NCBI GenBank assembly: GCA_016188575.1
Contig: JACPHN010000086.1
Span: 1-64,000, forward strand
Direction: 5' to 3'
From: Candidatus Schekmanbacteria bacterium
GTDB taxonomy: Bacteria; CSSED10-310; JACPHN01
Length of the DNA: 64,000 bases
The notes beneath the pieces were generated by a model. The model was not told the origin of the DNA. It worked only from the letters and a program-made list of their open reading frames with translations, and did not search any database. This document shows positions 1-64,000 of this stretch, in pieces. The first letter of the stretch is position 1, and the number at the start of each line of letters is the position of its first letter. The translations under genes were made by a program, and so were the position numbers.

Positions 1-2404
1 GCGTCGCTGTTTGCCCATCCGGGTTCGTGACGACGAGGTCGCGGACGCCGAGGGCCTGGCCGCGCAGGTCGAAGGTCGCGCTGATCTCGCTCCCCTGCGC
101 CAGGACAGCAACTCGCCACGCCGCGATGTCGGGCCGCTCCGTCGCCCGCAGCTTGACCGCCGCGCCATCCACGAACCCGCTGCCGATGATCCGCACCGTT
201 ACGAAGCCCGTGTCCCCGCCGGCCGCTGGCCGCACGGCGATCAACCCTAACCCTTCGATCGTGGGCTGGACCTCGGCGATGAAAGAGTCCATCCCTCCCG
301 CGGCGCCGAACAGCGGGTTCGCGGTGGGGAAGTCCGTGGAATTCGTGTCCCCGCCTACGAAGACCACCCCCGAAGAAGCGACCGCGATGGCTTTCACCTG
401 CTCTGCGCTTACGCCATCCGTCGTTCCTCCGAGGTACGTGGAGAGCTCCAGCTTGGACCCGAGCGGATCGAGCCACGCGATGAACGCATCGTCCACTCCA
501 TTGAGCGAAGCCTGGAGGGGAGAGGCCGTGGGGAAGTCGTAGGACGTGGTCACGCCGCCGACGTACACCCGCCCAGACGGGTCGACGGTGATCGCCTTGC
601 CTTGGTCGTGGCCGGAGCCCCCGAGGAAGGTGGAGTAGACGAGGCCCGAGCCCGCCGGGTTCATCTTCGTGACGAAGGCATCCTTGGTCCCCCACACCAC
701 GGAACCGTCGAGCGGATAGGCCATCGGGAAGTCGGTGCTCCACGTCCAGCCGGTCAGGTAGACGCTCCCGGAGCCGTCCACGGCCAAGCCCGTCAAGCTG
801 TCCCCGTCCGTGCCCCCCAGGTAGGTCGAGCAGGTGAGGGCCGCGCCGTCCGGGTCGAGCTTGGCGACGAATCCGTCTGAGCTGCCCCTGTTCGCAGCCT
901 GGAAGGGGTTCCGCGTCGGGAAGTCGGTCGATTCCGTGTCGCCGGCGACAAAGATGTTCCCCGCCGCGTCGACACCGGCACCGTACGCCCAGTCGTAGCC
1001 GCTCCCCCCGAGGTAGGTGGAGAAGACGAGCGCCGAGCCGTCCGCCGCGAGCCTGGCAACGAACGCGTCGATCCCGCCACCGAACGCCGGTTGCAGGGCG
1101 TTGAGCAGCGGGAAGTCCGTCGAACCGGTGGTTCCCACCACCACCGGACCCCCGCTCGCGGTCGCGATGACGTGGATGCTCCTGTCGTATCCGTCCGGGC
1201 CGGTGCCCCCGAGGTAAGTCGAGAAGACGAGCGCGGTGCCCAGCGGATCGATCTTGGCGAGGAACGCATCGTTACTTCCGGCGAGGGTCCCCTGCAGGGG
1301 GCCAACGGTAGGGAAATCGTCGGAATAGGTTCTCCCGGCGACGAAGACGCTTCCTGCGGTGTCCACCGCAACGCTGTCGCCGTAGTCCAATCCGAGACCC
1401 CCGAGGACGGTGGAGGAGACGAGTGTCGGACCGCTGGGGTCGATCTTCGCGACGAACGTGTCGGAGAGGTAGCGGTCGCCGTCCAGCGTAAATGGTGCCT
1501 TGACGGGGAAGTCCAGGGAAGCCGTGGTGCCCACCACGATGACGTTCCCGGCGGGGTCCAGGGCGATGCCATTGGCGAAGTCATAGTCGGTGCCGCCGAG
1601 GAACGTCGAAAAGACGAGCACCGGGTCGATGACGAGAGGTCGCTCGCGGTCGTATTCTCCCACGCCCAGGGCGACCAGCGTTCCCTGCTCCGAGGCACCC
1701 AGGTCGTAGCGGACGGAGACCTCGCTCCTTTCGCCTCCCGCCTGCTGATACGCGACGGGCCTTCGCTGGCGGATCTCGCCCGCCGGCGTGTGCAGCACGA
1801 GGTCGCCGCTCTCCGCGATCTCGACCCTCTCGGCTCCCGCGAACCGGATCCCGATCACGCTCGGGTCCCCGCCTGGCACCACCACGAAGTCATACTCGAG
1901 ACGGCCATCCTCCCCCTGCCCGTGAAAGACGAGGTCGATCCCGGGATAGACCTGCGAGTATTCCACCCGGGCGAAGTGGGGGACGCCGGCAGACCACCTC
2001 GCGGGGACGTTCCCGACGAAGTAGCTGCTCGTCCCCCGCATCTGCTCGAGCCCCGTGACCGCCGGATCGGTGGCGGCCCCGACCAGGCTCATCCGGATCA
2101 CGGCCAGCGGCGTGCCTTCCGCCGGCGCCGCCCCCGCGCGCCCGGCGACCGACAGCACCGCCTCCTCCGGCGTCAGGAACAGCGCGTAGCCCGAGCCCCT
2201 CGCGAGGAAGCTTACCCGGGAGTCCGCCTGCCCCATGTTCGGTTCGAAATGAATCGGCAGGCTCCCGAGCGTCGATCCGATTCGCGATCGGACCAGCTCG
2301 CCTTTCGCGGGCGGTGACCCCGACTCGAGCATGCCCGCGCGCCCCGGTGTAGGCACCACCACAACCGCGACGCTGACGACCGCGCCAAGCAGGAAACTGA
2401 GCAT
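1..2404 (-). CDS. SBBP-repeat beta-propeller exported protein (C-terminus beyond window edge)
   Basis: The minus-strand frame is open from the window edge to an ATG at 2404, giving at least 801 codons. Residues 1-23 form a signal peptide (MLSFLLGAVVSVAVVVV core). The N-terminal third matches the domain that precedes SBBP repeats, with FEPNMGQADSRVSFLARGSG, a central YFVGNVPARW and then LEYDFVVVPGGDP. About eight propeller blades follow, each with a core like DAFVTKMNPAGSGLVYSTFL followed by GG and a later TDFP. An in-frame TGA sits about 50 bases upstream of the ATG, so no longer ATG start exists. The family is secreted or surface-exposed in Gram-negatives; the ligand is unknown. The last visible residues (DLVVTNPDGQTAT) look like the start of an IPT/TIG-type domain. 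The product is absent from simple ORF lists because its stop lies outside the window. Confidence 0.88.
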   Translation of the reverse strand, partial: MLSFLLGAVVSVAVVVVPTPGRAGMLESGSPPAKGELVRSRIGSTLGSLPIHFEPNMGQADSRVSFLARGSGYALFLTPEEAVLSVAGRAGAAPAEGTPLAVIRMSLVGAATDPAVTGLEQMRGTSSYFVGNVPARWSAGVPHFARVEYSQVYPGIDLVFHGQGEDGRLEYDFVVVPGGDPSVIGIRFAGAERVEIAESGDLVLHTPAGEIRQRRPVAYQQAGGERSEVSVRYDLGASEQGTLVALGVGEYDRERPLVIDPVLVFSTFLGGTDYDFANGIALDPAGNVIVVGTTASLDFPVKAPFTLDGDRYLSDTFVAKIDPSGPTLVSSTVLGGLGLDYGDSVAVDTAGSVFVAGRTYSDDFPTVGPLQGTLAGSNDAFLAKIDPLGTALVFSTYLGGTGPDGYDRSIHVIATASGGPVVVGTTGSTDFPLLNALQPAFGGGIDAFVARLAADGSALVFSTYLGGSGYDWAYGAGVDAAGNIFVAGDTESTDFPTRNPFQAANRGSSDGFVAKLDPDGAALTCSTYLGGTDGDSLTGLAVDGSGSVYLTGWTWSTDFPMAYPLDGSVVWGTKDAFVTKMNPAGSGLVYSTFLGGSGHDQGKAITVDPSGRVYVGGVTTSYDFPTASPLQASLNGVDDAFIAWLDPLGSKLELSTYLGGTTDGVSAEQVKAIAVASSGVVFVGGDTNSTDFPTANPLFGAAGGMDSFIAEVQPTIEGLGLIAVRPAAGGDTGFVTVRIIGSGFVDGAAVKLRATERPDIAAWRVAVLAQGSEISATFDLRGQALGVRDLVVTNPDGQTAT

Positions 2405-2828
2405 GGCGCCCCGACCGGCCCCAGCCAGGGAGACTCCACGAGCACCTCAATCCGCCACTGTTCGCTCCACCTCAGTACCTCCTCCGGCAGTCCTGCCAGT
2501 TCTCAGGGCTCAGGTCTATAGGAGGCTGGATTCTTGCCGTCCATATTCCCTCCACCTCGCCACAATCTGAAGTGACTGTCGCAGCTTGTCAAGCGTCCCC
2601 GCCGAAAAAGATCCCGAGAAAAAACGCAGGAAAATCACGTTTCGATACGGTCACTGACAAGAAAGTAATACCCCACCAACAAAAGAAGGACACCCACCAC
2701 TGGAGGAACAAGAACACGCGGGTGGTGTCCCGGGCTGGCTTACCATTTCGTTTTCAGCTTCGCCATGCGACAAGAAGTGCAGCGGCGTAGCGGATCGGCG
2801 TTTCCCAAGTAACGACCGCGGAATCGAG
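2405..2828. other. Intergenic region, no gene seen, contains a dispersed repeat
   Basis: This 424-base gap lies between the stop of the downstream-facing kinase gene at 2829 and the SBBP start at 2404, both on the minus strand. Its middle part (about 2560-2720) is clearly less GC-rich than the surroundings and is homologous to a second stretch at about 41005-41155. The short reading frames across it have no recognisable domain. Confidence 0.6.
2572..2722 (-). repeat. Dispersed repeat, copy A
   Basis: About 150 bases align, with small gaps, to the reverse complement of 41005-41155. Shared blocks include TCACGTTTCG, CTGACAAGAAA, CCCACCAC, GGAGGAA and AAGAAC, plus a GCGTCCCC block near the left end. 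Both copies also encode a short conserved peptide (MTVAACQASP here, AACQASP in the other copy) in the same relative frame. Copy B lies between a transposase remnant and a nucleotidyltransferase remnant, so the repeat may be the non-coding end of a mobile element; no transposase is seen next to copy A. Confidence 0.65.
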
Positions 2829-5800
2829 CTACTCGGGAGCGAGCATGGCCGCCCCCGCGTCGAAGTCGTCGATGAGCCAGGAATCGCCGCGGCTGTCGTC
2901 GACGGTTGCGATAAGCCTCTCCTCGCCGGGACGAATGGATCCCACGCCGATGGCTCGGCCAGCCGGATAACGAAAAACCAGCGTGGGCTCGCTGCCATCG
3001 AGCGGCACGCGGACGACGCGGTCGACGGAGCCGCCTGCATTCGAAGCGGTGGACGCATAAACAGACGAACCATCGCCGGACCATTGGATCGGGTAGAACT
3101 GGCCAGCGCGCAGGCAGTGGGACTTGCCGCTGGCGATCTCGACGATCCATAGCCCATCCTCGCTGGTGCGCCGATTCCAGGAGACGGCAACCCGTTCCAG
3201 GTCTGGCGCCACGGCCGGCAGGCCGATCCACCCACCCGAGGGGGTTTCCGCAAGATCCGGAATCAAGGGTCGCTCCGCGCCGGTGAGCACGTCGAAAGCG
3301 AACAGACCCCCATCCCGGGTATACAGAATGGCCGACGGCGAGGCCCAGGCGGCGGGAAGTCCCATCATCACGTCTGTTTGTGTCAACCTCGACGGTTGTG
3401 TCCCGTCCGCGCGGATGGTCCACAGCCTGGCCTCGTCGCCAGCCCAAAAGGCAAGACCAGGCCTGGTCTGCGTCTCGCGAACCACGAGCGCCAACTGACG
3501 GCCATCCGGCGACCAGGCGGCGCTGAGCACGCCCGCGGGGGCGGTGCTCAGACGCCGATAGGAATCGTTTCCCTCCTGCATATCGAGGATGTTCAGGCCA
3601 ATGGAGCTCACTTCCTCGCTCACGAACGCCACGTGACGGCCGTCCGGGGACACGGTAGATAGGCCCTTGCGGGAAGTCGATCGCGTGAGCTGCCGCCAGG
3701 GGTCCGCTGTAAGGTCGTTACTATCGAGCGGCACCTCCCAAAGGTTTGAGCTGGAGGAGATCCTCGTGAAGGCCAGGCGCCGTAGGTCAGCGGAGAACGA
3801 CACTTGGCGGTCGTTGGTCTCCAGACCGCGGGCCACGACGGACAGAGCGCCGGCACCGGGTTCCGACCCCACGGCGATGCGGGCAAGCTCCTGCGTTGAA
3901 CCTTGGGCTCGCAGGTAGTAGATCCGCTCTCCGTCAGGCGACCAGCGCGGCGAAGCGATTTCGGCCTTCTCCTCGAGAACACGTCGCACCCCGGTTCCGT
4001 CGGCCTGGACGAGCCACAGGGCTTCTCGCTCAGCGTCGGCGACCACGATGCCCGCGGCCGACCAGTCAAGATCCCGGACGGAGCGGATACCCGTTTCCGT
4101 CAACGCAATCGCGCGCTCCGCGCCACTCGCGAGGTCGGTGATGGCGATCCTGAATACGCCCTTGCTGAGGTCCTCCCAGGAGTGCCAGGCAACTTCCCGG
4201 CCGTCTGGAGAGAAGCAGGCCACCTTGGCGCGGTTGAGGTGGCGCGCCGGGCCCCCGTCTCGCGGCACCAGGACCATGCCAGTGCGACCGCGCAGCAGGA
4301 GCGTCGAGCCGTCGGCCGACCAGCGGAGCACCGGTGTGAGGTCCGGGGGGGTTGCATCGGCCAGCAGCGCGATGGGATGACCGCCAGTCGCGCTCTGCAC
4401 GTAGAGAGCGTTGCCGGCGATAAACGCCAGCGACTGCCCGTCGGGCGACAGAGCACTCTCCAAGACATCGCCTCGGAAGGTTACTTGGCGGTACAGGGGA
4501 GGCTCCTTCTCCAGCTCGGCGGACTTGGTGGTGTCGCCTCGCTCGCGGGCCAGCAGTCCGCCGAGCCACAGACCCACGGCAATGGAAGCCGCCAGGCCGC
4601 CGGCCAGCAGCACGGCGACACTTGCGCGCCGTAGCCTCGCCGCTCGGGGGCGGCGCGTCGTCGATGGCTCCAGGGCGGCCAGGACCTCCGCCGCATGCGC
4701 GTAGCGCCGCTCCGGATCGCGGTCCAGGCAGGTGCGAATCACCGTCTCCCACGGTGGCTCCTTCTCGGACGGGGGGATCGCCCCGGGGAGCTGCAGCCGT
4801 GGCGCTTCCACCGCTCGCCGGCGCAGGATTGACCCCGCGTGCTCGTTGTCGAACGGAACTTTCCCGGTCAGCATCTCGTGCAGAACGATACCAAAGGCAA
4901 ACACGTCGCTCCGCGGCGTCGCCGCTTCCCCGCGGGCCTGTTCAGGCGACATGTAGAGCGGAGTGCCCAGGATTTCTCCGAAGACGGTCAACGTCTCGTC
5001 CCCGACCGGGCGAGGCAGGATCTCACCGGTCGCCGGCTCGCGGTCCTCGTCGCGAGCCAGCCCGAAGTCGGTCACTGCCACCCGTAGAGGCACTCCCGTC
5101 GCCCCCGTTGATTCGAGCATCACATTCGCCGGCTTGAAGTCCCGGTGCACGACGCCCGCGGCGTGAGCGGCGGCGAGTGCGGCCGCCATCTGTCGGGCAA
5201 TCGGCAGCGCCTCCGCCGGAGTCATCGCGCCAGACCTTGCCAAACGGTGGCGCAGCGTCTCTCCTCGCAGCAGCTCCATCGTCAAGAACAGCACCGTATC
5301 GGCCATCTCGCCGCCCGCGTGCGTACCGAAATCGAAGATCCTGCAGACGTTTCGGTGCGTGACCTTGCGGGCGAGCTGAATTTCGCGTTTGAAGCGCTGT
5401 GCAGCCGCCTCGTCGCGAGCGACGTCGGCGCGGATCGTCTTGAGCGCCACGCGGCTGCCGAGCTGCAGGTCCTCGACCTCATAGACTTCACCCATGCTGC
5501 CACGGGCGACTAGCCTGATAACTCGATGGCGCTGATCCGCCACGAGGTCGCCGGGGGCGAAGATGGTCCCGGCCACCGCGCGTGCCGGGGATGGGGCGTC
5601 GGCACTTCTCGTCTCCATATTGGAATCCCGCTCGCCAGACGCGGCCGGCGACCCACCGCCTGGCTCGACGTATGGGGGGTCGCACCCCCGCCGCCTCGTT
5701 TCCGCCTCTGGCGCCGCCGACCCCAGTTCCTCGTTCGCCGGGGAACCCCAGAATTCAGGCACCGCGGGCGGATGGCCAGTCGATTCGCTGGGGAACGTGC

Positions 5801-6311
5801 CTGCGACCTCGGTTGCGGCAGTCGGAGCCGTGTTCGCGTTCGCGATTTCGATCGCCGTCCGCGGGCCGCACTGGCGATCTGCGGGACCTGGGGGGATCTG
5901 GCCGGGCCGCCGCCGTCGCTCCGCGTGTCGCCGGCGTCGCGCCACGAAGGCGCGGAGACCTCCGACGACAGCACCGAGAGTGGCGCCCGCGACGGCGCCG
6001 AGGATGCTCAACGCGGCGAGATAACCACCAATGCCAGGGATGACGAGCAAGAGCGCAATGGCCGCTACCATTACGGCCCATCCAAGACCGAACAGCCAGT
6101 TGCGCCGACTTCCCGAAGCCGCCAAATACGCTACGGTCGCGCCGCCCGCGAAGCCGGGACCTGCAGATATCAACACCAGGATGAGAAATAACCTGGCTCC
6201 GCTGCCCGGCGGGGAGGCTGGGCCCCCGATCGCCCACGCCACGGGGCTTATCCAGAGCGCTACGGTAAGCACACTACTGACCACCAAAGAGCGCAACCGC
6301 AAAGCCCGCAT
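2829..6311 (-). CDS. Membrane Ser/Thr protein kinase with TolB/PD40 propeller
   Basis: The product is 1160 residues. Residues 1-125 hold about four hydrophobic segments, followed by an Arg-rich stop and a low-complexity linker to about 250. A Hanks-type kinase domain runs from about 263 to 548. The Gly loop is unusual (ARGSMGEVYE). Catalytic Lys291 lies in VALK, HRDFKPANV is at 389-397, TDFGLAR at 414-420 and SPE at 455-457. A further transmembrane helix is at about 563-586, and the rest (600-1160) is a TolB-like PD40/WD40 propeller (repeated FSPDGREVAW, RWSPDGERIYYL). Kinase-TM-PD40 proteins typically place the kinase in the cytoplasm and the propeller in the periplasm. The extra N-terminal membrane bundle is less usual and would put both ends under membrane control. 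Substrate unknown. It precedes the SBBP gene on the same strand by about 420 bases. Confidence 0.92.
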   Translation of the reverse strand: MRALRLRSLVVSSVLTVALWISPVAWAIGGPASPPGSGARLFLILVLISAGPGFAGGATVAYLAASGSRRNWLFGLGWAVMVAAIALLLVIPGIGGYLAALSILGAVAGATLGAVVGGLRAFVARRRRHAERRRRPGQIPPGPADRQCGPRTAIEIANANTAPTAATEVAGTFPSESTGHPPAVPEFWGSPANEELGSAAPEAETRRRGCDPPYVEPGGGSPAASGERDSNMETRSADAPSPARAVAGTIFAPGDLVADQRHRVIRLVARGSMGEVYEVEDLQLGSRVALKTIRADVARDEAAAQRFKREIQLARKVTHRNVCRIFDFGTHAGGEMADTVLFLTMELLRGETLRHRLARSGAMTPAEALPIARQMAAALAAAHAAGVVHRDFKPANVMLESTGATGVPLRVAVTDFGLARDEDREPATGEILPRPVGDETLTVFGEILGTPLYMSPEQARGEAATPRSDVFAFGIVLHEMLTGKVPFDNEHAGSILRRRAVEAPRLQLPGAIPPSEKEPPWETVIRTCLDRDPERRYAHAAEVLAALEPSTTRRPRAARLRRASVAVLLAGGLAASIAVGLWLGGLLARERGDTTKSAELEKEPPLYRQVTFRGDVLESALSPDGQSLAFIAGNALYVQSATGGHPIALLADATPPDLTPVLRWSADGSTLLLRGRTGMVLVPRDGGPARHLNRAKVACFSPDGREVAWHSWEDLSKGVFRIAITDLASGAERAIALTETGIRSVRDLDWSAAGIVVADAEREALWLVQADGTGVRRVLEEKAEIASPRWSPDGERIYYLRAQGSTQELARIAVGSEPGAGALSVVARGLETNDRQVSFSADLRRLAFTRISSSSNLWEVPLDSNDLTADPWRQLTRSTSRKGLSTVSPDGRHVAFVSEEVSSIGLNILDMQEGNDSYRRLSTAPAGVLSAAWSPDGRQLALVVRETQTRPGLAFWAGDEARLWTIRADGTQPSRLTQTDVMMGLPAAWASPSAILYTRDGGLFAFDVLTGAERPLIPDLAETPSGGWIGLPAVAPDLERVAVSWNRRTSEDGLWIVEIASGKSHCLRAGQFYPIQWSGDGSSVYASTASNAGGSVDRVVRVPLDGSEPTLVFRYPAGRAIGVGSIRPGEERLIATVDDSRGDSWLIDDFDAGAAMLAPE

Positions 6312-6432
6312 GGAAGTTATCGTAGGTGGCCGTCAGGGGTTTGTAAACTCGCTACGCGCGCCGGCGGCCGAAGCTCACCCCCCGGCCAATTGTGAACATC
6401 GGGTTCGTTGCCCGCGAAGCCACGCCTGCTCG

Positions 6433-9400
6433 CTAGGGTGCCGCCGGTGGGTCGGTGTTTCCGGGCAGCATCGCACGGGATCTTTCCAACTGGTGGTGCG
6501 CGACGAGCCAACGTCGCTGACCTTCCGGCAAATCCTCGATGAGCTGACCGCGAAACAGCCTTTCGTGCTCCCCTGCCTCGAATGCCTCGACAGAACGACG
6601 GAGGCAGGCGACTACCCTGGCCGCATCGCTCTCCGGCCCGGCCCCGATGGCAAGCATCAGCGCGCTGGCCTCATCGAGAAGATCACGTCGCGGTTGCCCC
6701 GCTGCAAGCGCCACGTGTCCGCGCTCGCATAGCAGCTTCACCCTGTGGCTGCCGAGGTCACCTAGCTGACGAAGCAGTGATTCACCTCTCGCGGCGAGCT
6801 CCAGCGCGCGAGCCAGGTCGCCACGCGTGATGCGATGCCAGCTCGCGAAGTCGCCGAGCGTGCAAGCCTCGAGTTGGGGGTTGCACACCTCGCAGTGGAT
6901 TGCAAGCGCCTGTTCGTAAAGCTCCCCCGCCGCCTCAGTATGACCCTGAATCTGGTACACAAGGGCGAGGCTGCCGAGCGCGATCCCCTCCATCCGGCGT
7001 TCGCCGACCTCGCGATGGATGGCGAGGGCCTGCTCGTGAAGCGCTTGCGCGGCCTGCAGGTGGTCCTGCAGCAGGTGCGCCTCCGCAAGAATGCCGAGTG
7101 CTTGCCCCTCGAAGGGGCGGTTGCCGAGCCGGCGGCAGATGGCGAGGGCGCTCTCGAGGAGCTCACGCCCCACCGCAAGCCGGCCCTGGTCGAGCACGAG
7201 CCTGCCCAGGTTAAGCAGAATGTACCCTTCGAGGATCGAGTCGCCCACTTCACGGCTGATCACAAGGGCCTGCCCGAAGAGGTCCCGTGCGGCATCCATG
7301 CGGCTCTCCAAGTAATGAAGGCCGGCGAAATTGGCCAGAGCGATTCCCTCGCTCCGCCGGTTGCCCGCCTCGCGGTGGATTGTGAGGATCTGGTCGTACA
7401 GCACCCGGGCCTCCGCCAAGCGGCCCTGCTCCTGGTAAAGGGCGGCGAGGTTTCCAAGCACGATTCCCTCGCCTCGGCGGTCCGCGATCGCTCGTGCTTC
7501 AGCCAGGGCTTGCCCGATCGCGGCTTCCGCCTCGTCAATCCGCCCGAGAACGCGCAGGACGCTGCCTCCGAGCTCTCGACGCGCCCCGACGGTCTCGGGC
7601 GTCGGCTCCGAGGCGAGCTCAAGATAGGCCTGGTAGAGCAGTGCCGCGTCCGCCAGCGTCCAACGGTCCTTCTCTCGTCGGGCCGCCGCGAGAAAGTATG
7701 CGCGTGCCCTCTCCGTGTCCCCTGCGGCTCGCCAGTGGTAACCGAGCTCCGCCAAATGGTTGTCTCGGTTCTCCGCATAGAGTCGCTCGGTTGTTGCCGC
7801 TACGCGCCCGTGGAGGTCGGCCCGATGCCGCGGATCAATTCGTTCGTAGGCGACCTCGCGTATCTTGTCGTGCGCGAATCTCATCTGCCCCGGTCCCTCG
7901 GCCTCGACGATGCGACGCTGCATGAGGTCGCCCATGGCCTCCAGCAACGGCCTTTCGTCGAGCCCGGTCACCGCACCGAGGAGGTCTACATCCGCCTGTC
8001 GGCCCACCACCGCCGCCGCCCGGACCAGGGCGGTAGCGTCCGGCGACAGGTCTTCCAGACGGCGCCCGACCAGGTCCCGCAGCGATCGCGGCAGTGGCAG
8101 CGATTCATAGACCGTCTCCGTTTGCGCCCGCTCCGTCGCTGCGACCTGCCACTTGCCCCTGGCATCGCGAAAGAAAACCCCTTCTTCCACGGCAAGGTGA
8201 AGAAATTCTGCGACAAAGAAGGGGTTGCCTTCCGAATGGCGGGCGACAAACCGTTCAAAGGCCGCTGGGGGTGCGGACATGGCAAGCATGTCGGCGGCGA
8301 TTGCTGAGACAGCTTGAGCTCCTAACCGGTACACTTCCGCCGTCTCGACACGCGGCGCCGTAAGAAGATCCCGCAGCTCCTGTCCGACCTCCTCGATTCG
8401 GTAGGCGCCGACCAAGAAGAGCGACGAGTGCCCGAGTTGCGCCGCGCTGGAAAGGAAGCGCAGGACGTCTAGCGACAGGGCGTCCGCCCACTGGATGTCA
8501 TCAAGGAGCACAAGCACGCAGTCTTGCTCCGCCAAGGCGAGGAACGTCTCCGCTACTGCCTGCAGGATCCGGTGCCGGGCTTGTTGGGGAGGTATTTCCA
8601 CTGGCTCGGGGTAGCGGTCCTGACCTGGAAGCTGGCTGAGCTCGGAGATGAACGGCGCGAGAACCTTTCCCCGGAGTCCGAGGATCCGGTCGGTCTCCTC
8701 CACGCCACCTTCCCGACACTGGTCAGCGACGGCGAGAAGCGGACCCCGGAATACTGCGAGCGGATGTATCCGGCCGCCCTCGGCCTCTCCCCCAAAGACC
8801 TTCATCCCCTCGGCTACCGCCTCCCGAGACAGCTCGCCCATGAGCCGCGTCTTGCCGATCCCGCTCTCGCCCCCGAGAAGGATGAGGCCCCCAGTTCCAT
8901 TGGCAAGACGCCGAAGCGCTCCACGAAGAACTTCGAGCTCTCGGTCTCGCCCGGCTAGCCGAGGACGGTAAAGGTACCCTCTGGCCCTCGGAGCATCGGC
9001 AAGGTGACCGACCTCCGCACCCACGCTCGCGAGCTCCGCCGCCACGGTGTCCGCGTAGCCAATCCGATCGCGGGCATCTTTTGCGAGCAACCGCAGCACG
9101 AGATCCTCGACTGCCGCTGGGAGCTCCGGGTTGTAGCCGCGAAGCGGCCGAGGTTTCTGGGCCAGATGTGCCTGGATGACCTTCCTGGGATCAGCACCTG
9201 CGTACGGATGGCGATCCGTCAAGAGCTCATAGAGAATGCAACCGAGCGCATAGAGGTCGGTGCGGGCGTCGCAGGGCTCGCCCCGGATCTGCTCGGGCGC
9301 CATGTACGCGATAGTCCCCGTCATTCCGTCCTCGACAGCGAGTGCTTCCCGGCTCGCTTCAGCGGCGAATCGGGAGCTCAGGCCGAAGTCCACGATGACC

Positions 9401-10017
9401 GGAAGCCCGGAAGGAAGCACCACGATATTGTCGGGCTTGAGGTCCCGGTGGACGATCCCCTCGCCATGAAGATACGCGAGCCCGGCGCAGAGGCGATGGA
9501 CGAGCGTGAGGACGGGCCGGATACGGGTTTCCCCGTCGGGACGCGGCTCGCGGCACTCTGTGGATTCAGAGAGCGGATCGCCCCGCATCTCCGCGACACT
9601 CGCGACCAGCGAGCGCGTCCACCAGCGGTCGGGCAAGGCCTCAGAGGAGGTTTCCTGCGCGCGCGACCTCGTCTCGGGAGGCGCAGGCTCGGCACCGGAC
9701 TTCGCGGTGGCAACGCCGCTCGGGGTCCAGTGCCGCAGCGTCGTGCCCGCGAGTAGCTCCATTGCATACCACGGCATACCGTTGTGCAGCCCATCGGCGA
9801 CGATGCGCACGATAGCGGGGTGGCGAATTCGGGCAAGGAATTGGATCTCGCGCCGGATCCCCCGCAGCAGGGAGGCGTCGGGGACGCGAACGGTCTTGAG
9901 CGCTACGCGCTTGTGAGTTTCGGTGTGCTCCGCGAGCCAAACAACGCCCATGCCTCCTCTGCCGAGCGGTTCAACAAGGTCATAGGAACCGATCCGATCG
10001 CGTACCTGTGCCTCCAT
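6433..10017 (-). CDS. Ser/Thr protein kinase fused to AAA ATPase and TPR repeats
   Basis: The product is 1194 residues with no membrane segment, so it is predicted to be cytoplasmic. The kinase domain spans residues about 10-330: [13 protein letters not shown] at 18-30, Lys41 in [12 protein letters not shown] at 190-197, VDFGLS at 209-214 and MAPEQ at 239-243. An AAA/STAND-like ATPase follows, with Walker [10 protein letters not shown] at 382-390 and Walker [13 protein letters not shown] near 505. The C-terminal third is a run of TPR repeats (alternating [20 protein letters not shown] and the like), ending in a short helical tail. Between the HRD-containing lobe and the Gly loop there is a low-complexity insertion (about 98-165). 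The architecture is that of myxobacterial multi-domain kinases that couple nucleotide-dependent assembly to phosphorylation. The start ATG lies just ahead of the kinase core. It is separated from the next kinase by about 120 bases. Confidence 0.93.
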
Positions 10018-10195
10018 ACCGGGCGATGATAGAGTGCTACATCTGGCCTGTCCAGCCGCTACCGTGCGCCGGTCGCCTCCGCCCTCGGCGTGGCCGTGTG
10101 GGTGCCCGCTGGCTCGACCTCACGGTGCGCTCATCTTCACCAGCATGGAAACGAGCCTGTACAGCATCGTCTTGCCTTCGGTGTACCTTTCCTCA

Positions 10196-11521
10196 TCAAG
10201 AGCTCCGAGGATCCTGGCCGCATCGAGGATTGCCCCGCATTCGGTAGCCGACTCGCGAGCCACGAGCCCGCTCATTCGGCAAGGCACCGGTCGCCCTTGA
10301 ACCCGATCCCGCCGAAGATGACTGGCGCAGGCACGATGCGGCCATGAATACCGTCATGAGCACACCGCCAAGGCTGCCCAAACCCGGGACGGGAGGTGGC
10401 GTCGGAATCCACTCCGCGATGCGGTTGAGCATGATATTATCTGCTTGACTGAAGAAGCCCCCGACATACATGTTGACCCCTGACCCAGCAGCCACCAGCG
10501 CGTAGACATCCCCACTCATCCCCGCGTAAGCTCCGTTGCCGTCTCCGAGAGCCGACCACGCGTTGCCACTCCACATACAGATATCCTGGCAGGTGGGTCC
10601 GTTATTGGTGAAGATGTAGAAGTTTCCACCCGCGTAAAGCCGCCCGAATCCGTCAAAAGCCAGAGCATAGACATACCTTGCCTGTGACAGACCCAATGCC
10701 AATGGTGCCCACGAGCTGCCCGTCCACCGTGCGATACCGTTGACCACAAGCCCACCGGCTTTTTCGAAGTTGCCTCCTACATAGAGACTTCCTCTCTTGT
10801 TGAACATCGTCAGCGCATAGACATCTCCTGTCGTTCCATTCCCAAGCGTCGACCAGTCGGTGCCGTTCCATCGGGCGACGTGGGATGCGCTGACGGAACC
10901 TGCGGCCGTGAAGTCCCCACCGGCGTAAACATTGCCATTGGTGTCCGCGGTGAGGGCGCGAACGACGTCATTGGTGCCGGAGGTCAGGGGCGACCATGCG
11001 CTGCCGTTCCATTTGGCGATGTAGTAGGCGCTGGTTCCACCGGCTTGCGTGAATCGACCGCCGGCATAAAGGGTATCGTGGCTGTCGACTGCGAGCGCCA
11101 ATACCTCTTGATTGAGCCCTGAGCCCAGGGCGGACCAGGTCGTGCCGTTCCATTTCGCGACCCGGTTGGCTGCTACACCCCCGGCGTTCGTGAACTGACC
11201 ACCGACATAGAGGGTGCCGTTCTTGCCAAATACGAGAGTGTTGACGCTGTCGTCCATCCCGTATGCAAGGTCGCTCCACGAAGTACCGTTCCACCGGGCG
11301 ATGCCATACACGGTGACAACATCTGCCTGCGTGAAGGCACCGCCTGCATAGAGCCTGCCGTTGGTGTCGACGGCCAGGTCATAAACCTGGTCGTCCATGC
11401 CGCCGAGCAGGTTTTTCCATGAGTCGGCTTGAGCAGGACTTCCCGAGAGTAAGGCGGTCGATCCTAGTAGGATAACGAGAAGCGCCCGAAGTCTATTCCT
11501 GGAGACCAGCGAGAGATTCAT
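10196..11521 (-). CDS. Exported repeat beta-propeller protein with VPxxG C-terminal tail
   Basis: The product is 441 residues from the ATG at 11521, which is preceded by AGGAAAGGCGG. The longer in-frame start at 11587 would put 22 extra residues before a good signal peptide (MNLSLVSRNRLRALLVILLG, cleaved after SPAQA), so 11521 is preferred. At least six roughly 50-residue repeats follow, each with the pattern VYALAVDTNGxLYAGGxFTxAG ... IAxWNGTxWSxL, like delta-60/Kelch-type propellers. Near the C-terminus there is PVPGLGSLGGVLMTVFMAAS, a proline-rich turn plus hydrophobic helix of the IPTL/VPxxG-CTERM sorting-signal style. Unusually, about 40 further hydrophilic residues follow the helix. Function unknown; probably secreted or surface-anchored. 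Confidence 0.82.
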   Translation of the reverse strand: MNLSLVSRNRLRALLVILLGSTALLSGSPAQADSWKNLLGGMDDQVYDLAVDTNGRLYAGGAFTQADVVTVYGIARWNGTSWSDLAYGMDDSVNTLVFGKNGTLYVGGQFTNAGGVAANRVAKWNGTTWSALGSGLNQEVLALAVDSHDTLYAGGRFTQAGGTSAYYIAKWNGSAWSPLTSGTNDVVRALTADTNGNVYAGGDFTAAGSVSASHVARWNGTDWSTLGNGTTGDVYALTMFNKRGSLYVGGNFEKAGGLVVNGIARWTGSSWAPLALGLSQARYVYALAFDGFGRLYAGGNFYIFTNNGPTCQDICMWSGNAWSALGDGNGAYAGMSGDVYALVAAGSGVNMYVGGFFSQADNIMLNRIAEWIPTPPPVPGLGSLGGVLMTVFMAASCLRQSSSAGSGSRATGALPNERARGSRVGYRMRGNPRCGQDPRSS

Positions 11522-11898
11522 GGAAACCGCCTTTCCTGAGGTCAGCGACATGCGTTCGCGGCCCATGGGCGGGACCGAGCTGCCCAATCTGCCGGCGATA
11601 AGGAACAGGTCAGCGGCAGGCGGTGGAACGAACGACCCTCAGGCCCGAGCTCCTGAAGGCTCCGGAGCGCGTCGATTCCCGCTCGGCCAGCATCCAAAGC
11701 CCGCCACCGTGCCTCTGGGCGCCTGAGTATGCCACGAGCCGCCCGGTTCGGCAAGGCAGAAGTCCGCATTGAGCGCGAATCTGAACGCGCTGCTGGCGCA
11801 GGTCATGGGGTGACTCGCGGTGCTGGTGCGCGGCTGGCCGTAGCGTTGGGCGAGACGTCGCCGGTGGAGGCGCCGAGGTGACGGCGGAGGCGGGTCAG
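11522..11898. other. Intergenic region, no supported gene
   Basis: The gap of 377 bases lies between the propeller gene start (11521) and the GAF-HlyD stop (11899), both on the minus strand. Short GC-rich open frames cross it but show no domain, no convincing ribosome binding site and no repeats of the kind seen at 2572 or 41005. Confidence 0.5.
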
Positions 11899-13881
11899 CT
11901 AGGCGAACCACCAGGCGATTCGGCGCGTGAGCCAGTCACCGACCAGCGCGCCGATCACGGCCTCGCCGCACGTTACCCTCGCCCGGCCACTCAGCCCTGG
12001 CCGCAGGTCGGGTCCCGTCTCGGCGAGTAGGGCGCGGGCGACGAACACGGATCCGCCCGGCCGTTCCTCCGCCGAGACCGCAGTGGCGACGACCGAGCCA
12101 GCGTAGCTCTCCAGTCGGGCTCCCCCGGCGACCTTCACGGCAACGCGGCATCCGGGATGAACGCTCAACGCCTCTTCCTGAGGGACGTCGACTTCGACCT
12201 CGATACCCTGTCGGCCGAAGATTCGCATGATCTCGCCGCCGCGGACGATGGTCCGGCCGACCGCGTCGCGCGCGTGCGGTGTCGAGACAATGCCATCGAT
12301 CGGCGCCCGCACGGCGGTGGCGGCATGCTCCGCCCGGAGCTGTTCGGCGCGCTCGCGAAGGCCGGCAATGCGCGCGCGGCGCAGCGCCAGCTCCTCCTGT
12401 TTGCCGCCACCAAGCGCGGCGACGAGCTCGCGTTGCTGCTGGTCGAGGTCGGCCTCGACGGCGGCGAGCTCCTCCTCCACGCGGCGACTCTGCAGATGAG
12501 CGACGACCTCTCCGGCCAGCACCGGATCGCCTTCCTCGACCAGGAGGCGGCGCACGGTGCCGTCCAGGGGCGCGCGCACGATCGCTTGTTCGCGCGGAAC
12601 GATTCGGCAGGGCGCCCGAAAGCTCACCGGCCAGGAGACGAAGGCCAGGATGAGCGTCAGCGCCGCCGGAACCGCCGCCCAGCGGGCCGCTCGGCGTCCG
12701 GGAAGGTCGCGCCAGCGCTCGCGGCTCTCGAGGAATCGGCGCAGCGGGAAACGCTCGTAGGTCCGGGCGTTGCGCAGCGCCACGACCGCGTTGTTTGCTA
12801 CGATCGTGGCCACTTCGATGTCGGCCTTGTCGACCGGGTCTGGGAGCTTCGCCTCGATGAAGAGCACCCCCGCTTTGAGCTCGTCGTCCACCAGGGGAAC
12901 GCCAAGGAAGAAGCCCGCTCCGGAGGCGGACAGGTGCTCGCGGAGCGCGATTTCGAGCGACTGGGTGTCGCGATCGCCGCGGTCTCCGGTCGCGCCGCGA
13001 GGAAGCGGCTGAACAAGCCGTCCGTCCGCGAAGTGAACCGCTCCAGTAGCGGCTTCGACGGCGGCGAGGAGGCGGGTGAGCCGCTGGATCTCAGGGTCCT
13101 TGCGGTTGACTCGTTCCTGTCCCGAGAGCACCCGAACCTCGAGCTCGCCGCGGTCGCGAATCGCCAGGCCGCACCGGTCGTAGGCGACGAGCGAGCGCAT
13201 GAAAGCGACGAGCTCCCGGCCCACCGCCTCAACGTCGAGGGATTCGTTCAGGGCGGCGCTGATGGTGAGGATCTCGGAAAGATGGCGGAGGCGGCGCTCG
13301 TTGGTGGTGGCGAGCTCGGCGTGGCTGATCGGCAAGCCGAGGTGGTTGGCGAGTGAGGCGAGGTGGGCACGACCAGCGGCGCTAAGATCCACCGTTGCGG
13401 CGAGCCCGGCAAGCGCCAGGACGGCGATGGGTCTGCCGGTGAAGGCGACGGGCAGGTAGAGCTCGAAGGCGGGTGGAGCGAGTCCCGGCGCGCTCGCCGC
13501 AAGCTCGGCGGCCACCATCTCGTGACCGGCGTGGAGCACGCGATGCCACAGGGGGACCTCCGTCTCGAGGTCGACACGCGCCAGGGCAGCGCTGTCGACG
13601 GCGATGGGGGATTCGATGCGAAAGCCATCGGCGGCTGGTCGGCAAATCGCGAGGACCACCTGGGCCGCGCCGACGACGTTGGCGAAGATTTGGGCCAGCC
13701 GTTGCCGCAGGCGATCGGCTGCGAGATGGTGCCCGAGCAGCTCGGAAACTTCCGTAAGCAGCGCGAGCGCCATGGAGTGGCGGTTGAGCAGGCGGTCGCG
13801 CTGGCTCAGCCGCGCGCGCAGCCGCTCGACCTCGCCGGCCGCGGTGGCCGGTAGCGGTTCGTGGTCCCGTTCTTCCGCCAC
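11899..13881 (-). CDS. GAF-domain HlyD-family membrane fusion protein
   Basis: The product is 660 residues from a GTG at 13881, five bases after the stop of the upstream GspE-like gene. Longer in-frame extensions run antisense-free through that gene and have no family similarity, so the short start is chosen. Order of parts: coiled N-terminus; a GAF-like domain at about 36-185; a second GAF domain at about 200-375 (DVEAVGRELVAFMRSLVAYD, GVPLVDDELKAGVLFIEA); a TM helix at about 401-420; then a biotinyl-lipoyl/HlyD hairpin (IVRAPLDGTVRRLLVEEGDP at 433-452, coiled coil, then TAVRAPIDGIVSTPHARDAV) and a beta-barrel adaptor domain. GAF-HlyD proteins are adaptors of envelope export complexes with a cytoplasmic sensory half. 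No ABC or RND pump gene is beside it. Its pairing with a GspE-like protein and nearby RiPP genes suggests a role in export, which is inference. Confidence 0.85.
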   Translation of the reverse strand: MAEERDHEPLPATAAGEVERLRARLSQRDRLLNRHSMALALLTEVSELLGHHLAADRLRQRLAQIFANVVGAAQVVLAICRPAADGFRIESPIAVDSAALARVDLETEVPLWHRVLHAGHEMVAAELAASAPGLAPPAFELYLPVAFTGRPIAVLALAGLAATVDLSAAGRAHLASLANHLGLPISHAELATTNERRLRHLSEILTISAALNESLDVEAVGRELVAFMRSLVAYDRCGLAIRDRGELEVRVLSGQERVNRKDPEIQRLTRLLAAVEAATGAVHFADGRLVQPLPRGATGDRGDRDTQSLEIALREHLSASGAGFFLGVPLVDDELKAGVLFIEAKLPDPVDKADIEVATIVANNAVVALRNARTYERFPLRRFLESRERWRDLPGRRAARWAAVPAALTLILAFVSWPVSFRAPCRIVPREQAIVRAPLDGTVRRLLVEEGDPVLAGEVVAHLQSRRVEEELAAVEADLDQQQRELVAALGGGKQEELALRRARIAGLRERAEQLRAEHAATAVRAPIDGIVSTPHARDAVGRTIVRGGEIMRIFGRQGIEVEVDVPQEEALSVHPGCRVAVKVAGGARLESYAGSVVATAVSAEERPGGSVFVARALLAETGPDLRPGLSGRARVTCGEAVIGALVGDWLTRRIAWWFA

Positions 13882-13886
13882 GGCGC

Positions 13887-15680
13887 TCAGTGGCCTTCGA
13901 GGGCGGTCAGGAGATGCTCGACCGTGCACAGTCCGGTGACGGCACGGCGCGCGGCGGCGCGGCGCAAGGCCGCGCGCATGGCCTCGCTCAGCTCGGCCGC
14001 CCAGCCGTCGACGGAAAGGGCCGGACCGCTCGGCGCTGCCGCCGCCGGCGCGGCGGAGGCACGTCGGACCGCGACCACCCCCGGCACGATGATATTCCCC
14101 ACCGAGCCGGATTGACCGCACCGCAAGCAGCCCCGGCCACGGCGGAAGGTGGCACCGGTACGCCGGCCGGAGTCGGCCAGGCCGAGTGCGACCACCTCTT
14201 GCGGCCCCACGGTGTAGGTCTCGAGACAGGATGAACAGTTGCGCGCTACCGGGAGCAGCTCGACGACTCCGGCCAACGCGAAGCGCAGCGACGCGGCCGG
14301 CAGCCCGGCTGCCACGAGCTCGTGTACTGCGGTGACGCCGTCGAGCCCGGGCAACGGCACGGCGATCAGCGTCCGTGCCGGCAAGCAATCCACTACCTGA
14401 CGGAGCTCGCTGCGCCGTTCGACGCGCGGGATGTAGAGCACGTCGGGGCAGTGCCGAAGGGCGCGGCGCACCGTCCTCCCCAGGCCGCCGTCGTCGAGCC
14501 CACCGCCGGGGACAGGCACGGGCAAGAAGCGCTCGTTTTCCGCAGCCAGCTCGCCGCCGATCGCATAGATCCGCATCTCGGGTGGGCAGGCGTGGGCGAA
14601 CAGCCAGGCGCAGAAGGAGCCGAGCCCCGCAGCGGGCGGCCCGGTCACCGGCAGAAATCCCGGCCCGGCAGCGAGCAGCGCCGCGAGGGTGTCCCGCTCC
14701 ATTTGTTGAATCCCGTCGCCTGTACTCGCCGCTTCCAGCCGAGGAGACTGCACCTCCAGAACCCAGGCGTCGCCAAAGGCGGTCGCGAGCCATTCCGTGC
14801 GCACGGCGACGATCCCCCGGGAGCGCAAGCTGCGCTGGAACGTACCACCGCCCTCGGCGGGGCGGCCCGCTGGCGCGCCGCTCAGTCCGTGCAGGCAGGT
14901 CATGAGCTCCTGCGACAACGGGTCGGGCAACGACTCGAGCAGACGGTAGCCGCCCATGACCTCGGCGAGAATCGCGGTGGAGTCCGGACCCGGCTGGACG
15001 ATGAGCCGCTCGGCCTCCAGATTGAGGGCCTCGTCGAGCAGGAAATCGACCAGGCTGAGGATGCCGGTGGAGAATTCGGCGCGAGCCGCCGTGGGAGCGG
15101 CCGGCGCGGTCGCCGGGGGGAGCGCGGGCGCCGCAGTCGAGGCGACCTCCGCTTTCGGCACGGCGGGCGGTTCGGCAGGGAAGGAAGCGGCGTCCACCGC
15201 GGCCACTGGAGGGACGGCAGGGCCGTAGTACCGGTCGAGGGCTCGGTCGAGCTCCTCGCTATCCACCAGCAGCGGCCGGACGATCGAGCACCCGACGAGC
15301 AGCGCGAGCTCCTGCTGCGCGTCCTCGTCCCCGGGATCGACCATGGCGACGAAGGCCTTGATGCCCAGGCGATAGAGCGGCAGCAAGCGCAACCGCCGAG
15401 CGATGTGGCCGTCGACCAGACTCAGCATCTGAGGATCGACGTAGACGTGCTTCAGCTCGATGCCGGCGAGCCCAGCCCCGGTCGCTTCCGAGAGCGCTCG
15501 GTTGAGCTCGGGCCGCGAGATCTTACCATGCGCGATGAGCACGTCGCCGACACGTCGTCCCGTCTCCCGGCTTTCCTGCTGCGCGCGGCGTAGCGCCAGC
15601 TCGTCGACCAGGCCGCGGTCGAGCAGGATCCGGCGGGTATTGGTGCTGGCTTCTTCAGGGAGCTCGTCGTCGGTGTTCAT
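13887..15680 (-). CDS. Degenerate GspE/PilB-like protein (MshEN domain, lost ATPase motifs)
   Basis: The product is 597 residues from the ATG at 15680; an upstream in-frame ATG at 15878 adds 66 residues without family similarity. Residues about 17-150 are a type II secretion GspE N-terminal (MshEN) domain (RRVGDVLIAHGKISRPELNR, then RRLRLLPLYRLG). A Pro/Ala linker follows, then a region alignable to the GspE ATPase. The Walker A is VTGPPAAGLGS instead of GPTGSGKST, and the Asp box/Walker B GEIRD is replaced by IPRVERR. The C-terminal zinc tetracysteine is kept (NCSSC and GCLRCG). It is therefore probably a catalytically dead scaffold or a c-di-GMP-responsive partner (MshEN domains bind c-di-GMP in characterised proteins). 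It is coupled (5-base gap) to the GAF-HlyD gene. Confidence 0.82.
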   Translation of the reverse strand: MNTDDELPEEASTNTRRILLDRGLVDELALRRAQQESRETGRRVGDVLIAHGKISRPELNRALSEATGAGLAGIELKHVYVDPQMLSLVDGHIARRLRLLPLYRLGIKAFVAMVDPGDEDAQQELALLVGCSIVRPLLVDSEELDRALDRYYGPAVPPVAAVDAASFPAEPPAVPKAEVASTAAPALPPATAPAAPTAARAEFSTGILSLVDFLLDEALNLEAERLIVQPGPDSTAILAEVMGGYRLLESLPDPLSQELMTCLHGLSGAPAGRPAEGGGTFQRSLRSRGIVAVRTEWLATAFGDAWVLEVQSPRLEAASTGDGIQQMERDTLAALLAAGPGFLPVTGPPAAGLGSFCAWLFAHACPPEMRIYAIGGELAAENERFLPVPVPGGGLDDGGLGRTVRRALRHCPDVLYIPRVERRSELRQVVDCLPARTLIAVPLPGLDGVTAVHELVAAGLPAASLRFALAGVVELLPVARNCSSCLETYTVGPQEVVALGLADSGRRTGATFRRGRGCLRCGQSGSVGNIIVPGVVAVRRASAAPAAAAPSGPALSVDGWAAELSEAMRAALRRAAARRAVTGLCTVEHLLTALEGH

Positions 15681-15858
15681 GGGAAGCGCGGATAGGTTGG
15701 ACCCAGGTCGTGGCCGACAGACAGTGTACAGTGCGGGGGAGGGTCGTTGCAATTCGGCGGTTGCACGCCCGCACCTCGGCGTCACCGCGGCGCCGCCCAC
15801 AGTTCCCGCGATTCGGCGCTCTCGGCTGCCTGTGGGGCTGTGCCATCGCCTGGGCGGC

Positions 15859-15887
15859 TTGACAATCGCAGCCAGCATGTCTATAGG
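15859..15887 (+). promoter_or_regulatory. Predicted sigma-70 promoter for the small peptide gene
   Basis: TTGACA at 15859-15864 is a perfect -35 hexamer; a 17-base spacer leads to TATAGG at 15882-15887 (-10, four of six matches). Transcription would begin near 15894, giving a leader of about 60 bases before the GTG at 15956. A promoter this good is uncommon in the GC-rich window. Confidence 0.65.
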
Positions 15888-15955
15888 AGATGAGAGTATT
15901 CCCCTGTGGTAAGTACGCGGGGCGATGCTGTTTTCTCAGAACATGGAGGCACGAA

Positions 15956-16138
15956 GTGGCGACTGAACCCGAGAGAGATGAGCCTGAGCGAAAAAGCGGC
16001 GAGGTGGTCAAGGATTTGACGGAGCTCACCGAGGACGATCTGCGGATCGAGGAGCTGGAGAGCCGGGAGACGCCAGGGGCAGTTACCGACTCTGGCGGAA
16101 CTGGTTGGCACGGGAGTATCAGGGAATCCTACTCGTAG
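15956..16138 (+). CDS. Candidate RiPP precursor peptide, 60 residues
   Basis: The GTG at 15956 has a strong ribosome binding site (GGAGG, six-base spacing) and lies 69 bases downstream of a near-consensus promoter. The peptide has a charged, acidic N-terminal two-thirds (PERDEPERKSGEVVKDL, then LTELTEDDLRIEELESR) and a Gly/Ser/Thr-rich tail of about 20 residues (TPGAVTDSGGTGWHGSIRES plus YS). The tail has seven Ser/Thr, one Trp and no Cys. This shape, acidic helical leader plus small-residue core, fits a substrate for a LanB-type dehydratase, and a split LanB lies 9-12 kb away. No database match is claimed. An in-frame start at 15890 would add 22 residues but has a worse context. It is divergent from the GspE-like gene. 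Alternatives: a small regulatory protein of the downstream kinase, or an unrelated hypothetical. Confidence 0.6.
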   Translation: MATEPERDEPERKSGEVVKDLTELTEDDLRIEELESRETPGAVTDSGGTGWHGSIRESYS

Positions 16139-16158
16139 ATGATCTGTCCTGATGGCCT

Positions 16159-16176
16159 CCTGACCAGGCAGTCAGG
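16159..16176 (+). terminator. Small hairpin after the candidate precursor gene
   Basis: CCTGAC (16159-16164) and GTCAGG (16171-16176) form a perfect 6-bp stem with a 6-base loop, 20 bases after the stop codon. There is no T-tract, so it could be a weak terminator or an RNA-processing stem that separates the peptide from the kinase gene. Confidence 0.35.
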
Positions 16177-16415
16177 GTAGTCTGGCGAGAGGTGGGTGGT
16201 TTGCTGGCCCGGCGGGTGGCGAGCCGGTAATCAAAAGGAGCTTTTCGCCCATTCCTGGTGACCATAGGGGCAAAGGGCTAGAGCTGGGTAACGGCAGCAG
16301 GACCGACCACCCGTCCGAGGGGGCGGGGGGCTCGCGCGAGACCCGCAGCGAGGCCGCAGACCACGGATGGGATAGGGGAGGTCCCCTCACTGGTGAGTCA
16401 GGCGAGGCTTCCACG

Positions 16416-19400
16416 GTGGGGCCTCAGGGTGGCGCTCCGGCGCCAGGGGTGAGCGCCCAGGCTCGAGGGGCCGCCGGGCGGGCACCGGGTGCAGTCCAGG
16501 GGGAGGGGGCACCGCTCCCGGGCCTGGCTGGTATTCGCACGGATGGCCAGCGCTACGAGGTTCGCGCCCTCCTCGGAAAAGGCGGCATGGGCGAGGTGTG
16601 GCGCGCCTTCGACCGAAAGCTGCAGGTGGAAGTCGCGCTCAAGCTCGTCTGGGCACAGGGCGCCGATCAGGAGCAGTTGCTGGCGGCGATCCGTCGCGAG
16701 ATTCTCGCCGCCCGGGAAGTGCACTCGCCAGGTGTTTGCCGCATTTACGATCTGGTCGAAATCGACGGCCACGACGTGGTGTCGATGGAGTACGTCGACG
16801 GGCGCACGCTCCGCGACCGGCTGGGCCGCGACGGACCTCTGAGCCCAGAGGAGACGCCGTCGATCGCCTTTCAACTGCTCGCCGGCCTGGAGGCGATCCA
16901 CGCGGTGGGCCTCGTCCATCGCGACATCAAGCCCGCCAACCTCATGATCACCCGCGCGGGCAGACTGGTGATCATGGATTTCGGCCTCGCTGTCGACCCC
17001 TGCGCGGTGGAGCTGGGCTCTTGCAGCGGCACGCCTGCCTACATGTCTCCGGAACAAGCCCGGGGCGACCTGGTCGACGAGCGGTCGGACGTATTCTCCG
17101 CCGCCCTGGTGCTCGCCGAGCTCCTCTTTGGCGAACGCCCCTCGAATCGCATCCTGCCCGCGAGGCTGCCCGAGCATCCGTGGCGCCCCCACCTGCAGAA
17201 GGCGCTCGCCGCGGATCCCGCCGAGCGGTTTCCCTCGGCCAGGAGTTTCCTGCGCGCGCTGGAGGAGACTTCGCTCGAGACCGGCAAGCTCGAAGGCGCG
17301 AATCCCTACCCCGGGCTCGAGTCTTTCACGGAGGGCAGCGCGGGGCTCTTCTTCGGCCGGGAGGCAGAAGTCGAGGCGCTTTGGAGCCGCATCGAGCGCA
17401 AGGCCCTGCTCGCTCTCATCGGCCCATCCGGCGCCGGCAAGTCGTCCCTGCTGCGGGCGGGAATCCTGGCGAACCGCCCTGCCCACTGGGGAGGGCTGTA
17501 TTTCAAGCCCGGAGCCTCGCCGTTCGATTTCCTGGCCGCCGCGCTGCCGACGCAGAGCGATGGCGAGCCCGGGTCATCCGCCGTTGACCGTTTCGCCGCC
17601 TGGGCGGGCCAGTCTCGGGTGCGGCTCGTCGTCGTCGACCAGTTCGAGGAGCTCTTCACGCTGAATCCGCCGGAAGTGCAGCGGTCCTTCGCGGCCTTCC
17701 TGGCGGAGACGGCAGCGTGCGACGGCACCCATGTGCTGCTGTCCATGCGCGATGATTTTCTGTTCCGCTGCCATGAGCTCACGGATCTCGCAGGCGTTTT
17801 CGCGGAGGTCACGCCGCTGGGGTCGCTGCATGGGGCAGCGCTGCGCCGGGCAATCGTGCAGCCGGCGCTGCGCCACGGCTACCGATTCGACTCGGAAGAG
17901 CTTGTCGACACCATGATGCGCGCGGTGGAGGGCGAACGTGGCGCGTTGCCCCTGCTGGGCTTCACTGCCTCTCGCCTCTGGGACGAGCGGGACGAAGACA
18001 CCGGCCTGCTCACCCGCGCGTCGTATGACCGGGTCGGGGGCGTTACCGGAGGCCTCGCCCAGCATGCCGAAAAGGTCCTGAGTCTGGCTGGCCCGGCCCG
18101 CCTGCCGGTCGTGCGCGAGCTTTTCCGCAACCTGGTCACCTCGGCGGGGACCCGCGCCGTGCGCCCCGTCGGCGCGCTGCTGTCGCTATTCGACGACCCG
18201 CAGCCGGCGCGCGAGGTCATCGACCTGTTGGTCCGCACGCGACTACTGAGCGCCTTCGAAACCTCGGGCCAGGGCCAGCAAGTGGAGATCATTCACGAAA
18301 CGCTCATTTCGGGCTGGCCCCGGCTGGCGCACTGGCGAGATCAGGACGTCGAGGGGGCGCATTTGCGCGAGCAGCTCGCGCGAGCAGCCGAGGTCTGGCA
18401 GCAGCGCGAGCGGCCGGAGGGTCTGCTGTGGACCGGCGAAGCCTATCGCGATTTCTGCTCATGGCGCGCGCGCTACCCGGGTCGATTGACCGCGGCGGAA
18501 GAAGCCTTCGCCCGGAGCATGATCCACCTGGACCGGCGCCGGCGCCGCCGGCGCCGCCTGGCGGGCACGATCGGCGCCGCGATCCTCGGGTGCTTTTTGG
18601 TGGCAGTCAGCGCGCTCTACCTGCGCGCCGAGACGGCTCGGCGGGCGAGCGACGCGAGCCGGCTCCTGGCCCTCGGGCAGCTCGAAATGCGAACCAGCGC
18701 CACAGGCGCGCTGGCCTACGCGACGGCGGGCCTGGAGATCGACGACACCGAATCCGGCAGGGGCTTCGCGATGGACGCTCTCGCGCACGGCCCGACCGGG
18801 CTCTGGGTGCGGCAATCCGCTGATATCGTGTGGGAAGTGGCCTTCAGCCCGGACGGCGAATGGCTCGCCCTGGGCAACGGCGACCGCTCCATCGAGCTCT
18901 GGAAGCGCGATGGGGCGGCGAGCCGCCGGTGGCAGGCTCACGACGACGCGGTGAGGCGCCTGGCTTTTGCGCTGGACGGCGCCACCTTGGCGTCCCGCGG
19001 GTCCCCAACCGGCCCCATCCGTTTCTGGTCGATCCCAGGGGGCGAGCTCCGGGGGGAGATTGGAGGCAGTGCTATCAAGGTGTTCCCGCGTACTTGGGAC
19101 CGGTCACCGCTTTTCTACTCCTTCGAAGGGAACCAGAGCACCTTCGCGGCGTACCACCCCGAGGGGGGCGTTGGACCTCCGCTGCTTCGACTGGATTCCT
19201 GCCCCACCGCGGGAGTGGCGATGAGTGCGGGCCTGGTCGCCGTCCTCTTGGAGGACATGGTGACCATACGCATTTTTCGCCTCGAGCCGAGTGGGCCGCG
19301 AGAGGAGGAATCATTGACCGCTTCCGGATCTGCTTTCAGGAAGTTGGCGATCTCCGCGAGTGGCAGGGTTCTCGCGGCAGCACGCGCGGATGGCGGGATC

Positions 19401-20717
19401 GAGCTCCTTTCGCTCGGGAGTCGGGCGAGTGACCGGCGCCGCCGCCGGCTCGCCGGACATCAGCAGAATATAACCGCGCTGGCCTTCAGTCGGTCCGAAG
19501 CACTCCTCGGCTCGACCAGCCTGGACGGCACGGCGCAGATCTGGGATTTGACTCTGCCCGGCGTTTTCGCGCCGCTGGTGTTGCAGATCGGCGCGGTAGA
19601 CCAGATGAATGACATCGTGTTCCATCCGGAGGGCAGTTGGGCCCTGACTTCGACCAGCCGCGGGGCGCTGATGTGGCCTCTGAGCCGGTCGCGCGCTCGT
19701 GTGCTCGCGAGCGAGAGAGATGCAGTTCGGTACGCTCTGGTCACGGCTGGCTCGCGTTACCTGGTGTCCTCCCACGCGAGCGGCGCGCTGCACATCGTGG
19801 ACCTCGGCCACCCGAACGCCGAACCCCGCGTCTTGCGCAGCCCCGGCGGGCATAGCTGGTCCAAGATGGCGGCGGATGGGGCGGGGAAGCGCATGATCGT
19901 GGGCCACACGTGGGGGGTCCCAACACTCGTGTCCGTAGAAGAAGGCACGACGCAGGTGCTCAAGGGGTTTCATGGCCCGGTCGAGGCGGTGGCAATCCGC
20001 GGCGACGGTCGTCTGGCCGCAGCCGCCGGGGGCGCTCTGGGCCCAGCGGATGCCGTGATTCGGGTCTGGGATCTGGAAACCGGGGCGGTGCGCGTACTGG
20101 ACGAAGGGCACGGAAGAGAGATGTGGAGCCTCGTGTTCCTGGACGGCGACCGACAGCTCGCCTCGGCGTCGCTCGGAGGTCTGCACCTCTGGGACCTGGG
20201 CAGCGGCCCGGTGCGGCGACTCTGGAGTGAGCCCACTCGATTCGTAGCGGCTGCTCCGGACGGTAGGACGCTACTCGCCGGCATGGCTGATGGGACGCTG
20301 ATGAGCCATGACCTCACTACCGGCGTCTCCATTCCCCTCCCCTTCCACGGCAACCGGGTGTTCGCGGTCGGTTTTGGTCCGGATGCGCGCACGATCATTA
20401 CGGGGGACGACGAGGGCGTGGTTCGGTACGGCCGGATGGGCGAGGAGCCCCACTTGCTGTACGGCCACGAAGGCACGGTCAACTCGGTTAGCTTCGATCC
20501 GCAGGGGAAGTGGATCGTCAGCGGAGGGATGGACGGTACGGTGCGCCTCTGGCCGGTGCCACAGGGCGCGCCCCTGCACACCCTGCCTCACCGCGAGCTG
20601 CTGGCGCGGTTGCGGTCGCTGACCAACGTGCGCGCCGTCGAGGAGGAGTCCAGCCAGACCGGCTACGCGCTGGCCGCCGAGCCGTTTCCCGGCTGGGCGA
20701 CGACGCCAACCTGGTAG
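16416..20717 (+). CDS. Ser/Thr kinase fused to STAND NTPase and WD40 propeller
   Basis: The product is 1433 residues from a GTG at 16416 with GCGAGG upstream. The kinase domain is at about 46-285: LLGKGGMGEVWRAFD at 52-66, Lys76, HRDIKPANL at 168-176, MDFGLA at 187-192 and MSPEQ at 210-214. An nSTAND1-type NTPase domain begins with NPYPGLESF near 296 and FFGREAEVEALW; Walker A GPSGAGKS is at 336-343 and Walker B RLVVVDQFEELF near 403-414. A TM helix follows at about 713-733 after an Arg cluster, and then many WD40 repeats (FSPDGEWLALGNGDRSIELW, later NSVSFDPQGKWIVSGGMDGT). STAND-WD40 proteins are signal-triggered switches; the kinase is presumably the output. It is the first large gene downstream of the candidate precursor peptide (about 280 bases), so a regulatory link is possible but unproven. 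Confidence 0.92.
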   Translation: MGPQGGAPAPGVSAQARGAAGRAPGAVQGEGAPLPGLAGIRTDGQRYEVRALLGKGGMGEVWRAFDRKLQVEVALKLVWAQGADQEQLLAAIRREILAAREVHSPGVCRIYDLVEIDGHDVVSMEYVDGRTLRDRLGRDGPLSPEETPSIAFQLLAGLEAIHAVGLVHRDIKPANLMITRAGRLVIMDFGLAVDPCAVELGSCSGTPAYMSPEQARGDLVDERSDVFSAALVLAELLFGERPSNRILPARLPEHPWRPHLQKALAADPAERFPSARSFLRALEETSLETGKLEGANPYPGLESFTEGSAGLFFGREAEVEALWSRIERKALLALIGPSGAGKSSLLRAGILANRPAHWGGLYFKPGASPFDFLAAALPTQSDGEPGSSAVDRFAAWAGQSRVRLVVVDQFEELFTLNPPEVQRSFAAFLAETAACDGTHVLLSMRDDFLFRCHELTDLAGVFAEVTPLGSLHGAALRRAIVQPALRHGYRFDSEELVDTMMRAVEGERGALPLLGFTASRLWDERDEDTGLLTRASYDRVGGVTGGLAQHAEKVLSLAGPARLPVVRELFRNLVTSAGTRAVRPVGALLSLFDDPQPAREVIDLLVRTRLLSAFETSGQGQQVEIIHETLISGWPRLAHWRDQDVEGAHLREQLARAAEVWQQRERPEGLLWTGEAYRDFCSWRARYPGRLTAAEEAFARSMIHLDRRRRRRRRLAGTIGAAILGCFLVAVSALYLRAETARRASDASRLLALGQLEMRTSATGALAYATAGLEIDDTESGRGFAMDALAHGPTGLWVRQSADIVWEVAFSPDGEWLALGNGDRSIELWKRDGAASRRWQAHDDAVRRLAFALDGATLASRGSPTGPIRFWSIPGGELRGEIGGSAIKVFPRTWDRSPLFYSFEGNQSTFAAYHPEGGVGPPLLRLDSCPTAGVAMSAGLVAVLLEDMVTIRIFRLEPSGPREEESLTASGSAFRKLAISASGRVLAAARADGGIELLSLGSRASDRRRRRLAGHQQNITALAFSRSEALLGSTSLDGTAQIWDLTLPGVFAPLVLQIGAVDQMNDIVFHPEGSWALTSTSRGALMWPLSRSRARVLASERDAVRYALVTAGSRYLVSSHASGALHIVDLGHPNAEPRVLRSPGGHSWSKMAADGAGKRMIVGHTWGVPTLVSVEEGTTQVLKGFHGPVEAVAIRGDGRLAAAAGGALGPADAVIRVWDLETGAVRVLDEGHGREMWSLVFLDGDRQLASASLGGLHLWDLGSGPVRRLWSEPTRFVAAAPDGRTLLAGMADGTLMSHDLTTGVSIPLPFHGNRVFAVGFGPDARTIITGDDEGVVRYGRMGEEPHLLYGHEGTVNSVSFDPQGKWIVSGGMDGTVRLWPVPQGAPLHTLPHRELLARLRSLTNVRAVEEESSQTGYALAAEPFPGWATTPTW

Positions 20718-20885
20718 GCGCGGACGTACCGAGCTGGGCCATGATCCTGACTTTGGTCATCGCGTGGTCCTGGAGGCGGCTCCGGTGGGGTGCCGATCTC
20801 AGGGACCAGCCCGTAGCATCCGGGCCCGCTTCTCGATAGTGCTCGCTAGCGTCGGTGGGCGAGCGACTGGCATATCGCGACTCCA

Positions 20886-20924
20886 TTGACCCGGCCATTC
20901 CATCATGGCATACTCTATGCCATG
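20886..20924 (+). promoter_or_regulatory. Promoter with overlapping operator palindrome for the toxin-antitoxin operon
   Basis: TTGACC at 20886-20891, a 17-base spacer and CATACT at 20909-20914 form a plausible sigma-70 promoter. Overlapping its -10 is a perfect 8-bp inverted repeat, CATGGCAT (20904-20911) and ATGCCATG (20917-20924), separated by five bases. An operator over the promoter is the usual autoregulation site of type II toxin-antitoxin operons. Confidence 0.65.
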
Positions 20925-20997
20925 GAGAGGTCTTTTGCCGGGCTGCCTCATCGGAGCCGCAGGATTGCGTGACTCGCGAGGAGGGATCCCGAATCCC

Positions 20998-21279
20998 ATG
21001 GGTAGATTTCTCATGCGCACACAAAAAGCGGTTTACAATTTTCATGTCCCGTTGCCGCAGCATCTCTATGAGGCCCTGCGCAAGGAGGCGCAGCGGAGTC
21101 GCGAGTCCGCGACGCGCATCGCCCGAGAGGGTATCGAAATGCTCTTGAAGGAACGCAGACGGCGCCAGATCGCCGACGAGATCAGAGCTTTCGCCGAAGA
21201 GCTCGCCGGCACCCGCTTCGACCTTGACCCGGATCTCGAAGAGGCTGCGGTGGAGCGTCTCCTCGACGAGAGAGGATAG
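20998..21279 (+). CDS. Antitoxin, ribbon-helix-helix type, of a MazEF-like pair
   Basis: The product is 93 residues from the ATG at 20998, which has GAGGAGGGA about a dozen bases upstream; an in-frame ATG at 21013 is an alternative start. The N-terminal part (KAVYNFHVPLPQHLYEALRK) and the following helix (ESATRIAREGIEMLLKERRR) have the strand-helix-helix pattern of CopG/RHH DNA-binding proteins. The acidic C-terminal tail (LDPDLEEAAVERLLDERG) is the likely toxin-neutralising segment. Its stop codon abuts the toxin ATG directly. It should repress its own promoter through the 20904-20924 palindrome. Confidence 0.78.
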   Translation: MGRFLMRTQKAVYNFHVPLPQHLYEALRKEAQRSRESATRIAREGIEMLLKERRRRQIADEIRAFAEELAGTRFDLDPDLEEAAVERLLDERG

Positions 21280-21639
21280 ATGAGACGAGGCGATCTTTTC
21301 TGGGCTGACATACAACCTCGTTCCGGATCGGAGCAACAGGGAACACGACCTGTCGTCGTGCTCTCACACGATTCGTTCAACGATGTTTCGGCGTGGCGAT
21401 CCGTAATCGTTGTTCCTATCTCGACATCGGCACGACAGGCCGCGCGCGGGCCAACTGTCGTCACACTTCCGAAGGGAACTGGCGGGTTGACTGAGGAGAG
21501 TGTCGCGATTGCGCACCAGATCACGACGCTGGATCGATCGAAGCTGAACAATCGGATCGGGACGTTGCCCGCTCAGTTCGTGACGCAGCTCGAACGGGCG
21601 ATCCGGAACGCCCTTGATCTGACCGAGTCGGCCGATTAG
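21280..21639 (+). CDS. MazF/PemK-family endoribonuclease toxin
   Basis: The product is 119 residues with the complete family core: MRRGDLFWADIQPRSGSEQQ at the start, GTRPVVVLSHDSFND, then VIVVPISTSARQA and HQITTLDRSKL. MazF/PemK toxins cleave mRNA at short sequences. The RGD/W start and the GTRP loop (start of the S1-S2 region) are intact, so it is probably active. It is co-transcribed with the antitoxin (zero-base spacing). The 122 bases after it lead to the convergent radical SAM gene and contain no obvious terminator. The pair may serve as a stabiliser of this accessory region. Confidence 0.9.
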   Translation: MRRGDLFWADIQPRSGSEQQGTRPVVVLSHDSFNDVSAWRSVIVVPISTSARQAARGPTVVTLPKGTGGLTEESVAIAHQITTLDRSKLNNRIGTLPAQFVTQLERAIRNALDLTESAD

Positions 21640-21761
21640 ATCCAGGCCGCGAGCTGGCCGATTCGACTTTTTCGGGAGCGCCTTGACGTCCAGCCGAATG
21701 CTCTTCGTTGGGCATCGTGGTTCCCGGCAGTCGGTCGCGAGCCGCTCACGCCCGCAGGCTG

Positions 21762-23915
21762 CTACTCGCTCCCCCTGAGCTGGCGCTGGCGGAGATACGT
21801 TTTGAGGCCGATGAATCCCGAGGGGTTTTGCCAATCCTCCGCGTGGCGGTACGGATAGCGCACGGCCAGGCTCAGCAGCCGCCCACCCTGTTCGAGCAGC
21901 AGACCCATCGCGGCGAGCTCGGCAATCGCTCCGGGGATCTCGGAAGCGTCGACGCGCGGGTTCGCGCTGAGAGGTGCCAGCGTTGGCAACGCCCGGCGAG
22001 ACCGCGCCGAATCGCACGCCACGAGAATCGCCGCCGCCGCTCCGGTGAGCGTGACCTCGCGCACGCGCGCGCCAGGGCGGGTGTCGACGATCTCGACGCC
22101 ATCGCCAACCACGCGCATGGCCAGCTCCGGGCGCTCGCCGGCAGGGCGCTTCCAGAGATCCCGCCACTCGCGAACGATCGCGCGCACGCTGGCGAGGCCC
22201 AGGCGGGACGACTCAAGGGCGGAGCTCGAATCCTCACCGCCCGTTTCCCCGCCCTCCCCGAGGTAATGCGGCGGGGACGGCTGCAGGCCGCGCTCGTTCG
22301 CGTCCTCGAAATAGTACGCCAGATTCGCCAGCGTGGGAGCATCCACGGGATAGATCAAGGAATAGGCGTGGTACGGTACCAGCGCAATTCCATGCTGCTC
22401 GGCCAGGTCGTAGTAGGGGCTGAACCGACTGTAGCGGATGCGGAAAATCCCGCCCGGAGGTTGAAGGTGCACGAGCAGCGGCAGCCAGCTTGCCATCCCC
22501 GCGTACCATTCGTCCCGCTCGCCCGGGAACCGCGACAGGAAATGCCAGGCGACGTCGATGCCGAGCTCCCGACACCAACGGAGAAGCTGGATGTTCATCC
22601 ACGCGCGGTTGCTCTTGCCGAACGACTCCAACACCGCATCGCTCATGCTTTCGATGCCGGGCTGGATGCGGTGGACCCCGGCATCCGCCATCGCCTTCAG
22701 TTGCTCGCGTTTCAGATTAGCTGGGGTTTCATAGAAGAGGTGATGGGTTCGCCCGGACGCTGTGAGCCGAGGCAACACCGAGCGGATATGGGCCGGGTCG
22801 ATGATGTTGTCCAGGACCATGAATCGCCGCGTTTCGTAGCGATCGCCCAGCGTGAGGAACTGAGTGACAGCCCTCTCCGGGGAGCACGCCCGGTAGCGAA
22901 TCCCCACGCCATTGAGGCCGCAAAATGCACAGTGGTGTTTCTCTCCCCACCAGCACCCGCGGGCGGTCTGGATGGGCAGGGCCGGGCGGATGAACCTGCC
23001 GATCGGGCTCTGGCGCAGCGCGGCGAAGTAATCGTCGAAGTCGGGAATGGGCAGGCGGTCGAGGTCGGCCACCACCGCGCGGGGGGGCTCGGGAACGCCA
23101 CGGGGGCGGGACAGGCGGGGGCGGGAAGGCATCACGCCTTGGGGGAGACGCCCTGGATCGAGGTCCCGGCCGTGCTCGAGAACGAGCTGGCACAGCTCCG
23201 GGAACAGCAGATCCGCCTCGCCGGACACGACGAAATCGACCCAGGGAAACGCGTGCTGAACCGCCTCGCCCATCTCGGCTTCGCAGTTGGCGCCGCCCAT
23301 CATGGTGATGACCTCCGGAGCCACCGCGCGGATGCGGCGCAGCAGCGCCAGGGAAGCACAGTGCTGGTCAAAGGTGGAGCTACAGCCGACGATCTTCGGC
23401 CCGCGCTCGAGGATACGGGCGGCGACCGCGTCGACGAAGATGGACGCTTGCGCTCGCGCATCGCGCAGGACCTCCTTCCAGCGTCGCTCGTCCCCGCGCT
23501 CGGCCGTCCCCACGGCGACCTGGGTGGCCACGGTCTCGAGGTAGGCGTCGCAGTCAGGTTGGAAGTCCGGAAACGCGGCGGCCGCGAACGTCCACTCCCC
23601 AAGCAGGTACGGCGGACCAGTGGCGGCCGCGATCGCGAGGTACACATCGAGGCCGATGGCCTCGGCGAACGCAAAGTCAGGGTAGAGGACTTCGCAGCGA
23701 AGCGACGAGACGCGCAGCGAGGCCTTCAACAAGCCCAGTGCGAGCGACGGGCGATTGAGCTGTGCAATCGGCATTTGCACGAGACAGACATCTATTGCGG
23801 GCTTTGACTCCTGGTGGCTCTCCCGTGCCGGCGGATTCGACGCCGAGCCGCTATCTTCGGCGGCTACCCGCCCTCCGGCGGACCCGCTGGCTCCCGCCGC
23901 GCCCCACAGGGTCAC
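21762..23915 (-). CDS. RiPP maturation radical SAM/B12-binding protein 1
   Basis: The product is 717 residues. The GTG at 23915 overlaps the stop of the AKR-like gene in a GTGA arrangement and has GGAGGGGATAC in front, so translation is probably coupled. Residues about 40-100 hold VQMPIAQLNRPSLALGLLKA, followed by a B12-binding (Rossmann-like) region at about 165-260 (PKIVGCSSTFDQHCASLALL, MMGGANCE, VDFVVSGEAD). The 4Fe-4S motif is ARGCWWGEKHHCAFCGLNG at 318-336, with Cys321, 329 and 332 in C-x7-C-x2-C spacing, as is typical of RiPP maturation radical SAM protein 1 rather than the classical C-x3-C. These enzymes modify precursor peptides, in several cases as B12-dependent C-methyltransferases. 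The peptide substrate is unknown here. It is the second gene of the AKR-rSAM minus-strand operon. Confidence 0.9.
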   Translation of the reverse strand: MTLWGAAGASGSAGGRVAAEDSGSASNPPARESHQESKPAIDVCLVQMPIAQLNRPSLALGLLKASLRVSSLRCEVLYPDFAFAEAIGLDVYLAIAAATGPPYLLGEWTFAAAAFPDFQPDCDAYLETVATQVAVGTAERGDERRWKEVLRDARAQASIFVDAVAARILERGPKIVGCSSTFDQHCASLALLRRIRAVAPEVITMMGGANCEAEMGEAVQHAFPWVDFVVSGEADLLFPELCQLVLEHGRDLDPGRLPQGVMPSRPRLSRPRGVPEPPRAVVADLDRLPIPDFDDYFAALRQSPIGRFIRPALPIQTARGCWWGEKHHCAFCGLNGVGIRYRACSPERAVTQFLTLGDRYETRRFMVLDNIIDPAHIRSVLPRLTASGRTHHLFYETPANLKREQLKAMADAGVHRIQPGIESMSDAVLESFGKSNRAWMNIQLLRWCRELGIDVAWHFLSRFPGERDEWYAGMASWLPLLVHLQPPGGIFRIRYSRFSPYYDLAEQHGIALVPYHAYSLIYPVDAPTLANLAYYFEDANERGLQPSPPHYLGEGGETGGEDSSSALESSRLGLASVRAIVREWRDLWKRPAGERPELAMRVVGDGVEIVDTRPGARVREVTLTGAAAAILVACDSARSRRALPTLAPLSANPRVDASEIPGAIAELAAMGLLLEQGGRLLSLAVRYPYRHAEDWQNPSGFIGLKTYLRQRQLRGSE

Positions 23916-24880
23916 GTATCCCCTCCGGCATCCAACCCGCCGACCTTGCGAATGAGGCCTCCGAGGTGCTCGAGTCCAGCGGCCGGGCCGTCGGGGAGCG
24001 GCCCCGCGCGGAACGCCTCCACCATCGCGTCGATCTGGCCGCGGGAGCGCGGCGCGGTGAGCAAGACGTCGGCATAGGGCAGACGCAACGCAAAGCGGTA
24101 GAGGTCGGCGGGCGACGGCAGCCAGGGGCGGTCGCGCAGCCGATAGGCGTCGAAATAGGCGGCGGCGCCGCTGCAGGTCTTGAACAGGATGCAACCCGGC
24201 CGCTCCTCCGCGGGTCGATCAAGCAGTGGGCCGGGCTCGCTTTCCAGGCCGCGATGCACCGGGTTGTAGCGGAGCATCACCACGTCGAGCAGCCCGCTGT
24301 CGAGCCAGCGGCGCGCCAGCGCCCGGTCGTGAAAGGAAGCGCCGACAAAGCGGGCGTACCCGCCGTCCTTGAGGCCCGCCGCCACCCCCACCGCGTCGGC
24401 CATGGCCTGATCGGAACGCTCCTGCGGGCCGCCGGCGCGGCGCAGCCCGAGCTGGTCGCGGAATCGCTCCAGCCAGGCGCCGTCCCGCAACTGGCCGATG
24501 GCGCTTCGAAAGACGTCGCCCGGCTCGCTGGTCACCCAACCGAACATGAAAATGTCCACGTGGTCGACCCCGAGCTCGAAGAGCTGATCGAGCAGTACCC
24601 CGGGGAGTTTTTCCGGGTGGTCGACGTACGTCACCGCCGCCAGTATGATACGCTCGCGGTGGCGCGCGCGGGAGCCGCACAGGCGGCGCACGGCGGCGCT
24701 CATGCGGCGATACGTATGGTGATGCAGATCGCTCGACCAAAAGAGGAAATTGACTCCATGGCGAACGGCGTACTCGACGTCCGGGCTGGACAGCCCGGCG
24801 CCACCGCCAATTCCCATGCGGCTGACCTGCAGCCCCGTGCGCCCCAGCGTGGCGGTGGGCAGGAGCTCATCGAGTTTCAT
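23912..24880 (-). CDS. Aldo/keto-reductase-like protein without the catalytic tetrad
   Basis: The product is 322 residues from the ATG at 24880 (a GTG at 24886 is two codons upstream). The fold signature is clear: ATLGRTGLQVSRMGIGGG, LLDQLFELGVDHVDIF, GYARFVGASFHDRALARRWL and VVMLRYNPVHRG. The catalytic positions look replaced. The Asp/Tyr region reads VNFLFWSSDLHHH instead of FFDTADVYG, the Lys strand reads IILAAVTYV instead of VIATK, and the His strand reads IFMFGWV instead of LYQIH. It may therefore be a non-redox scaffold or use other chemistry. It is followed by the radical SAM gene with a 4-base overlap and is divergent from the SpaB_C gene with only 24 bases between starts. Confidence 0.85.
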   Translation of the reverse strand: MKLDELLPTATLGRTGLQVSRMGIGGGAGLSSPDVEYAVRHGVNFLFWSSDLHHHTYRRMSAAVRRLCGSRARHRERIILAAVTYVDHPEKLPGVLLDQLFELGVDHVDIFMFGWVTSEPGDVFRSAIGQLRDGAWLERFRDQLGLRRAGGPQERSDQAMADAVGVAAGLKDGGYARFVGASFHDRALARRWLDSGLLDVVMLRYNPVHRGLESEPGPLLDRPAEERPGCILFKTCSGAAAYFDAYRLRDRPWLPSPADLYRFALRLPYADVLLTAPRSRGQIDAMVEAFRAGPLPDGPAAGLEHLGGLIRKVGGLDAGGDT

Positions 24881-24904
24881 GGGCACGACCGGAGTAAGGA
24901 TCGC

Positions 24905-25906
24905 ATGACGAAGGATTGCTTGCAGACGATCTTATCTGCGTGGGAGGCGCGGGGCAAGGGCGAACGGCTCGCCGCGCTCGCGCAGGGTGCGGGGATGACG
25001 CCGCACCGCCTGATGTGGCTGACAGAGCGTTTCATCGCAGGCGGGCTCGACCGTGTTGCCAGGGCGAGCGACGAGCTGGGTTGGGTGCAGATCGGCCTGA
25101 TCGTCTCACCGCAGGCAAGCGCCGAGGCGATCGGGCACTCGAGCCTGCTCGCGGTCGTGTCCCGCTGGCAGGGCGAGGGCCTGATCCGGCGCTTCTGGTT
25201 CATGCGCAAGCCGCCAGGATTCCGGCTGCGATTCGAAGTGCCCGCCGAACGGGAGGACGAGCTGCGGCGAGCGGTTGAGGATCTCGTTCGGGACCTGATC
25301 GCGAGCGGCGCGTGCGGAGGCCACGAGCTCGGAATCTATGATCCCGAGGTGTTCCAGTTCGGCGGCGAGGCGGGGCTGGAAGTCGCTCACGACTGGTTCG
25401 CTGCGGACAGCCTGCTGTGCCTGGAATACCTACGGGAACGAGCCGGCGGCAGGGCGGCGCCGGCGCCCATGGTCATGGGCTTGATGGTGACACACCACCT
25501 GTTCCGCGGCGTCTGCCTTGACGACTGGGAGGCGTGGGATTGCTGGCGGCGGATGGACCTGGCGGGTCGACGGCCGCCGGTTTTCGAGGACACGCGCCCG
25601 GAGGTCGAAAAGCGTCATCGCGCGGTGCGCGCCCGACTGGCCGCGCTCGTCGCGGCGCATCGCGAGCTCCCGAATCGGCTTGGCGGCGAGCTCGGCCGGA
25701 TGCTCGGCCAGTGGTACGAGGCCAACCGCCGGGCGACCGCGGGCCTGGCGGCCGCCGCGAAGCGGGGCGAGCTGCTGTACGGCCCGCGCCTCATCGTCCC
25801 GTGGATGGCCATCTTTCACTGGAACCGCCTCGGCCTGGCAATCGTCGATCAGCATAGCCTCGTCTACCAGATGCAAGCGTTGCTCGACCCCAAGCAGGAG
25901 CGCTGA
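24905..25906 (+). CDS. Stand-alone SpaB_C (lantibiotic/thiopeptide-type) elimination-domain protein
   Basis: The product is 333 residues from the ATG at 24905, with AAGGA five bases before it. Residues 1-50 are a small helical cap (CLQTILSAWEARGKGERLAA). The rest matches the thiopeptide-type bacteriocin biosynthesis domain, with WVQIGLIV, FWFMRKPPGFRLRFEV at about 97-112, YDPEVFQFGGEAGLEVAHDW, and a C-terminal MAIFHWNRLGL. In full-length LanB this domain removes glutamate from glutamylated Ser/Thr to leave dehydroamino acids; stand-alone versions do this, or cycloaddition, in thiopeptide pathways. The matching LanB glutamylation protein is the convergent next gene (31-base gap). The two halves of one activity are on opposite strands. 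Confidence 0.88.
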   Translation: MTKDCLQTILSAWEARGKGERLAALAQGAGMTPHRLMWLTERFIAGGLDRVARASDELGWVQIGLIVSPQASAEAIGHSSLLAVVSRWQGEGLIRRFWFMRKPPGFRLRFEVPAEREDELRRAVEDLVRDLIASGACGGHELGIYDPEVFQFGGEAGLEVAHDWFAADSLLCLEYLRERAGGRAAPAPMVMGLMVTHHLFRGVCLDDWEAWDCWRRMDLAGRRPPVFEDTRPEVEKRHRAVRARLAALVAAHRELPNRLGGELGRMLGQWYEANRRATAGLAAAAKRGELLYGPRLIVPWMAIFHWNRLGLAIVDQHSLVYQMQALLDPKQER

Positions 25907-25936
25907 CCCGCGATCCGTGGGTCTGGCGCGATCGCG

Positions 25937-28639
25937 TCACGCCAGTGGCAGGGTGACATACAGGTCGTGCGCAAATGCCTCGGGCTCGGGCAAGACCTCC
26001 GTCACGGTCACCCTGGGCCCCGCGGGAGCGCCAGGGTGCAGGGCCGCTTTTTCGAGCGCCAGCAGGGACAGGGGATTTTCGAAATCCACCAGCAGGGGAG
26101 GGCGATTCGCGGCAGTGCACACGTACGCTCGCACCGGGATTCCGTGCTGCTCCCGCCATTTGCGAACCGCGCGGACCGTGGCCAGTGGTCCGCCAGCAGC
26201 GTCGAGCGCGGGCACCGAGCTCCACGCGAACCGCCACGCCTGGCGGGCCAGCACCACCCGACCGAGCTCGAGCCGCGGGGTACGCGGCCCTGCGACGAGC
26301 TCCGGCTCCAGGACAGGGCGATGGCACGGTATCGCATGGCGGTGCATGAAGGACTCGGCAAGCAGCGTGGCCGCGGGCGAGCAGTGAGTGCCCAGAGTCC
26401 CGTGGTATACGGGAAGGACGGGGACGCCGAGTCGCCGCGAGCGGACCTCCACCTGGTCATGGGCACCGAGGGAAACGTCGAGGTCGGCCACAGGCAGAAC
26501 CCGGACACCGTGTCGCTGGCGGCCGGTCGGGATCCCGTGGTGGCAGGCGATGGCCGCCGGGAACGGGCAGGGGCGGGCGGCGAGATGCGCGCCCCAGCCG
26601 TGGCCGCAGTAGACCTCGGCGACGAGATGGTCCGGATAGCGCTGCTGGAGCCGCTCCGCGTGGCGGCGAAACGCCGCGTCGAGCGCCTCGAGCGCGGTGC
26701 CGGGCGCGCCGCCGCAAACCTGAGCGAGCGGAATCAAGAAGCGCGAGATCCGCGTCCACCCAGGCGCAGACAGGACATGGAGCACCCAGGCGCGGTCGCC
26801 GTCTCCGGGCGCGAAAAGCTGAATGAGCACATCGAGCGCCAGCGGGGGAAGGCGCTCCTCCGAGGTATCGGGCGCCGTGTCTCCAAGCAGCGCCTGCACG
26901 TCCGCGCGGCAGAGGCGCACCACCTCCCCCCCCGCCGCAAGCGCACGGGCACAACGGTCGCGCAGCAGCTCGTGGTAGCGCTGCCGCAAATCGCGCCCGA
27001 CCGCCGTCGCCGGGCAGGCCGCGCGCGCGTGGGCCGCCCTCCAGCCCGCCGCATCTTTCGGGAGCTCGATCCATTCCCCTGCGTCCAGCGCGGAGGCACT
27101 GCCCGCAACGCGGAGCCGCTCCACCACGGCCGGCAGCCATTGCGAAGAGGCGCCGATCCGAAGCATGAGGGATACGTAATCCGCCAGCTCCTCTCCCAGC
27201 GGGGCGAGCGCGTTCGCACCGAGCTCGCCCCCCCAGTCCCCCAGCACGAGCTCCGCCTGGACGAGAGTCCGCATTGGGTACAGGTCGCCGTCTGGTTGTA
27301 GAATTTTCCGGGAGTCGATCCCGAGCTCGCCGAGGCGTTCGGCGATCCTGGCGCCGGTCACCGCCGGCCAGGGCGCGCCATCCGCAGCGTTCTCCCGCAC
27401 CGCACAAATCGCGATCACCTCGTCGACCTTTCGGCGCGCGGTCGCGGCCGCGCTCTCATCGGCATCGCCGGGAGTGCTCCCGGTTCCTGCTGGCATCGCC
27501 TGGCGAACCGCCGCGAACGGTTCGGTGTCGAATGGCAGGGCCTCGACACCCAGACCGAGAACCTGCGCGGCCAGCAGCGCGCGGATCGGGCGCAGCAGCG
27601 CCTCCGGGTCAGCGGCGCCGTCCAGGGGGGTGCCGAGCGCGGCGAGCAGCTCCGCCACCGTCCGCTCGCCATCAGCAGCCAGCTCGATCAGCCGGGCAAC
27701 CGTCGGGTGCGCTCGCAGGCGTCGCCGCTGCTCGACTCGGTGCTCGCGCAATCCCCAGAGCTCGAAGTGCTCCCCCTGTCGCCGCAGGGTAGGATTGACG
27801 TAGGCACGCAGGTCCGGCAGCAGGGGTCGAGCGACGCGCTCCACAAGCACTGCGCTCGCGGGCCAGACTGGCCGCACCAGGGGATCGCCCGAGGTGACAG
27901 ATGCGGGTGGCGGCAGCGGACGAGCGGTAGGAACGTTGCTGACGGGAATCGCCTGGACTCCGGCGAAAAGACCGTGCGCAGTGGGGCGGGCGCATGCCCG
28001 GGCGAAGTATCGAAACAAGGACTGGACCGCCTGGCGGAAGCGCTTGTCCGCCAGTGTGGAGGCTCGGCGCAAGGCCAGACCGGGAAGCTGGCCGGCGAGC
28101 TGCGGATTGGCCAGAGCAAGCGCCGAGCGCAAGGGGTCCTCGCCGAAACCGGCGATGAGCCACGCGGCGCTCTGCACGAGCGCCCGCTCCAGGCGCGCCT
28201 CGAGGCATTGCTCACGCGGGGCGCGCGCGGAGGACGCGGCGGCGAGCCCGAGCGCGCAGTGCAGCAGGCGGATCTCGGCGGGCGTCGCGGCACTCGACCC
28301 GGCTGGCGCCAACCGCTGCTCGATGCGCGTCTGGAGCGCGGGGGGCAAGCGGAAGGGATCCTTGCGCAGGCGACGGATCACGTCCAGAAACAGGGCGCGA
28401 TCGGCGCCGGACCCGAGAACCGCGAGCCCCGCGGCGAGCTCTCCCCGCAGGCGCACCGCTTCGGCCTCGCGCTCGACATCGGAGTCGAGCAGCTCGCCGG
28501 TCTCGCGGCGAATCTCCGGCGGCAGCAACTTGTCGAGCGCATCGAAGCGCAGCACGGGCGAGCGCAACACGGCCGCGGCGGGTAACGCATAGGTCGCGGG
28601 CGAAGGCGGTCTGCTCGGAGTCGGGTCGAAGCAGGTCAC
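25937..28639 (-). CDS. LanB-type lantibiotic dehydratase, glutamylation part only
   Basis: The product is 900 residues from a GTG at 28639 with GAGGTG seven bases upstream; an ATG at 28705 (22 residues longer) is the alternative. Family features in order: AAAVLRSPVLRFDAL near the start; FRYFARACARPTAHGLFAGV in the first third, corresponding to the usual R-TPFGLFAG; then YVNPTLRRQGEHFELWG, a central ILQPDGDLYPMRTLVQAEL, and a final LLVDFENPLSLLALEKAAL. The size fits a split LanB that ends before the elimination domain. It would glutamylate Ser/Thr of a precursor peptide using Glu-tRNA. Small LanB proteins can also act as peptide aminoacyl-tRNA ligases. The presence of a separate SpaB_C gene favours dehydration. 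No LanC cyclase gene is found nearby. Confidence 0.9.
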   Translation of the reverse strand: MTCFDPTPSRPPSPATYALPAAAVLRSPVLRFDALDKLLPPEIRRETGELLDSDVEREAEAVRLRGELAAGLAVLGSGADRALFLDVIRRLRKDPFRLPPALQTRIEQRLAPAGSSAATPAEIRLLHCALGLAAASSARAPREQCLEARLERALVQSAAWLIAGFGEDPLRSALALANPQLAGQLPGLALRRASTLADKRFRQAVQSLFRYFARACARPTAHGLFAGVQAIPVSNVPTARPLPPPASVTSGDPLVRPVWPASAVLVERVARPLLPDLRAYVNPTLRRQGEHFELWGLREHRVEQRRRLRAHPTVARLIELAADGERTVAELLAALGTPLDGAADPEALLRPIRALLAAQVLGLGVEALPFDTEPFAAVRQAMPAGTGSTPGDADESAAATARRKVDEVIAICAVRENAADGAPWPAVTGARIAERLGELGIDSRKILQPDGDLYPMRTLVQAELVLGDWGGELGANALAPLGEELADYVSLMLRIGASSQWLPAVVERLRVAGSASALDAGEWIELPKDAAGWRAAHARAACPATAVGRDLRQRYHELLRDRCARALAAGGEVVRLCRADVQALLGDTAPDTSEERLPPLALDVLIQLFAPGDGDRAWVLHVLSAPGWTRISRFLIPLAQVCGGAPGTALEALDAAFRRHAERLQQRYPDHLVAEVYCGHGWGAHLAARPCPFPAAIACHHGIPTGRQRHGVRVLPVADLDVSLGAHDQVEVRSRRLGVPVLPVYHGTLGTHCSPAATLLAESFMHRHAIPCHRPVLEPELVAGPRTPRLELGRVVLARQAWRFAWSSVPALDAAGGPLATVRAVRKWREQHGIPVRAYVCTAANRPPLLVDFENPLSLLALEKAALHPGAPAGPRVTVTEVLPEPEAFAHDLYVTLPLA

Positions 28640-28753
28640 GGTTGCACACCTCGCGGGCGCCAGCCGCCGCCGAGAGCATTCCGGGGCGGCAGGTCGAGCC
28701 GTCATTATGAGCCGATCCCGTGCCGGTGTCCATGCGGCGCGGTGCGGGTCGCG

Positions 28754-28782
28754 TTGATCCACCCGACAGGGAATGATATGAT
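28754..28782 (+). promoter_or_regulatory. Predicted promoter of the export operon
   Basis: TTGATC at 28754-28759, a 17-base spacer and TATGAT at 28777-28782 (five of six matches to the -10 consensus) face the HlyD lipoprotein gene. The predicted start of transcription, near 28789, coincides with the left arm of an inverted repeat. Confidence 0.6.
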
Positions 28783-28788
28783 TGCCAT

Positions 28789-28815
28789 CCACCTGGAGGG
28801 CGAATCGCCAGGTGG
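28789..28815. promoter_or_regulatory. Inverted repeat, possible operator
   Basis: CCACCTGG (28789-28796) and CCAGGTGG (28808-28815) are perfect 8-base arms separated by 11 bases. The element lies at +1 to +27 of the predicted export-operon transcript and between the divergent LanB and HlyD genes, so a regulator bound here could control one or both. It could also act as an RNA hairpin in the leader. Confidence 0.5.
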
Positions 28816-28879
28816 CGGTGTGGGTGACAATGTGCTGCGCGAGATGGGAGTGAAGGCCTTGGATTACGGTACTGCGAGG

Positions 28880-30028
28880 ATGTCGCGCCGCCTCATCGCC
28901 GTCGTTATCGCGGGTGGGTTGTGCTTGCTGGCAGGCTTGCCGGCCTGCACCGGCGGGGAGCGGAGCGCCGCGGTCGCCGCCGCCGCGCCGGTCCCGGATG
29001 AGCGGCCGCGCCCGCCGCGCCCGCAGCGCGTTCAGGTCGTGACAGTGCGGCCACAACGACTCGAGACGGCCGTTGAAACGACAGCGACTTTGATGCCGGC
29101 GGCTGAGGTCGAGGTATTCCCGAAGGTCACGGGAGTTTTGGCTGAGCTACTCGCCGAGGAAGGCTCGCGCGTGCGCAAGGATCAGATCCTCGGAGTCGTG
29201 GAGGATGGGCGGGCCAGGACCACTGCTGGCCTGCGAGGCGCCGAGCTCGCCAATCAAGAGAGTCGCCTGCGCCGCACGGAGGTCACCTCGCGGAGTGGCC
29301 TCACGCCCGAGACCCAGTTCGAGCAAATGCGCTTCGAGGTCGATTTCGCCCGCTACCGCCAGGAGCTCGCGGCTCTCGATCTCGAAGACACGCGCATCCG
29401 CTCGCCCATTTCGGGCACGGTCACCCGGCGCTACTGCCAGCTCGGCCAGCGGGTCACGCCGGACGACCCGGTGTTTCTGGTCACGGATCTCACCGTGCTC
29501 AAGGCACAGGTTTATCTCCCCCAGGAGCTTCTCGGCCGCGTCGCCGCCGGGAGCCCGGCCGAAGTTGTGGCGGCCGGCATCGGGGCGACCGCCGAGGCGC
29601 GGCTCGAGCGCATCGATGAGCGACTCGATCCGCGCAGTGCAACGGCCCGCGCGCGGCTGCGAATCCTGGCCCCAGCCGCGAGTCCCCTTCGTCCCGGCAT
29701 GGCGGCCAGCGTGCGCATTCCCCTCGCCGCCTCGCCGCTCACCATCCTCGTTCCCCGCGCGGCCTTCGCGCTCAGCTCGGCCGCCGACCAGGTTTTCACG
29801 GTACGGCAGGGGACGCTGCAGCGCCGCCGCGTCACCGCTCGCCCCTATCGCGGCGACCTCTTCACGGTGGAAGGCGATCTCGCCGCCGGTGAGCAGGTTG
29901 CGGTTGGCACCTTTCCCGACGGCAGCCGCCTGGTCGAGGGTGCTCCCGTGACCGTGGAGGAAACGCCGCTTCCCCCGCTACCGGCGCGGGTCTTCCCGGA
30001 TCCGCGGGACCGCGGCGACAGCTCCTAG
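28880..30028 (+). CDS. HlyD/AcrA-type membrane fusion lipoprotein
   Basis: The product is 382 residues from the ATG at 28880 (GCGAGG directly upstream); in-frame codons from 28742 are ignored because this start opens a signal peptide. The lipoprotein signal is LLAGLPACTGG, with Cys23 the likely lipidated residue, although Pro at -2 is atypical. A biotinyl-lipoyl domain (EVEVFPKVTGVLAELLAEEG at about 75-95), a short hairpin and the second lipoyl half (DTRIRSPISGTVTRRYCQLG) follow, then beta-barrel and membrane-proximal domains. It is the periplasmic adaptor of a tripartite export system. It is co-transcribed with the PqqD-M50-HlyD gene (8-base gap). No inner-membrane pump is encoded alongside. 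Confidence 0.9.
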   Translation: MSRRLIAVVIAGGLCLLAGLPACTGGERSAAVAAAAPVPDERPRPPRPQRVQVVTVRPQRLETAVETTATLMPAAEVEVFPKVTGVLAELLAEEGSRVRKDQILGVVEDGRARTTAGLRGAELANQESRLRRTEVTSRSGLTPETQFEQMRFEVDFARYRQELAALDLEDTRIRSPISGTVTRRYCQLGQRVTPDDPVFLVTDLTVLKAQVYLPQELLGRVAAGSPAEVVAAGIGATAEARLERIDERLDPRSATARARLRILAPAASPLRPGMAASVRIPLAASPLTILVPRAAFALSSAADQVFTVRQGTLQRRRVTARPYRGDLFTVEGDLAAGEQVAVGTFPDGSRLVEGAPVTVEETPLPPLPARVFPDPRDRGDSS

Positions 30029-30036
30029 CCGCGCCG

Positions 30037-32178
30037 ATGGTCGGCTCCTCGGCTCGCACGACGACCTTTTCTCCGGCCGCGGAGGAAGCAGGGCCGGATC
30101 GCTTCAGTCCGCGCCCCTGCCTGCGCCGGGACCTGGTGATCACCGAACAGGTTCGCGACCAGAAAACCACGTTCGTGATCAAGAACCCGGCGAGTCAGAC
30201 TTACTTCAGTTGTGGATCCGTCGAGATGAAGCTCCTCAGCCTGCTGGACGGCTCGGTCACCGTCGACGGGCTTGCCAACGCGGCACGCGAGCGGCACGGG
30301 CTGCGCCTCTCGCTCCGCACGGTGCAGACCTTCCTCGCCGAGCTCAAGCGGCGTGAGCTGCTCGAGCGCAGCCCCGCAGAGGCGCTGTTGCTCCTCCGGG
30401 AACACCAGCTCGCCAGGCGCAAGCAGGCGCGCCGCGGGTTCGCAGGTCGCTACCTGGTAATGAGCTTCTCGCTGTTCGATCCCGACCGCCTGCTCGGATA
30501 TTTCGAGCCGCGCTTGCGGTTTCTCATGTCCCGCCCCGTGCTGGCGGTCACGGCTGCGCTGGTCGCAGCCGGTTTCGCTCGCATCTTGCTGAGGGGAATG
30601 AGCCTCGAGCCGGGCGAAAGCCTTGGTGTCGTGCCCTGGAAATGGCATCACCCGTTGCTCACCTTCCTGCTGCTGCAAGCCACGTTAGTGGCCCACGAGC
30701 TCGGCCACGCCTTCGCCTGCAAGCACTACGGCGGCGAAGTGCGGGAAATCGGCCTGATGCTGTTCTACTTCACCATGCCGGCGATGTATGTGAACGTGTC
30801 CGACGCATGGCTCTTTCCCGCGCGCCGCCAGAAACTCTGGGTCACCTTCGCGGGCGGCTACGTCCAGGCGACCTTGGGGGCGGCGGCGGGTATCGTCGCG
30901 ATGCTGATCGGGACCGGCAGCGAGCTCACCATCGTCCTGGACCAGGTATTCGTGATGACGTGCGGTACTGCCTTGCTCTTCAATTTCAATCCGCTGATCA
31001 AGCTCGACGGCTACTACGCGCTTGTCGACATTCTGGAGGTGCCACGGCTGCGCGAGCGCTCCTTCGCCTATCTCCGCCGGTGTCTGGCCGCGGCGGTCGG
31101 CCATGCGGCTGCGGAGACGTCGCCGGACCCGACTCTTCGTGAGCGCCGGATTTTCCGCCTCTACGGAGTGGCAGCCGCCCTGTACACGGGCATCTTTCTG
31201 ACCGTTGGCTTGAGCGCGATCGCCCAGGCGCTGGCGGCAAGCTACCAATGGGTCGGCGTCGCGGTGTTCGCTCTGCTGGTGGTGCGCCTGGTCGGCTCGC
31301 AGGCGCGCAAGGCGGGGAGCGTCCTGGTCTCGAGCCTCCGGCGACGAGCGGGGCGCCGGCGGGCGCTGGTGAGCATCGGGGCGGTGCTCATGCTGGCCGC
31401 GCTGGCGGTCTTTGGCAGGGTTTCGCGCGAGGTCCGGGGGGAGGGTCACATCGTCGCCGCCTCGGAAATCGCATGGCGCGCCCCCCGCAGCGGAATCGCC
31501 ATACCCGCCGTGGGCCGCGGGGCAGCGGTGGTGCGCGCCAACAGCATAGTGTTCGAAATTCGGGATCACGACCTCGAAGCGCGGCTGGATGACGCCCGTC
31601 GCGAGCTCGAAACTCAGCACTGGTCGGTGCTTCAGGCGGCTGCCGGCGACGATTCGGCCGCGGCAGCGGTGCTGGGCGCGCGCGAAATGTCGCTGAGAAG
31701 CCGGGTGGCGGCGCTCGAGCGCGAACGCGACGCGACCGTCGTCCGTGCACCATTCGATGCCATCGTCTTGACGCCGCGCTTTTGGCAACGCGCTGGGCAG
31801 GCAGTATCCGAGGGCGAAGAGGTTTGTCGTCTTGGTGACGCGAAGGCCGTGTACTTTTCGGCCATGGTCCCCGCAGTCGACGTCCTGGGAGCTCGGCCCG
31901 GCGCTACGGTGAGGGTTCGCCTCCGCGCGCGCCCCCAGGTAGCGCTGACCGGGACCGTAGTCAGCGTCGCGAGCGAGCCCATCAAGGCGGAGGATGCCGA
32001 AAACAGGCGCGACGAGTCGCTTTATGAGGTGCGCGTGGCGCTCGAGGCGGCTGACGCCGGGGTTCGCCTGTTGCCCGGGCTGACTGGCGTGGCGGCGATC
32101 GACGCGGGCACGCACAGCCCCATCGACGCCGCCTGGCACGCCATCCGGCGGGCGGTGCGGGCCGACCTCTGGGTGTGA
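30037..32178 (+). CDS. PqqD-M50 protease-HlyD fusion protein
   Basis: The product is 713 residues. Residues about 28-115 form a PqqD-like winged-helix domain (RRDLVITEQVRDQKTTFVIK, DGSVTVDGLANAARERHG), the RiPP leader-recognition fold. A multi-spanning site-2-protease (M50) part carries HELGH at 220-224, the zinc motif, and FNPLIKLDGYYALVD at 317-331 with the third ligand Asp324. After further TM helices, a TM at about 450 leads to a HlyD segment (IAWRAPRSGIAIPAVGRGAA, later TVVRAPFDAIVLTPRFWQRA) and a beta-barrel. One polypeptide thus combines likely peptide binding, intramembrane proteolysis and periplasmic adaptor functions. Related fusions occur in RiPP clusters. It probably removes the leader or exports the modified peptide (inference). 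Confidence 0.88.
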   Translation: MVGSSARTTTFSPAAEEAGPDRFSPRPCLRRDLVITEQVRDQKTTFVIKNPASQTYFSCGSVEMKLLSLLDGSVTVDGLANAARERHGLRLSLRTVQTFLAELKRRELLERSPAEALLLLREHQLARRKQARRGFAGRYLVMSFSLFDPDRLLGYFEPRLRFLMSRPVLAVTAALVAAGFARILLRGMSLEPGESLGVVPWKWHHPLLTFLLLQATLVAHELGHAFACKHYGGEVREIGLMLFYFTMPAMYVNVSDAWLFPARRQKLWVTFAGGYVQATLGAAAGIVAMLIGTGSELTIVLDQVFVMTCGTALLFNFNPLIKLDGYYALVDILEVPRLRERSFAYLRRCLAAAVGHAAAETSPDPTLRERRIFRLYGVAAALYTGIFLTVGLSAIAQALAASYQWVGVAVFALLVVRLVGSQARKAGSVLVSSLRRRAGRRRALVSIGAVLMLAALAVFGRVSREVRGEGHIVAASEIAWRAPRSGIAIPAVGRGAAVVRANSIVFEIRDHDLEARLDDARRELETQHWSVLQAAAGDDSAAAAVLGAREMSLRSRVAALERERDATVVRAPFDAIVLTPRFWQRAGQAVSEGEEVCRLGDAKAVYFSAMVPAVDVLGARPGATVRVRLRARPQVALTGTVVSVASEPIKAEDAENRRDESLYEVRVALEAADAGVRLLPGLTGVAAIDAGTHSPIDAAWHAIRRAVRADLWV

Positions 32179-32362
32179 GCGGGCGCCTCGGCTGCGGGCG
32201 GGCCCCCGGAGTCACCTCGCGCGCCAGCAGCCCACACACGACCCGCCAGCGCCGCGGTGCTTCCGTCAAGTCCGCATTGAGCTGGCCACGAAAATGGGAT
32301 TGGACCCCGCGGCCCGTGGCCGCCGCTCGGCATCGCGAGCAGCGGCCACCAGCTCTCGCCGC

Positions 32363-34816
32363 CTATTCGAACACCGCTCCCATGGCCTCGCACCGGTCCG
32401 CATAGCCACCTCCCGAGAAAAGCCTCCCCTCACCCCACGCCACCAGCATCTCACCGCCGGTACTCGCGGCCACCGTGGGGCCCTCGCAGATGTCTGCTCC
32501 CGAGCTCCCCGCAGTTCCTGCGAACTGACCCATCGCCGTCCAGGCCCCACCGATGCGGTCGAGATGCCACATTTCCAGCGTCTGTGGGATGATGGAGCCG
32601 AACCAGCCCGGCCTTCCGCGCGACAGCACCATGTAGAAGCCGCTGTCATTGCCCGCCAGCGCGATCGCCGGGGCCAAGGGCTCGGCAATCGCCGGCACGT
32701 TGCCAAGTGCGGCAAACGTTCGGCCGCCGTCCGTACTGGCCGTCGCCTGAAGCTTGCCGTCGCGATCGACGCTGACTGCGAGCACCATGTCGCCGGCGAT
32801 GGCGAGCTGGCCCCCGGAATACGCCTCCGGAAGGGCAAATGGAGCCGAAAAGGTCGCGCCGCCATCCTCGCTGCGAACAACGAGAGCTGTGCCGTAGGCG
32901 GCATAGAGCAAGAGCACGACTTCCTTGTCCTCCTCGGCGAAGGCGAGAAGCCGCTGCACGGAGACGATTCCGCCGGCAGCGGAGCTGATCTCGGTGAGCT
33001 TGGTGGCAACCGAATCGGTGGCGGAGACGCTGACGACGTCGAGATGGTCGGGGAATCCCGTGCCACCGTGCGGCGCAAATACCGTAAGCAGGTCGCCGTT
33101 TTTCAACCGCTCCGCCTGCGGGCTGAAGGCGTCGCCGGCAATGGCGACCACGGTGTGGCTCTGCCACGCGTCCGTTGTCATGTACGCCGTGACAGGTTGC
33201 GACCACCCATCCCCCGCTTGTTGCACCACCAGGCTTTCCACGCCCGGCCCGGTCACGTCCGCGTGAACGATTTCCTCGTGACGGGCGCAGTCGTCGTCGA
33301 GCCGCACGTATCGCGTGCTCCAGCGGCTCATTTCTGCCTTCGCCTCGGACCTCACTAGCGGTCCTGCGCGGCCCACTGTCCAGAAAGCAACCGGCGCCGA
33401 GTCCGCACCAAAATTTACCTTGGTGGAGAGGTGTAGCAGCAGGTCCTGTTCATTCCTTTGGTACGCCGCGACGTCCACTGGGGCGCCGAACGACAGATCC
33501 GCTCCCGCGCTGGCGATCTCGGCGTTGATCGCGGCTCCCTCTGCCAAGCGCGCACACGAGGTGGCAAGGGTGTGGACGCCGAGCGCCCAGCCGCTTGCAG
33601 TTGCGGCTACTACGGGTCCGCCGGTCATGTTGCTCGGGTCTGCCAGCTCTCCCAGGTCGCGAAAGCTGTTGCCTCCGTCTGTCGAAAGAGCCGCCAGCAC
33701 CGGGGAACCGCCGGGCGCCGAAACGCCGTCACGCCAGGCGACCAGCGCCGTCCCGTGGGCGTTGACCGCAACGCCATAAGCAAAGCGGTCGGCCGGTTCG
33801 CGGGAGGCGACAGCCACGCGCGCGTCACGAGAAAAGGTCGCACCGCCGTCATAAGAGGCCGCGCACCACAAGTCGGGAGTATTTTCGCTCGGGTTACGGC
33901 GCTCGTCGGTCCAGCACGCGAGCAGGCCGCTATCGCCCAAGTGGGTAAGGCTCAAGCGCGAAACGACATCGCGGAGGTGAGGCGTGCTCGCTCTGTCATC
34001 GACGCGGAGGGGTTGGGAAAACGTGGCGCCACCGTCGAGGCTGCGGCTGACGAACACGCGCGCGATTTCCTCGTCGGACGCGAGAGCGTGTGCTTGCAGA
34101 TCTATGTAGGCAAGCACCGCGCCCGGGCCCCCATCGCTCGCGAGGGCGAAGTCGGCGATGAGGTCCGAGTCCGGGAGGACGAGTGCCGCGCTAACGAAAG
34201 CGCCGAACGTGCGCCCGCCGTCCCGGCTCGTGGCGACCTCGATGTGCTCCCTGCACCGCGGATCGGTAACGACCCGAGCAGCGTAGACGCGATTGCCAGC
34301 CGCCGGCGCGAGGCGCATTCTGGCCTGGGGGGGGCCGCACGGCTCCGGCACAGGATCGAAGACGGTAGACTCGGACCAGGCAACGCCGTCGATGCTTGTC
34401 ATCACGTGCACAAACGCGGCCTCGTCCGTCTCGACGCTGTAGGCGGCGACCCAGGTACCGTCCTCCGCGCGCACGAGGTCGACCGCGAAGGCGGGTTCCC
34501 CGGCATCGCCAAGTCGCGACTCGGGACCGAAGGACCCGCCGGCGTCACGCGACAGCGCGACGTAGGTCTGGGTAAGCCCGCTGCGGTCGTCGGTGAAGAG
34601 GGCCGCGAGCTCGTTGCCGCTCGATGTCAGCGTGGCGATGATCTGCCTGGCGGCGGGGCTTTCCGTGTCGTGCATGCGAAACGGGCCTGTTTTCAGCGCC
34701 ACCGCGCCGGTGCCCTGGTCGTCGCACCCAAGGATCGGGGCACAGGCGAGCCAGACGGCGACAGCGACTCGGCGTGTCCAGTGACGGCGCGATCTCGATC
34801 GAGATGGGACGGACAT
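32363..34816 (-). CDS. BNR/sialidase-repeat lipoprotein
   Basis: The product is 817 residues from the ATG at 34816, which has GGAGG six bases upstream; an upstream in-frame start at 34861 is rejected. The signal peptide has an Arg-rich start, then VAVAVWLACAPILGCDDQGT, with Cys31 the likely lipid site (ILGC). At least nine Asp-box-like motifs are seen (SRDAGGSFGPES, SRDGGRTFGAFV, SLDGGATFSQPL, SYDGGATFSRDA, STDGGNSFRDLG, SEDGGATFSAPF, STDGGRTFAALG). The fold is a multi-bladed propeller of the exo-alpha-sialidase superfamily. The usual catalytic triad cannot be confirmed by eye, so binding rather than hydrolysis is possible. It is convergent with the PqqD-M50-HlyD gene (184-base gap). Confidence 0.85.
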   Translation of the reverse strand: MSVPSRSRSRRHWTRRVAVAVWLACAPILGCDDQGTGAVALKTGPFRMHDTESPAARQIIATLTSSGNELAALFTDDRSGLTQTYVALSRDAGGSFGPESRLGDAGEPAFAVDLVRAEDGTWVAAYSVETDEAAFVHVMTSIDGVAWSESTVFDPVPEPCGPPQARMRLAPAAGNRVYAARVVTDPRCREHIEVATSRDGGRTFGAFVSAALVLPDSDLIADFALASDGGPGAVLAYIDLQAHALASDEEIARVFVSRSLDGGATFSQPLRVDDRASTPHLRDVVSRLSLTHLGDSGLLACWTDERRNPSENTPDLWCAASYDGGATFSRDARVAVASREPADRFAYGVAVNAHGTALVAWRDGVSAPGGSPVLAALSTDGGNSFRDLGELADPSNMTGGPVVAATASGWALGVHTLATSCARLAEGAAINAEIASAGADLSFGAPVDVAAYQRNEQDLLLHLSTKVNFGADSAPVAFWTVGRAGPLVRSEAKAEMSRWSTRYVRLDDDCARHEEIVHADVTGPGVESLVVQQAGDGWSQPVTAYMTTDAWQSHTVVAIAGDAFSPQAERLKNGDLLTVFAPHGGTGFPDHLDVVSVSATDSVATKLTEISSAAGGIVSVQRLLAFAEEDKEVVLLLYAAYGTALVVRSEDGGATFSAPFALPEAYSGGQLAIAGDMVLAVSVDRDGKLQATASTDGGRTFAALGNVPAIAEPLAPAIALAGNDSGFYMVLSRGRPGWFGSIIPQTLEMWHLDRIGGAWTAMGQFAGTAGSSGADICEGPTVAASTGGEMLVAWGEGRLFSGGGYADRCEAMGAVFE

Positions 34817-35262
34817 GATTGGCCTCCTGACCTGGAGCATGAACGTGTAGTGACTGTCCACGTGTTTTATGCAAGCTCAAGGCCAGGGCTGAATCACCGC
34901 CGGTTCGCCGTCGGCGTGAGCAGCCCGGCATCCGCCCCTCCCTGCGCCGGCGGCGCGGGAGGCACATCGCTCGTTGCTCCAGCCCCCGGCATGACGATAG
35001 CGACGCCATCGCGCCGCGACACACGAGGGTATGGGTATGCGCAAGGTGCAACGCGATTCTCGCGGGGGGAGGAGGTGACGTGGGGGGTCTTCGGGTTGCA
35101 GGTGACGAGCCGCGGTGGCAAGCTGCAATCCCCTACAATGCAGACTTACAGCCCCGCCGCCGGCCCCGCCGCGGGAGGCCAAATCGCCCTGAGCGCCGCG
35201 TCCACGGCGTTGCCACGCAGCTCGGTTGGCATTAACCTGTACCCCGAAGCGAGGACCCTACC
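34817..35262. other. Intergenic region between divergent genes
   Basis: These 446 bases separate the BNR lipoprotein (minus) from the Uma2 gene (plus) and should hold both promoters. An A/T-rich stretch at about 34860-34880 (GTTTTATGCAAGCTC) is the likeliest promoter area for the minus gene. No RNA gene or small ORF was recognised. Confidence 0.45.
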
Positions 35263-35823
35263 TTGAAAAACGCCGCTATCGAAGACCGCTTGATCACCGC
35301 CGACGAGCTCGAGCGCATCGCCCATCGGTTCGGCCGCTCCGAGCTCATCGACGGAAGGATTGTCCAGATGAGCCCTACAGGTGCAAAGCATGGCGCTATC
35401 GAGCTGCAGGTCGGCATGATATTGCGGCAATACGTGCGGAAACATCGTCTTGGCTACGTTGGTGGCGGCGAGGTCGGCTGCAAGCTCGCCAGCGATCGGG
35501 TTTGTGCGCCAGATGTGCTCTTCGTTCGGCGCGAGCGGGTTCCGCCGGACGGCCCGCCCGACGGTTTCTGGCCCTTCGCCCCCGACCTGGCGGTGGAGGT
35601 CGTTTCGCCGCACGAGACCGGCACCCGGGTCCGCGACAAGGCCAACGACTGGATCGCCGCCGGCTCTCAGGCCGTCTGGACCGTTGATCCCGACTCCCAA
35701 ACCGTCACTGTCTATGCGCGCGGCGTGGCGCCCCGCGTCCTCGGCATCGCCGAGACCCTCGAGGGCGGCTCCGCCCTGCCCGGCTTCGTTTGCCTGGTGG
35801 ACGAGATTTTCAGCGCAGAATAG
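35263..35823 (+). CDS. Uma2-family PD-(D/E)XK endonuclease-like protein
   Basis: The product is 186 residues from a TTG at 35263 with GCGAGGA upstream. The family pattern is intact: LITADELERIAHRFGRSELI DG start region, VQMSPTGAKHG, VCAPDVLFVRRE at about 84-95 (catalytic Asp), PDLAVEVVSPHE at about 107-118 (catalytic Glu), RVRDKANDWIAAGSQAVWTV and a C-terminal LPGFVCLVDEIF. Uma2 (DUF820) proteins are restriction-endonuclease-fold enzymes that spread in mobile, multi-copy form; the biological role is poorly known. It is convergent with the porin-like gene. A second, more divergent Uma2-like gene is at 54593. Confidence 0.88.
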   Translation: MKNAAIEDRLITADELERIAHRFGRSELIDGRIVQMSPTGAKHGAIELQVGMILRQYVRKHRLGYVGGGEVGCKLASDRVCAPDVLFVRRERVPPDGPPDGFWPFAPDLAVEVVSPHETGTRVRDKANDWIAAGSQAVWTVDPDSQTVTVYARGVAPRVLGIAETLEGGSALPGFVCLVDEIFSAE

Positions 35824-35858
35824 AGCAACTCGACTGCAACCATGAGACGCCGCCCTCT

Positions 35859-36635
35859 TCAGCGGTCCAGCGTAACGCTCAATCCGACGAAGAATAGGTC
35901 GTCCTTGCCATCCGCGTTGAGGTCCACCAGCGGGACGACGTAGCTGCCCGACAGCGTCGCCGACAGCGAGCCAACGCGGTACGAGAGCGGAAGCGACAGC
36001 CCCGCGTACGTCCACTTCCCTGCGGTGCCGTACTGGTTGCTATAGGCGACGACGATTGCAGGCGAAAGGCTCCACCGGTCCTCTCCCCAGGCGAGGCTTG
36101 CGGCCGTGCCGAGCTCGAGATGGTCGCCCTCGATCTTGTCGTCGAGGCCGCGCGAATAGGAGAGGAACAGGGAGAAAAGCGCATTCGCTCCGTATTCCAG
36201 ACGCAGGTTGAGCTCCAGGTCCCGGGCATCGCCGTAGGCGACCTCCTTCGTCCAGGTCGAGACGTAGCCGTAATAAAGGAAGCTCACCGACGTCGTGAGG
36301 GTTTCGGGGATCAGCTCGTGCTCGTAGGCGATCGTGGCATCGATCTCGTCGATTGACGTCTCGTCGTCGCCTGCCTTTTCGTCGCGCACCAGACCTGCGA
36401 CGAACCCAGTGCTCACCGTGAGGCCGGGCGCGAAGGATGGGGAGTAGTAGAGATACGTCAGTAGCGCGGGATCATCGTGGCTGAGCTCGTAGCCGCGCCA
36501 GACATAACGACTGTAGGTGTCGAGCGTGAGCTGGATCCCGCGGGAGGTTCCGCCGTCCGTTTCTTCGGCGGCGTGCGCGCTGAGCGCCAGGGACAACAGT
36601 GCTCCGAGTAGCAAGACTTCCGTAGTCGATCGCAT
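35859..36635 (-). CDS. Outer-membrane beta-barrel (porin-like) protein
   Basis: The product is 258 residues with a signal peptide (STTEVLLLGALLSLALSAHA, cleavage near residue 22). The mature part alternates hydrophobic and polar residues in strands with aromatic girdles (LDTYSRYVWRGYELSHDDPA, YSPSFAPGLTVSTGFVAGLV, LTTSVSFLYYGYVSTW, WSLSPAIVVAYSNQYG), ending in FFVGLSVTLDR. This fits a 12- to 14-stranded outer-membrane barrel similar to TorF-type putative porins (RYVWRG is typical). Transport substrate unknown. It stands alone; the upstream transketolase stop is 85 bases away on the same strand. Confidence 0.8.
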   Translation of the reverse strand: MRSTTEVLLLGALLSLALSAHAAEETDGGTSRGIQLTLDTYSRYVWRGYELSHDDPALLTYLYYSPSFAPGLTVSTGFVAGLVRDEKAGDDETSIDEIDATIAYEHELIPETLTTSVSFLYYGYVSTWTKEVAYGDARDLELNLRLEYGANALFSLFLSYSRGLDDKIEGDHLELGTAASLAWGEDRWSLSPAIVVAYSNQYGTAGKWTYAGLSLPLSYRVGSLSATLSGSYVVPLVDLNADGKDDLFFVGLSVTLDR

Positions 36636-36719
36636 TTTCCATCAACCTGTTGCCAGCCCCCATAGTAGGCCTGGAGCGGGCGCCCACCGCGAGCACGAGC
36701 CCGCAAAGCCATTGGCTAA

Positions 36720-39107
36720 TTATTCGACGTAGTCGCGAATCGCGCGGAACTGGCTCTCGCCGTCCAGACCCGCCTCCAGCATGACCCGCTGCGCCTGGCC
36801 GCTGCCCAGGAAGTGCCCATGGCGGAACGGATGCAGGCTCGCCGCCCGCCCGCGGTCCGAGCGCACCCAGCGATACAGGGTAGGCAGCGTGAAACCGGTG
36901 ATGCCGATGGCCTCTTGCGCAGCCCGCTCGGGAAAGATCAGGTCCTGCTCCGCGCGCGGCAGGGCGTCGAACAGCTCGAGACTCGCCACGTAGTAGACGT
37001 CGACATCGATCCCGTGCTGCACGAGCAGCGGCAAGGCCTGCTCGACGAAAGCGTAGGCAACACCGCTTTCCTGGAGCACGACCGTGCCTGCGGGTTTTTC
37101 GGCCACCCGCAGGTGATAGACACCGGACACCGCCGCCGATGCCGGTGCCAGGCCGAGCTTCTGGCGATCCGGCACGCGCTCGGTGGGCCGCGTGACGAAC
37201 GGCGCGATGAGCGCCGGCCGCCGCTGCAGCGCCGCGGTCAAGAGCGGCCAGACTTCTTGCGGATCCCAAGGCGTCAGCGTCATTGCCGTGCCCGGCGGGA
37301 AATTTTCCTGCAAGAGCTGCAGCGCCTGCGGGTCGGCGTGCGTTGGCCCGTCTTCACCCGTCTTCAGCCCGGCGTGGGCGCAGATCAGAATGAACGGGCG
37401 AAATGGTTCGCCCGCCGCGAGCGCTCGCCGCGCCTGGTTGCCGATGGCGTGGAGCCGCGCCGCAATGTGGCCGAGCGGGGCGATGAAGGCGCCGTATGAA
37501 GACCCCGCGCCGATGTGGCGCCCAAACGAGGACAGCCCGGAAAAGATCCCCGCCATGGCATCCTCGCAGATTCCTCCGAGCGACAGCACGCGTGAACCCG
37601 GGTTGGCAGTCGCATTGAAAAAGCCTTCGGGGAAGCCATCGGCGGCCGTACTGATATTCGTCGACCCGAGCAGATCCGCCGCCGCGACCAGGATCGCCCC
37701 GTCGCTCCGGCGATTGTAGTAGCTCAGCGCCCGGCCGAGCTCCCCGCGCAACGTCACCGTGGCACCGGGCGAGAGTCTCAGCTCGGCCGGCGGCTGCGCT
37801 CCGAGCTGCTGCGCCGCCTCGTAGACTGCCTCGATCTTCGGCGCACCGGCGCGCGCCCGGCGCGCGCGACAGTCGAGCCGCTGCTTGGCCTCCCGAAGCC
37901 GATCCGCGAGCGCTGCGACCATCGCCGTCTCCAGCTCGAGATTCCGCCGCACCACTCCGAGCGCTTCCCAGAAACACTCCTCGGTCAGCTCGACGATCTT
38001 GCCGCCCTGGCACCGCTGCGCCTCGGCCTCACATCGCGGCAGCATCGCGTTGGTCCGATCCAGAAGCGGTGCGATGGCATCGAAGAACGGTTGCGCGCAC
38101 AGCTTGTGCCCGGCACCGTGGCTCGCCCTGCCCTCGATCCCGTAGCGCCACCCCTTCGTCGTGCGGTAGACGATCGCAGTGGGTTGGCCGTTTCCCAGCG
38201 CGAGCGCCAGCCGCTGTGCGGTCACGATCGCCTGCAGATCGCGGCCATCGGGTACAAAAAGGACATTCCAGTCGTGCAGGTACGCCAGCTCCATCGGGTT
38301 CCACTGGACGTAGTCGCCGGGCGTTGCGTTCTCGCGGCAAACGCGGTTGGAGTCAATCGAGGCCTGATTCCAGTCCACATGCAGAATCGCGTTGCCGAGC
38401 GAAGCCGTGCCGGCGGCCGCCAGCGCCTCGGCGACGCGGCCCGGCGTCATGCCGCCCTCGCCCTCGACGATGTGCACCCGCGGTGCGTCCTCCGCCCCAA
38501 AGTAGTCGGTCGCGCCAAATGCCAGACCGAGCGACGATGCCACGCCGACGCCTGACGCCCCCGTCGACAGTCGCAAGAACGGCGTGGCCGGCGTCGGGTG
38601 CCCGTCCAGCGGTTTCACCCCGTACTGCAGGAAGAGCGGCGTCCTCTTGGTCGGGTTCTGCCTGAACCCCAGCAGGTCTTCGAGCCTGAGCTGATAGCGC
38701 GGGTCCTTTGGCAGGAGCTCGGGAGCCCCCAGGCGAATGATCTCGTTGCGCATCGCCCACAGCGCGTACAGCCCGAGCGCCTTGTGGCCGGCGGCGTACG
38801 AGACGATGTCGGCGTCGTCTCGATCCGGATCCGACACGTCGTAGTCCAGGACGTCGAAGAGCAGGCTTGCCACGAAGCGACCCGACGAAATAGACCCCCC
38901 AGGATGCCCGGAGAGCGGTGCGTAGTTATACAGCAGCGCGCAAAGCGAGCGGTAAATGGCATCGAACGTTTCGAAGTGCTCACGCTCGCCGGCGCTGAGC
39001 GGCTGGCGCTCGGCCGCGGAGAGCTCGGCGATGTTGACGTATTTTCCGCGGCGTGCGGCAAACACCAGCGCGCGCGGAACGGCAGTCGCAAGTGCTGCGA
39101 TGGTCAT
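36720..39107 (-). CDS. Transketolase-like thiamine diphosphate enzyme
   Basis: The product is 795 residues with both halves of a transketolase. The N-terminal TPP domain contains YAPLSGHPGGSISSGRFVAS at about 58-77, SYAAGHKALGLYALWA and the TPP/metal motif VEGEGGMTPGRVAEALAAAG followed by VDWNQASID. The Pyr domain carries DLLGSTNISTAADGFPEGFF and GGICEDAMAGIFSGLSSFGR with the expected catalytic Glu, then a C-terminal regulatory domain. It would transfer two-carbon ketol units, but divergence from housekeeping transketolase (GHPGGS in place of GHPGAP) leaves the substrate open. The aminotransferase ends only 25 bases upstream, so the pair forms an operon, perhaps making an amino sugar or another specialised metabolite (inference). 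Confidence 0.85.
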   Translation of the reverse strand: MTIAALATAVPRALVFAARRGKYVNIAELSAAERQPLSAGEREHFETFDAIYRSLCALLYNYAPLSGHPGGSISSGRFVASLLFDVLDYDVSDPDRDDADIVSYAAGHKALGLYALWAMRNEIIRLGAPELLPKDPRYQLRLEDLLGFRQNPTKRTPLFLQYGVKPLDGHPTPATPFLRLSTGASGVGVASSLGLAFGATDYFGAEDAPRVHIVEGEGGMTPGRVAEALAAAGTASLGNAILHVDWNQASIDSNRVCRENATPGDYVQWNPMELAYLHDWNVLFVPDGRDLQAIVTAQRLALALGNGQPTAIVYRTTKGWRYGIEGRASHGAGHKLCAQPFFDAIAPLLDRTNAMLPRCEAEAQRCQGGKIVELTEECFWEALGVVRRNLELETAMVAALADRLREAKQRLDCRARRARAGAPKIEAVYEAAQQLGAQPPAELRLSPGATVTLRGELGRALSYYNRRSDGAILVAAADLLGSTNISTAADGFPEGFFNATANPGSRVLSLGGICEDAMAGIFSGLSSFGRHIGAGSSYGAFIAPLGHIAARLHAIGNQARRALAAGEPFRPFILICAHAGLKTGEDGPTHADPQALQLLQENFPPGTAMTLTPWDPQEVWPLLTAALQRRPALIAPFVTRPTERVPDRQKLGLAPASAAVSGVYHLRVAEKPAGTVVLQESGVAYAFVEQALPLLVQHGIDVDVYYVASLELFDALPRAEQDLIFPERAAQEAIGITGFTLPTLYRWVRSDRGRAASLHPFRHGHFLGSGQAQRVMLEAGLDGESQFRAIRDYVE

Positions 39108-39132
39108 GATTGTCTCCTATCGACGGCGGCGA

Positions 39133-40431
39133 TCACGAAAGCCGCCCGTCCTCCGCGACAAACGCGGCGAAGCCTCGTCGGTCCCGGGTCGCTTGCGCGA
39201 TGCGCGTCATCGCCTCCTCGAGGTCGGGCAGTCCCGTGGCGATCGAGATTCTCAGGAAGTGCTTGCCTTCGGAGCCGATTATGCCGAACGAGCGCCGGTC
39301 CATCACGGCGAGGTGGTAGCGAAACAGCAGGAACATGCGGAAGATCGTCGCCGGGCTCGTGGTCGAACGTCGGGCCGCAGGAAGCGACGCGTAGAAGTCG
39401 ATCGCTCCCAGGTCCTGCAGCGCCCCGCCTACGTTTGGGAAAACGTAAAACGCGCCCTTCGGCTGCTGACAGGTGATGCCTGGAATGGCGTTTAGACGGC
39501 TGACGACAACGTCACGCCGCTCCTGGAAAGCGCGCACCATCCTCGCTATTTCCACAGCGCTCTCGGGCGCTTCGATCCCGACCTTGGCGCCCATCTGGTT
39601 GTAGGCGGGGACGCAGGAGAAGTAGTTGATGTTGAGCGTCTTGAAGTGCGCCGCTTCGTCCGCCGTGGGGAGCACCGCCCAGCCGAGCCGGCCGCCCGTC
39701 CAGGAATAGCTCTTCGACACTCCGGAGACGATCAAGGTCCTTTCGGCCATGCCCGGGAGGCTCGCTATCGAGAAGTGCGTGCTGCCGTCGAAGAGGATCT
39801 CTTCATAGACCTCGTCGGAGTACACGCGCGCCTCGGCCGGCGCGCGGTCCCGAATCACAGCGGCGATGGACAAGAGCTGATCGCGAGAGGCGACGCCACC
39901 CGTAGGGTTGGAGGGAAAGTTGAGGATGATGAGCTTGGTGCGCTCGGAAATGAGCGGAGCCAGGTCGTCCCCCGTACAGGCGAAGCCTTTCACCTCTTCG
40001 AGATGCTGCGGCACCGGCCTCGCCGCGACGTACCCCGCCAACGATTCATAGATCGGAAATCCGGGGCTCGGATAGATCACCTCGTCGCCGGGGTCACAGT
40101 ACGTCTGCAGCGCAAATGCGATGGCCGGCTTCGCGCCGGGGAGCACCACGACGCGCTCGGGCGAGATGCTCATGTGGCGGCGCCTGCCCATGTCGCGGGC
40201 AATCGCCTCGCGTAAGGGCAGGATGCCTTGCGGGTCACAGTAGTGCGTGAGGTCGAGATCGAGCTGCCGTTTGACTTCCGCCGAAATGTGCCGGGGCAGC
40301 GGAAAGTCGGGTTCGCCCAGGTTGCACTTGATGACGCGGTGGCCCGCTTCCTCGACCTCGCGGATATAGGGTCCCACTTTGAACGCGTTCTCCGTGCCGA
40401 TGAGCTCGGCGCGCTTCGCGAAGATTCCCAT
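39133..40431 (-). CDS. Class I/II pyridoxal-phosphate aminotransferase
   Basis: The product is 432 residues from the ATG at 40431 with GGGAG eight bases upstream; longer in-frame starts run into repeat-rich intergenic DNA. Fold-type I features: IKCNLGEPDFPLP, VVVLPGAKPAIAFALQTY, YPSPGFPIYESL, LNFPSNPTGG, and the PLP-lysine region VSGVSKSYSWTGGRLGW. The C-terminal half has PGITCQQPKGAFYVFPNV and a substrate Arg in HFLRISIA. A stretch after AIDFYASLP (AARRSTTSPATIFRMFLLFR) is longer than in typical aspartate aminotransferases. It is the first gene of the operon with the transketolase-like gene. Confidence 0.9.
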   Translation of the reverse strand: MGIFAKRAELIGTENAFKVGPYIREVEEAGHRVIKCNLGEPDFPLPRHISAEVKRQLDLDLTHYCDPQGILPLREAIARDMGRRRHMSISPERVVVLPGAKPAIAFALQTYCDPGDEVIYPSPGFPIYESLAGYVAARPVPQHLEEVKGFACTGDDLAPLISERTKLIILNFPSNPTGGVASRDQLLSIAAVIRDRAPAEARVYSDEVYEEILFDGSTHFSIASLPGMAERTLIVSGVSKSYSWTGGRLGWAVLPTADEAAHFKTLNINYFSCVPAYNQMGAKVGIEAPESAVEIARMVRAFQERRDVVVSRLNAIPGITCQQPKGAFYVFPNVGGALQDLGAIDFYASLPAARRSTTSPATIFRMFLLFRYHLAVMDRRSFGIIGSEGKHFLRISIATGLPDLEEAMTRIAQATRDRRGFAAFVAEDGRLS

Positions 40432-40744
40432 GTCGTTGGCTCCCGGCGGCCGCGTTTCAATGCGCAGCGATGAGCTGCTCGAGCGAAGGTGCATCCGGCA
40501 GTCTAGGCTGCCCGGGCCATCGAGGCAAGCTTGTGGCTGGCGGGCGGGAGCGGCGGGCGGCGGGCGGCGGCACGCCGCCCCGATCGAGCGAGTAGGGCAG
40601 CCCTGGCCGCGGCGCGGGTGAACCCGCCATCGACGAGGTCCGCCCGCGACCACATGCCCGGCGTATTCGCCGGCGAGAAGGCTTGGGAGGGGAGCAAGAA
40701 TAACTTGAACAACTTCGGTCAAACTGCAGGGCCTCTGGGCTGCA

Positions 40745-41000
40745 GTCCGTGAGCTTCTTACGTCCAGCGCCCGGAGCGCGGATCGGGCCTCGCCTGCCAT
40801 TCGCAATGGCCATCTCCGCCTCCGTCTCTGGGCCAAAGCCGGCTCCCCTCAGCGCGGCCAGACCAGCATGAATTGTCGTACGTGACATGCCAGTTGCAGC
40901 GGCAACCGTGCTGACCCCACCGTGGCCCAGGCTGCGCGCTTCCACCGCCGCCCATATGCGCAGAGTGGCCTGATCGAGACAAATCGAATGTTGTCAACGC
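40745..41000 (-). pseudogene. N-terminal remnant of an ISAzo13-type transposase
   Basis: Reading minus from about 41000, the frame gives CLDQATLRIWAAVEARSLGH, then GGVSTVAAATGMSRTTIHAG and, further on, GAGRKKLTD, matching the remembered N-terminus of ISAzo13-family transposases (LWAA-EA-LGYGG, GLSRTTI, GGGRKKL). After about 80 codons the similarity stops and no catalytic domain follows before the aminotransferase. It is a degraded insertion-sequence fragment. Confidence 0.6.
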
Positions 41001-41004
41001 GCGC

Positions 41005-41155
41005 ACGTTCTTATTCCTCCCGTGGTGGGGGTCTTTTTTTGGAGGGGGGTATTTTTCTTGTCAGCAGCCGCCCCGAAACGTGAATTTCTTGCTATTTTCC
41101 TCCTGCTGGGGGTCGGGGGACGCCTGGCAGGCTGCGGCATTCGTCATTGTTTGCA
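41005..41155 (+). repeat. Dispersed repeat, copy B
   Basis: Homologous in inverted orientation to 2572-2722. It lies immediately upstream of the transposase remnant and separates it from the nucleotidyltransferase remnant, so it may be the 5' non-coding part of the insertion element. Confidence 0.65.
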
Positions 41156-41186
41156 AGAAGGTGCGGCAAGGGAAGATGAGCTGCCC

Positions 41187-41289
41187 ACTGGCGGTCTGAG
41201 ATCTGGTTGCCAAGTTTGTACCAGACCAGCTTGTGCAGAAGTGTATTCTCGGGACTCGCGAAGCGGACGGTGACTTTTCCCTCGGGCAT
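41187..41289 (-). pseudogene. Remnant of a nucleotidyltransferase-type (AbiEii-like) gene
   Basis: The minus frame encodes VTVRFASPENTLLHKLVWYK followed by LGNQISDRQW, matching the conserved segment (SPED-LLHKL-WYR-GGEVSDRQW) of small nucleotidyltransferase-family proteins. The similarity breaks exactly after DRQW, and no upstream or downstream part of the gene remains in frame, so it is a fragment. Confidence 0.5.
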
Positions 41290-41413
41290 CCCAGCCGAAA
41301 GCGCGAGCCATCAGGTCGGGCTCTATCCAGCGCGAAGAAACTCGAAGCGCCTGCTCGCGTGCGTCGGCGTTCGGGTGGCGCCGACGGACGTCCAGCAGCG
41401 CCAGCTCTTGCAC
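41282..41413 (-). pseudogene. Remnant of the small partner gene of the nucleotidyltransferase
   Basis: The frame reads LALLDVRRRHPNADAREQAL followed by RVSSRWIEPDLMARAFGWDA, like the short proteins with RHP-A and an AFGWD end that are commonly encoded next to the nucleotidyltransferase above. The start and any promoter are not recognisable. It slightly overlaps the next remnant in a different frame, as such pairs do. Confidence 0.45.
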
Positions 41414-41649
41414 GGGGCCCAGAGGGAATGATAGGGGATCCCGGAGGGGCGGTCGCCTCCGGTCCGGACCTGCAGGGTGCCGGGCGGCGCGCCCCGGCCG
41501 GCTGCGCGCTGGTCGGGGACCGCTTCCGGGTCAGCTTGGCCACTACCCGGCGGAGGGAGGCTTTCGGATGAGCACGGGGGCCCCGGGCTGGGCAACCTTG
41601 AGGCTGTCGATCAGCACGCTTGGGACAATCCAACGAGGAGGTGGGACGC

Positions 41650-43968
41650 ATGATCAGTCGGTGCGGCGTTGGCGCGGCATCAGCCTTGAACGCCCTGGCC
41701 TTGGCTGTGGAGAGGCTCAGATCGCCCTGGACCGGCGGTGGCCCTGGCCCCTCACGCCGGCGCAAGCGCGGCTCCGGAGTGGCCACGACCCTCAGGCGGG
41801 CCGCCGTGCTCGGCCTCCTCGCCGGTGCGCTGGCGCTCGCCCCGGGCGCCACCCCCGGGCGCGCCGCCAGCACCGCGTGGGCTCCCATCGGCCCCTACGG
41901 CGGCCCGCTCCTCTGCATCGCCATCGACCCGGCCAACCCCGTGGTCCGCTACGCGGGTTCGGCCGTCGGCATCTTCAAGAGCACCGATGAGGGAACGACC
42001 TGGTTCCACCTCACCCCGACCTACCGCAACCTGCTTGTCACCGAGCTCGTCATCGCGCCAGACGGCGCGCTGTGGGCGGTGGCAAGCGACGCCGATCGCA
42101 GCGGTCTGCTGCGAAGCAGCGACGCCGGCGCGAGCTGGACCTGGGTCCCCCTCGATCCGCTCGACTGGGTGTGGTGGCTCGTTGCCGACCCGGCGAACGC
42201 AGCAACGCTCTACGTCTCCGACCATCGCTCCGGGGGCATCTACCGCACTACCGACGGCGGCGCCACCTGGCAGCCACTGCTCGACCGCTGCCCGGTGTCG
42301 CCGACCGGTAGCTCCACGGTGAATCTGGTGGCGATCGACCCGCTCGACACGCGCGTCCTCTATGCCTTCTCCGCTCAGGGGCTGTGCAAGAGCAGCGACG
42401 CCGGGGCGACTTGGAGCTTCACCGACATGGGCATTCCGCCGAACCGCCTGACCACGGGCCTTGGCTGGTTCACACTGGACCCAGGTGTCCCGGGAAGGAT
42501 CTATGCCGGGCTGGGCAACTGGGGACTGTCGATCAGCACGGATGGCGGGGCGACCTGGGCGCACCAGAGCCCCTTCGGGGCCGAAACGGGCCACCCTATC
42601 AACTACGCCGAGCGCGTGGTGATCGACTCGGTCGCACGGTCGACGATCTACGACCTCAACTACCGGAGCACCGACGCGGGGGCCACCTGGGTGTGGCTCG
42701 AGGCCGGTGAAATCTACGGCACCGCCTGCTCCTCGAATCTCGCGGCCGTTCCGGGCGCGGCGGGCGGGCTGACGGCCACATCGTCCCGCGGGGGGGTGTG
42801 TCGGAGCTCCGACGGGGGCACGAGCTGGACCCGCGCGGCCGCCGGGCTGCACACCCGGGGCGCACAGTACGTGGCCGCCGACCCGTTTGACGCGGGGTCG
42901 GTCTACGTCGGGGCGTCCGGCATTGTGGGCCTGTTCAAGACGACGGATGGCGGCGCGAGCTGGTCCGTCACCGGCGACGGGGCCCCCGAGATCCTCGGTT
43001 TCACGCCCGAGCCGGTGGTCGACCCGATGGCGAGCGGCCGGATCTACTCGCGGTCCACGGCGGACGGCCTCTGGCGCAGCACCGATGGCGGCGCGAGCTG
43101 GCTTCAGCTCGGCTTCGGGGATTGCTTCGCTCCGTCCCACGGCCCGGATGCGTTCGCGATCCACCCCGGCGATTCCGCCATCTTGCTCGCGGGCAGCTGG
43201 GGTAACGAGCTGTGCCGGAGCACGGATGCGGGGGGCACCTGGGCGTCCGTGAACCCGGCGGGGCCGAGCAACGGTTTCTTCGGCGTGATCGACTTCGACG
43301 ATGCCCGCCCCGCGGACGTCTATGCGGGCATGGCGGTGACAGGGGGCGTCTGGAAGAGCACCGACGGAGGGCTCACCTGGTTCCAGCTCGTGGTGCGCGA
43401 CATTTCTGATGTCGACGAGCTAGCGGTGCATCCGGTCACCCCGGGGGTGGTGCTCGTCTCGGGGGAGAACACGAGGATCCCGCGGGACGACTACTTCCTG
43501 CGCAGCACGGACGGCGGGGCAACATGGAGCGACGCGACCGCCGGGTGGCCGGGCGGCAGCGAGACCCCCGCCGCCATGGACATCCTGGGCGACCCGACCG
43601 CGCCCGGGACCTTCTACGCTGCTGTCAATTACCTCGCGCAGGGGGGAGTCTATCGGAGCACGGACGGCGGGCTGAGCTGGGCGGCGATTCGCGAGGGGCT
43701 GTTCGACATTGACGTGTGGCAGTTGGCGCTGTCGACCGCCGCCCCGGCCCGGCTCTACGCGGCGGCGAACGACTTCTCGCTGACCAATGGTGGCGGCGCG
43801 GGAGTATTCTCGATCGACCTGCCGGTGACCGAGCCGGTGCCGGCGTTCGGATCGGGCGCCGCGCTGCTGCTCCTGGCGCCGGGGCTGCACGCTGCGCGGC
43901 GGCGCCGGCAGCGGGCGGAGCGGCCGGGGGGCCGGCAAAATCTCCGTTCCAGCAGGGACCACGAATAA
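41650..43968 (+). CDS. Exported BNR/YCF48-type propeller protein with VPxxG C-terminal tail
   Basis: The product is 772 residues from the ATG at 41650, preceded by AGGAGGTGGGACGC. A 43-residue N-terminal extension precedes a signal-like helix (ATTLRRAAVLGLLAGALALA); a GTG at 41779 just before the helix is an alternative start. The mature protein has about 12 repeats with FKSTDEGTTWFHL, RTTDGGATWQPL, KTTDGGASWSVTG, RSTDGGASWLQLG and similar, the sortilin/photosystem-assembly type of beta-propeller blade. The C-terminus is TEPVPAFGSGAALLLLAPGL followed by an Arg-rich cluster, a sorting-signal-like tail resembling that of the protein at 10196-11521. Function unknown; probably exported and retained in the envelope. 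Confidence 0.83.
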   Translation: MISRCGVGAASALNALALAVERLRSPWTGGGPGPSRRRKRGSGVATTLRRAAVLGLLAGALALAPGATPGRAASTAWAPIGPYGGPLLCIAIDPANPVVRYAGSAVGIFKSTDEGTTWFHLTPTYRNLLVTELVIAPDGALWAVASDADRSGLLRSSDAGASWTWVPLDPLDWVWWLVADPANAATLYVSDHRSGGIYRTTDGGATWQPLLDRCPVSPTGSSTVNLVAIDPLDTRVLYAFSAQGLCKSSDAGATWSFTDMGIPPNRLTTGLGWFTLDPGVPGRIYAGLGNWGLSISTDGGATWAHQSPFGAETGHPINYAERVVIDSVARSTIYDLNYRSTDAGATWVWLEAGEIYGTACSSNLAAVPGAAGGLTATSSRGGVCRSSDGGTSWTRAAAGLHTRGAQYVAADPFDAGSVYVGASGIVGLFKTTDGGASWSVTGDGAPEILGFTPEPVVDPMASGRIYSRSTADGLWRSTDGGASWLQLGFGDCFAPSHGPDAFAIHPGDSAILLAGSWGNELCRSTDAGGTWASVNPAGPSNGFFGVIDFDDARPADVYAGMAVTGGVWKSTDGGLTWFQLVVRDISDVDELAVHPVTPGVVLVSGENTRIPRDDYFLRSTDGGATWSDATAGWPGGSETPAAMDILGDPTAPGTFYAAVNYLAQGGVYRSTDGGLSWAAIREGLFDIDVWQLALSTAAPARLYAAANDFSLTNGGGAGVFSIDLPVTEPVPAFGSGAALLLLAPGLHAARRRRQRAERPGGRQNLRSSRDHE

Positions 43969-44474
43969 TCGCTGCGTACAGCCGCAGCGCGGCATACGGC
44001 CGGTGCGTGGTGGCGCGCAGCGCCTGCTCCGCCGCGCGCCGCCGCTCTTGGATCCCAAACAGCCGCGTCGCCCCGAACGCCGCGAGCGCCCGCACCTCGA
44101 GGCGCAAATGGAAGAATCCAACCTCCTATGTGCCTCGCGCCCGAGAAACACGGCCTCGTCGCCGGCCGGCCGACATTGGCCGCAAATCCCGTGGACACTG
44201 AGATGCGTTTGCCGCGTCGTGGCGTGGCGGGGGCACGGATGCGGCGGCGTCCCCGAACGCAGCGCCGAGGGCAGCTCGAAACGGGGATCCGCTGGCTGCG
44301 AAGTTGACGACCAACATTGGGCTCCCCCCAGGAGAAGGTGACGATCCTTGACGAAGCGCGGAAAGGTCGGCTTCGACCTTGGCGACCTTACACGCCTCGT
44401 CAATCGCATTCCGCGGGAGGGTGCCGGGGCGACGCGGCTCGCCGCCCCAGCCGGGACCGGTGCGCGCGGGGTGT
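43969..44474. other. Intergenic region, no supported gene
   Basis: These 506 bases lie between convergent genes. A perfect hairpin, AAGGTCG/CGACCTT with a 4-base loop, is at 44363-44380 and could help end transcription of the minus-strand gene. A minus-strand frame near 44107 reads FHLRLEVRALAAFGATRLFG and QERRRAAEQALRATTHRPYA, helical and protein-like, but has no start, no family I recognise and no continuation. Confidence 0.4.
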
Positions 44475-46697
44475 CTACTCGTCTTCGCCTCCACCGCCCC
44501 GGCTGAAGACGGCCTCGCCGTCCCGGACGATTTCGAGCTGCAAGCCTTCCAGATTGCCGAGCTTGATGATCCCGCCGGTTGCGGGATCTCCGGTCAGCCG
44601 GCCGGAGAGATAGGCGGTGCCGTAGTCACCCTGCGTAATGACCGTCACGGTGCCGTCCACCTTGTCGAGGATCACCGAGCCACTGTCGAACGTACCGGCC
44701 TCGATTTGGCCTCCCCGGGCACGTTCGGCGAAGGTGTCGTAGCCTTCGTACGCCTGGTACGCGCGCCCGACCCAATCGCCAACGCCCGGCATGGACTGGA
44801 GCATGTCGAGCGAAAACTTGCCGAGGTACCAGGAGGCATCGTGCTGCTGGTACTGCCTGGTCAGCTCGTTCGCGGCGGGACCGACAAGACGGTCGTTCTT
44901 CACCGCGTCCCACATGCCGGACTCGGGGAAGATCGTGCTGAGCTGGGGAGAGGAGCCGGCGAAGCGCTGTCCGGTCAGACTGCGCTCGAGCTCTTCCGAC
45001 AGACCGACTTGCTCGGCGACCTGGCGCATCGCGTCAATATTTTGCGGCGAGGCGGCACCAACGAAACGCGCAAACGGGGTATTGTACCCTCCGCCCGGCG
45101 CGGCCTCGGCGATCAGTCCCGAGAGCGCCTCGGCCGCCTCGCCGCGATCATCGCGATCGCCGGACTCCACTCGCTTCTGGAACCAGTCGGTGACCGCCTT
45201 GGCGTCGTCGCCGCTCATCCATTTTTCGGTGCCGATGAAATCGGTCGGTGACTTTTCGCCGAGGGTGTCGGCAGCGCGGAATTCGACGTCCACCTGCCTG
45301 CCGTCGACGGTGAGGGAACCCTGGTCTTGATCCGCGCGTCCGGCGGCGAGCTCGCTTCGCGACAGGGGCTTGCCACTCGCCATGGCGGCCGCGAACAATT
45401 GCCCTTCGTCGCCACGAGTGTCACGACCGCCAAGCTGGCCGTCCAGGTGATGGCCGGACTCCTCGAGGATCGTCGCCATGAGCTCTTGCGGATCGTTTGC
45501 CAGCTTTTCGTTGACGAGGATAGTTCCGCCGTTTTCAGGGGAGTAAGCCCCGTGATTTCCACGCAGCGAAGCGTCATCGACCATACGGACGTTGGCAGGG
45601 ACGGGGAAGCTCCCATCCTTGGCCTGCTGCACGAGGGCGTCGAGCTTGTCATCGCTGAGCTTGTCGCCGAAGATTTGCTGAAGGATCTGGCGGAAGTTGC
45701 TCTCGTTCGTCTGCGCCATCGTCTGCATCCAGTCTTGCAGGCCGGACACGGTGTTGGCGAGAGCGGGGTTCTGAGCGGCGGCGCCGGGCGCGACGCCCCT
45801 GTTTTGGCCGGCAGCCTCCGCCTGGCCGGCTCCGAACATCCCGGCGGCCAGCGACGGGCTCGTAACGGGTCCACCGAGCGCCTGCTGCTGTTCCGCGGGG
45901 AGTTGGCTGAGGTTGGTAATCATCGCCTGACTTGGCGGCGGGGACTGGGGAGGGTTGCCCATGAGCGCTTCCGCACCCGTCAGGACAGTCGCCTTGGTGC
46001 CCGCGGGAATTCCCGAGAGGCGCGTCATTTCGGGCGGACTTGCCTGGACGTCCGCGAGAATGACATCGGGATTCGCTTTGAGGATGGCGGCGAGCTCGGC
46101 GGGCTGCTCGGGCCAGGTTCCGCCGTTCAGCCGCATGATCTTTTCGGAGTCGAGCGCCATGACGCGGGTCGGCTGGGGATTGCGACCGTGCAGGCCGGTC
46201 ACGCTCAGCACCATGTCGCCGCCGTCGGTGGTGGTAGCGAAGCGGGGATGGCCGACGCCGGGCTGGCCGTGGTAACTCGCCTTTTCCGAGTAACGGCCGG
46301 TGACGTTGGCTCCGTAAGCCTGGCTACCGCCGTACCAGAGGCTGTTGACGAGGTCGGCGCCACCGGCCTTGGCGCCCGACGTTTGTGTTGCCGCGGCCTT
46401 GTGCAGCGTTGTCGCGCCGCTGCGCAGATCCCCGGCGCGGAATCGCGGTCCCACGGGCATACCGCTGCCGTATGCCGGGGCCGCGGTAGGGGTCGCCGTC
46501 GCGGCCTTGAACAACTGGCGGATCGCGCCGCCTGAAGCGGTTCCCCCCCAATCGGTGAACCCTTGCCGGTTGGCGGAGCCGGCCTCGTTCACGGCGGGCT
46601 GCTCGGCCGGTGCCGGCTTGGCAACGGGCGCCGCTTCGTCCACGTGCTGGGGGTGAATGATGGGGGTGTTTGCGTCCGTCTTGCCGATCGTGCTCAT
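44475..46697 (-). CDS. Large protein with an EESGHHLD putative metalloprotease motif
   Basis: The product is 740 residues from the ATG at 46697 (GGAG eight bases upstream); no signal peptide or TM segment. The N-terminal 300 residues are low-complexity and Pro/Gln/Ala-rich. At about 385-450 there is VRMVDDASLRGNHGAYSPEN, then GGTILVNEKLANDP, ATILEESGHHLDGQLGGRDT and RGDEGQLFAAAMASGKPLS. The same string of motifs (a GTIYLS-type strand, then LLEEIGHxxDxQ and PGDEGAIFSALV) is known from large cyanobacterial proteins of unknown function. The His-His and Glu/Asp pattern suggests zinc binding, but it is not a standard HExxH. The last 150 residues are mostly helical, ending in an acidic GGGGEDE. Absence of a signal peptide with a Gly/acidic C-terminus would fit type I secretion (inference). 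Confidence 0.75.
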   Translation of the reverse strand: MSTIGKTDANTPIIHPQHVDEAAPVAKPAPAEQPAVNEAGSANRQGFTDWGGTASGGAIRQLFKAATATPTAAPAYGSGMPVGPRFRAGDLRSGATTLHKAAATQTSGAKAGGADLVNSLWYGGSQAYGANVTGRYSEKASYHGQPGVGHPRFATTTDGGDMVLSVTGLHGRNPQPTRVMALDSEKIMRLNGGTWPEQPAELAAILKANPDVILADVQASPPEMTRLSGIPAGTKATVLTGAEALMGNPPQSPPPSQAMITNLSQLPAEQQQALGGPVTSPSLAAGMFGAGQAEAAGQNRGVAPGAAAQNPALANTVSGLQDWMQTMAQTNESNFRQILQQIFGDKLSDDKLDALVQQAKDGSFPVPANVRMVDDASLRGNHGAYSPENGGTILVNEKLANDPQELMATILEESGHHLDGQLGGRDTRGDEGQLFAAAMASGKPLSRSELAAGRADQDQGSLTVDGRQVDVEFRAADTLGEKSPTDFIGTEKWMSGDDAKAVTDWFQKRVESGDRDDRGEAAEALSGLIAEAAPGGGYNTPFARFVGAASPQNIDAMRQVAEQVGLSEELERSLTGQRFAGSSPQLSTIFPESGMWDAVKNDRLVGPAANELTRQYQQHDASWYLGKFSLDMLQSMPGVGDWVGRAYQAYEGYDTFAERARGGQIEAGTFDSGSVILDKVDGTVTVITQGDYGTAYLSGRLTGDPATGGIIKLGNLEGLQLEIVRDGEAVFSRGGGGEDE

Positions 46698-47060
46698 CGT
46701 CGAGCTCCTGTATCCGGGTTGCCGGGGTGCGGTGGGCGGCGCCACCGGTAGGCCGTCACCTCACGAGCTGCAATAGACGTGCCAGTGGACTTTCCGGGGC
46801 GGAGCCGCAGCCAATCGCCCTGGACTCACGCCTCCTCCCCGCGGTCGCGTGCGCCGAACACACAAATGAAGAGACCAGGCGTTGCCGTCCCGCCCGATCG
46901 TGCCCCAGCGACCGCCCGCTCCGCGGCGCGGGCGTGACCTGCGAGAGCGAAACCGCCGCGGCGCGGTCCCGCACTCTAGCATCCGCAGATCACTGGCGCA
47001 CGACACGGTATCTGTTCCCTCCTCGCCTGTTTGGGCGAGGAGGGGCGAACAGTGACGGGC
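46698..47060. other. Intergenic region with a strong hairpin
   Basis: The 363-base gap lies between two minus-strand genes and must contain the promoter of the EESGHHLD gene. Apart from the hairpin at 47017-47044, nothing was recognised. Confidence 0.4.
47017..47044 (-). terminator. Hairpin after the 47061-48473 gene
   Basis: CCCTCCTCGCC (47017-47027) pairs perfectly with GGCGAGGAGGG (47034-47044) around a 6-base loop, 17 bases after the stop codon at 47061. The 11-bp GC-rich stem is a strong transcription-ending candidate although no T-tract follows on the minus strand. Confidence 0.5.
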
Positions 47061-48473
47061 TTACGAAAGTATCTGATCCATGCGCAAGAAGTCGAGGATC
47101 ACCCAGAAATTGCACCCCATGCATCCGACCGGCCACGCAGAGCTGCGGGATTCGACGTGCAGGTCGCTCGCGATGAGCACGTCGTGATCCATGACGCCAT
47201 GCGCAGGATTGACCATGAGCAATCTATTGAATCGCAGCATCTTGATGATCCGTTGCTGATGGAGGTCAGCCAGGGCGCGGTCAGCGGCGTTAGCAGCGCG
47301 CCGCAGCCCTGCGTACCACTCCACCGACGCGTCGAGGAACAGGTAGATCGACGACAGGTAGGGATTCAGCTTGCCGCCGTACCACGGCTCGTAGGCGCCG
47401 AGAGACTGGCCGTTGAGGTGCAGATCCTGCCAGTAGCCGTGGGTCTCCAGGTAGTCGAAGGTGGAGTCGACGCGCTCCTTGAACAGCTCCCGCAGTGCGT
47501 GTTGCGACGGCGTCAGGGCGGGCACGCGATAGGCCTGGCCGAGCGAGCCGAGAAGCTGCGGCAGCTCCCAAATGTAGATGCCGCCGCCGGCGCTTTCGTA
47601 ATGGCCCGTGCTCTGGTTCCAGGCGCCCTCCTGGATAAGATTGATGACCGCGACGCCGAGCAGATCGTAGGCGGGCGACGAGGTTGCGTCGGCCAGGAGC
47701 ATGTCATACTTGGCGACCTGAGACCCCAGGACGGTAAGGCTGTAGTCCAGACCTGTCCCGGCGATGGCCTCCTCGACTTTCTCCGGCGCCACGATAACGG
47801 CAAGGCTCACCGCCGCTGCGAGCGTAGCGATGGTCTTTTTCGCCACGACGCGCGTGATGAACGGACCGGTGTAATGCTCTGCGCCTTCGATGAGAACGGG
47901 CATTCCGGTCACCGCCGCGAAGAAGAGGTCGGGATCCTCGAACAGCGCGGCAACGGTGGCCGATGCTTCGGCGGCAAGCGTCTGCTTCAGGGCAATGACG
48001 AGGTCCTGGGGCGTGCCGGACGCTGGGTTCCAGTTGTTCAGCACGGCCTTCGTGGCCGCCGCGGCGGATCCGATCGCCGCCTTCTCGGCGAGATCGCGCA
48101 GGAGTTGCAGCTCGTGCTCGACGGCGAGGTCGGCGATGGTGGTGTTTCGCTCGCCGCCGAGCCGGTAGAGAGCAGCGACGGGCGCATAGGGGCCGTCGCC
48201 GCCGTCAGGCGTGAAGACGTGTTTTGCCACGTTCCAACCGGCGCCGTCCGCCTCCCAGTAGGAGCCTTCCATGAACGGATCGAGCGCGTCATCCTCGTCG
48301 ATGAGCGTGTCGACCAGCGGCATGAGCCAGCCGCGAAACTCGTCCATGGGGTTGGCGCGCACCAGGCGCGGGAGGCGCGTGCCTGCGGCGGAGAGAACGG
48401 GGGCAGTGGCCACGGACGTGCCGAGCAGCATGGCCAGGGAGAGGGTGCCGTACCGTAGCTGCGTGGAGGTCAT
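47061..48473 (-). CDS. Exported protein of unknown function
   Basis: The product is 470 residues from the ATG at 48473 with GGAG eight bases upstream. A signal peptide is present (RYGTLSLAMLLGTSVATAPV with SAAG). The mature protein is mainly alpha-helical with Trp- and Tyr-rich segments (GGGIYIWELPQLLGSLGQAY, THGYWQDLHLNGQSLGAYEP, SSIYLFLDASVEWYAG), a pattern seen in alpha/alpha-toroid or periplasmic helical-repeat proteins. A central stretch (KKTIATLAAAVSLAVIVAPE) could be a TM helix. No family is recognised. It has its own terminator-like hairpin and a 465-base upstream gap, so it is probably monocistronic. Confidence 0.75.
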   Translation of the reverse strand: MTSTQLRYGTLSLAMLLGTSVATAPVLSAAGTRLPRLVRANPMDEFRGWLMPLVDTLIDEDDALDPFMEGSYWEADGAGWNVAKHVFTPDGGDGPYAPVAALYRLGGERNTTIADLAVEHELQLLRDLAEKAAIGSAAAATKAVLNNWNPASGTPQDLVIALKQTLAAEASATVAALFEDPDLFFAAVTGMPVLIEGAEHYTGPFITRVVAKKTIATLAAAVSLAVIVAPEKVEEAIAGTGLDYSLTVLGSQVAKYDMLLADATSSPAYDLLGVAVINLIQEGAWNQSTGHYESAGGGIYIWELPQLLGSLGQAYRVPALTPSQHALRELFKERVDSTFDYLETHGYWQDLHLNGQSLGAYEPWYGGKLNPYLSSIYLFLDASVEWYAGLRRAANAADRALADLHQQRIIKMLRFNRLLMVNPAHGVMDHDVLIASDLHVESRSSAWPVGCMGCNFWVILDFLRMDQILS

Positions 48474-48938
48474 TGTCAGTCTCCTCAGTGGGGTGAAGTA
48501 TTGGGTAAGGCGGCGCCGGGGAGCGCACCGCGGGATGCGGCCACTGGAGGAGCAAGGTGCATGCCAGGAGCGGAAGCCGCCGGGGCTGGAGTCGAAGCGG
48601 TTTTTTCCCCGGATTTCGGCGGCGCTGGGCGGGGCCGTGACGCCTCATGGCGTCGTAGTGACGGATTTCGCTCCCGGTCGCGACATGCCACGCGGGGCCA
48701 AGCACCGCTTGCCCTGAATTCACCGCCGCCTCGACGTCGACACCACCGCGCCCACGCCCTCCCCCCCGCGGCGGGCGCGGCGAGGTGGGGGTCTTCATGA
48801 TGCGCTTTCCGCGCAGCTTGCCGTCCCACAGGCAGTGGACTCAGGTCGCGACCTCCCAGTTGCAATGTCCGGGCGCATCTGCCAAACTGTGTTCGCCGCG
48901 AATGCGGTCCTCTGGTTCGGTGGCTACCCGAGTCTTCT
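48474..48938. other. Intergenic region between divergent genes
   Basis: These 465 bases separate the exported protein (minus) from the envelope operon (plus). The sequence is GC-rich throughout; no promoter with good hexamers, no small ORF and no repeat was recognised. Confidence 0.4.
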
Positions 48939-49889
48939 ATGAGCGAACACTTCCTGGTTACGGGCGTTGCGGGCTTCATCGGCTCTCAGCTCGCCGAGGC
49001 CCTCATCGCAAAAGGCGGGCGCGTCACGGGTGTGGACTGCTTTACGGACTACTACGCGCGCGCGATCAAGGAAGCGAATCTCGCCGTGCTGCTGCGAAGC
49101 ACCAGTTTCGAGCTCCTCGAAGGTGACGTGGCGGAGCTCGCGCTCGACCCACTCGTGCAGAGATCGCGCGCCGTGTTCCACCTGGCTGCGCAAGCGGGCG
49201 TGCGCGCGAGCTGGGGCACGGAATTCTCGTGCTACACGCATCATAACGTGCTCGCTACCCAACACGTCCTCGAGGCGTGCAAGCAGGCCGCGGCGCTTCA
49301 TCGCCTGGTCATCGCCTCCTCCTCTTCCGTCTATGGCGATGCGGAACGCTTGCCGGTCCGTGAAGATCATCCGACGCGGCCGATTTCCCCCTATGGCGTC
49401 ACCAAGCTCGCCTGCGAGCATCTCGCGCGCCTCTACTTTCAGGCGTTTGGCGTCCCCGTCGTTTGCCTGCGCTATTTCACGGTGTACGGCCCGAGGCAAC
49501 GGCCGGACATGGCCTTCTCCAAGTTCATCCGCGCGCTGCACGAGGATCTCCCGCTGCCGGTATTCGGCGATGGGGATCAAACGCGGGACTTTACGTTCGT
49601 GACGGATGCGATTGCCGCTACCGTGAGCGCGGCGGAGCGGGGGCGCCCGGGGACCGTGTACAATATCGGCGGCGGAAGCCGCGTCTCGCTTCGCCGAGTC
49701 ATCGAGACGCTCGCGGGCATCGCCGGCCGGGTCGCCAACGTGGAGCGGCGCGACCGGCAGCGGGGAGACGTTCGCCACACCTACGCCGACTGCGCTTTGG
49801 CGCGCGAGGAGCTAGCCTACTCGCCCGCCGTTACTGTTGAGGAGGGACTCTCCCGCCAGGTCGCCTGGTTTCGCAGCACCGGGCGGTGA
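48939..49889 (+). CDS. NAD-dependent epimerase/dehydratase (nucleotide-sugar type)
   Basis: The product is 316 residues of the extended SDR family: FLVTGVAGFIGSQLAEALIA (NAD-binding GxxGxxG) at 5-24, the catalytic region IASSSSVYGDAERLPV, Tyr-xxx-Lys in SPYGVTKLACEHLARLYF, then LRYFTVYGPRQRPDM and DFTFVTDAIAATV. Closest in style to UDP-glucuronate/UDP-glucose 4-epimerases. It opens an operon of envelope genes (the next start is 47 bases after its stop) and probably provides a sugar nucleotide to the two glycosyltransferases that follow. The exact substrate cannot be read from sequence. Confidence 0.92.
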   Translation: MSEHFLVTGVAGFIGSQLAEALIAKGGRVTGVDCFTDYYARAIKEANLAVLLRSTSFELLEGDVAELALDPLVQRSRAVFHLAAQAGVRASWGTEFSCYTHHNVLATQHVLEACKQAAALHRLVIASSSSVYGDAERLPVREDHPTRPISPYGVTKLACEHLARLYFQAFGVPVVCLRYFTVYGPRQRPDMAFSKFIRALHEDLPLPVFGDGDQTRDFTFVTDAIAATVSAAERGRPGTVYNIGGGSRVSLRRVIETLAGIAGRVANVERRDRQRGDVRHTYADCALAREELAYSPAVTVEEGLSRQVAWFRSTGR

Positions 49890-49935
49890 CGTTCCAAGGA
49901 TTCATCCCACGGTATCGAAACACAGGAGCTCGCCC

Positions 49936-50160
49936 ATGGCACTCGACGCGGATCTGCTGGAAATCCTCCGCTGCCCGGAATCGAAGGAGCGGCTGATCTA
50001 CTTCCTGGAGGAGAACGTCCTCTTTTGTCCTGCTTCCCGCCTGAAATACCCGATCCGCGACGACATTCCGGTCATGCTGATCAGCGAAGCCGAACGAGTC
50101 ACGCCGGAGGCGGCGGACGCCCTGGTCGCTCAGGCGCGCGAAAGAGGGTTGTGGCAGTAG
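49936..50160 (+). CDS. Trm112-family protein lacking half of the zinc cysteines
   Basis: The product is 74 residues from the ATG at 49936 with AGGAG seven bases upstream. The Trm112 pattern is clear: LLEILRCPESKERLIYF, then VLFCPASRLKYPIRDDIPVM. In the canonical motif each Cys pair is CPxC and CxxC; here the second Cys of each pair is Ser or another residue (CPES and CPAS), so zinc binding is probably lost. Bacterial Trm112-like proteins are small partner proteins of methyltransferases or sit in lipopolysaccharide gene sets. It lies between the epimerase and the first glycosyltransferase. Confidence 0.88.
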   Translation: MALDADLLEILRCPESKERLIYFLEENVLFCPASRLKYPIRDDIPVMLISEAERVTPEAADALVAQARERGLWQ

Positions 50161-50183
50161 GTGCCGGCAGCCGGCCCGGCCCC

Positions 50184-51323
50184 ATGGCCGTCCTGCAGCT
50201 CGATACGGAGCGCGGGTTTCGGGGCGGCGAACGCCAGATCCTGCTGCTGGCGCAAGGCCTGGCGGCAGGTGGGGTCTACCACCCGGTCATCGGTGCTCCC
50301 GCGCGAAGCGAGCTCCTGCGCAGAGCGCAGGAGGCGGGCCTTGAAGCGGTCTCCATCCCCTTCCGGGGATCGTTCGGGATCGCTTCGCTGCGCGCGATCA
50401 TCCGCGTTGCCGCCGATCGGGGCGTGAAGATCATTCACGCGCACACGGCTCATGCGGTGCTGCCCGCGACCGTCGCCGCGTGGTGGTTACGGCGATGGGG
50501 ATCGCGGCAGCTCCCCCGAGTCGTGATCCATCGCCGCGTCGATTTCCCGATCCGCGCGTGGCTGTCGCGGCGGCTGAAGTATCGGTTGGGCATCGCCGCT
50601 TTCATCGCGATCAGCTCCGCAGTCAAGCGCGTACTGCTCGAGGCCGGTGTGCCCGAGGCGCGCGTTCATCTCGTGCCTTCAGGAGTTCCGCCGCTGGCGC
50701 CTCCGGCGGCCGCTGCGGAAGACGCCCGCGCGCCGCAGGGTGACGGGTGCCTGCGCGTCGTGTGCGTTGCGCACCTCGCACCCCACAAGGGGCACGAAAT
50801 TCTCCTCAGGGCCATGTCCCGCGTCATCGCTGCGCTCCCCGAGGCGTCCCTGACTCTCGTCGGGCATGGTGAGCTCGAAGGCGAGCTTCGCGCTCTCGCC
50901 GCGGCTCTTCATCTGGACGACCGCTGCATTTTCCTCGGGTTCCGCAACGATGTCGCGGCGCTTCTTCCCCATTTCGACGTCTTCGCGATGCCATCTCTGC
51001 TCGAGGGTCTGAATACGTCGGTTCTCGACGCCATGTCTGCCGGGCTTGCGGTCGTCGCCAGCCGGACCGGGGGGCTGCCCGACGCGGTCGCCGACGGCGA
51101 GACCGGCCTGCTCGTGCCCCCGGGGGATGCGGCCGCGCTCGCCGATGCACTGCTCACACTCCTGCGCTCGTCGGACCTGCGGCGGCGTCTCGGCGAAGCA
51201 GGCCGCTTCCGCGCCACGCAGCAGTTCTCCGACAGCGCCATGGTGCGCGGAGTCAGCGCCGTTTACGGGGCCGTCCTCGCCGGCGTCGAGGACGGAGGTC
51301 GGGCTGCGGAGGCTTTGGGGTGA
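50184..51323 (+). CDS. GT4 glycosyltransferase
   Basis: The product is 379 residues from the ATG at 50184, where the domain starts at once with VLQLDTERGFRGGERQILLL. Earlier in-frame GTG codons overlap the Trm112-like gene. The N-terminal acceptor half holds IIHAHTAHAVLPATVAAWWL; the C-terminal nucleotide-sugar half carries RVVCVAHLAPHKGHEILLRA, LVGHGELEGELRALA and the family-4 motif SLLEGLNTSVLDAMSAGLAV, followed by SRTGGLPDAVADGETG. It would use an activated sugar to extend a surface glycan. Its stop overlaps the next GTG start. Confidence 0.92.
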   Translation: MAVLQLDTERGFRGGERQILLLAQGLAAGGVYHPVIGAPARSELLRRAQEAGLEAVSIPFRGSFGIASLRAIIRVAADRGVKIIHAHTAHAVLPATVAAWWLRRWGSRQLPRVVIHRRVDFPIRAWLSRRLKYRLGIAAFIAISSAVKRVLLEAGVPEARVHLVPSGVPPLAPPAAAAEDARAPQGDGCLRVVCVAHLAPHKGHEILLRAMSRVIAALPEASLTLVGHGELEGELRALAAALHLDDRCIFLGFRNDVAALLPHFDVFAMPSLLEGLNTSVLDAMSAGLAVVASRTGGLPDAVADGETGLLVPPGDAAALADALLTLLRSSDLRRRLGEAGRFRATQQFSDSAMVRGVSAVYGAVLAGVEDGGRAAEALG

Positions 51324-52498
51324 GCTGCAGCGCGGGATCGGTCCCGGTCGTGCACGTGCTGAGTTGGCTTCCGGTCGGCGGCGTCGAGCGCCAACTGATC
51401 GAGGTGCTGACCCGTTTCGACCGCGACCGATATGCGCCGCAGATCTGCTGCATTCGCGAGCGGGGCGAGCTTGCCGACGAGGCGGAGGCGCGCGGGCTGC
51501 CGGTCTTCGTCGTGCCGCAGCGGGCGCGCTTTCACCCGATCACGCTGCCCCGGTTGGCTCGCCACTTCTCCCGGGCACGCGCTGCGGTGATGCACGCTCA
51601 CATGTACCGCGCGGGCGCCACCGGGTCGGTCGCCGCGTGGCTGGCGCGGGTTCCCGTACGCGTGTGCACGGTCCACACCGTGAGGGGTTGGGATTCGCCG
51701 CATCAGGTGCGCACCGAGCGCCGCCTGCAGCGCCTCAAGGACGCGTTCATCGCCGTCTCGGACGCGGTCAGAGCGGATTTCGTCGAGCGCGTCGGGATTT
51801 CCGAATCCCGCGTCGAGGTCATCCGCAACGGCATTGATTCCAAGGATCTGCGCGCCCGCGCCGAGCTGGCGCGCTCGACCGCAACGGCGGCGGCTACTGT
51901 GCGCAACCGGCTCGGCTTGCCGAGCGATCGCGCGATCATCGGCGCCATCGGTCGGCTCGTTCCGGACAAGGCGCACGACGTTCTGCTTCGCGCCTTCGCG
52001 CTGCTGGCCGGCCGTTTCCCGGACGTCGACGTGGCGATCGCCGGTGAAGGCCCGCTGCGGCCAGAGCTGACCGCGCTCGCCCGCGAGCTCGGACTCGAGC
52101 GGCGCATCCACCTGCTCGGCACGGTCACGGAAATTCCCGAGTTTCTCGGTCAGCTCGCCTTCGTGGCCCAGCCGTCGAGACGGGAAGGGTTCAGTCTTGG
52201 GATTATCGAGGCGCTGGCCACCGGCAATCCGGTGGTGACGACCGACGTCGGTGGGAACCGGGAGGCCGTTCAGCATGGATATACCGGTCTGCTCGTGCCG
52301 CCGGACGACGCCGAGGCGCTGGCCGATGCCTTGACCCGGCTCCTCGGTGACGAAGCCCTGCGACGGCGCATGGGGGCGGCAGCCGCAAGCACCGGCGAGC
52401 ACTTCGACATCGCTCACACGGTGGACGCGCTGCAGTCTCTCTACGATCGGCTCCTGGCGACGCGAGCGCCAAACGCGCCGCGCCTCCGGCAACCCTGA
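51320..52498 (+). CDS. GT4 glycosyltransferase
   Basis: The product is 392 residues from a GTG that overlaps the preceding stop (GTGA), so the two are translationally coupled. Features: VLSWLPVGGVERQLIEVLTR (acceptor loop), HAHMYRAGATGS, CTVHTVRGWDSPHQ, VIRNGIDSKDL, then IGAIGRLVPDKAHDVLLRAF, IAGEGPLRPEL and the EX7E region SRREGFSLGIIEALATGNPV, where both Glu are present. Acts with the previous enzyme in the same glycan pathway (inference from coupling). A second enzyme of similar fold but different acceptor loop suggests two successive transfers. Confidence 0.92.
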   Translation: MSCSAGSVPVVHVLSWLPVGGVERQLIEVLTRFDRDRYAPQICCIRERGELADEAEARGLPVFVVPQRARFHPITLPRLARHFSRARAAVMHAHMYRAGATGSVAAWLARVPVRVCTVHTVRGWDSPHQVRTERRLQRLKDAFIAVSDAVRADFVERVGISESRVEVIRNGIDSKDLRARAELARSTATAAATVRNRLGLPSDRAIIGAIGRLVPDKAHDVLLRAFALLAGRFPDVDVAIAGEGPLRPELTALARELGLERRIHLLGTVTEIPEFLGQLAFVAQPSRREGFSLGIIEALATGNPVVTTDVGGNREAVQHGYTGLLVPPDDAEALADALTRLLGDEALRRRMGAAAASTGEHFDIAHTVDALQSLYDRLLATRAPNAPRLRQP

Positions 52499-52501
52499 GC
52501 G

Positions 52502-53563
52502 GTGGCGGCTGTGCGGCGCCCGCTGACACATCTTCTGGGCCTGGGAGCTATCTGGTGTCTCGGCCTTTTCGCGGCGCCGGCGGCGGCGCCAGCGGCGGCC
52601 CCGGCCGCTGCGGACCATGAAGCGGACCCACCGCTTCGCGTCCTCTTTCTCGGCAACAGCTACACGGCTGTCAACGACCTCCCCGGAACCTTCGCGGCGC
52701 TGGCCAGCGCCGCCGGCATGCCCGCGCCATACGTTCGGTCCCGGGCTCCGGGCAGCTATACTCTTGCACTCCATGCGGCCGATACGCAATCGCTGTCGCT
52801 GGTCGCGTCGGGTGCCGGCGACGGCCCTTGGGACTTCGTGGTCCTGCAAGAACAGAGCCTGATCCCGGCGTTGTCCGCATACGTGAGCGAGTTTCGCGAG
52901 GGCGTCGCCAAGCTCGACGGCGCCATTCGACAGCACAATCCCAAAGCGGTGACCGTGCTGTTCGAGACATGGGCACGGCATGCCGACTGGCCCGACTACG
53001 CCGAGGGTGACCTGGGCGGATCCCGCACGGCGATGCAAAACCTGCTGCACGCGGCCTATTTCTCGACCGCTTTTGTCGACCTCGTGCCCGCGCCGGCGAC
53101 CCCCGTGCCACCGCCCGGGCGCGTTCGCGTCGCCGCGGTCGGCGATGCCTGGGAGCGCAGCTACACGCTGGCCCCCAGCTTTCGCCTGCACGCTTCCGAC
53201 AACTCGCATCCGAACACCGCCGGCACCTACCTGGCGGCCCTGGAAATCTTCTGCACGCTGTATGATCAACCGGCGGCAGGACTTCCAGATCTGGGCATGG
53301 TGCCAGCGGCGGACGCCACGCGGCTCCAGGCAGTTGCCGACCAGATCACCTCATCCGCCGGGCCGGCGCCGCTTTGCATCACCGCGGCGCTGTCTGCTTT
53401 CACCGCCCTCCTCGCGCCCGCCGGTGCTCTGAGCCGGCGCGCTACCGCTCTCCAGGAAGGCCCCCACCATGAGCATGAAGGACGTTCTTTCAAGCCAGCT
53501 CGCACAGAGTCTGGCATACCACTTCATCCGCGCCTACACGCTGACCCTCCGCCTGCGGATTGA
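52502..53563 (+). CDS. SGNH-hydrolase-like exported protein
   Basis: The product is 353 residues from a GTG at 52502, three bases after the previous stop. A signal-like helix (LLGLGAIWCLGLFAAPAAAP) leads to an Ala-Pro linker. The SGNH pattern follows: block I LRVLFLGNSYTAVNDLPGTF at about 46-65 (nucleophile Ser in GNSY), GPWDFVVLQEQSLIP, FETWARHADWPDY and block V SDNSHPNTAGTYLAAL with the catalytic Asp-xx-His arrangement. Such enzymes often de-acylate or modify glycans. The last 30 codons overlap the start of the next gene by 95 bases, so the true end may be less constrained; the catalytic core is unaffected. Confidence 0.83.
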   Translation: MAAVRRPLTHLLGLGAIWCLGLFAAPAAAPAAAPAAADHEADPPLRVLFLGNSYTAVNDLPGTFAALASAAGMPAPYVRSRAPGSYTLALHAADTQSLSLVASGAGDGPWDFVVLQEQSLIPALSAYVSEFREGVAKLDGAIRQHNPKAVTVLFETWARHADWPDYAEGDLGGSRTAMQNLLHAAYFSTAFVDLVPAPATPVPPPGRVRVAAVGDAWERSYTLAPSFRLHASDNSHPNTAGTYLAALEIFCTLYDQPAAGLPDLGMVPAADATRLQAVADQITSSAGPAPLCITAALSAFTALLAPAGALSRRATALQEGPHHEHEGRSFKPARTESGIPLHPRLHADPPPAD

Positions 53564-54185
53564 GAACGAGGCGGAATGGCAGCAGCATCTGCGCGCCGGA
53601 GGAGCCGTCGTGCTCTGCGTGTATCATCAGCAGTTTTTCTGCCCGATTCGGTCCTTCAAGCGGTATGCCGCATGGCGCCCCGCCTTGATGATCAGCCGCA
53701 GTCGGGACGGCGAGCTGATTGCCGGCGTCGCCCGTCGTACGGGGTGGCACGCGGCGCGCGGCTCGTCGTCGCGGGGCGGCGCCGAAGCACTTCACGAAAT
53801 GGTCGAGCACGTGGCGAAACACCGCCTCGCCGTGCACATCGTCGATGGCCCGCGCGGTCCAGCCGGCGTCGTCAAGGCTGGCGCAATCCGGCTCGCCCAG
53901 GCCACGGGCGCGAGCATCGTGCCTTTTTACGTCGCCGCTGACCGCGCCTGGTACGGGCGCGGCTGGGACCGTTTTCTCCTGCCCAAGCCTCTGGCGAATG
54001 TCGTCTTGCGTTTTGGCTCCCGCATGGAGATCCCGCGGGAGACTGACGAGACGGAGTTTGAAAACCTTCGCCGCGCGCTCGAACAAACAATGGCGGCGGA
54101 GCTGGCCGAGCTGCGCCGCGCCGTCGAGCGCCCGGAACCGCCGGCGTTGATGCCACCCGCAAACCCGGGCACACCGGCGCGCTGA
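53469..54185 (+). CDS. DUF374/LPLAT-type acyltransferase
   Basis: The product is 238 residues. Family features: LRLRIENEAEWQQHLRAGGA, VVLCVYHQQFFCPIRSF (acyltransferase-type His block), LMISRSRDGELIAGVARRTG, ARGSSSRGGAEALHEMV and VHIVDGPRGPAGVVKAGAI. DUF374 proteins belong to the lysophospholipid/lipid A acyltransferase superfamily, with the H-block in a shortened form. It is the last gene of the run that starts at 48939, placing a lipid acylation step next to glycan assembly. Confidence 0.88.
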   Translation: MSMKDVLSSQLAQSLAYHFIRAYTLTLRLRIENEAEWQQHLRAGGAVVLCVYHQQFFCPIRSFKRYAAWRPALMISRSRDGELIAGVARRTGWHAARGSSSRGGAEALHEMVEHVAKHRLAVHIVDGPRGPAGVVKAGAIRLAQATGASIVPFYVAADRAWYGRGWDRFLLPKPLANVVLRFGSRMEIPRETDETEFENLRRALEQTMAAELAELRRAVERPEPPALMPPANPGTPAR

Positions 54186-54592
54186 CCCGTGCGCCGAGCG
54201 CGCCAGTACCTTCCGGCGCGCGCCGCCTGTTCTTCCAGCCCGCGCGGCGAGCAGAATCTCCGCCGGCCGCGAGCAACCCGACGGGCCGGACCCTCCGAAA
54301 GCTGAGGTAAGGCGTACGAGCGGCACCGTCGAGGTCCCTGCCACGCTGGCAAAGTCCTGCCTGAACGCGGACGACATCATGGCGGCTGCGCGGTCTGACC
54401 CCGATGCGCAGCCGATGAGCATCGAGGAGCTCGCGAAGATACGACGCTTTTCGCCGGTGAAGCTACTCCAGTCGGGCGAAAGCATCTTCAGCGCGGACGC
54501 GCTCTGCTCGTGCTACCTTGGCACGTATCAGGTCAGGTCCGTTCAGCCCGTCAATTGCCAACCCCCGGCGGTTCGGGCTATCGTCATCGCCT
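54186..54592. other. Intergenic region, no supported gene
   Basis: The 407 bases between the acyltransferase stop and the Uma2-like start contain short frames of composition like the surroundings and no recognised motif. Confidence 0.4.
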
Positions 54593-55633
54593 ATGAGTCA
54601 AGCGCGCGTGCTCCAGGAACCAGTCCTGCCGTGTTCCAAAGGGTCTTGGTCGAACCTTTCTACGGACTATTTCCCGGACGAAGGCATGCCGTGGCCGGCG
54701 AGCTTGCCGCCTACGGTTCGTTCGCTCGAATGGTTGGGGCTCGATCCGGACCTCGACTGGGAGCTCATCAACAGGAGATTGTACTTGAAATTCCCGGAAG
54801 GAGTGCGCCACGGGCGTGCCAAGGGTGCGGCGTCGACCCACGTCGAAAACGCCATGTCCGCTCTGCCCGCGGCCGCGGGCGTGGCGCGCGTCGTCCGGGA
54901 GGAGATTCGGATCGTCTCGTCCGAGGGGATGGACCAGCCCGATAGCTCGGCCTTCATCGGCGCCGTGCCGGATGACGACCACGCCGAGACGCCGCTCGCG
55001 CCCGTTCTCGTCATCGAGGTCGAGCGCCTGGCGCAAGGGAATCGGAAGAGACCCAAGGACAAGCGCGCAAGTTACCTCAGGCGCAGGATCGATCAGGTGT
55101 GGATCTGGCTCGCCGACGAGAAGCTCGAGGTCGTGCGCGGCAACGGCCTGACGACGGTCTACGGCAGCGACAGCCATCCCGTCATGCCGTTTGGCGCCTA
55201 TGGCGAAGCGCAGTTGGGCGTGACGGTACAGACCGTGCTCGATGGCGTCAGGCTGGACCAGATTCGCGCCGAGGAGGCCGAGCAGCGGGCGCAGCAGGCC
55301 GACCGGCTCCGGCACGAGGAAGCCTGTGGGCGAGCGGCGGCCGAGGAACGCGCGCGGGAGGCCGAGGAACGCGCGCGGGAGGCCGAGCGACGTGCGCAGC
55401 AGGCCGAGCCGCTCCAAGAGGACGAAGCTCTTCAACGAGCGGATGCCGAACGACGCCTGCACGAGGCCGAGCAGCGCGCCCTGCGCCTCGAAGTGCAAAT
55501 CGCCATTGCCGACCCGAGGCCCGAGAACCTTCGCGCAGTGCTTGCGAGCGCATCGCCGCAGCAACTCGAGGTCTTGCTGGACAGTCTTCCCGCCGGCGCC
55601 GCTGCCGCCGTGCTTTCGGCGCTTCACCGGTAG
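54593..55633 (+). CDS. Divergent Uma2-like protein with coiled-coil tail
   Basis: The product is 346 residues from the ATG at 54593. The first 190 residues resemble Uma2 nucleases of the longer type (YFPDEGMPWPASLPPTVRSL, LDWELINRRLYLKF, LAPVLVIEVERLAQGNRKRP, SYLRRRIDQVWIWLADEKLE). The catalytic Glu strand (VLVIEVE) is present, but the expected PDV strand reads SSAFIGAVPDDD, so activity is uncertain. Residues about 222-305 are a charged coiled coil of 7- to 8-residue units (EERAREAEERAREAERRAQQ), partly encoded by tandem DNA repeats at about 55335-55405. A helical end follows (SASPQQLEVLLDSLPAGAAA). Coiled-coil-tailed Uma2 proteins are frequent in cyanobacteria and myxobacteria. Confidence 0.8.
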   Translation: MSQARVLQEPVLPCSKGSWSNLSTDYFPDEGMPWPASLPPTVRSLEWLGLDPDLDWELINRRLYLKFPEGVRHGRAKGAASTHVENAMSALPAAAGVARVVREEIRIVSSEGMDQPDSSAFIGAVPDDDHAETPLAPVLVIEVERLAQGNRKRPKDKRASYLRRRIDQVWIWLADEKLEVVRGNGLTTVYGSDSHPVMPFGAYGEAQLGVTVQTVLDGVRLDQIRAEEAEQRAQQADRLRHEEACGRAAAEERAREAEERAREAERRAQQAEPLQEDEALQRADAERRLHEAEQRALRLEVQIAIADPRPENLRAVLASASPQQLEVLLDSLPAGAAAAVLSALHR

Positions 55634-55775
55634 GCGGCCCGAGCGCGAACAGCCTCGGATTCAAGACGAGGGAGTGGGAGTCAGCAACAATTGCCGGATA
55701 AACCCGAGAGTTGCGAAAGCAGGCTCCGACGTTGACCAGACCACGCTACGAAGATTGGCAACCAAGGAGGTTCCC

Positions 55776-56354
55776 TTGTTCACAGTAGACGGGGTTACCT
55801 TGCGCCCGCTGGAGCGGGAAGATCTGGACCGGCTCTTCGCATGGAGCTGCGACATCGAGCTCGAAATGGCGTCCGGATGGGCCATCCCGCGCTCGAAAGC
55901 CGCCCTGCAGCACAAGTTCGAACAGACCTTGGCGGCACCGCCTGACGACCTGCGGCTCTTTGGTATCGAGGTCGCAGGAGAGCTCATCGGCCGCATCGAG
56001 CTCGCGCTGATCGACCACGTCCAGGGCCGCGCGGCCGTAGGTCTGTTCCTGGGTCAGAAGAATCAGTGGGGCCGCGGCTATGCGTGCACCGCCTTGAGGC
56101 TGATGCTCGACTACGCCTTCACGGTCGAGAGCCTGGCACGGGTATACGCCGAGGTCTACGCGTTCAACGTGCGCTCGCGGAAACTGATGTCCGCCGTCGG
56201 CATGACCGCGGAAGGAGTGCTACGCCAGCACGAGCTGCACGCGGGAGCTCGCCACGACATGCATCTGTTCGGAATCTTGAGGGACGAGCTCTACGCCCGT
56301 TATCAGACAATCTTCGCGTTGCCTTCGTCGGTTACAGGTGACGGCAAGGCCTGA
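55776..56354 (+). CDS. GNAT-family N-acetyltransferase
   Basis: The product is 192 residues from a TTG at 55776, chosen because AAGGAGG lies five bases before it and the domain begins directly (FTVDGVTLRPLEREDLDRLF). RimJ/RimL-like features: FGIEVAGELIGRIELALIDH, the acetyl-CoA loop LGQKNQWGRGYACTALRLML and ARVYAEVYAFNVRSRKLMSA followed by VGMTAEGVLRQHELHAGARH. It would acetylate a small molecule or a protein N-terminus. Longer in-frame starts to 55242 lie inside the preceding gene and are unlikely. Confidence 0.88.
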   Translation: MFTVDGVTLRPLEREDLDRLFAWSCDIELEMASGWAIPRSKAALQHKFEQTLAAPPDDLRLFGIEVAGELIGRIELALIDHVQGRAAVGLFLGQKNQWGRGYACTALRLMLDYAFTVESLARVYAEVYAFNVRSRKLMSAVGMTAEGVLRQHELHAGARHDMHLFGILRDELYARYQTIFALPSSVTGDGKA

Positions 56355-56480
56355 CCCCGTCTTGCACCAATCATCGCTCCCATTCAGAATTGGTGTCAGC
56401 CCCGCGCGACGCGGTGCCGGCCCGAGTCGGCGGTACGCGCGGCGACATTCTTCACCCTTGCACCCGAGAACGAGCACCGC

Positions 56481-57707
56481 ATGCCACATCCCTGGCACAT
56501 CCTTGGTCGCTGTGCTTTCCTGCCGTTGCTTGTAGCCACCGTCGGAGCTTGCGGGGCGGACGATGACTCCGTATCTCTTGATCCTTCCTGCACGGCAAAC
56601 GGCTGTTTGCAGGAGTATCGGCTCGTGGGTCAGTACTCCAAGAACGTCGTGCAGGGTTTCCTGCAGGCGGGCGTCACGATCGATAACGGGTACAGCGTGT
56701 ACACCATGCGGTTTGCCACCGACGGCAAGACTTCCTCGGCAACGGTTACCATTCCCTATGATCCGGGTCTGCAACCGCCAGCGGGTGGGTACCACATTGT
56801 CGCCAACAATCACGGCTCCTTTGGCATCGATGACCCTTGCGCGTTGGCGGGGACAAACGAAGGCATCGGGCTTTCCGGCTACTTCGGCGCGCGCGGTCTG
56901 ATCGGGGTGACCGTCGACTATCCGGGCATGGGCACCAGCGGCGTGCACACCTACCTCGGCCTGCGGGAGGAGGGAGCAAGCGTGCTCGACGGGCTGCGGG
57001 CCACGGTGGCTCTGGCGAAGGAGCTCGAAGCACCGACTTCGGGACGATTTGCGCTGGCGGGTCTGAGTCAGGGTGGCCATGCCACGCTGGCGGCCGCCAC
57101 TTTGCACACGACGTATGCTCCGGAGCTGAACATCCGCGCCTTTGCCGCCGCCGGCCCGGCAACGGCGTGGGAAAAGCACTGGTCCGAGGGTGTCGCCTAC
57201 GCCGGTAGCCACATCGTCTATCACGCCATGCTCATGTACGCCTGGGTGGTCAATGAGCCGGAATGGGCGGGTCTTTCGCTTTGGCATTCGAGCATCGCGG
57301 CAACAATCGGCAGCACGCTGACGGGGTCGTGTCTCTGGAGCACGCCCTCGCTGTTCGATCAGATCCCGTGGAGTGCCGAATCCGTGTTCGATCCGAGCTT
57401 CCTGCAGGCGTATCGGACCCGCTCCTGGGGCGCCTACGCCGCGGTGAGCCGGACTTTTTCGAAAAACGCTATCGCTCCCTACACCCAGACCGCTCCATTG
57501 CGCATTTATCAAGGGGATAGAGACACCACGACTCCGCTCTATGCCACCAGGGAAATGGTCGACGCGCTGCGCGCCGGCGGGGTTACCGTGGATTTTCAGA
57601 TCGTCCCGGGAGCGGACCACCTGGACATTGCGTTTGGTTACCTGGCATACTATCAGCGGCGCACGGAGGACGCGATCGCCTGGCTCGGCGATCGCCTGGC
57701 GAGCTGA
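56481..57707 (+). CDS. Secretory-lipase-type alpha/beta hydrolase lipoprotein
   Basis: The product is 408 residues. Lipoprotein signal: CAFLPLLVATVGACGADDDS with Cys24 (VGAC). The alpha/beta-hydrolase core has GYHIVANNHGSFG (oxyanion strand), VTVDYPGMGTSG, the nucleophile elbow FALAGLSQGGHATLAAAT, the acid RIYQGDRDTTTPLYATREMV and the His in IVPGADHLDIAFGYL. The order and spacing match the LIP/secretory lipase family. Substrate unknown; likely a lipid or ester at the cell surface. The region from the GNAT stop to this start (126 bases) is likely its promoter. Confidence 0.88.
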   Translation: MPHPWHILGRCAFLPLLVATVGACGADDDSVSLDPSCTANGCLQEYRLVGQYSKNVVQGFLQAGVTIDNGYSVYTMRFATDGKTSSATVTIPYDPGLQPPAGGYHIVANNHGSFGIDDPCALAGTNEGIGLSGYFGARGLIGVTVDYPGMGTSGVHTYLGLREEGASVLDGLRATVALAKELEAPTSGRFALAGLSQGGHATLAAATLHTTYAPELNIRAFAAAGPATAWEKHWSEGVAYAGSHIVYHAMLMYAWVVNEPEWAGLSLWHSSIAATIGSTLTGSCLWSTPSLFDQIPWSAESVFDPSFLQAYRTRSWGAYAAVSRTFSKNAIAPYTQTAPLRIYQGDRDTTTPLYATREMVDALRAGGVTVDFQIVPGADHLDIAFGYLAYYQRRTEDAIAWLGDRLAS

Positions 57708-57748
57708 CCATGGTGTGGACGGGGTATGGACGCTGAGCTGAGGACTCG

Positions 57749-58102
57749 ATGAGTAGATATCCGATAACGATCACGCTGCTGTTGCTGAGCAACGTGTTCA
57801 TGACTTTTGCGTGGTATGCCCACCTGCGAAATCTCGCGACGCGGCCATGGATCATCGCCGTTTTTGCCAGTTGGGGAATCGCTTTTTTCGAGTACATGCT
57901 CCAGGTGCCGGCCAATCGCATCGGGCACGGTGTCATGAGCGTCGGGCAGCTCAAGATCTTGCAGGAGGTCATTACACTGGCGGTCTTCGTGCCGTTCTCG
58001 GTGCTCTATCTGCGCGAAAAACCGACCGTTGACTACCTCTGGGCGGGGCTTTGCATCCTCGGCGCCGTCTTTTTCGTGTTCCGGTCGAAGCTCGCTCCGT
58101 AG
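57749..58102 (+). CDS. DUF486 (DMT-like) small membrane protein
   Basis: The product is 117 residues with four TM helices (ITITLLLLSNVFMTFAWYAH, IIAVFASWGIAFFEYMLQVP, LQEVITLAVFVPFSVLYL and LWAGLCILGAVFFVF). The strongly conserved ANRIGHGVMSVGQLKILQEV of DUF486 is present. The family has no assigned function but resembles small multidrug/drug-metabolite transporters. The start is 41 bases after the lipase stop, so the two may be co-transcribed. Confidence 0.92.
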   Translation: MSRYPITITLLLLSNVFMTFAWYAHLRNLATRPWIIAVFASWGIAFFEYMLQVPANRIGHGVMSVGQLKILQEVITLAVFVPFSVLYLREKPTVDYLWAGLCILGAVFFVFRSKLAP

Positions 58103-58231
58103 TGGCGCGATTCGGCATCGCGTTCGTAGGCGGGAGGCAGGCGCTGTCGCAACCATTGTGGGGGAGCCGGCGGCGGTTGAGTGCGCCCCGGCGACTTCAA
58201 CCGAGATCATCACGTCAACGGGACACATTCC

Positions 58232-59140
58232 ATGAACAAGAAAGCCGCGCTGCTGCGCAAAGATCGCGTCACCCGCGTGCTGACCGCCGATGGCCGGATG
58301 CGGGTAGCCGCGGTCAAAAACAGTCAGTGCGCGCGTAATGCACAGCAGCGACACGAGCTCGACGCGGCATCGGCCGCAATCCTTGCCCAGGCGCTCGCGG
58401 CCGCGACTCTGCTCGCTTCCTTCATGAAAGGTGAGGAGCGCGTGATCGTCGAGGCCAGTGGCGCGGGAGCGGTGCAGAACGTGTTGGCCGAGGCGATCCA
58501 GGTGGGCGAAGTGCGCGGCTACGTGCACCATCGCGGCGTTGAGGGCGCAGCCCAGGACCGGCGGGCACCGCCCCTGATCGGGCCGGGCCGCTTCAAGGTG
58601 AGTCGGATCCTGTATGACCACCCAGCGCCGTCTGTTGGCATCGTCGAGCTCGCATCGGGTGATTTCGCGGAGCAGTTCGGCAGCTACCTGTCGCAATCCG
58701 AGCAGATTCCTTCGGCTGTCAGATTCGAGGTCACGCAGGATCAAGATGGCAATATCGTCGAGTCGGCCGGCGTCCTCGTGCAGGTCATGCCGGGTTGGGA
58801 AAGCACCGACCCAGGGCTTCTTCAGGACATGGTCGCCGCCGTGCCCTCGCTATGCGAGGTGCTCGCCGTGGAGCGTCCGGCCGCGCTACTTGAGAGAGTC
58901 GTGGCGGCGCCGTTCACCATCCTGGCCGACAAGCGCGTTGATTTCTTCTGCCGCTGCTCGCTCCAACGATTTACCAGGGCCTTGACTGCGCTGCCGCTCG
59001 GCGACCTGGAGGACATGCGAAAGCTCGGCCAAAACGAGCTGGTTTGCCACTTCTGCAATGCGCGGTACACAATTTCAGATAGCGACTTCGACCACCTCAT
59101 CGAACGCATCCGCAAGAGCGCCGCAAGTGTCACGAACTGA
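58232..59140 (+). CDS. hslO: Redox-regulated chaperone Hsp33
   Basis: The product is 302 residues from the ATG at 58232; an in-frame start at 58181 lacks a family match. The body begins RKDRVTRVLTADGRMRVAAV, continues RHELDAASAAILAQALAAAT and MKGEERVIVEASGAGAVQNV, and ends with the zinc redox switch FFCRCSLQRF and LVCHFCNARYTISDSD, the CxC and CxxC pairs of Hsp33. Oxidation of these cysteines activates the chaperone during oxidative heat stress. All four Cys are present, so the switch should work. Confidence 0.95.
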   Translation: MNKKAALLRKDRVTRVLTADGRMRVAAVKNSQCARNAQQRHELDAASAAILAQALAAATLLASFMKGEERVIVEASGAGAVQNVLAEAIQVGEVRGYVHHRGVEGAAQDRRAPPLIGPGRFKVSRILYDHPAPSVGIVELASGDFAEQFGSYLSQSEQIPSAVRFEVTQDQDGNIVESAGVLVQVMPGWESTDPGLLQDMVAAVPSLCEVLAVERPAALLERVVAAPFTILADKRVDFFCRCSLQRFTRALTALPLGDLEDMRKLGQNELVCHFCNARYTISDSDFDHLIERIRKSAASVTN

Positions 59141-59184
59141 GGCGGTGCGGCGGATGCCCCTGCCGCACCTGCGATCCCTGGGCG

Positions 59185-60924
59185 CTAGGGGGCGATAACA
59201 TCGGCGAAGGCAAAGTCGAGGGCAACCTTCGCGGCCTTGCGCGCGCGATACGGGGTTACCAGCCCCTTGCGGGCGGCGGTGCCAGCGGCAGGGTCGCAGC
59301 GATCGGCGGCGAGAACCGCGCGGTAGTCGTCGATGGCGTCAAGGCGCCGGGCGGCCAGGTCGCGCACGCGGCCCCGCCACAGATGGAAGGTGGCGCGGCG
59401 TTCAGAGTCGCTGTGCCCGATGGCGACGGCGCGCTCCAGGCTCGCCTCTGCAAGGCCGAGGTCGCCGTGCTTCATCGCGAGCAGCCCGCATAGAAACTGA
59501 TACAGCGCTTGTTCCGGTTGCAGCTCACACGCCTCGCCCATGCGCTGGAGCGCCTGCCGGCGATCGCCACTGTCGACGTAGGCCACGTACGCCTGTCGAT
59601 AGGCGGCGAAAGCGCTCCGACTGGCGGCGCTCAGAGCGGAGCCACCGGGGAGCGTTCCGAATTCCGGCGCGAAGTCCTCGGTCTTCAAACTGAATGGTAG
59701 AAAATCGGAATGGGCCGCAGGAGTCTCCCCAGTTCCGACCCAGATGACGCTGTCCTCTGGATCGAACACCACCGATGCCACGGTCATGAGCATCGCGATT
59801 GCCCGACTGAGCCGACAGATGTCGGGCCCCGTGTCGGCGAGGATAGCCGCCATCCCCGCGGGATCGAGGCCGCCGTGGCCCCTGTCCAAGAGCTCGGCGA
59901 GCCGCGCTTGCCGCCCGGAGTTGTGACGCCAATAGCTCGGGTAGAGATCGCGTTCGGTGCGGCCGAGCGCCGGATCGCGGAAAATGTTGGCGTAGGCGAA
60001 GGTCGTGTCGTCCACCGGCGTCGTCGTGAACACCTTGCGGTCAGGATTTTCCTCCATGCACAGAACCCGGCGCGCGCGGCCATCGCAAACCAGATAGGTG
60101 AAGCCCCCGATCGCGCGGTAGGAGCGGAGAATGGTCTCCGCTTCCTGCAGGTTCGTGGCCTCCCGCATGACCCGGTCGCCCATGACGCCGACGGGGCAAC
60201 CACCGAGGCGCACGGTGTCACAGAGCATGTGTTGATGAACCGCGAGAGTGAGCCCGGACTCGTTCATCGCCTGGACTCCGCCCAGTGGCACGCCGGCCGA
60301 CGATATCGACACGTACCGTTGACCCTGGGTCGGCTCGTGGAAGATCACCGCGGCCTCTCGCGGCCAGGTGCTCACACCGTGATAGTCGAAGTTCCGGGCG
60401 TGCAGGAGCTTTCCGGTGGCGGTGGCGCCGCCCCAGGCAATCGCGCTCGAGCAGCCGAGCCCGAGCTGCACGCGATGGCGTACCGCCGGAGCGGTGCGCG
60501 CCAGGCGAATGTTGCGCGCGACGAGCCACAATAGCGACTCTGGCATGACGCAGCCCTCGAGCACGTCCGCGAAAGGATACCCCGCGCCGTCGGCCAGACC
60601 CCGAATCGTTTCTTCGGCGAAGGCGGGGATCGCCGCACGGATCTTTCGCCCCACGATCAGGTCGAGCAGCCGGCGGAGCTGCGGCGCCAAAACTCCAGCG
60701 CCGGCCCCGGCGAGCATTTTCTCGAGGTAGGTCCGGTAATACAAAAGCGGCCCGCGGGCGATGGCATCCCGAAGCAGGACGCCGTGCTGGCGCCCCATCT
60801 CATAGAAGCTTCCTTTGACCTTCAGGACGTGGAGATTTCCAACCTTCCTGAGCCACGCCTCGCCGAGCTGTTCCTTCGTCCCTACTGCGATTTCCCCGAC
60901 GGCTTCCCTGACCTTCGTTTCCAT
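59185..60924 (-). CDS. C45-family N-terminal-nucleophile acyltransferase/hydrolase with TPR tail
   Basis: The product is 579 residues. The acyl-CoA:6-aminopenicillanate acyltransferase-like (C45) domain shows YEMGRQHGVLLRDAIARGP, the autoproteolytic nucleophile in QLGLGCSSAIAWGGATAT (Cys158), LLHARNFDYHG, SAGVPLGGVQAMNESGLTLA and FTYLVCDGRARRVLCMEEN. The last 140 residues form TPR-like helices (QALQRMGEACELQPEQALYQ). C45 proteins self-cleave before the Cys and hydrolyse or transfer acyl groups. No signal peptide is evident. The TPR tail is less usual and suggests a partner protein. Confidence 0.88.
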   Translation of the reverse strand: METKVREAVGEIAVGTKEQLGEAWLRKVGNLHVLKVKGSFYEMGRQHGVLLRDAIARGPLLYYRTYLEKMLAGAGAGVLAPQLRRLLDLIVGRKIRAAIPAFAEETIRGLADGAGYPFADVLEGCVMPESLLWLVARNIRLARTAPAVRHRVQLGLGCSSAIAWGGATATGKLLHARNFDYHGVSTWPREAAVIFHEPTQGQRYVSISSAGVPLGGVQAMNESGLTLAVHQHMLCDTVRLGGCPVGVMGDRVMREATNLQEAETILRSYRAIGGFTYLVCDGRARRVLCMEENPDRKVFTTTPVDDTTFAYANIFRDPALGRTERDLYPSYWRHNSGRQARLAELLDRGHGGLDPAGMAAILADTGPDICRLSRAIAMLMTVASVVFDPEDSVIWVGTGETPAAHSDFLPFSLKTEDFAPEFGTLPGGSALSAASRSAFAAYRQAYVAYVDSGDRRQALQRMGEACELQPEQALYQFLCGLLAMKHGDLGLAEASLERAVAIGHSDSERRATFHLWRGRVRDLAARRLDAIDDYRAVLAADRCDPAAGTAARKGLVTPYRARKAAKVALDFAFADVIAP

Positions 60925-60989
60925 GTTCGTTCGGTCCTCTTGCGCAGCGCGAGATGCGCCTTCATGGCGTCAATTCGAAAAGAAAAACG

Positions 60990-61718
60990 TCAGCTCGTGA
61001 GTAACAACAGGAGCCCAGGCCCCGCGAGAATGATCTGGATGATTCGCGTGAACTTATCCGGCGGCACCATGCGGTTGAGGACGCGGCCCAGGTAGGCGGC
61101 GGCAACAAGGGCCGGGATGGAAGTCGCCGAAAGGACGGCCACCTGCTTCGTCCATAGACCCGTAGCGCCGTGCGCGACGGCGACAAACGCGGACAGGGGC
61201 AGAAAGAACGCCTGCAACGTCGCACGGGTGCGCTGCGGATCCCAGTGCCGCAGCGCGGCGAAGATCACGACGGGCGGGCCGCTGGCGTTGATGGCGCCCG
61301 CAAGCCAGCCGGAAACGACCCCAAACGGCCATGCCCAGTGCTTGCTCTCCAGGCGCGGCCCGGAACCGGGAAACGCCGCGTAGATGGCATAGCTGATCAA
61401 CAGCACACCCAGACCCTCGCTGATCGCGGACTCCGGAAGTACCTTCACGGCGATGGCGCCGAGCGGCACACCGACGGCAGCAGCGATCAGCAGGTCGCGT
61501 GCGGCTCGCCAGTCAACGTGAGCGCGCGCGTCCAGCGCCACCAGGATCGCGATGAGCACACCCGTGAGCGCTACCACGGGGCTCGCCGTGCGCACGCCCA
61601 GCAGCAGCGTCAGCAGCGGCATGGCGATGAGCGCATCGCCGAAACCGAAGGTGGATCGGCAGAGGGTGGCGACAAACATCACCGCTGACGTGCAAACAGC
61701 GACCAGATGCTCATTCAT
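60990..61718 (-). CDS. TauE/SafE-family membrane permease
   Basis: The product is 242 residues from the ATG at 61718. About eight TM helices are seen, with the N-terminal signature VAVCTSAVMFVATLCRSTFG followed by FGDALIAMPLLTLLLGVRTA and, in the second half, GVVSGWLAGAINASGPPVVI, a duplication typical of TauE/SafE anion exporters. The substrate is unknown (family members move sulfite, sulfonates or other organic anions). The start at 62063 is rejected because the extra residues are hydrophilic and unrelated. Confidence 0.9.
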   Translation of the reverse strand: MNEHLVAVCTSAVMFVATLCRSTFGFGDALIAMPLLTLLLGVRTASPVVALTGVLIAILVALDARAHVDWRAARDLLIAAAVGVPLGAIAVKVLPESAISEGLGVLLISYAIYAAFPGSGPRLESKHWAWPFGVVSGWLAGAINASGPPVVIFAALRHWDPQRTRATLQAFFLPLSAFVAVAHGATGLWTKQVAVLSATSIPALVAAAYLGRVLNRMVPPDKFTRIIQIILAGPGLLLLLTS

Positions 61719-62306
61719 CGGGGCACCGCAGTGGGGTTGCGCACGCTCGGTCGCGGTGCGCGGGGACGCGGTTATTCGGTATGGGACTTGCGCACCGAGC
61801 GCACTTCTGCCGCGCGGCGCGGATTCCGTATGATATGACTTCCGGTGAATCGAGGCAAGCTGGCCGCGTTTCCTGTATCCACTGCCGGTTCGGCGCCGGC
61901 GCGTCCACGCCCCCTCCGAATAACGCGATGTCGATGCAGCGTGATCGGCATTGACTCCAATCGCTTCGGCGGCGACGCTGGGCGGGTGTCTATCGGCGGC
62001 CAGGAGTGAGAAATGATCAGACTCAGCACCGTCTCTATTAGCAGGCACCGCCCTCATCCGCAATCGCGCGGCCGCGTCTCGTCGACCATCGCAGTCGCCA
62101 GCGCGGACGGGACGAGCATGGACATCGTAACGGAAAACGCGGTCGTCGTTGGCTCGCCTGTCTGGATGCCTCCGGGACGCTAACAGCCAATCTCACTGGA
62201 CCGAGTTGGCGAAACGCGTACCGGGCGCGGGCCAGCACGGAGACCCTGGAGGCGTGAGGGTTCGGAGCAGGTCTCACGCCGCCATGCCGGCTGGCCTCGA
62301 CGCTCG
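61719..62306. other. Intergenic region, no supported gene
   Basis: The 588-base gap upstream of the TauE/SafE gene has no reading frame with recognised domains. It is long enough to contain a degraded gene, but no family trace was found. Confidence 0.4.
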
Positions 62307-62993
62307 TCAACCGGATGTGGCGTGCCCTTCCTTGAACCCTTTGGCCATCAGCCAGACCGCCAGCACAAGGTTGGCCAAACCCATCGGCATGCCAAACAGC
62401 TCCGGGAAGGGCATACTATATCCGGCAAGTACCGGCAACGTTATCCCAGTGAAGTGAAGCACACTGGCTGTCATCCCAATGGCGGCCAGTGCGCGCGGAA
62501 CCATTGCGCACCGGAGCAAGACGCAATAGAGCGTGAAGAGCCATGCCACGACGATAAAAATGTGCGAATAGTGCGCCCATTTCCATGCCGAGCGGACGGC
62601 AATGCCGAGCGCCTGGAAAGGCCCGTGATCAGCGGCGCCGGCCGCGGCGTACGCCTGTCCCAGAGACAGCATGGTCAGCCAGTGACCGTTCTCGCAGATC
62701 TGCAACGTGAAGTTGACCACCGCAAGCGCAAGCAACCAGAGCCCCAGCCGGTAGCTGCGCTCGCGAACGGCCGGCCACGCGGCAACAGATACACCAACCG
62801 ACACCGCGCCGCCCACGAACAGGAGAAGCACGCCGAGCCTGACCTGAGCCGACATCCCTGCCGCGGTTTCAAGGAAGCCGGCCGGGGCCGTTGTCAGCGG
62901 CAACAGCACAATGTAGGGGACGGTGAGGCCGGTCGCCAGTTGCACGAGCAAGAGCATGCCGATGATTCGGCCGACGCGTTTTCCGGATGTCAT
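62307..62993 (-). CDS. Multi-spanning membrane protein of unknown function (DUF4386-like)
   Basis: The product is 228 residues from the ATG at 62993, which has GGAGG five bases upstream; the start at 63032 would add only a polar N-terminus. Six to seven TM helices: RIIGMLLLVQLATGLTVPYI, LGVLLLFVGGAVSVGVSVAA, LGLWLLALAVVNFTLQICEN, HYSHIFIVVAWLFTLYCVLL, ALAAIGMTASVLHFTGITL and GLANLVLAVWLMAKGF. The pattern recalls DUF4386 membrane proteins, but this is not certain. Isolated from its neighbours. Confidence 0.75.
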   Translation of the reverse strand: MTSGKRVGRIIGMLLLVQLATGLTVPYIVLLPLTTAPAGFLETAAGMSAQVRLGVLLLFVGGAVSVGVSVAAWPAVRERSYRLGLWLLALAVVNFTLQICENGHWLTMLSLGQAYAAAGAADHGPFQALGIAVRSAWKWAHYSHIFIVVAWLFTLYCVLLRCAMVPRALAAIGMTASVLHFTGITLPVLAGYSMPFPELFGMPMGLANLVLAVWLMAKGFKEGHATSG

Positions 62994-63344
62994 CCAAACC
63001 TCCATCCCCGGACCACGTCTGGATGCGGGCATTGAAGCGAACCGAAAACCGCGGTAGGATGGGCAACATTGCAGACTCAGGCAGCATCAATTCGCAAGGT
63101 GACCGCCGGGACCTCGCATGGATCTCAAGCGGATTCGACCCCGAGACCGGGCAGCGCCCGATTCACTACAAGCCGCCCCATCAGGTTGTTGCTGCGCGCG
63201 AGAAAGGTTCAGGCCCGCAGGCGATAGAGGCCCCAGTCGCGGCGCGGCGGGCACCGAAGCACCGCGGGGGGTGGTGTTGTAGCGTAGTCCGTGCGCTGGC
63301 AGAGGTGACGTGGCGCGCGAAGCCCCCGTTGCAGAGGCCCTCAA
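62994..63344. other. Intergenic region between divergent genes
   Basis: These 351 bases separate the membrane protein (minus) from pcm (plus). No small ORF, repeat or strong promoter hexamers were recognised. Confidence 0.4.
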
Positions 63345-63986
63345 GTGCGTCTCGAAAAGAAGCGCGAAATCATGGTGCTCCGGCAGCTCATGCTTCGGGG
63401 CATCACCGACGAACGGGTGCTCAAGGCGTTTCGGTCGGTGCCGCGGGACCGGTTCATTCCCCAGGGCCGCGATATCGACGCCTATCAGGATCACCCTATC
63501 CCCATCGGCCTGGGCCAGACCACGTCCCAGCCCTACATCATCGCGCGGATGCTGGAGCTGGCCACCATCCATGCCGCCGATCGCGTGCTCGAGGTGGGAA
63601 CCGGCAGCGGCTACCAGACAGCGCTGCTCGCCGAGCTCGCCAGCCAGGTATTTTCCATCGAACGGTTCGCGGAGCTCGCCAGCAGGGCGGAGGCAATCCT
63701 GGGAGAGATCGGCTACAACAATGTGCACGTCACCGTCGGAGATGGCTCGTGCGGCTGGGAGGAATGGGCGCCATTCGACGCGGTAGTGGTCTCGGCAGCC
63801 GCCCCGTGGGTGCCGCCGCCGCTGAAAGAGCAGCTCGCTGCGGACGGCCGACTCGTGCTCCCGGTAGGCGGCACCTTCATGCAGAATCTTGTCCGCATCG
63901 TTCGCCACGAGAGCGAATTTCGAGAAGAGCTACACGAAGGGTGCACCTTCGTGCCGCTAGTGGGAGAGCACGGCCATGCCAGGTAG
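63345..63986 (+). CDS. pcm: Protein-L-isoaspartate O-methyltransferase
   Basis: The product is 213 residues from a GTG at 63345 (GAGG seven bases upstream); an ATG at 63372 is a possible alternative. The family sequence is complete: AFRSVPRDRFIPQGRDIDAY, HPIPIGLGQTTSQPYIIARM (substrate/active region), the SAM-binding motif VLEVGTGSGYQTALLAELA, VFSIERFAELASRAEAIL and FDAVVVSAAAPWVPPPLKEQ. The enzyme methylates abnormal isoaspartyl residues to allow protein repair. It is complete within the window. Confidence 0.95.
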   Translation: MRLEKKREIMVLRQLMLRGITDERVLKAFRSVPRDRFIPQGRDIDAYQDHPIPIGLGQTTSQPYIIARMLELATIHAADRVLEVGTGSGYQTALLAELASQVFSIERFAELASRAEAILGEIGYNNVHVTVGDGSCGWEEWAPFDAVVVSAAAPWVPPPLKEQLAADGRLVLPVGGTFMQNLVRIVRHESEFREELHEGCTFVPLVGEHGHAR

Positions 63987-64000
63987 CACTGGCACTATCG

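Follow-up and report, generated by a model that had tools for sequence, protein, structure and literature searches.

The window analysed here, 64,000 nucleotides of contig JACPHN010000086.1 from a Candidatus Schekmanbacteria genome, contains a locus that we explain as a gene cluster for RiPP maturation with a split LanB at its core. Families and residues were read from the sequence and the chemistry is proposed from them, and as a whole we consider this the best explanation with moderate confidence. In this locus a side-chain activator that depends on tRNA occurs together with a B12-binding radical SAM enzyme, in a phylum represented by eight genomes in the collection searched. It also reveals that some stand-alone SpaB_C proteins, from the window, from myxobacteria and from actinobacteria, form a conserved subclade in which a catalytic histidine is swapped.

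Gene Content and Organization of the Locus

The four genes that an earlier note had read from positions 21762-28639 are present with the same coordinates and strands (Table 1), as confirmed by family matches and by coding-like GC contents at the three codon positions (about 0.70-0.79, 0.49-0.54 and 0.82-0.85 in all four genes). Its description of a RiPP locus is also supported. The LanB and SpaB_C genes converge and are separated by 30 bp, and the SpaB_C gene diverges from the AKR-like/radical SAM operon across a gap of 18 bp. In this operon the radical SAM gene overlaps the stop of the AKR-like gene by 4 nt and starts near 23915 with a GTG codon; position 24194, given as its end in the list of open reading frames, belongs merely to the longest ORF. 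ARAGORN called a tRNA-Ala at 27460-27550 (-), but this lies inside the LanB coding sequence and is most likely a false positive.

Table 1. Features of the locus and of the genes directly beyond LanB.
Feature	Position	Strand	Length (aa)	Basis and remarks
B12-binding radical SAM protein, TIGR03975 (RiPP maturation radical SAM C-methyltransferase)	21762..23915	-	717	PF04055 and PF02310
AKR-like protein, very divergent	23912..24886	-	324	Weak matches to NCBIfam and PDB 3h7r
Stand-alone SpaB_C protein (Lant_dehydr_C)	24905..25906	+	333	TIGR03891, PF14028
LanB glutamylation-domain protein (Lant_dehydr_N)	25937..28639	-	900	PF04738; without elimination domain
Divergent promoter-like pair, LanB (-)/HlyD gene (+)	28704..28782	.		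Sequence match to promoter consensus
HlyD/RND-type periplasmic adaptor	28844..30028	+		TIGR01730, PF13437; start 28844 or 28880
M50-type intramembrane metalloprotease (HELGH)-HlyD fusion	30037..32178	+		PF13437, PF02163; start may be 30136

Neither a YcaO protein nor a LanC, which would be expected in a class I lanthipeptide cluster, was found among the window genes scanned. The sole PF05147 match in the genome lies on another contig (C95), in a frame that opens with a lipoprotein-like signal. Within a few kb of this LanC-like frame are what appears to be an asparagine-synthase-like gene and a small frame resembling a peptide gene, and the region (L224) is possibly a lasso-type locus. Directly left of the cluster, the translations at 20998-21639 (+) read as an apparent toxin-antitoxin pair of a ribbon-helix-helix-like and a MazF/PemK-like protein. 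A GAF-HlyD fusion at 11899-13881 (-) is a further HlyD-type adaptor, approximately 8 kb left of the cluster.

The LanB Protein and Its Relatives

The LanB protein matched PF04738 with 130.3 bits and stops before any elimination domain. The split LanB proposed earlier is thus borne out, as the glutamylation domain and SpaB_C are encoded by separate genes. A profile alignment to 21 LanBs showed that the protein keeps Y80, R83, R87, T89 and R464 of NisB, and an arginine is present in an R14-like motif (VLRSPVLR) that was identified by eye outside the profile-aligned part. NisB does not dehydrate at all without Y80 or H961 and is less active without R83, R87, T89 or R14, whereas a D121A mutant is nearly normal (PMC4341554). 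Judged by these residues, the window protein is likely a glutamylating LanB. Queried one sequence at a time, the PDB yielded no structure related to LanB, SpaB_C or the radical SAM protein, and profiles were used instead. As a single-protein query LanB gave two weak matches only among 377 myxobacteria, and a relative was absent from the seven other genomes of the phylum that were searched.

Trees built from profile-aligned domains place the window LanB together with the LanBs of two myxobacterial loci, L114 and L172; the window SpaB_C clusters with the stand-alone proteins L118c/L119c and L114c/L172c. Since L114 and L172 also encode precursors, the sequences place the window pair in a clade of RiPP split LanBs. 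L114 (Myxococcota) has the order GG-leader precursor, two MBL-fold proteins, LanB, SpaB_C, B12-binding radical SAM protein and DMATS prenyltransferase, and also encodes a CPBP protease; its radical SAM protein scored 106 bits against TIGR03975, which is under the cut-off. L172 encodes a Nif11-type precursor, an MBL-SpaB_C fusion, LanB, HlyD and a C39-ABC transporter. The precursors of L114 (136-393) and L172 (9796-10164, -) share the ending STxMCxW and, together with the MBL-fold proteins, look like an undescribed RiPP family, in which the prenyltransferase of L114 could act on the terminal Trp.

Radical SAM and AKR-Like Proteins

The radical SAM protein belongs to the RiPP maturation family to which it had been assigned from its cluster motif. 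It matched TIGR03975 with 678.8 bits (cut-off 281.85), contains the PF04055 and the B12-binding PF02310 domains, and has the motif CWWGEKHHCAFC, which corresponds to C-x7-C-x2-C. C-methylation would be the activity predicted from the family, but B12-binding radical SAM enzymes are not always methyltransferases (PMC12257519).

The AKR-like protein had no match in Pfam even at E<=10; its NCBIfam match (E=2.5e-4) is far under the cut-off and its match to PDB 3h7r is weak (E=0.007). In the latter, the sole PDB alignment obtained, all four residues of the Asp-Tyr-Lys-His AKR tetrad are replaced. The gene proposed earlier as AKR-like tailoring exists, but a tailoring role is doubtful because the tetrad is absent from this alignment. 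Rather than an ordinary reductase, the AKR-like protein is more likely to be a partner of the radical SAM protein, with a structural or repurposed role. No relatives of it were found in 79 loci encoding relatives of the radical SAM protein, or in viral contigs.

Co-Location in the Genome and in Related Loci

In the genome (9.2 Mb), PF04738, PF14028 and TIGR03975 are each represented by a single gene over cut-off, and a stretch of 7 kb holds all three. The chance of such a co-location of LanB, SpaB_C and the radical SAM gene, counting approximately 7 kb on both sides in a genome of 9.2 Mb, is roughly 1 in 650, and since all three are single genomic copies, it is unlikely that they are neighbors by accident. 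The 79 loci of radical SAM relatives, taken from species genomes, had no LanB relative near the radical SAM gene (hmmsearch with LanB profiles), and SpaB_C occurred in only one of them (L058), leaving 78 without LanB or SpaB_C. This locus (Acidobacteriaceae, DAHUXF010000135.1) encodes on one strand a SpaB_C cut by the contig end, a TIGR03975 protein (653 bits) and a second B12-binding radical SAM protein. SpaB_C is carried by 34 of 396 Acidobacteriota and 19 of 377 Myxococcota genomes; TIGR03975 was over cut-off in 7 of these 53 carriers, with close co-location only in the genome of L058. The combination of LanB, SpaB_C and B12-binding radical SAM protein is therefore recurrent but rare. The earlier note had named two observations that would speak against a single pathway, the loss of glutamylation residues from LanB and a failure to find the genes together elsewhere. 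Y80, R83, R87 and T89 are kept in the alignment, and the genes do occur together, as LanB, SpaB_C and B12-binding radical SAM in L114 and as SpaB_C and TIGR03975 in L058.

The Stand-Alone SpaB_C Protein

The SpaB_C protein matched TIGR03891 with 128.4 bits (cut-off 48.45) and PF14028 with 82.8 bits. In NisB numbering, which was anchored by S958, H961 and R966 in the motif SIIHVHNNR (PMC4341554), it keeps R784 (R101 in the window protein), E823 (E148), D843, S844, H963 (H305) and R966 (R308). In the window protein R826 is replaced by Q151, Y827 by F152, E837 by H162 and H961 by I303. An alanine mutant of H961 in NisB shows no dehydration (PMC4341554). With H961 and R826 lost, in a clade that has a different His, the designation as an elimination protein is unproven. 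AlphaFold single-sequence models of SpaB_C and of the AKR-like protein were poor (pLDDT 42), and that of the AKR-like protein did not confirm an AKR fold.

Split LanBs, extra stand-alone SpaB_C proteins and a SpaB_C-PIMT fusion were noted before; chemistry other than elimination was suggested, and the role of the extra SpaB_C proteins in lanthipeptide clusters was left open (PMC7268733). Because H162 (E837) is fixed and H961 is lost in the subclade, mutation could address this question directly. An Acidobacteriota genome (G615, L178:3133-6100) was also observed to have three consecutive stand-alone SpaB_C genes.

Alternative Explanations

The four genes very likely act in one RiPP pathway. That they are chance neighbors from two unrelated pathways, in which the radical SAM/AKR operon would serve another precursor than the LanB/SpaB_C pair, would fit with their location on opposite strands and with the 78 loci of the nearest radical SAM relatives that have neither LanB nor SpaB_C. 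Against this stand the single genome-wide copies within 7 kb, the small gaps between the genes, the SpaB_C/TIGR03975 operon of L058 and the gene set of L114, which make it very improbable. Hardly more probable is a LanB of the PEARL type, a short LanB that has no SpaB_C partner and carries out an ATP-dependent ligation at the C-terminus. A stand-alone glutamylation-type domain next to a B12-binding radical SAM protein, in a locus without LanC, has a precedent in the tmo pathway (PMC11002830), but PEARLs typically occur without an elimination domain (PMC11962472) while the window LanB has a SpaB_C partner, and its closest relatives in L114 and L172 also have SpaB_C, together with precursors whose cores contain Ser/Thr.

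Within a single pathway, the reaction of SpaB_C is harder to assign. The changes E837 to H and Y827 to F and the loss of H961 are common to 12 of 12 clade members (window, L114, L172, L118, L119 and L216-L222). In the actinobacterial-type loci L216, L217, L218, L220 and L221 the altered SpaB_C adjoins a full LanB with intact eliminase residues, and would not be needed for elimination there. Because the residue swaps are common to the clade and full LanBs adjoin some of its members, these proteins may catalyze another reaction or eliminate by an alternative route. The window SpaB_C could thus be no eliminase, but act in another way on a glutamylated or otherwise activated peptide, like the extra SpaB_Cs found in some class I clusters or like the thiopeptide enzymes that form pyridine rings, and dehydroamino acids would then not be required in the product. 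TsrE (7cww), which has the SpaB_C fold, likewise misses the H961 equivalent in the alignment, and the same possibility was raised in PMC7268733. In the window, L114, L172, L219 and L222, however, no other elimination domain was found beside LanB; L219 and L222 have the altered SpaB_C beside the glutamylation domain only, and L219 also encodes a LanC with metal-site motifs, which implies that dehydroamino acids are made. We regard a non-eliminating SpaB_C as possible, somewhat short of an even chance, and for the window protein itself the chances of elimination appear evenly balanced. It seems unlikely that the whole clade with His at 837 does not eliminate glutamate and takes the glutamyl ester into a different, undescribed reaction, which together with the B12-binding radical SAM enzyme would here give a RiPP class that contains neither dehydroamino acids nor lanthionines.

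Candidate Substrate Peptides

The candidate peptide assumed in the earlier note was not found in the window, where searches with a GG-leader motif, the STxMCxW ending and NHLP/Nif11 profiles gave no credible precursor. A frame at 25959-25864 (-) that ends in SSNACIW was rejected as it is antisense to SpaB_C and has no RBS. At least 16 of the 79 loci of TIGR03975 relatives encode NHLP/Nif11 precursors, many with cores rich in Val/Ala/Thr. The only NHLP precursor called over the TIGR03793 cut-off in the genome of the window lies on contig C157 (L209/L213/L215), beside a full NHLM export trio (TIGR03796/03797/03794). Its leader ends in EELGDIAGG and is followed by the core TAFSVFVLVYTAAFS. There was no TIGR03975-like match on this contig. 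Since the orphan precursor has its exporter beside it and the maturation set is likewise an orphan in the same genome, their pairing is plausible; going by this complementarity, the C157 peptide might be a substrate on which the window enzymes act in trans, although we consider this doubtful.

The genome has a second RiPP locus, on contig C168 (L212), whose existence speaks against this pairing. It has NHLP precursors and enzymes of its own: an ApyD-like B12-binding radical SAM protein (400 bits), a YydG-like radical SAM protein and a PoyD-type epimerase (453 bits). Its low GC over the first 6 kb suggests transfer.

Export and Protease Genes beyond LanB

The statement that the locus lacks an ABC transporter holds for the window genes scanned, but it overlooked the HlyD-like and M50-HlyD genes that lie immediately beyond LanB and are divergent from it. 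The adaptor matched TIGR01730 with 173.4 bits, in addition to PF13437, and is likely a lipoprotein, as its sequence reads a LLAGLPAC signal. The M50-HlyD fusion scored 223 bits against the daptide intramembrane metalloprotease family (NF041824, daptide_HExxH), under the cut-off of 300, and its N-terminus has a weak PqqD/RRE-like match (PqqD E=0.02). Three promoter-like sites were found in 10.9 kb, where 0.6 were expected. Two of them are located in the LanB/HlyD intergenic region and face apart, at 28732-28704 (-) with a 10/12 match and at 28754-28782 (+) with a 9/12 match and an extended -10. The adaptor/protease pair may therefore be co-regulated with LanB.

Proposed Pathway

We propose that LanB would use glutamyl-tRNA to glutamylate the side chains of Ser/Thr in a peptide that carries a leader. 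SpaB_C would then act on the glutamylated peptide, most likely forming dehydroalanine/dehydrobutyrine by elimination, which we slightly favor as outcome and which would need a rearranged active site with H162 and/or H305 in place of H961. Before or after this step, the TIGR03975 enzyme would C-methylate the core at unactivated carbons, and trimming and export of the product would probably fall to the divergent HlyD and M50-HlyD proteins. The substrate would be encoded outside the window, with the C157 NHLP precursor as candidate.

Comparison with Known Systems

Pyritides need a further SpaB_C-like cycloaddition enzyme. A second SpaB_C for [4+2] cycloaddition, as in thiopeptides and pyritides, was not found in the window genome, which has one PF14028 match. 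Thiopeptides also have a YcaO, and none was seen among the window genes scanned. Like the window, pyritides do have a split LanB without YcaO or LanC (PMC9247985, PMC11002830). The split class I dehydratases (LanB_B; for example pinensin, thiopeptide TbtB/TbtC, goadsporin) also have the glutamylation domain and SpaB_C on separate proteins and keep Y80, R83, R87 and T89. In contrast to these, the window SpaB_C lost H961 and R826 (E823 is kept), and the locus has TIGR03975 and AKR-like partners and no YcaO or LanC. In the tmo (3-thiahomoleucine) pearlin pathway a LanB-domain protein is combined with a B12-binding radical SAM C-methyltransferase without LanC, as in the window, but this LanB is a PEARL and SpaB_C is absent (PMC11002830). 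Proteusin-type TIGR03975 loci (for example L013, L028, L034, L037) share the radical SAM family; they have NHLP/Nif11 precursors in cis, which the window does not, and no LanB.

The closest LanB and SpaB_C clades are those of L114 and L172, the former also with a B12-binding radical SAM protein, but MBL-fold proteins and cis precursors of the STxMCxW type are present there and not in the window. The loci L118 and L216-L222, of the type LanB-LanC-SpaB_C(-PIMT), have a SpaB_C of the same subclade as the window, with H at 837 and without H961; theirs is often found next to PIMT or fused to it, and usually together with a full-length LanB. The earlier claim of novelty, that no named class combines such genes, was too strong, since pyritides, whose split LanBs come without YcaO or LanC, and the tmo pathway, which combines a short LanB with a B12-binding radical SAM protein, were already described (PMC11002830), as were split LanBs and extra SpaB_Cs (PMC7268733). 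Each part of the locus comes from a known family; it is not a categorically new system, but its gene combination is new and, with the SpaB_C clade, sets it apart as a variant within a known kind.

Follow-up and report, generated by a model that had tools for sequence, protein, structure and literature searches.

A leader tag beside RRE-M50-HlyD fusion proteins points to a little-known bacterial export route

How might a bacterium bind a leader-bearing precursor, cut it and hand it to export from a locus in which no ABC transporter gene can be found? The question is raised by one gene in the window, as we call the whole 64,000-nucleotide stretch analysed here. Positions 30037-32178(+) hold a single open reading frame of 713 residues, and its product is made up of an N-terminal PqqD-like RRE, a site-2-protease (M50) core and a C-terminal HlyD/MacA-type adaptor, as seen in domain searches, motif alignment, predicted structure and fold matches. 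The original prediction had read these three parts in one protein; domains, motifs and fold matches agree with it, and the same order recurs in relatives. Its further proposals, that the protein binds a modified peptide, cleaves the leader and hands the product over without an ABC transporter, need to be weighed against the neighbouring genes, the wider family and the candidate cargo.

Three domains in a recurring order

Pfam searches with the whole protein give a clear HlyD_3 match (E 2.9e-9), and M50 (1e-4) and PqqD (a single weak match, E 0.07) below cut-off; the evidence for these two parts comes from relatives, profile searches and folds. The N-terminal PqqD/RRE domain spans residues about 27-114 (30115-30378(+)). 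PF05402 is matched at E<=0.01 by 12 of 60 relatives, and a profile built from 58 N-terminal domains retrieves eight PDB sequences up to E 1; five are RRE/PqqD proteins (TbiB1, PqqD 3g2b, PaaA, PqqC/D 5sxy and TfuB1; E 0.004-0.35). AlphaFold models, with mean pLDDT of 87.5 and 89.0, predict a strand-strand-strand-helix-helix-helix fold at the N-terminus. The RRE-M50 half was modelled separately, since every Foldseek match listed for the full-length model was an adaptor. Aligned with VIA-align to RREs that hold a leader peptide in their structures, the domain scores Z 10.3 against TbiB1 and 10.1 against TfuB1, so the PqqD fold on which the earlier reading hung is the one predicted.

Alignment and motif search place HELGH at residues 220-224 (30694-30708(+)) and the second site-2-protease motif, NFNPLIKLDG, at residues 316-325 (30982-31011(+)). 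In site-2 proteases, the metal site is made up of HExxH and NPxxxxDG-type motifs. Both are intact here (HExxH and NPxxKxDG), and seven residues never vary across the 60 alignment rows: H220, E221, H224, N318, P319, D324 and G325. The M50 fold matches RseP (Z 11.0), SpoIVFB (9.7) and mjS2P (9.5) in VIA-align. The adaptor part (residues about 462-693; 31420-32115(+)) is recognized by Pfam HlyD_3, in the predicted model and by Foldseek, which matches the C-terminus to MacA/MexA at E 1e-11 to 1e-8. An RRE before the membrane part and an adaptor after it is an arrangement that fits binding, cutting and export in sequence.

When an alignment was used as the query against genome contigs, relatives proved to be encoded in 303 of 363 candidate stretches; the same search with the window protein as single query returned none. 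Of these 303 loci, 80 were retained (L053-L132), from Planctomycetota, Zixibacteria, Acidobacteria, Gemmatimonadetes, Verrucomicrobia, Nitrospirae, Bdellovibrio-type bacteria, Magnetococcales, Latescibacterota and others. The 60-row alignment holds the window protein and proteins from 59 of the 80 loci, the other 21 being truncated, fragmentary or not chosen; two further alignments, with short N-termini removed, have 58 and 57 rows. Because RRE, M50 and HlyD recur in fixed order across relatives, a chance fusion or assembly error is ruled out.

Just upstream of the fusion gene lies a stand-alone RND_mfp/HlyD adaptor (28778-30028(+); TIGR01730, 173 bits), whose true start may be near 28880, with a lipoprotein-like N-terminus. 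A 660-residue GAF-HlyD adaptor, of a family found by domain and neighbour analysis beside M50-HlyD genes elsewhere, is encoded at 11899-13881(-), 16 kb from the fusion gene and not adjacent to it. On the same strand, 5 bp upstream of the GAF-HlyD gene, a domain scan and motif search find an MshEN-domain protein (13887-15680(-)) with CxxC pairs and no P-loop, which by eye we take to be GspE-like; it has no relative among the other loci. Genes were called with a purpose-written script rather than a standard tool. Of the 80 loci, 75 gave a gene call above 350 bits, and among these GAF-HlyD occurs within six genes at 22, a short HlyD at 22 and a TolC-like protein at 13. The presence of partner adaptors divides the family tree in 2 changes, compared with 18.4 in shuffles. 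The window protein (P0001), with HlyD adjacent and GAF-HlyD 16 kb off, resembles the partner-linked type in length; it forms a lone long branch in the tree, a point against the reading favoured below.

A leader motif shared with daptides

Known systems come close to this protein from different sides. Its top NCBIfam match is NF041824, the daptide intramembrane metalloprotease MpaP/DapP, at 223.1 bits over residues 40-424, short of the equivalog cut-off of 300. Window protein and daptide peptidase have in common an N-terminal RRE, M50 motifs and an ELExxxxP leader in the substrate (a candidate one in the window), and they differ in the HlyD part carried here. The YydH/LiaK epipeptide proteases (NF058609) are alike in M50 core and RiPP context, with a match confined to the core (residues 208-336) at 47.7 bits, far under the cut-off of 225. 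All 60 aligned proteins match both models. According to the available text of PMC10036551, daptide precursors share a conserved leader motif, ELExMEAP, their leader is taken off by an RRE-dependent intramembrane peptidase (an RRE-site-2 protease), and their clusters come with ABC transporters, in contrast to the window, where none was found; cleavage falls 'after the ELExxxxx motif' in the accessible part of PMC12338566.

On the other side, an export module of M50-HlyD, GAF-HlyD and HlyD proteins, lacking an ABC transporter and located near secondary SecA_DEAD proteins, was described by Kamneva et al. 2015 (PMC4452313), who, in the portion available, propose for it a role in secretion in which the M50 part could form a pore and SecA_DEAD supply ATPase activity, and call its broader biological role 'completely unknown'. 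All three module proteins are present in the window; a secondary SecA_DEAD protein was not found, and RiPP genes are an addition. PqqD does not figure in the main text of that paper as available, nor does a leader motif in its sections 16 and 17. A literature search that covered few subscription papers found none linking M50-HlyD with an RRE or an ELExRIAP-type leader.

Is there such a leader near the relatives? Neighbour clustering revealed recurring small ORFs beside the M50-HlyD gene, with N-termini like EELEERIAPG. A strict scan for a 9-residue pattern, restricted to six-frame ORFs that follow a Shine-Dalgarno-like site at the 80 loci, found the N-terminal ELExRIAP motif 46 times between -3.5 and +4 kb of the M50 match (592,680 bases; 29 of 80 loci) and three times in the remaining 576,917 bases, at three further loci, where it lies close to the start of larger ORFs (108-2,079 aa); reversed DNA gave no match. 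A looser earlier scan had matches in 37 of 84 loci, against 3 matches in reversed DNA. Across 50 whole genomes holding the gene (44 chosen for no motif seen near it and 6 with the motif or a variant near it), 57 matches in 13 genomes compare with 1 for the backward pattern. These matches are not independent, coming from related genomes and often several to a locus. No Pfam or NCBIfam family above cut-off covers the motif-bearing small ORFs, and the link of the motif to RRE-M50-HlyD genes is new as far as the searches reach.

The motif is far from universal, and this counts against the leader-directed reading. Its strict form is absent from the examined stretch at 48 of 80 loci, and 36 of the 44 genomes selected for lacking it near the gene have it nowhere. 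Among 145 Verrucomicrobiota genomes, the centre genome included, 6 have a pattern match, and an RRE-M50 match occurs in at least 30, among the matches listed; the pattern is matched in 3 of the 30 genomes with RRE-M50 (among the matches listed) and in 3 of the 115 others. A universal RIAP motif is thus rejected, missing as it is from many loci, many whole genomes and most Verrucomicrobiota, and RIAP is at most one leader dialect. A 123-residue ORF near another RRE-M50-HlyD gene (L049:15182-15553) is built of 15-residue units with seven EL[EQ]EKEAP motifs; no other among 1,051 called proteins has E[LM][EQ]xxEAP within 60 residues of its start, and the ORF is perhaps a multi-leader substrate.

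The register of the motif is that of daptides. ELEERIAP and ELExMEAP are of equal length, an 8-residue register that starts with E-L-E and ends with A-P. At a daptide-type locus, whose protease passes the NF041824 cut-off with 369 bits, small ORFs ending in Thr carry FEEMEAVTAP followed by D, and MELLEDVAAP and FEEMESVTAP each followed by G. Against a matrix whose sole source was the RIAP leaders found at the 80 loci, with the window excluded, these three ORFs score at shuffle P 7e-4, 5e-5 and 1.5e-4. Of two other RRE-M50 RiPP-like loci, one (L148) scores at P 0.005; the other (L052), which lies in the window's own genome, has a precursor without a significant score (P 0.08), a further point against the leader-directed reading. 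L148 (2568-6960) holds a Cys-rich 49-residue ORF, two radical SAM proteins and an RRE-M50 protein, with ABC genes alongside. L052 (contig C199) encodes a radical SAM protein with CxxxCxxC, a 63-residue precursor-like ORF containing Cys, Trp and Ser, a 324-residue protein and an RRE-M50 protein lacking HlyD.

The candidate precursor and its neighbours

Within the window, the candidate substrate is a 60-residue ORF at 15956-16138(+) that starts with GTG, 6 nt after a ribosome-binding-like GGAGG (15945-15949(+)), and ends in ...LTEDDLRIEELESRETPGAVTDSGGTGWHGSIRESYS. Its leader ends in ELESRETP (16052-16075(+)), and a cut after the Pro, predicted from the register given in the available parts of PMC10036551 and PMC12338566, would release the 20-residue core GAVTDSGGTGWHGSIRESYS. 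Among the 169 short ORFs of the window it has the highest score against the RIAP matrix, 22.6 bits, far ahead of the second at 3.0, and its shuffle P of 5e-5 is the floor of 20,000 shuffles. A loosened motif picks out the same ORF only among 76 Shine-Dalgarno-preceded short ORFs at 10-36 kb. A precursor nearer the protease gene was also sought and rejected, the short ORFs listed in the gaps of 20.7-35.3 kb having no motif. The window precursor ends in Ser, whereas daptide precursors have an invariant C-terminal Thr; of the daptide decarboxylase, aminotransferase and methyltransferase genes, only a class I/II aminotransferase (39133-40494) appears among 19 Pfam-scanned window proteins. Two points count against this candidate. 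The DNA pattern EELExRxxP occurs three times in the genome (the other two not near an ORF start) and its backward control nine times. The ORF is also 14 kb away from the protease gene, separated from it by a kinase-WD40 gene and the RiPP enzymes. The former, at 16449-20717(+), follows the precursor ORF, precedes the RiPP genes and encodes a 1,422-residue kinase-nSTAND1-WD40 protein. A toxin-antitoxin pair follows at 21013-21639(+), with a PemK/MazF-type toxin (21280-21639) after a small antitoxin-like ORF.

The RiPP enzymes comprise a B12-binding radical SAM protein of the RiPP C-methyltransferase family (21762-23774(-); TIGR03975, 678 bits), a lantibiotic dehydratase C-terminal domain (25082-25867(+); PF14028, TIGR03891) and, encoded apart from it, the LanB-type N-terminal protein (25937-28555(-); PF04738, E 1.7e-37). 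The export module flanks them, with its GAF-HlyD side at 11.9-15.7 kb and its M50-HlyD side at 28.8-32.2 kb. The core has Ser and Thr and no Cys, so that thioether rings within it are precluded and dehydration and C-methylation possible. Judged from proximity, there is about an even chance that the LanB-type and radical SAM enzymes act on the 60-residue peptide. Relatives of the window's RiPP enzymes were not found at any of the other loci. Because no other locus examined has a LanB-type protein among the genes called, the RiPP connection is special to the window, and a general RiPP association of the family is unsupported.

Could the cargo instead be unmodified? The protein may serve as an exporter or a processing protease for ordinary secreted proteins and peptides whose leaders are of the ELExxxxP type; the LanB and radical SAM genes would then belong to an unrelated neighbouring RiPP pathway. 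The other loci speak for this: besides the missing LanB, only four CxxxCxxC proteins were found among the genes called there, one of them from the own-genome locus L052, and several genomes have very large ORFs (1,250, 967 and 1,597 aa, for example) that carry the motif close to their start. The window itself speaks against it, since there the RiPP genes lie between the two sides of the module and the motif is missing from every other short ORF at 10-36 kb, which would leave the RiPP enzymes with no better substrate in sight. On balance this alternative is a serious one, falling a little short of even odds.

At the other loci, Gly/Ser/Asn-rich peptides or very large proteins seem to be the cargo. 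Motif-bearing small ORFs at L062, L081 and L113 have Ser/His/Lys/Gly-repeat tails, and others are Gly/Asn/Pro-rich with YEGQPGNQ repeats. In four genomes (G103, G096, G099 and G100; L137-L143) LExRIAP stands near the N-termini of very large ORFs scattered genome-wide, with up to 16 matches per genome. Many cores outside the window look hydrophilic, unlike those of daptides, so that access to an intramembrane active site is hard to explain; this too counts against the leader-directed reading.

A proposed path from leader to export

We give a probability of about 0.6 to the reading in which the fusion is a leader-peptide receptor, an intramembrane leader peptidase and a periplasmic adaptor in export. 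The cytoplasmic RRE would bind the precursor leader, most likely that of the 15956-16138 product, through E-L-E-x4-P, as fold and motif suggest. The split LanB-type enzyme may first dehydrate the core, and the radical SAM enzyme may C-methylate it, ahead of the cut; this step is proposed from gene proximity. The site-2-protease core would then cut in the membrane right after the Pro, between ELESRETP and GAVT, a site proposed because the daptide protease has the same architecture and motif register. Finally, fold and conserved gene neighbourhood suggest that the HlyD part, the adjacent HlyD and GAF-HlyD could form a periplasmic conduit to a TolC-type channel encoded elsewhere, two TolC-like queries having found no outer-membrane channel in the window. 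Binding, cleavage and hand-over to an adaptor, as originally predicted, are still the best reading, because of the fold matches, the daptide precedent and the shared leader motif; the modified state of the cargo, also part of that prediction, is a possibility raised by the nearby RiPP genes.

Adaptors normally need a pump. In type I secretion and tripartite efflux (HlyBD-TolC, MacAB-TolC) the adaptor fold is alike, and here a regex search found no ABC transporter gene in the window, its sole match being the kinase-nSTAND-WD40 protein. In the genome, 93.8% complete, a search for SecA gave a single PF07517 match; a secondary SecA_DEAD protein, and with it a motor of that kind, was not found. It may be, then, that the fusion only cleaves the leader, with HlyD for docking or regulation and transport left to a conventional RND, ABC or MFS pump elsewhere. 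In its favour, there is no pump gene close by, and transport by adaptors alone is as yet unproven. It is nevertheless unlikely, because M50-HlyD genes are repeatedly accompanied by partner adaptors and hardly ever by ABC genes (only 7 ABC-like proteins among 1,012 genes called at related loci), and PMC4452313, in the part available, reports no ABC transporter at such loci. Export without an ABC transporter thus gains from the window and the related loci alike; the absence of that gene does not make the fusion the sole transporter, given the partner adaptors at 28778-30028 and 11899-13881. A regulated-intramembrane-proteolysis role on an anti-sigma factor or the like, with an incidental motif link, would suit the RseP- and SpoIVFB-like catalytic fold and is very improbable, as it leaves the RRE and HlyD parts, the NF041824/NF058609 matches (60 of 60) and the motif association unexplained.

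For the family as a whole, a broader version of the leader-directed reading can be put forward tentatively, at slightly less than an even chance: RRE-M50-HlyD proteins would constitute an ABC-free, leader-directed export system of diderms, in which the RRE reads an ELExxxxP leader that daptides also have, the intramembrane protease cuts it and the product leaves through fused and partner adaptors, with dialects ELExRIAP, ELEEKEAP and ELESRETP and cargo from RiPP-like peptides to proteins of more than 1,000 residues. The M50-HlyD architecture and the ABC-free module were already known; the leader tag, which recurs beside RRE-M50-HlyD relatives across many bacterial groups, suggests an export route about which little is known. 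With a tag on the cargo and a predicted cut site, the function of the module becomes directly testable, and its substrates can be sought by genome mining. If true, the reading would join RiPP leader processing with protein secretion, a union absent from the literature searched, and a RiPP-type recognition domain would also direct the export of large proteins.
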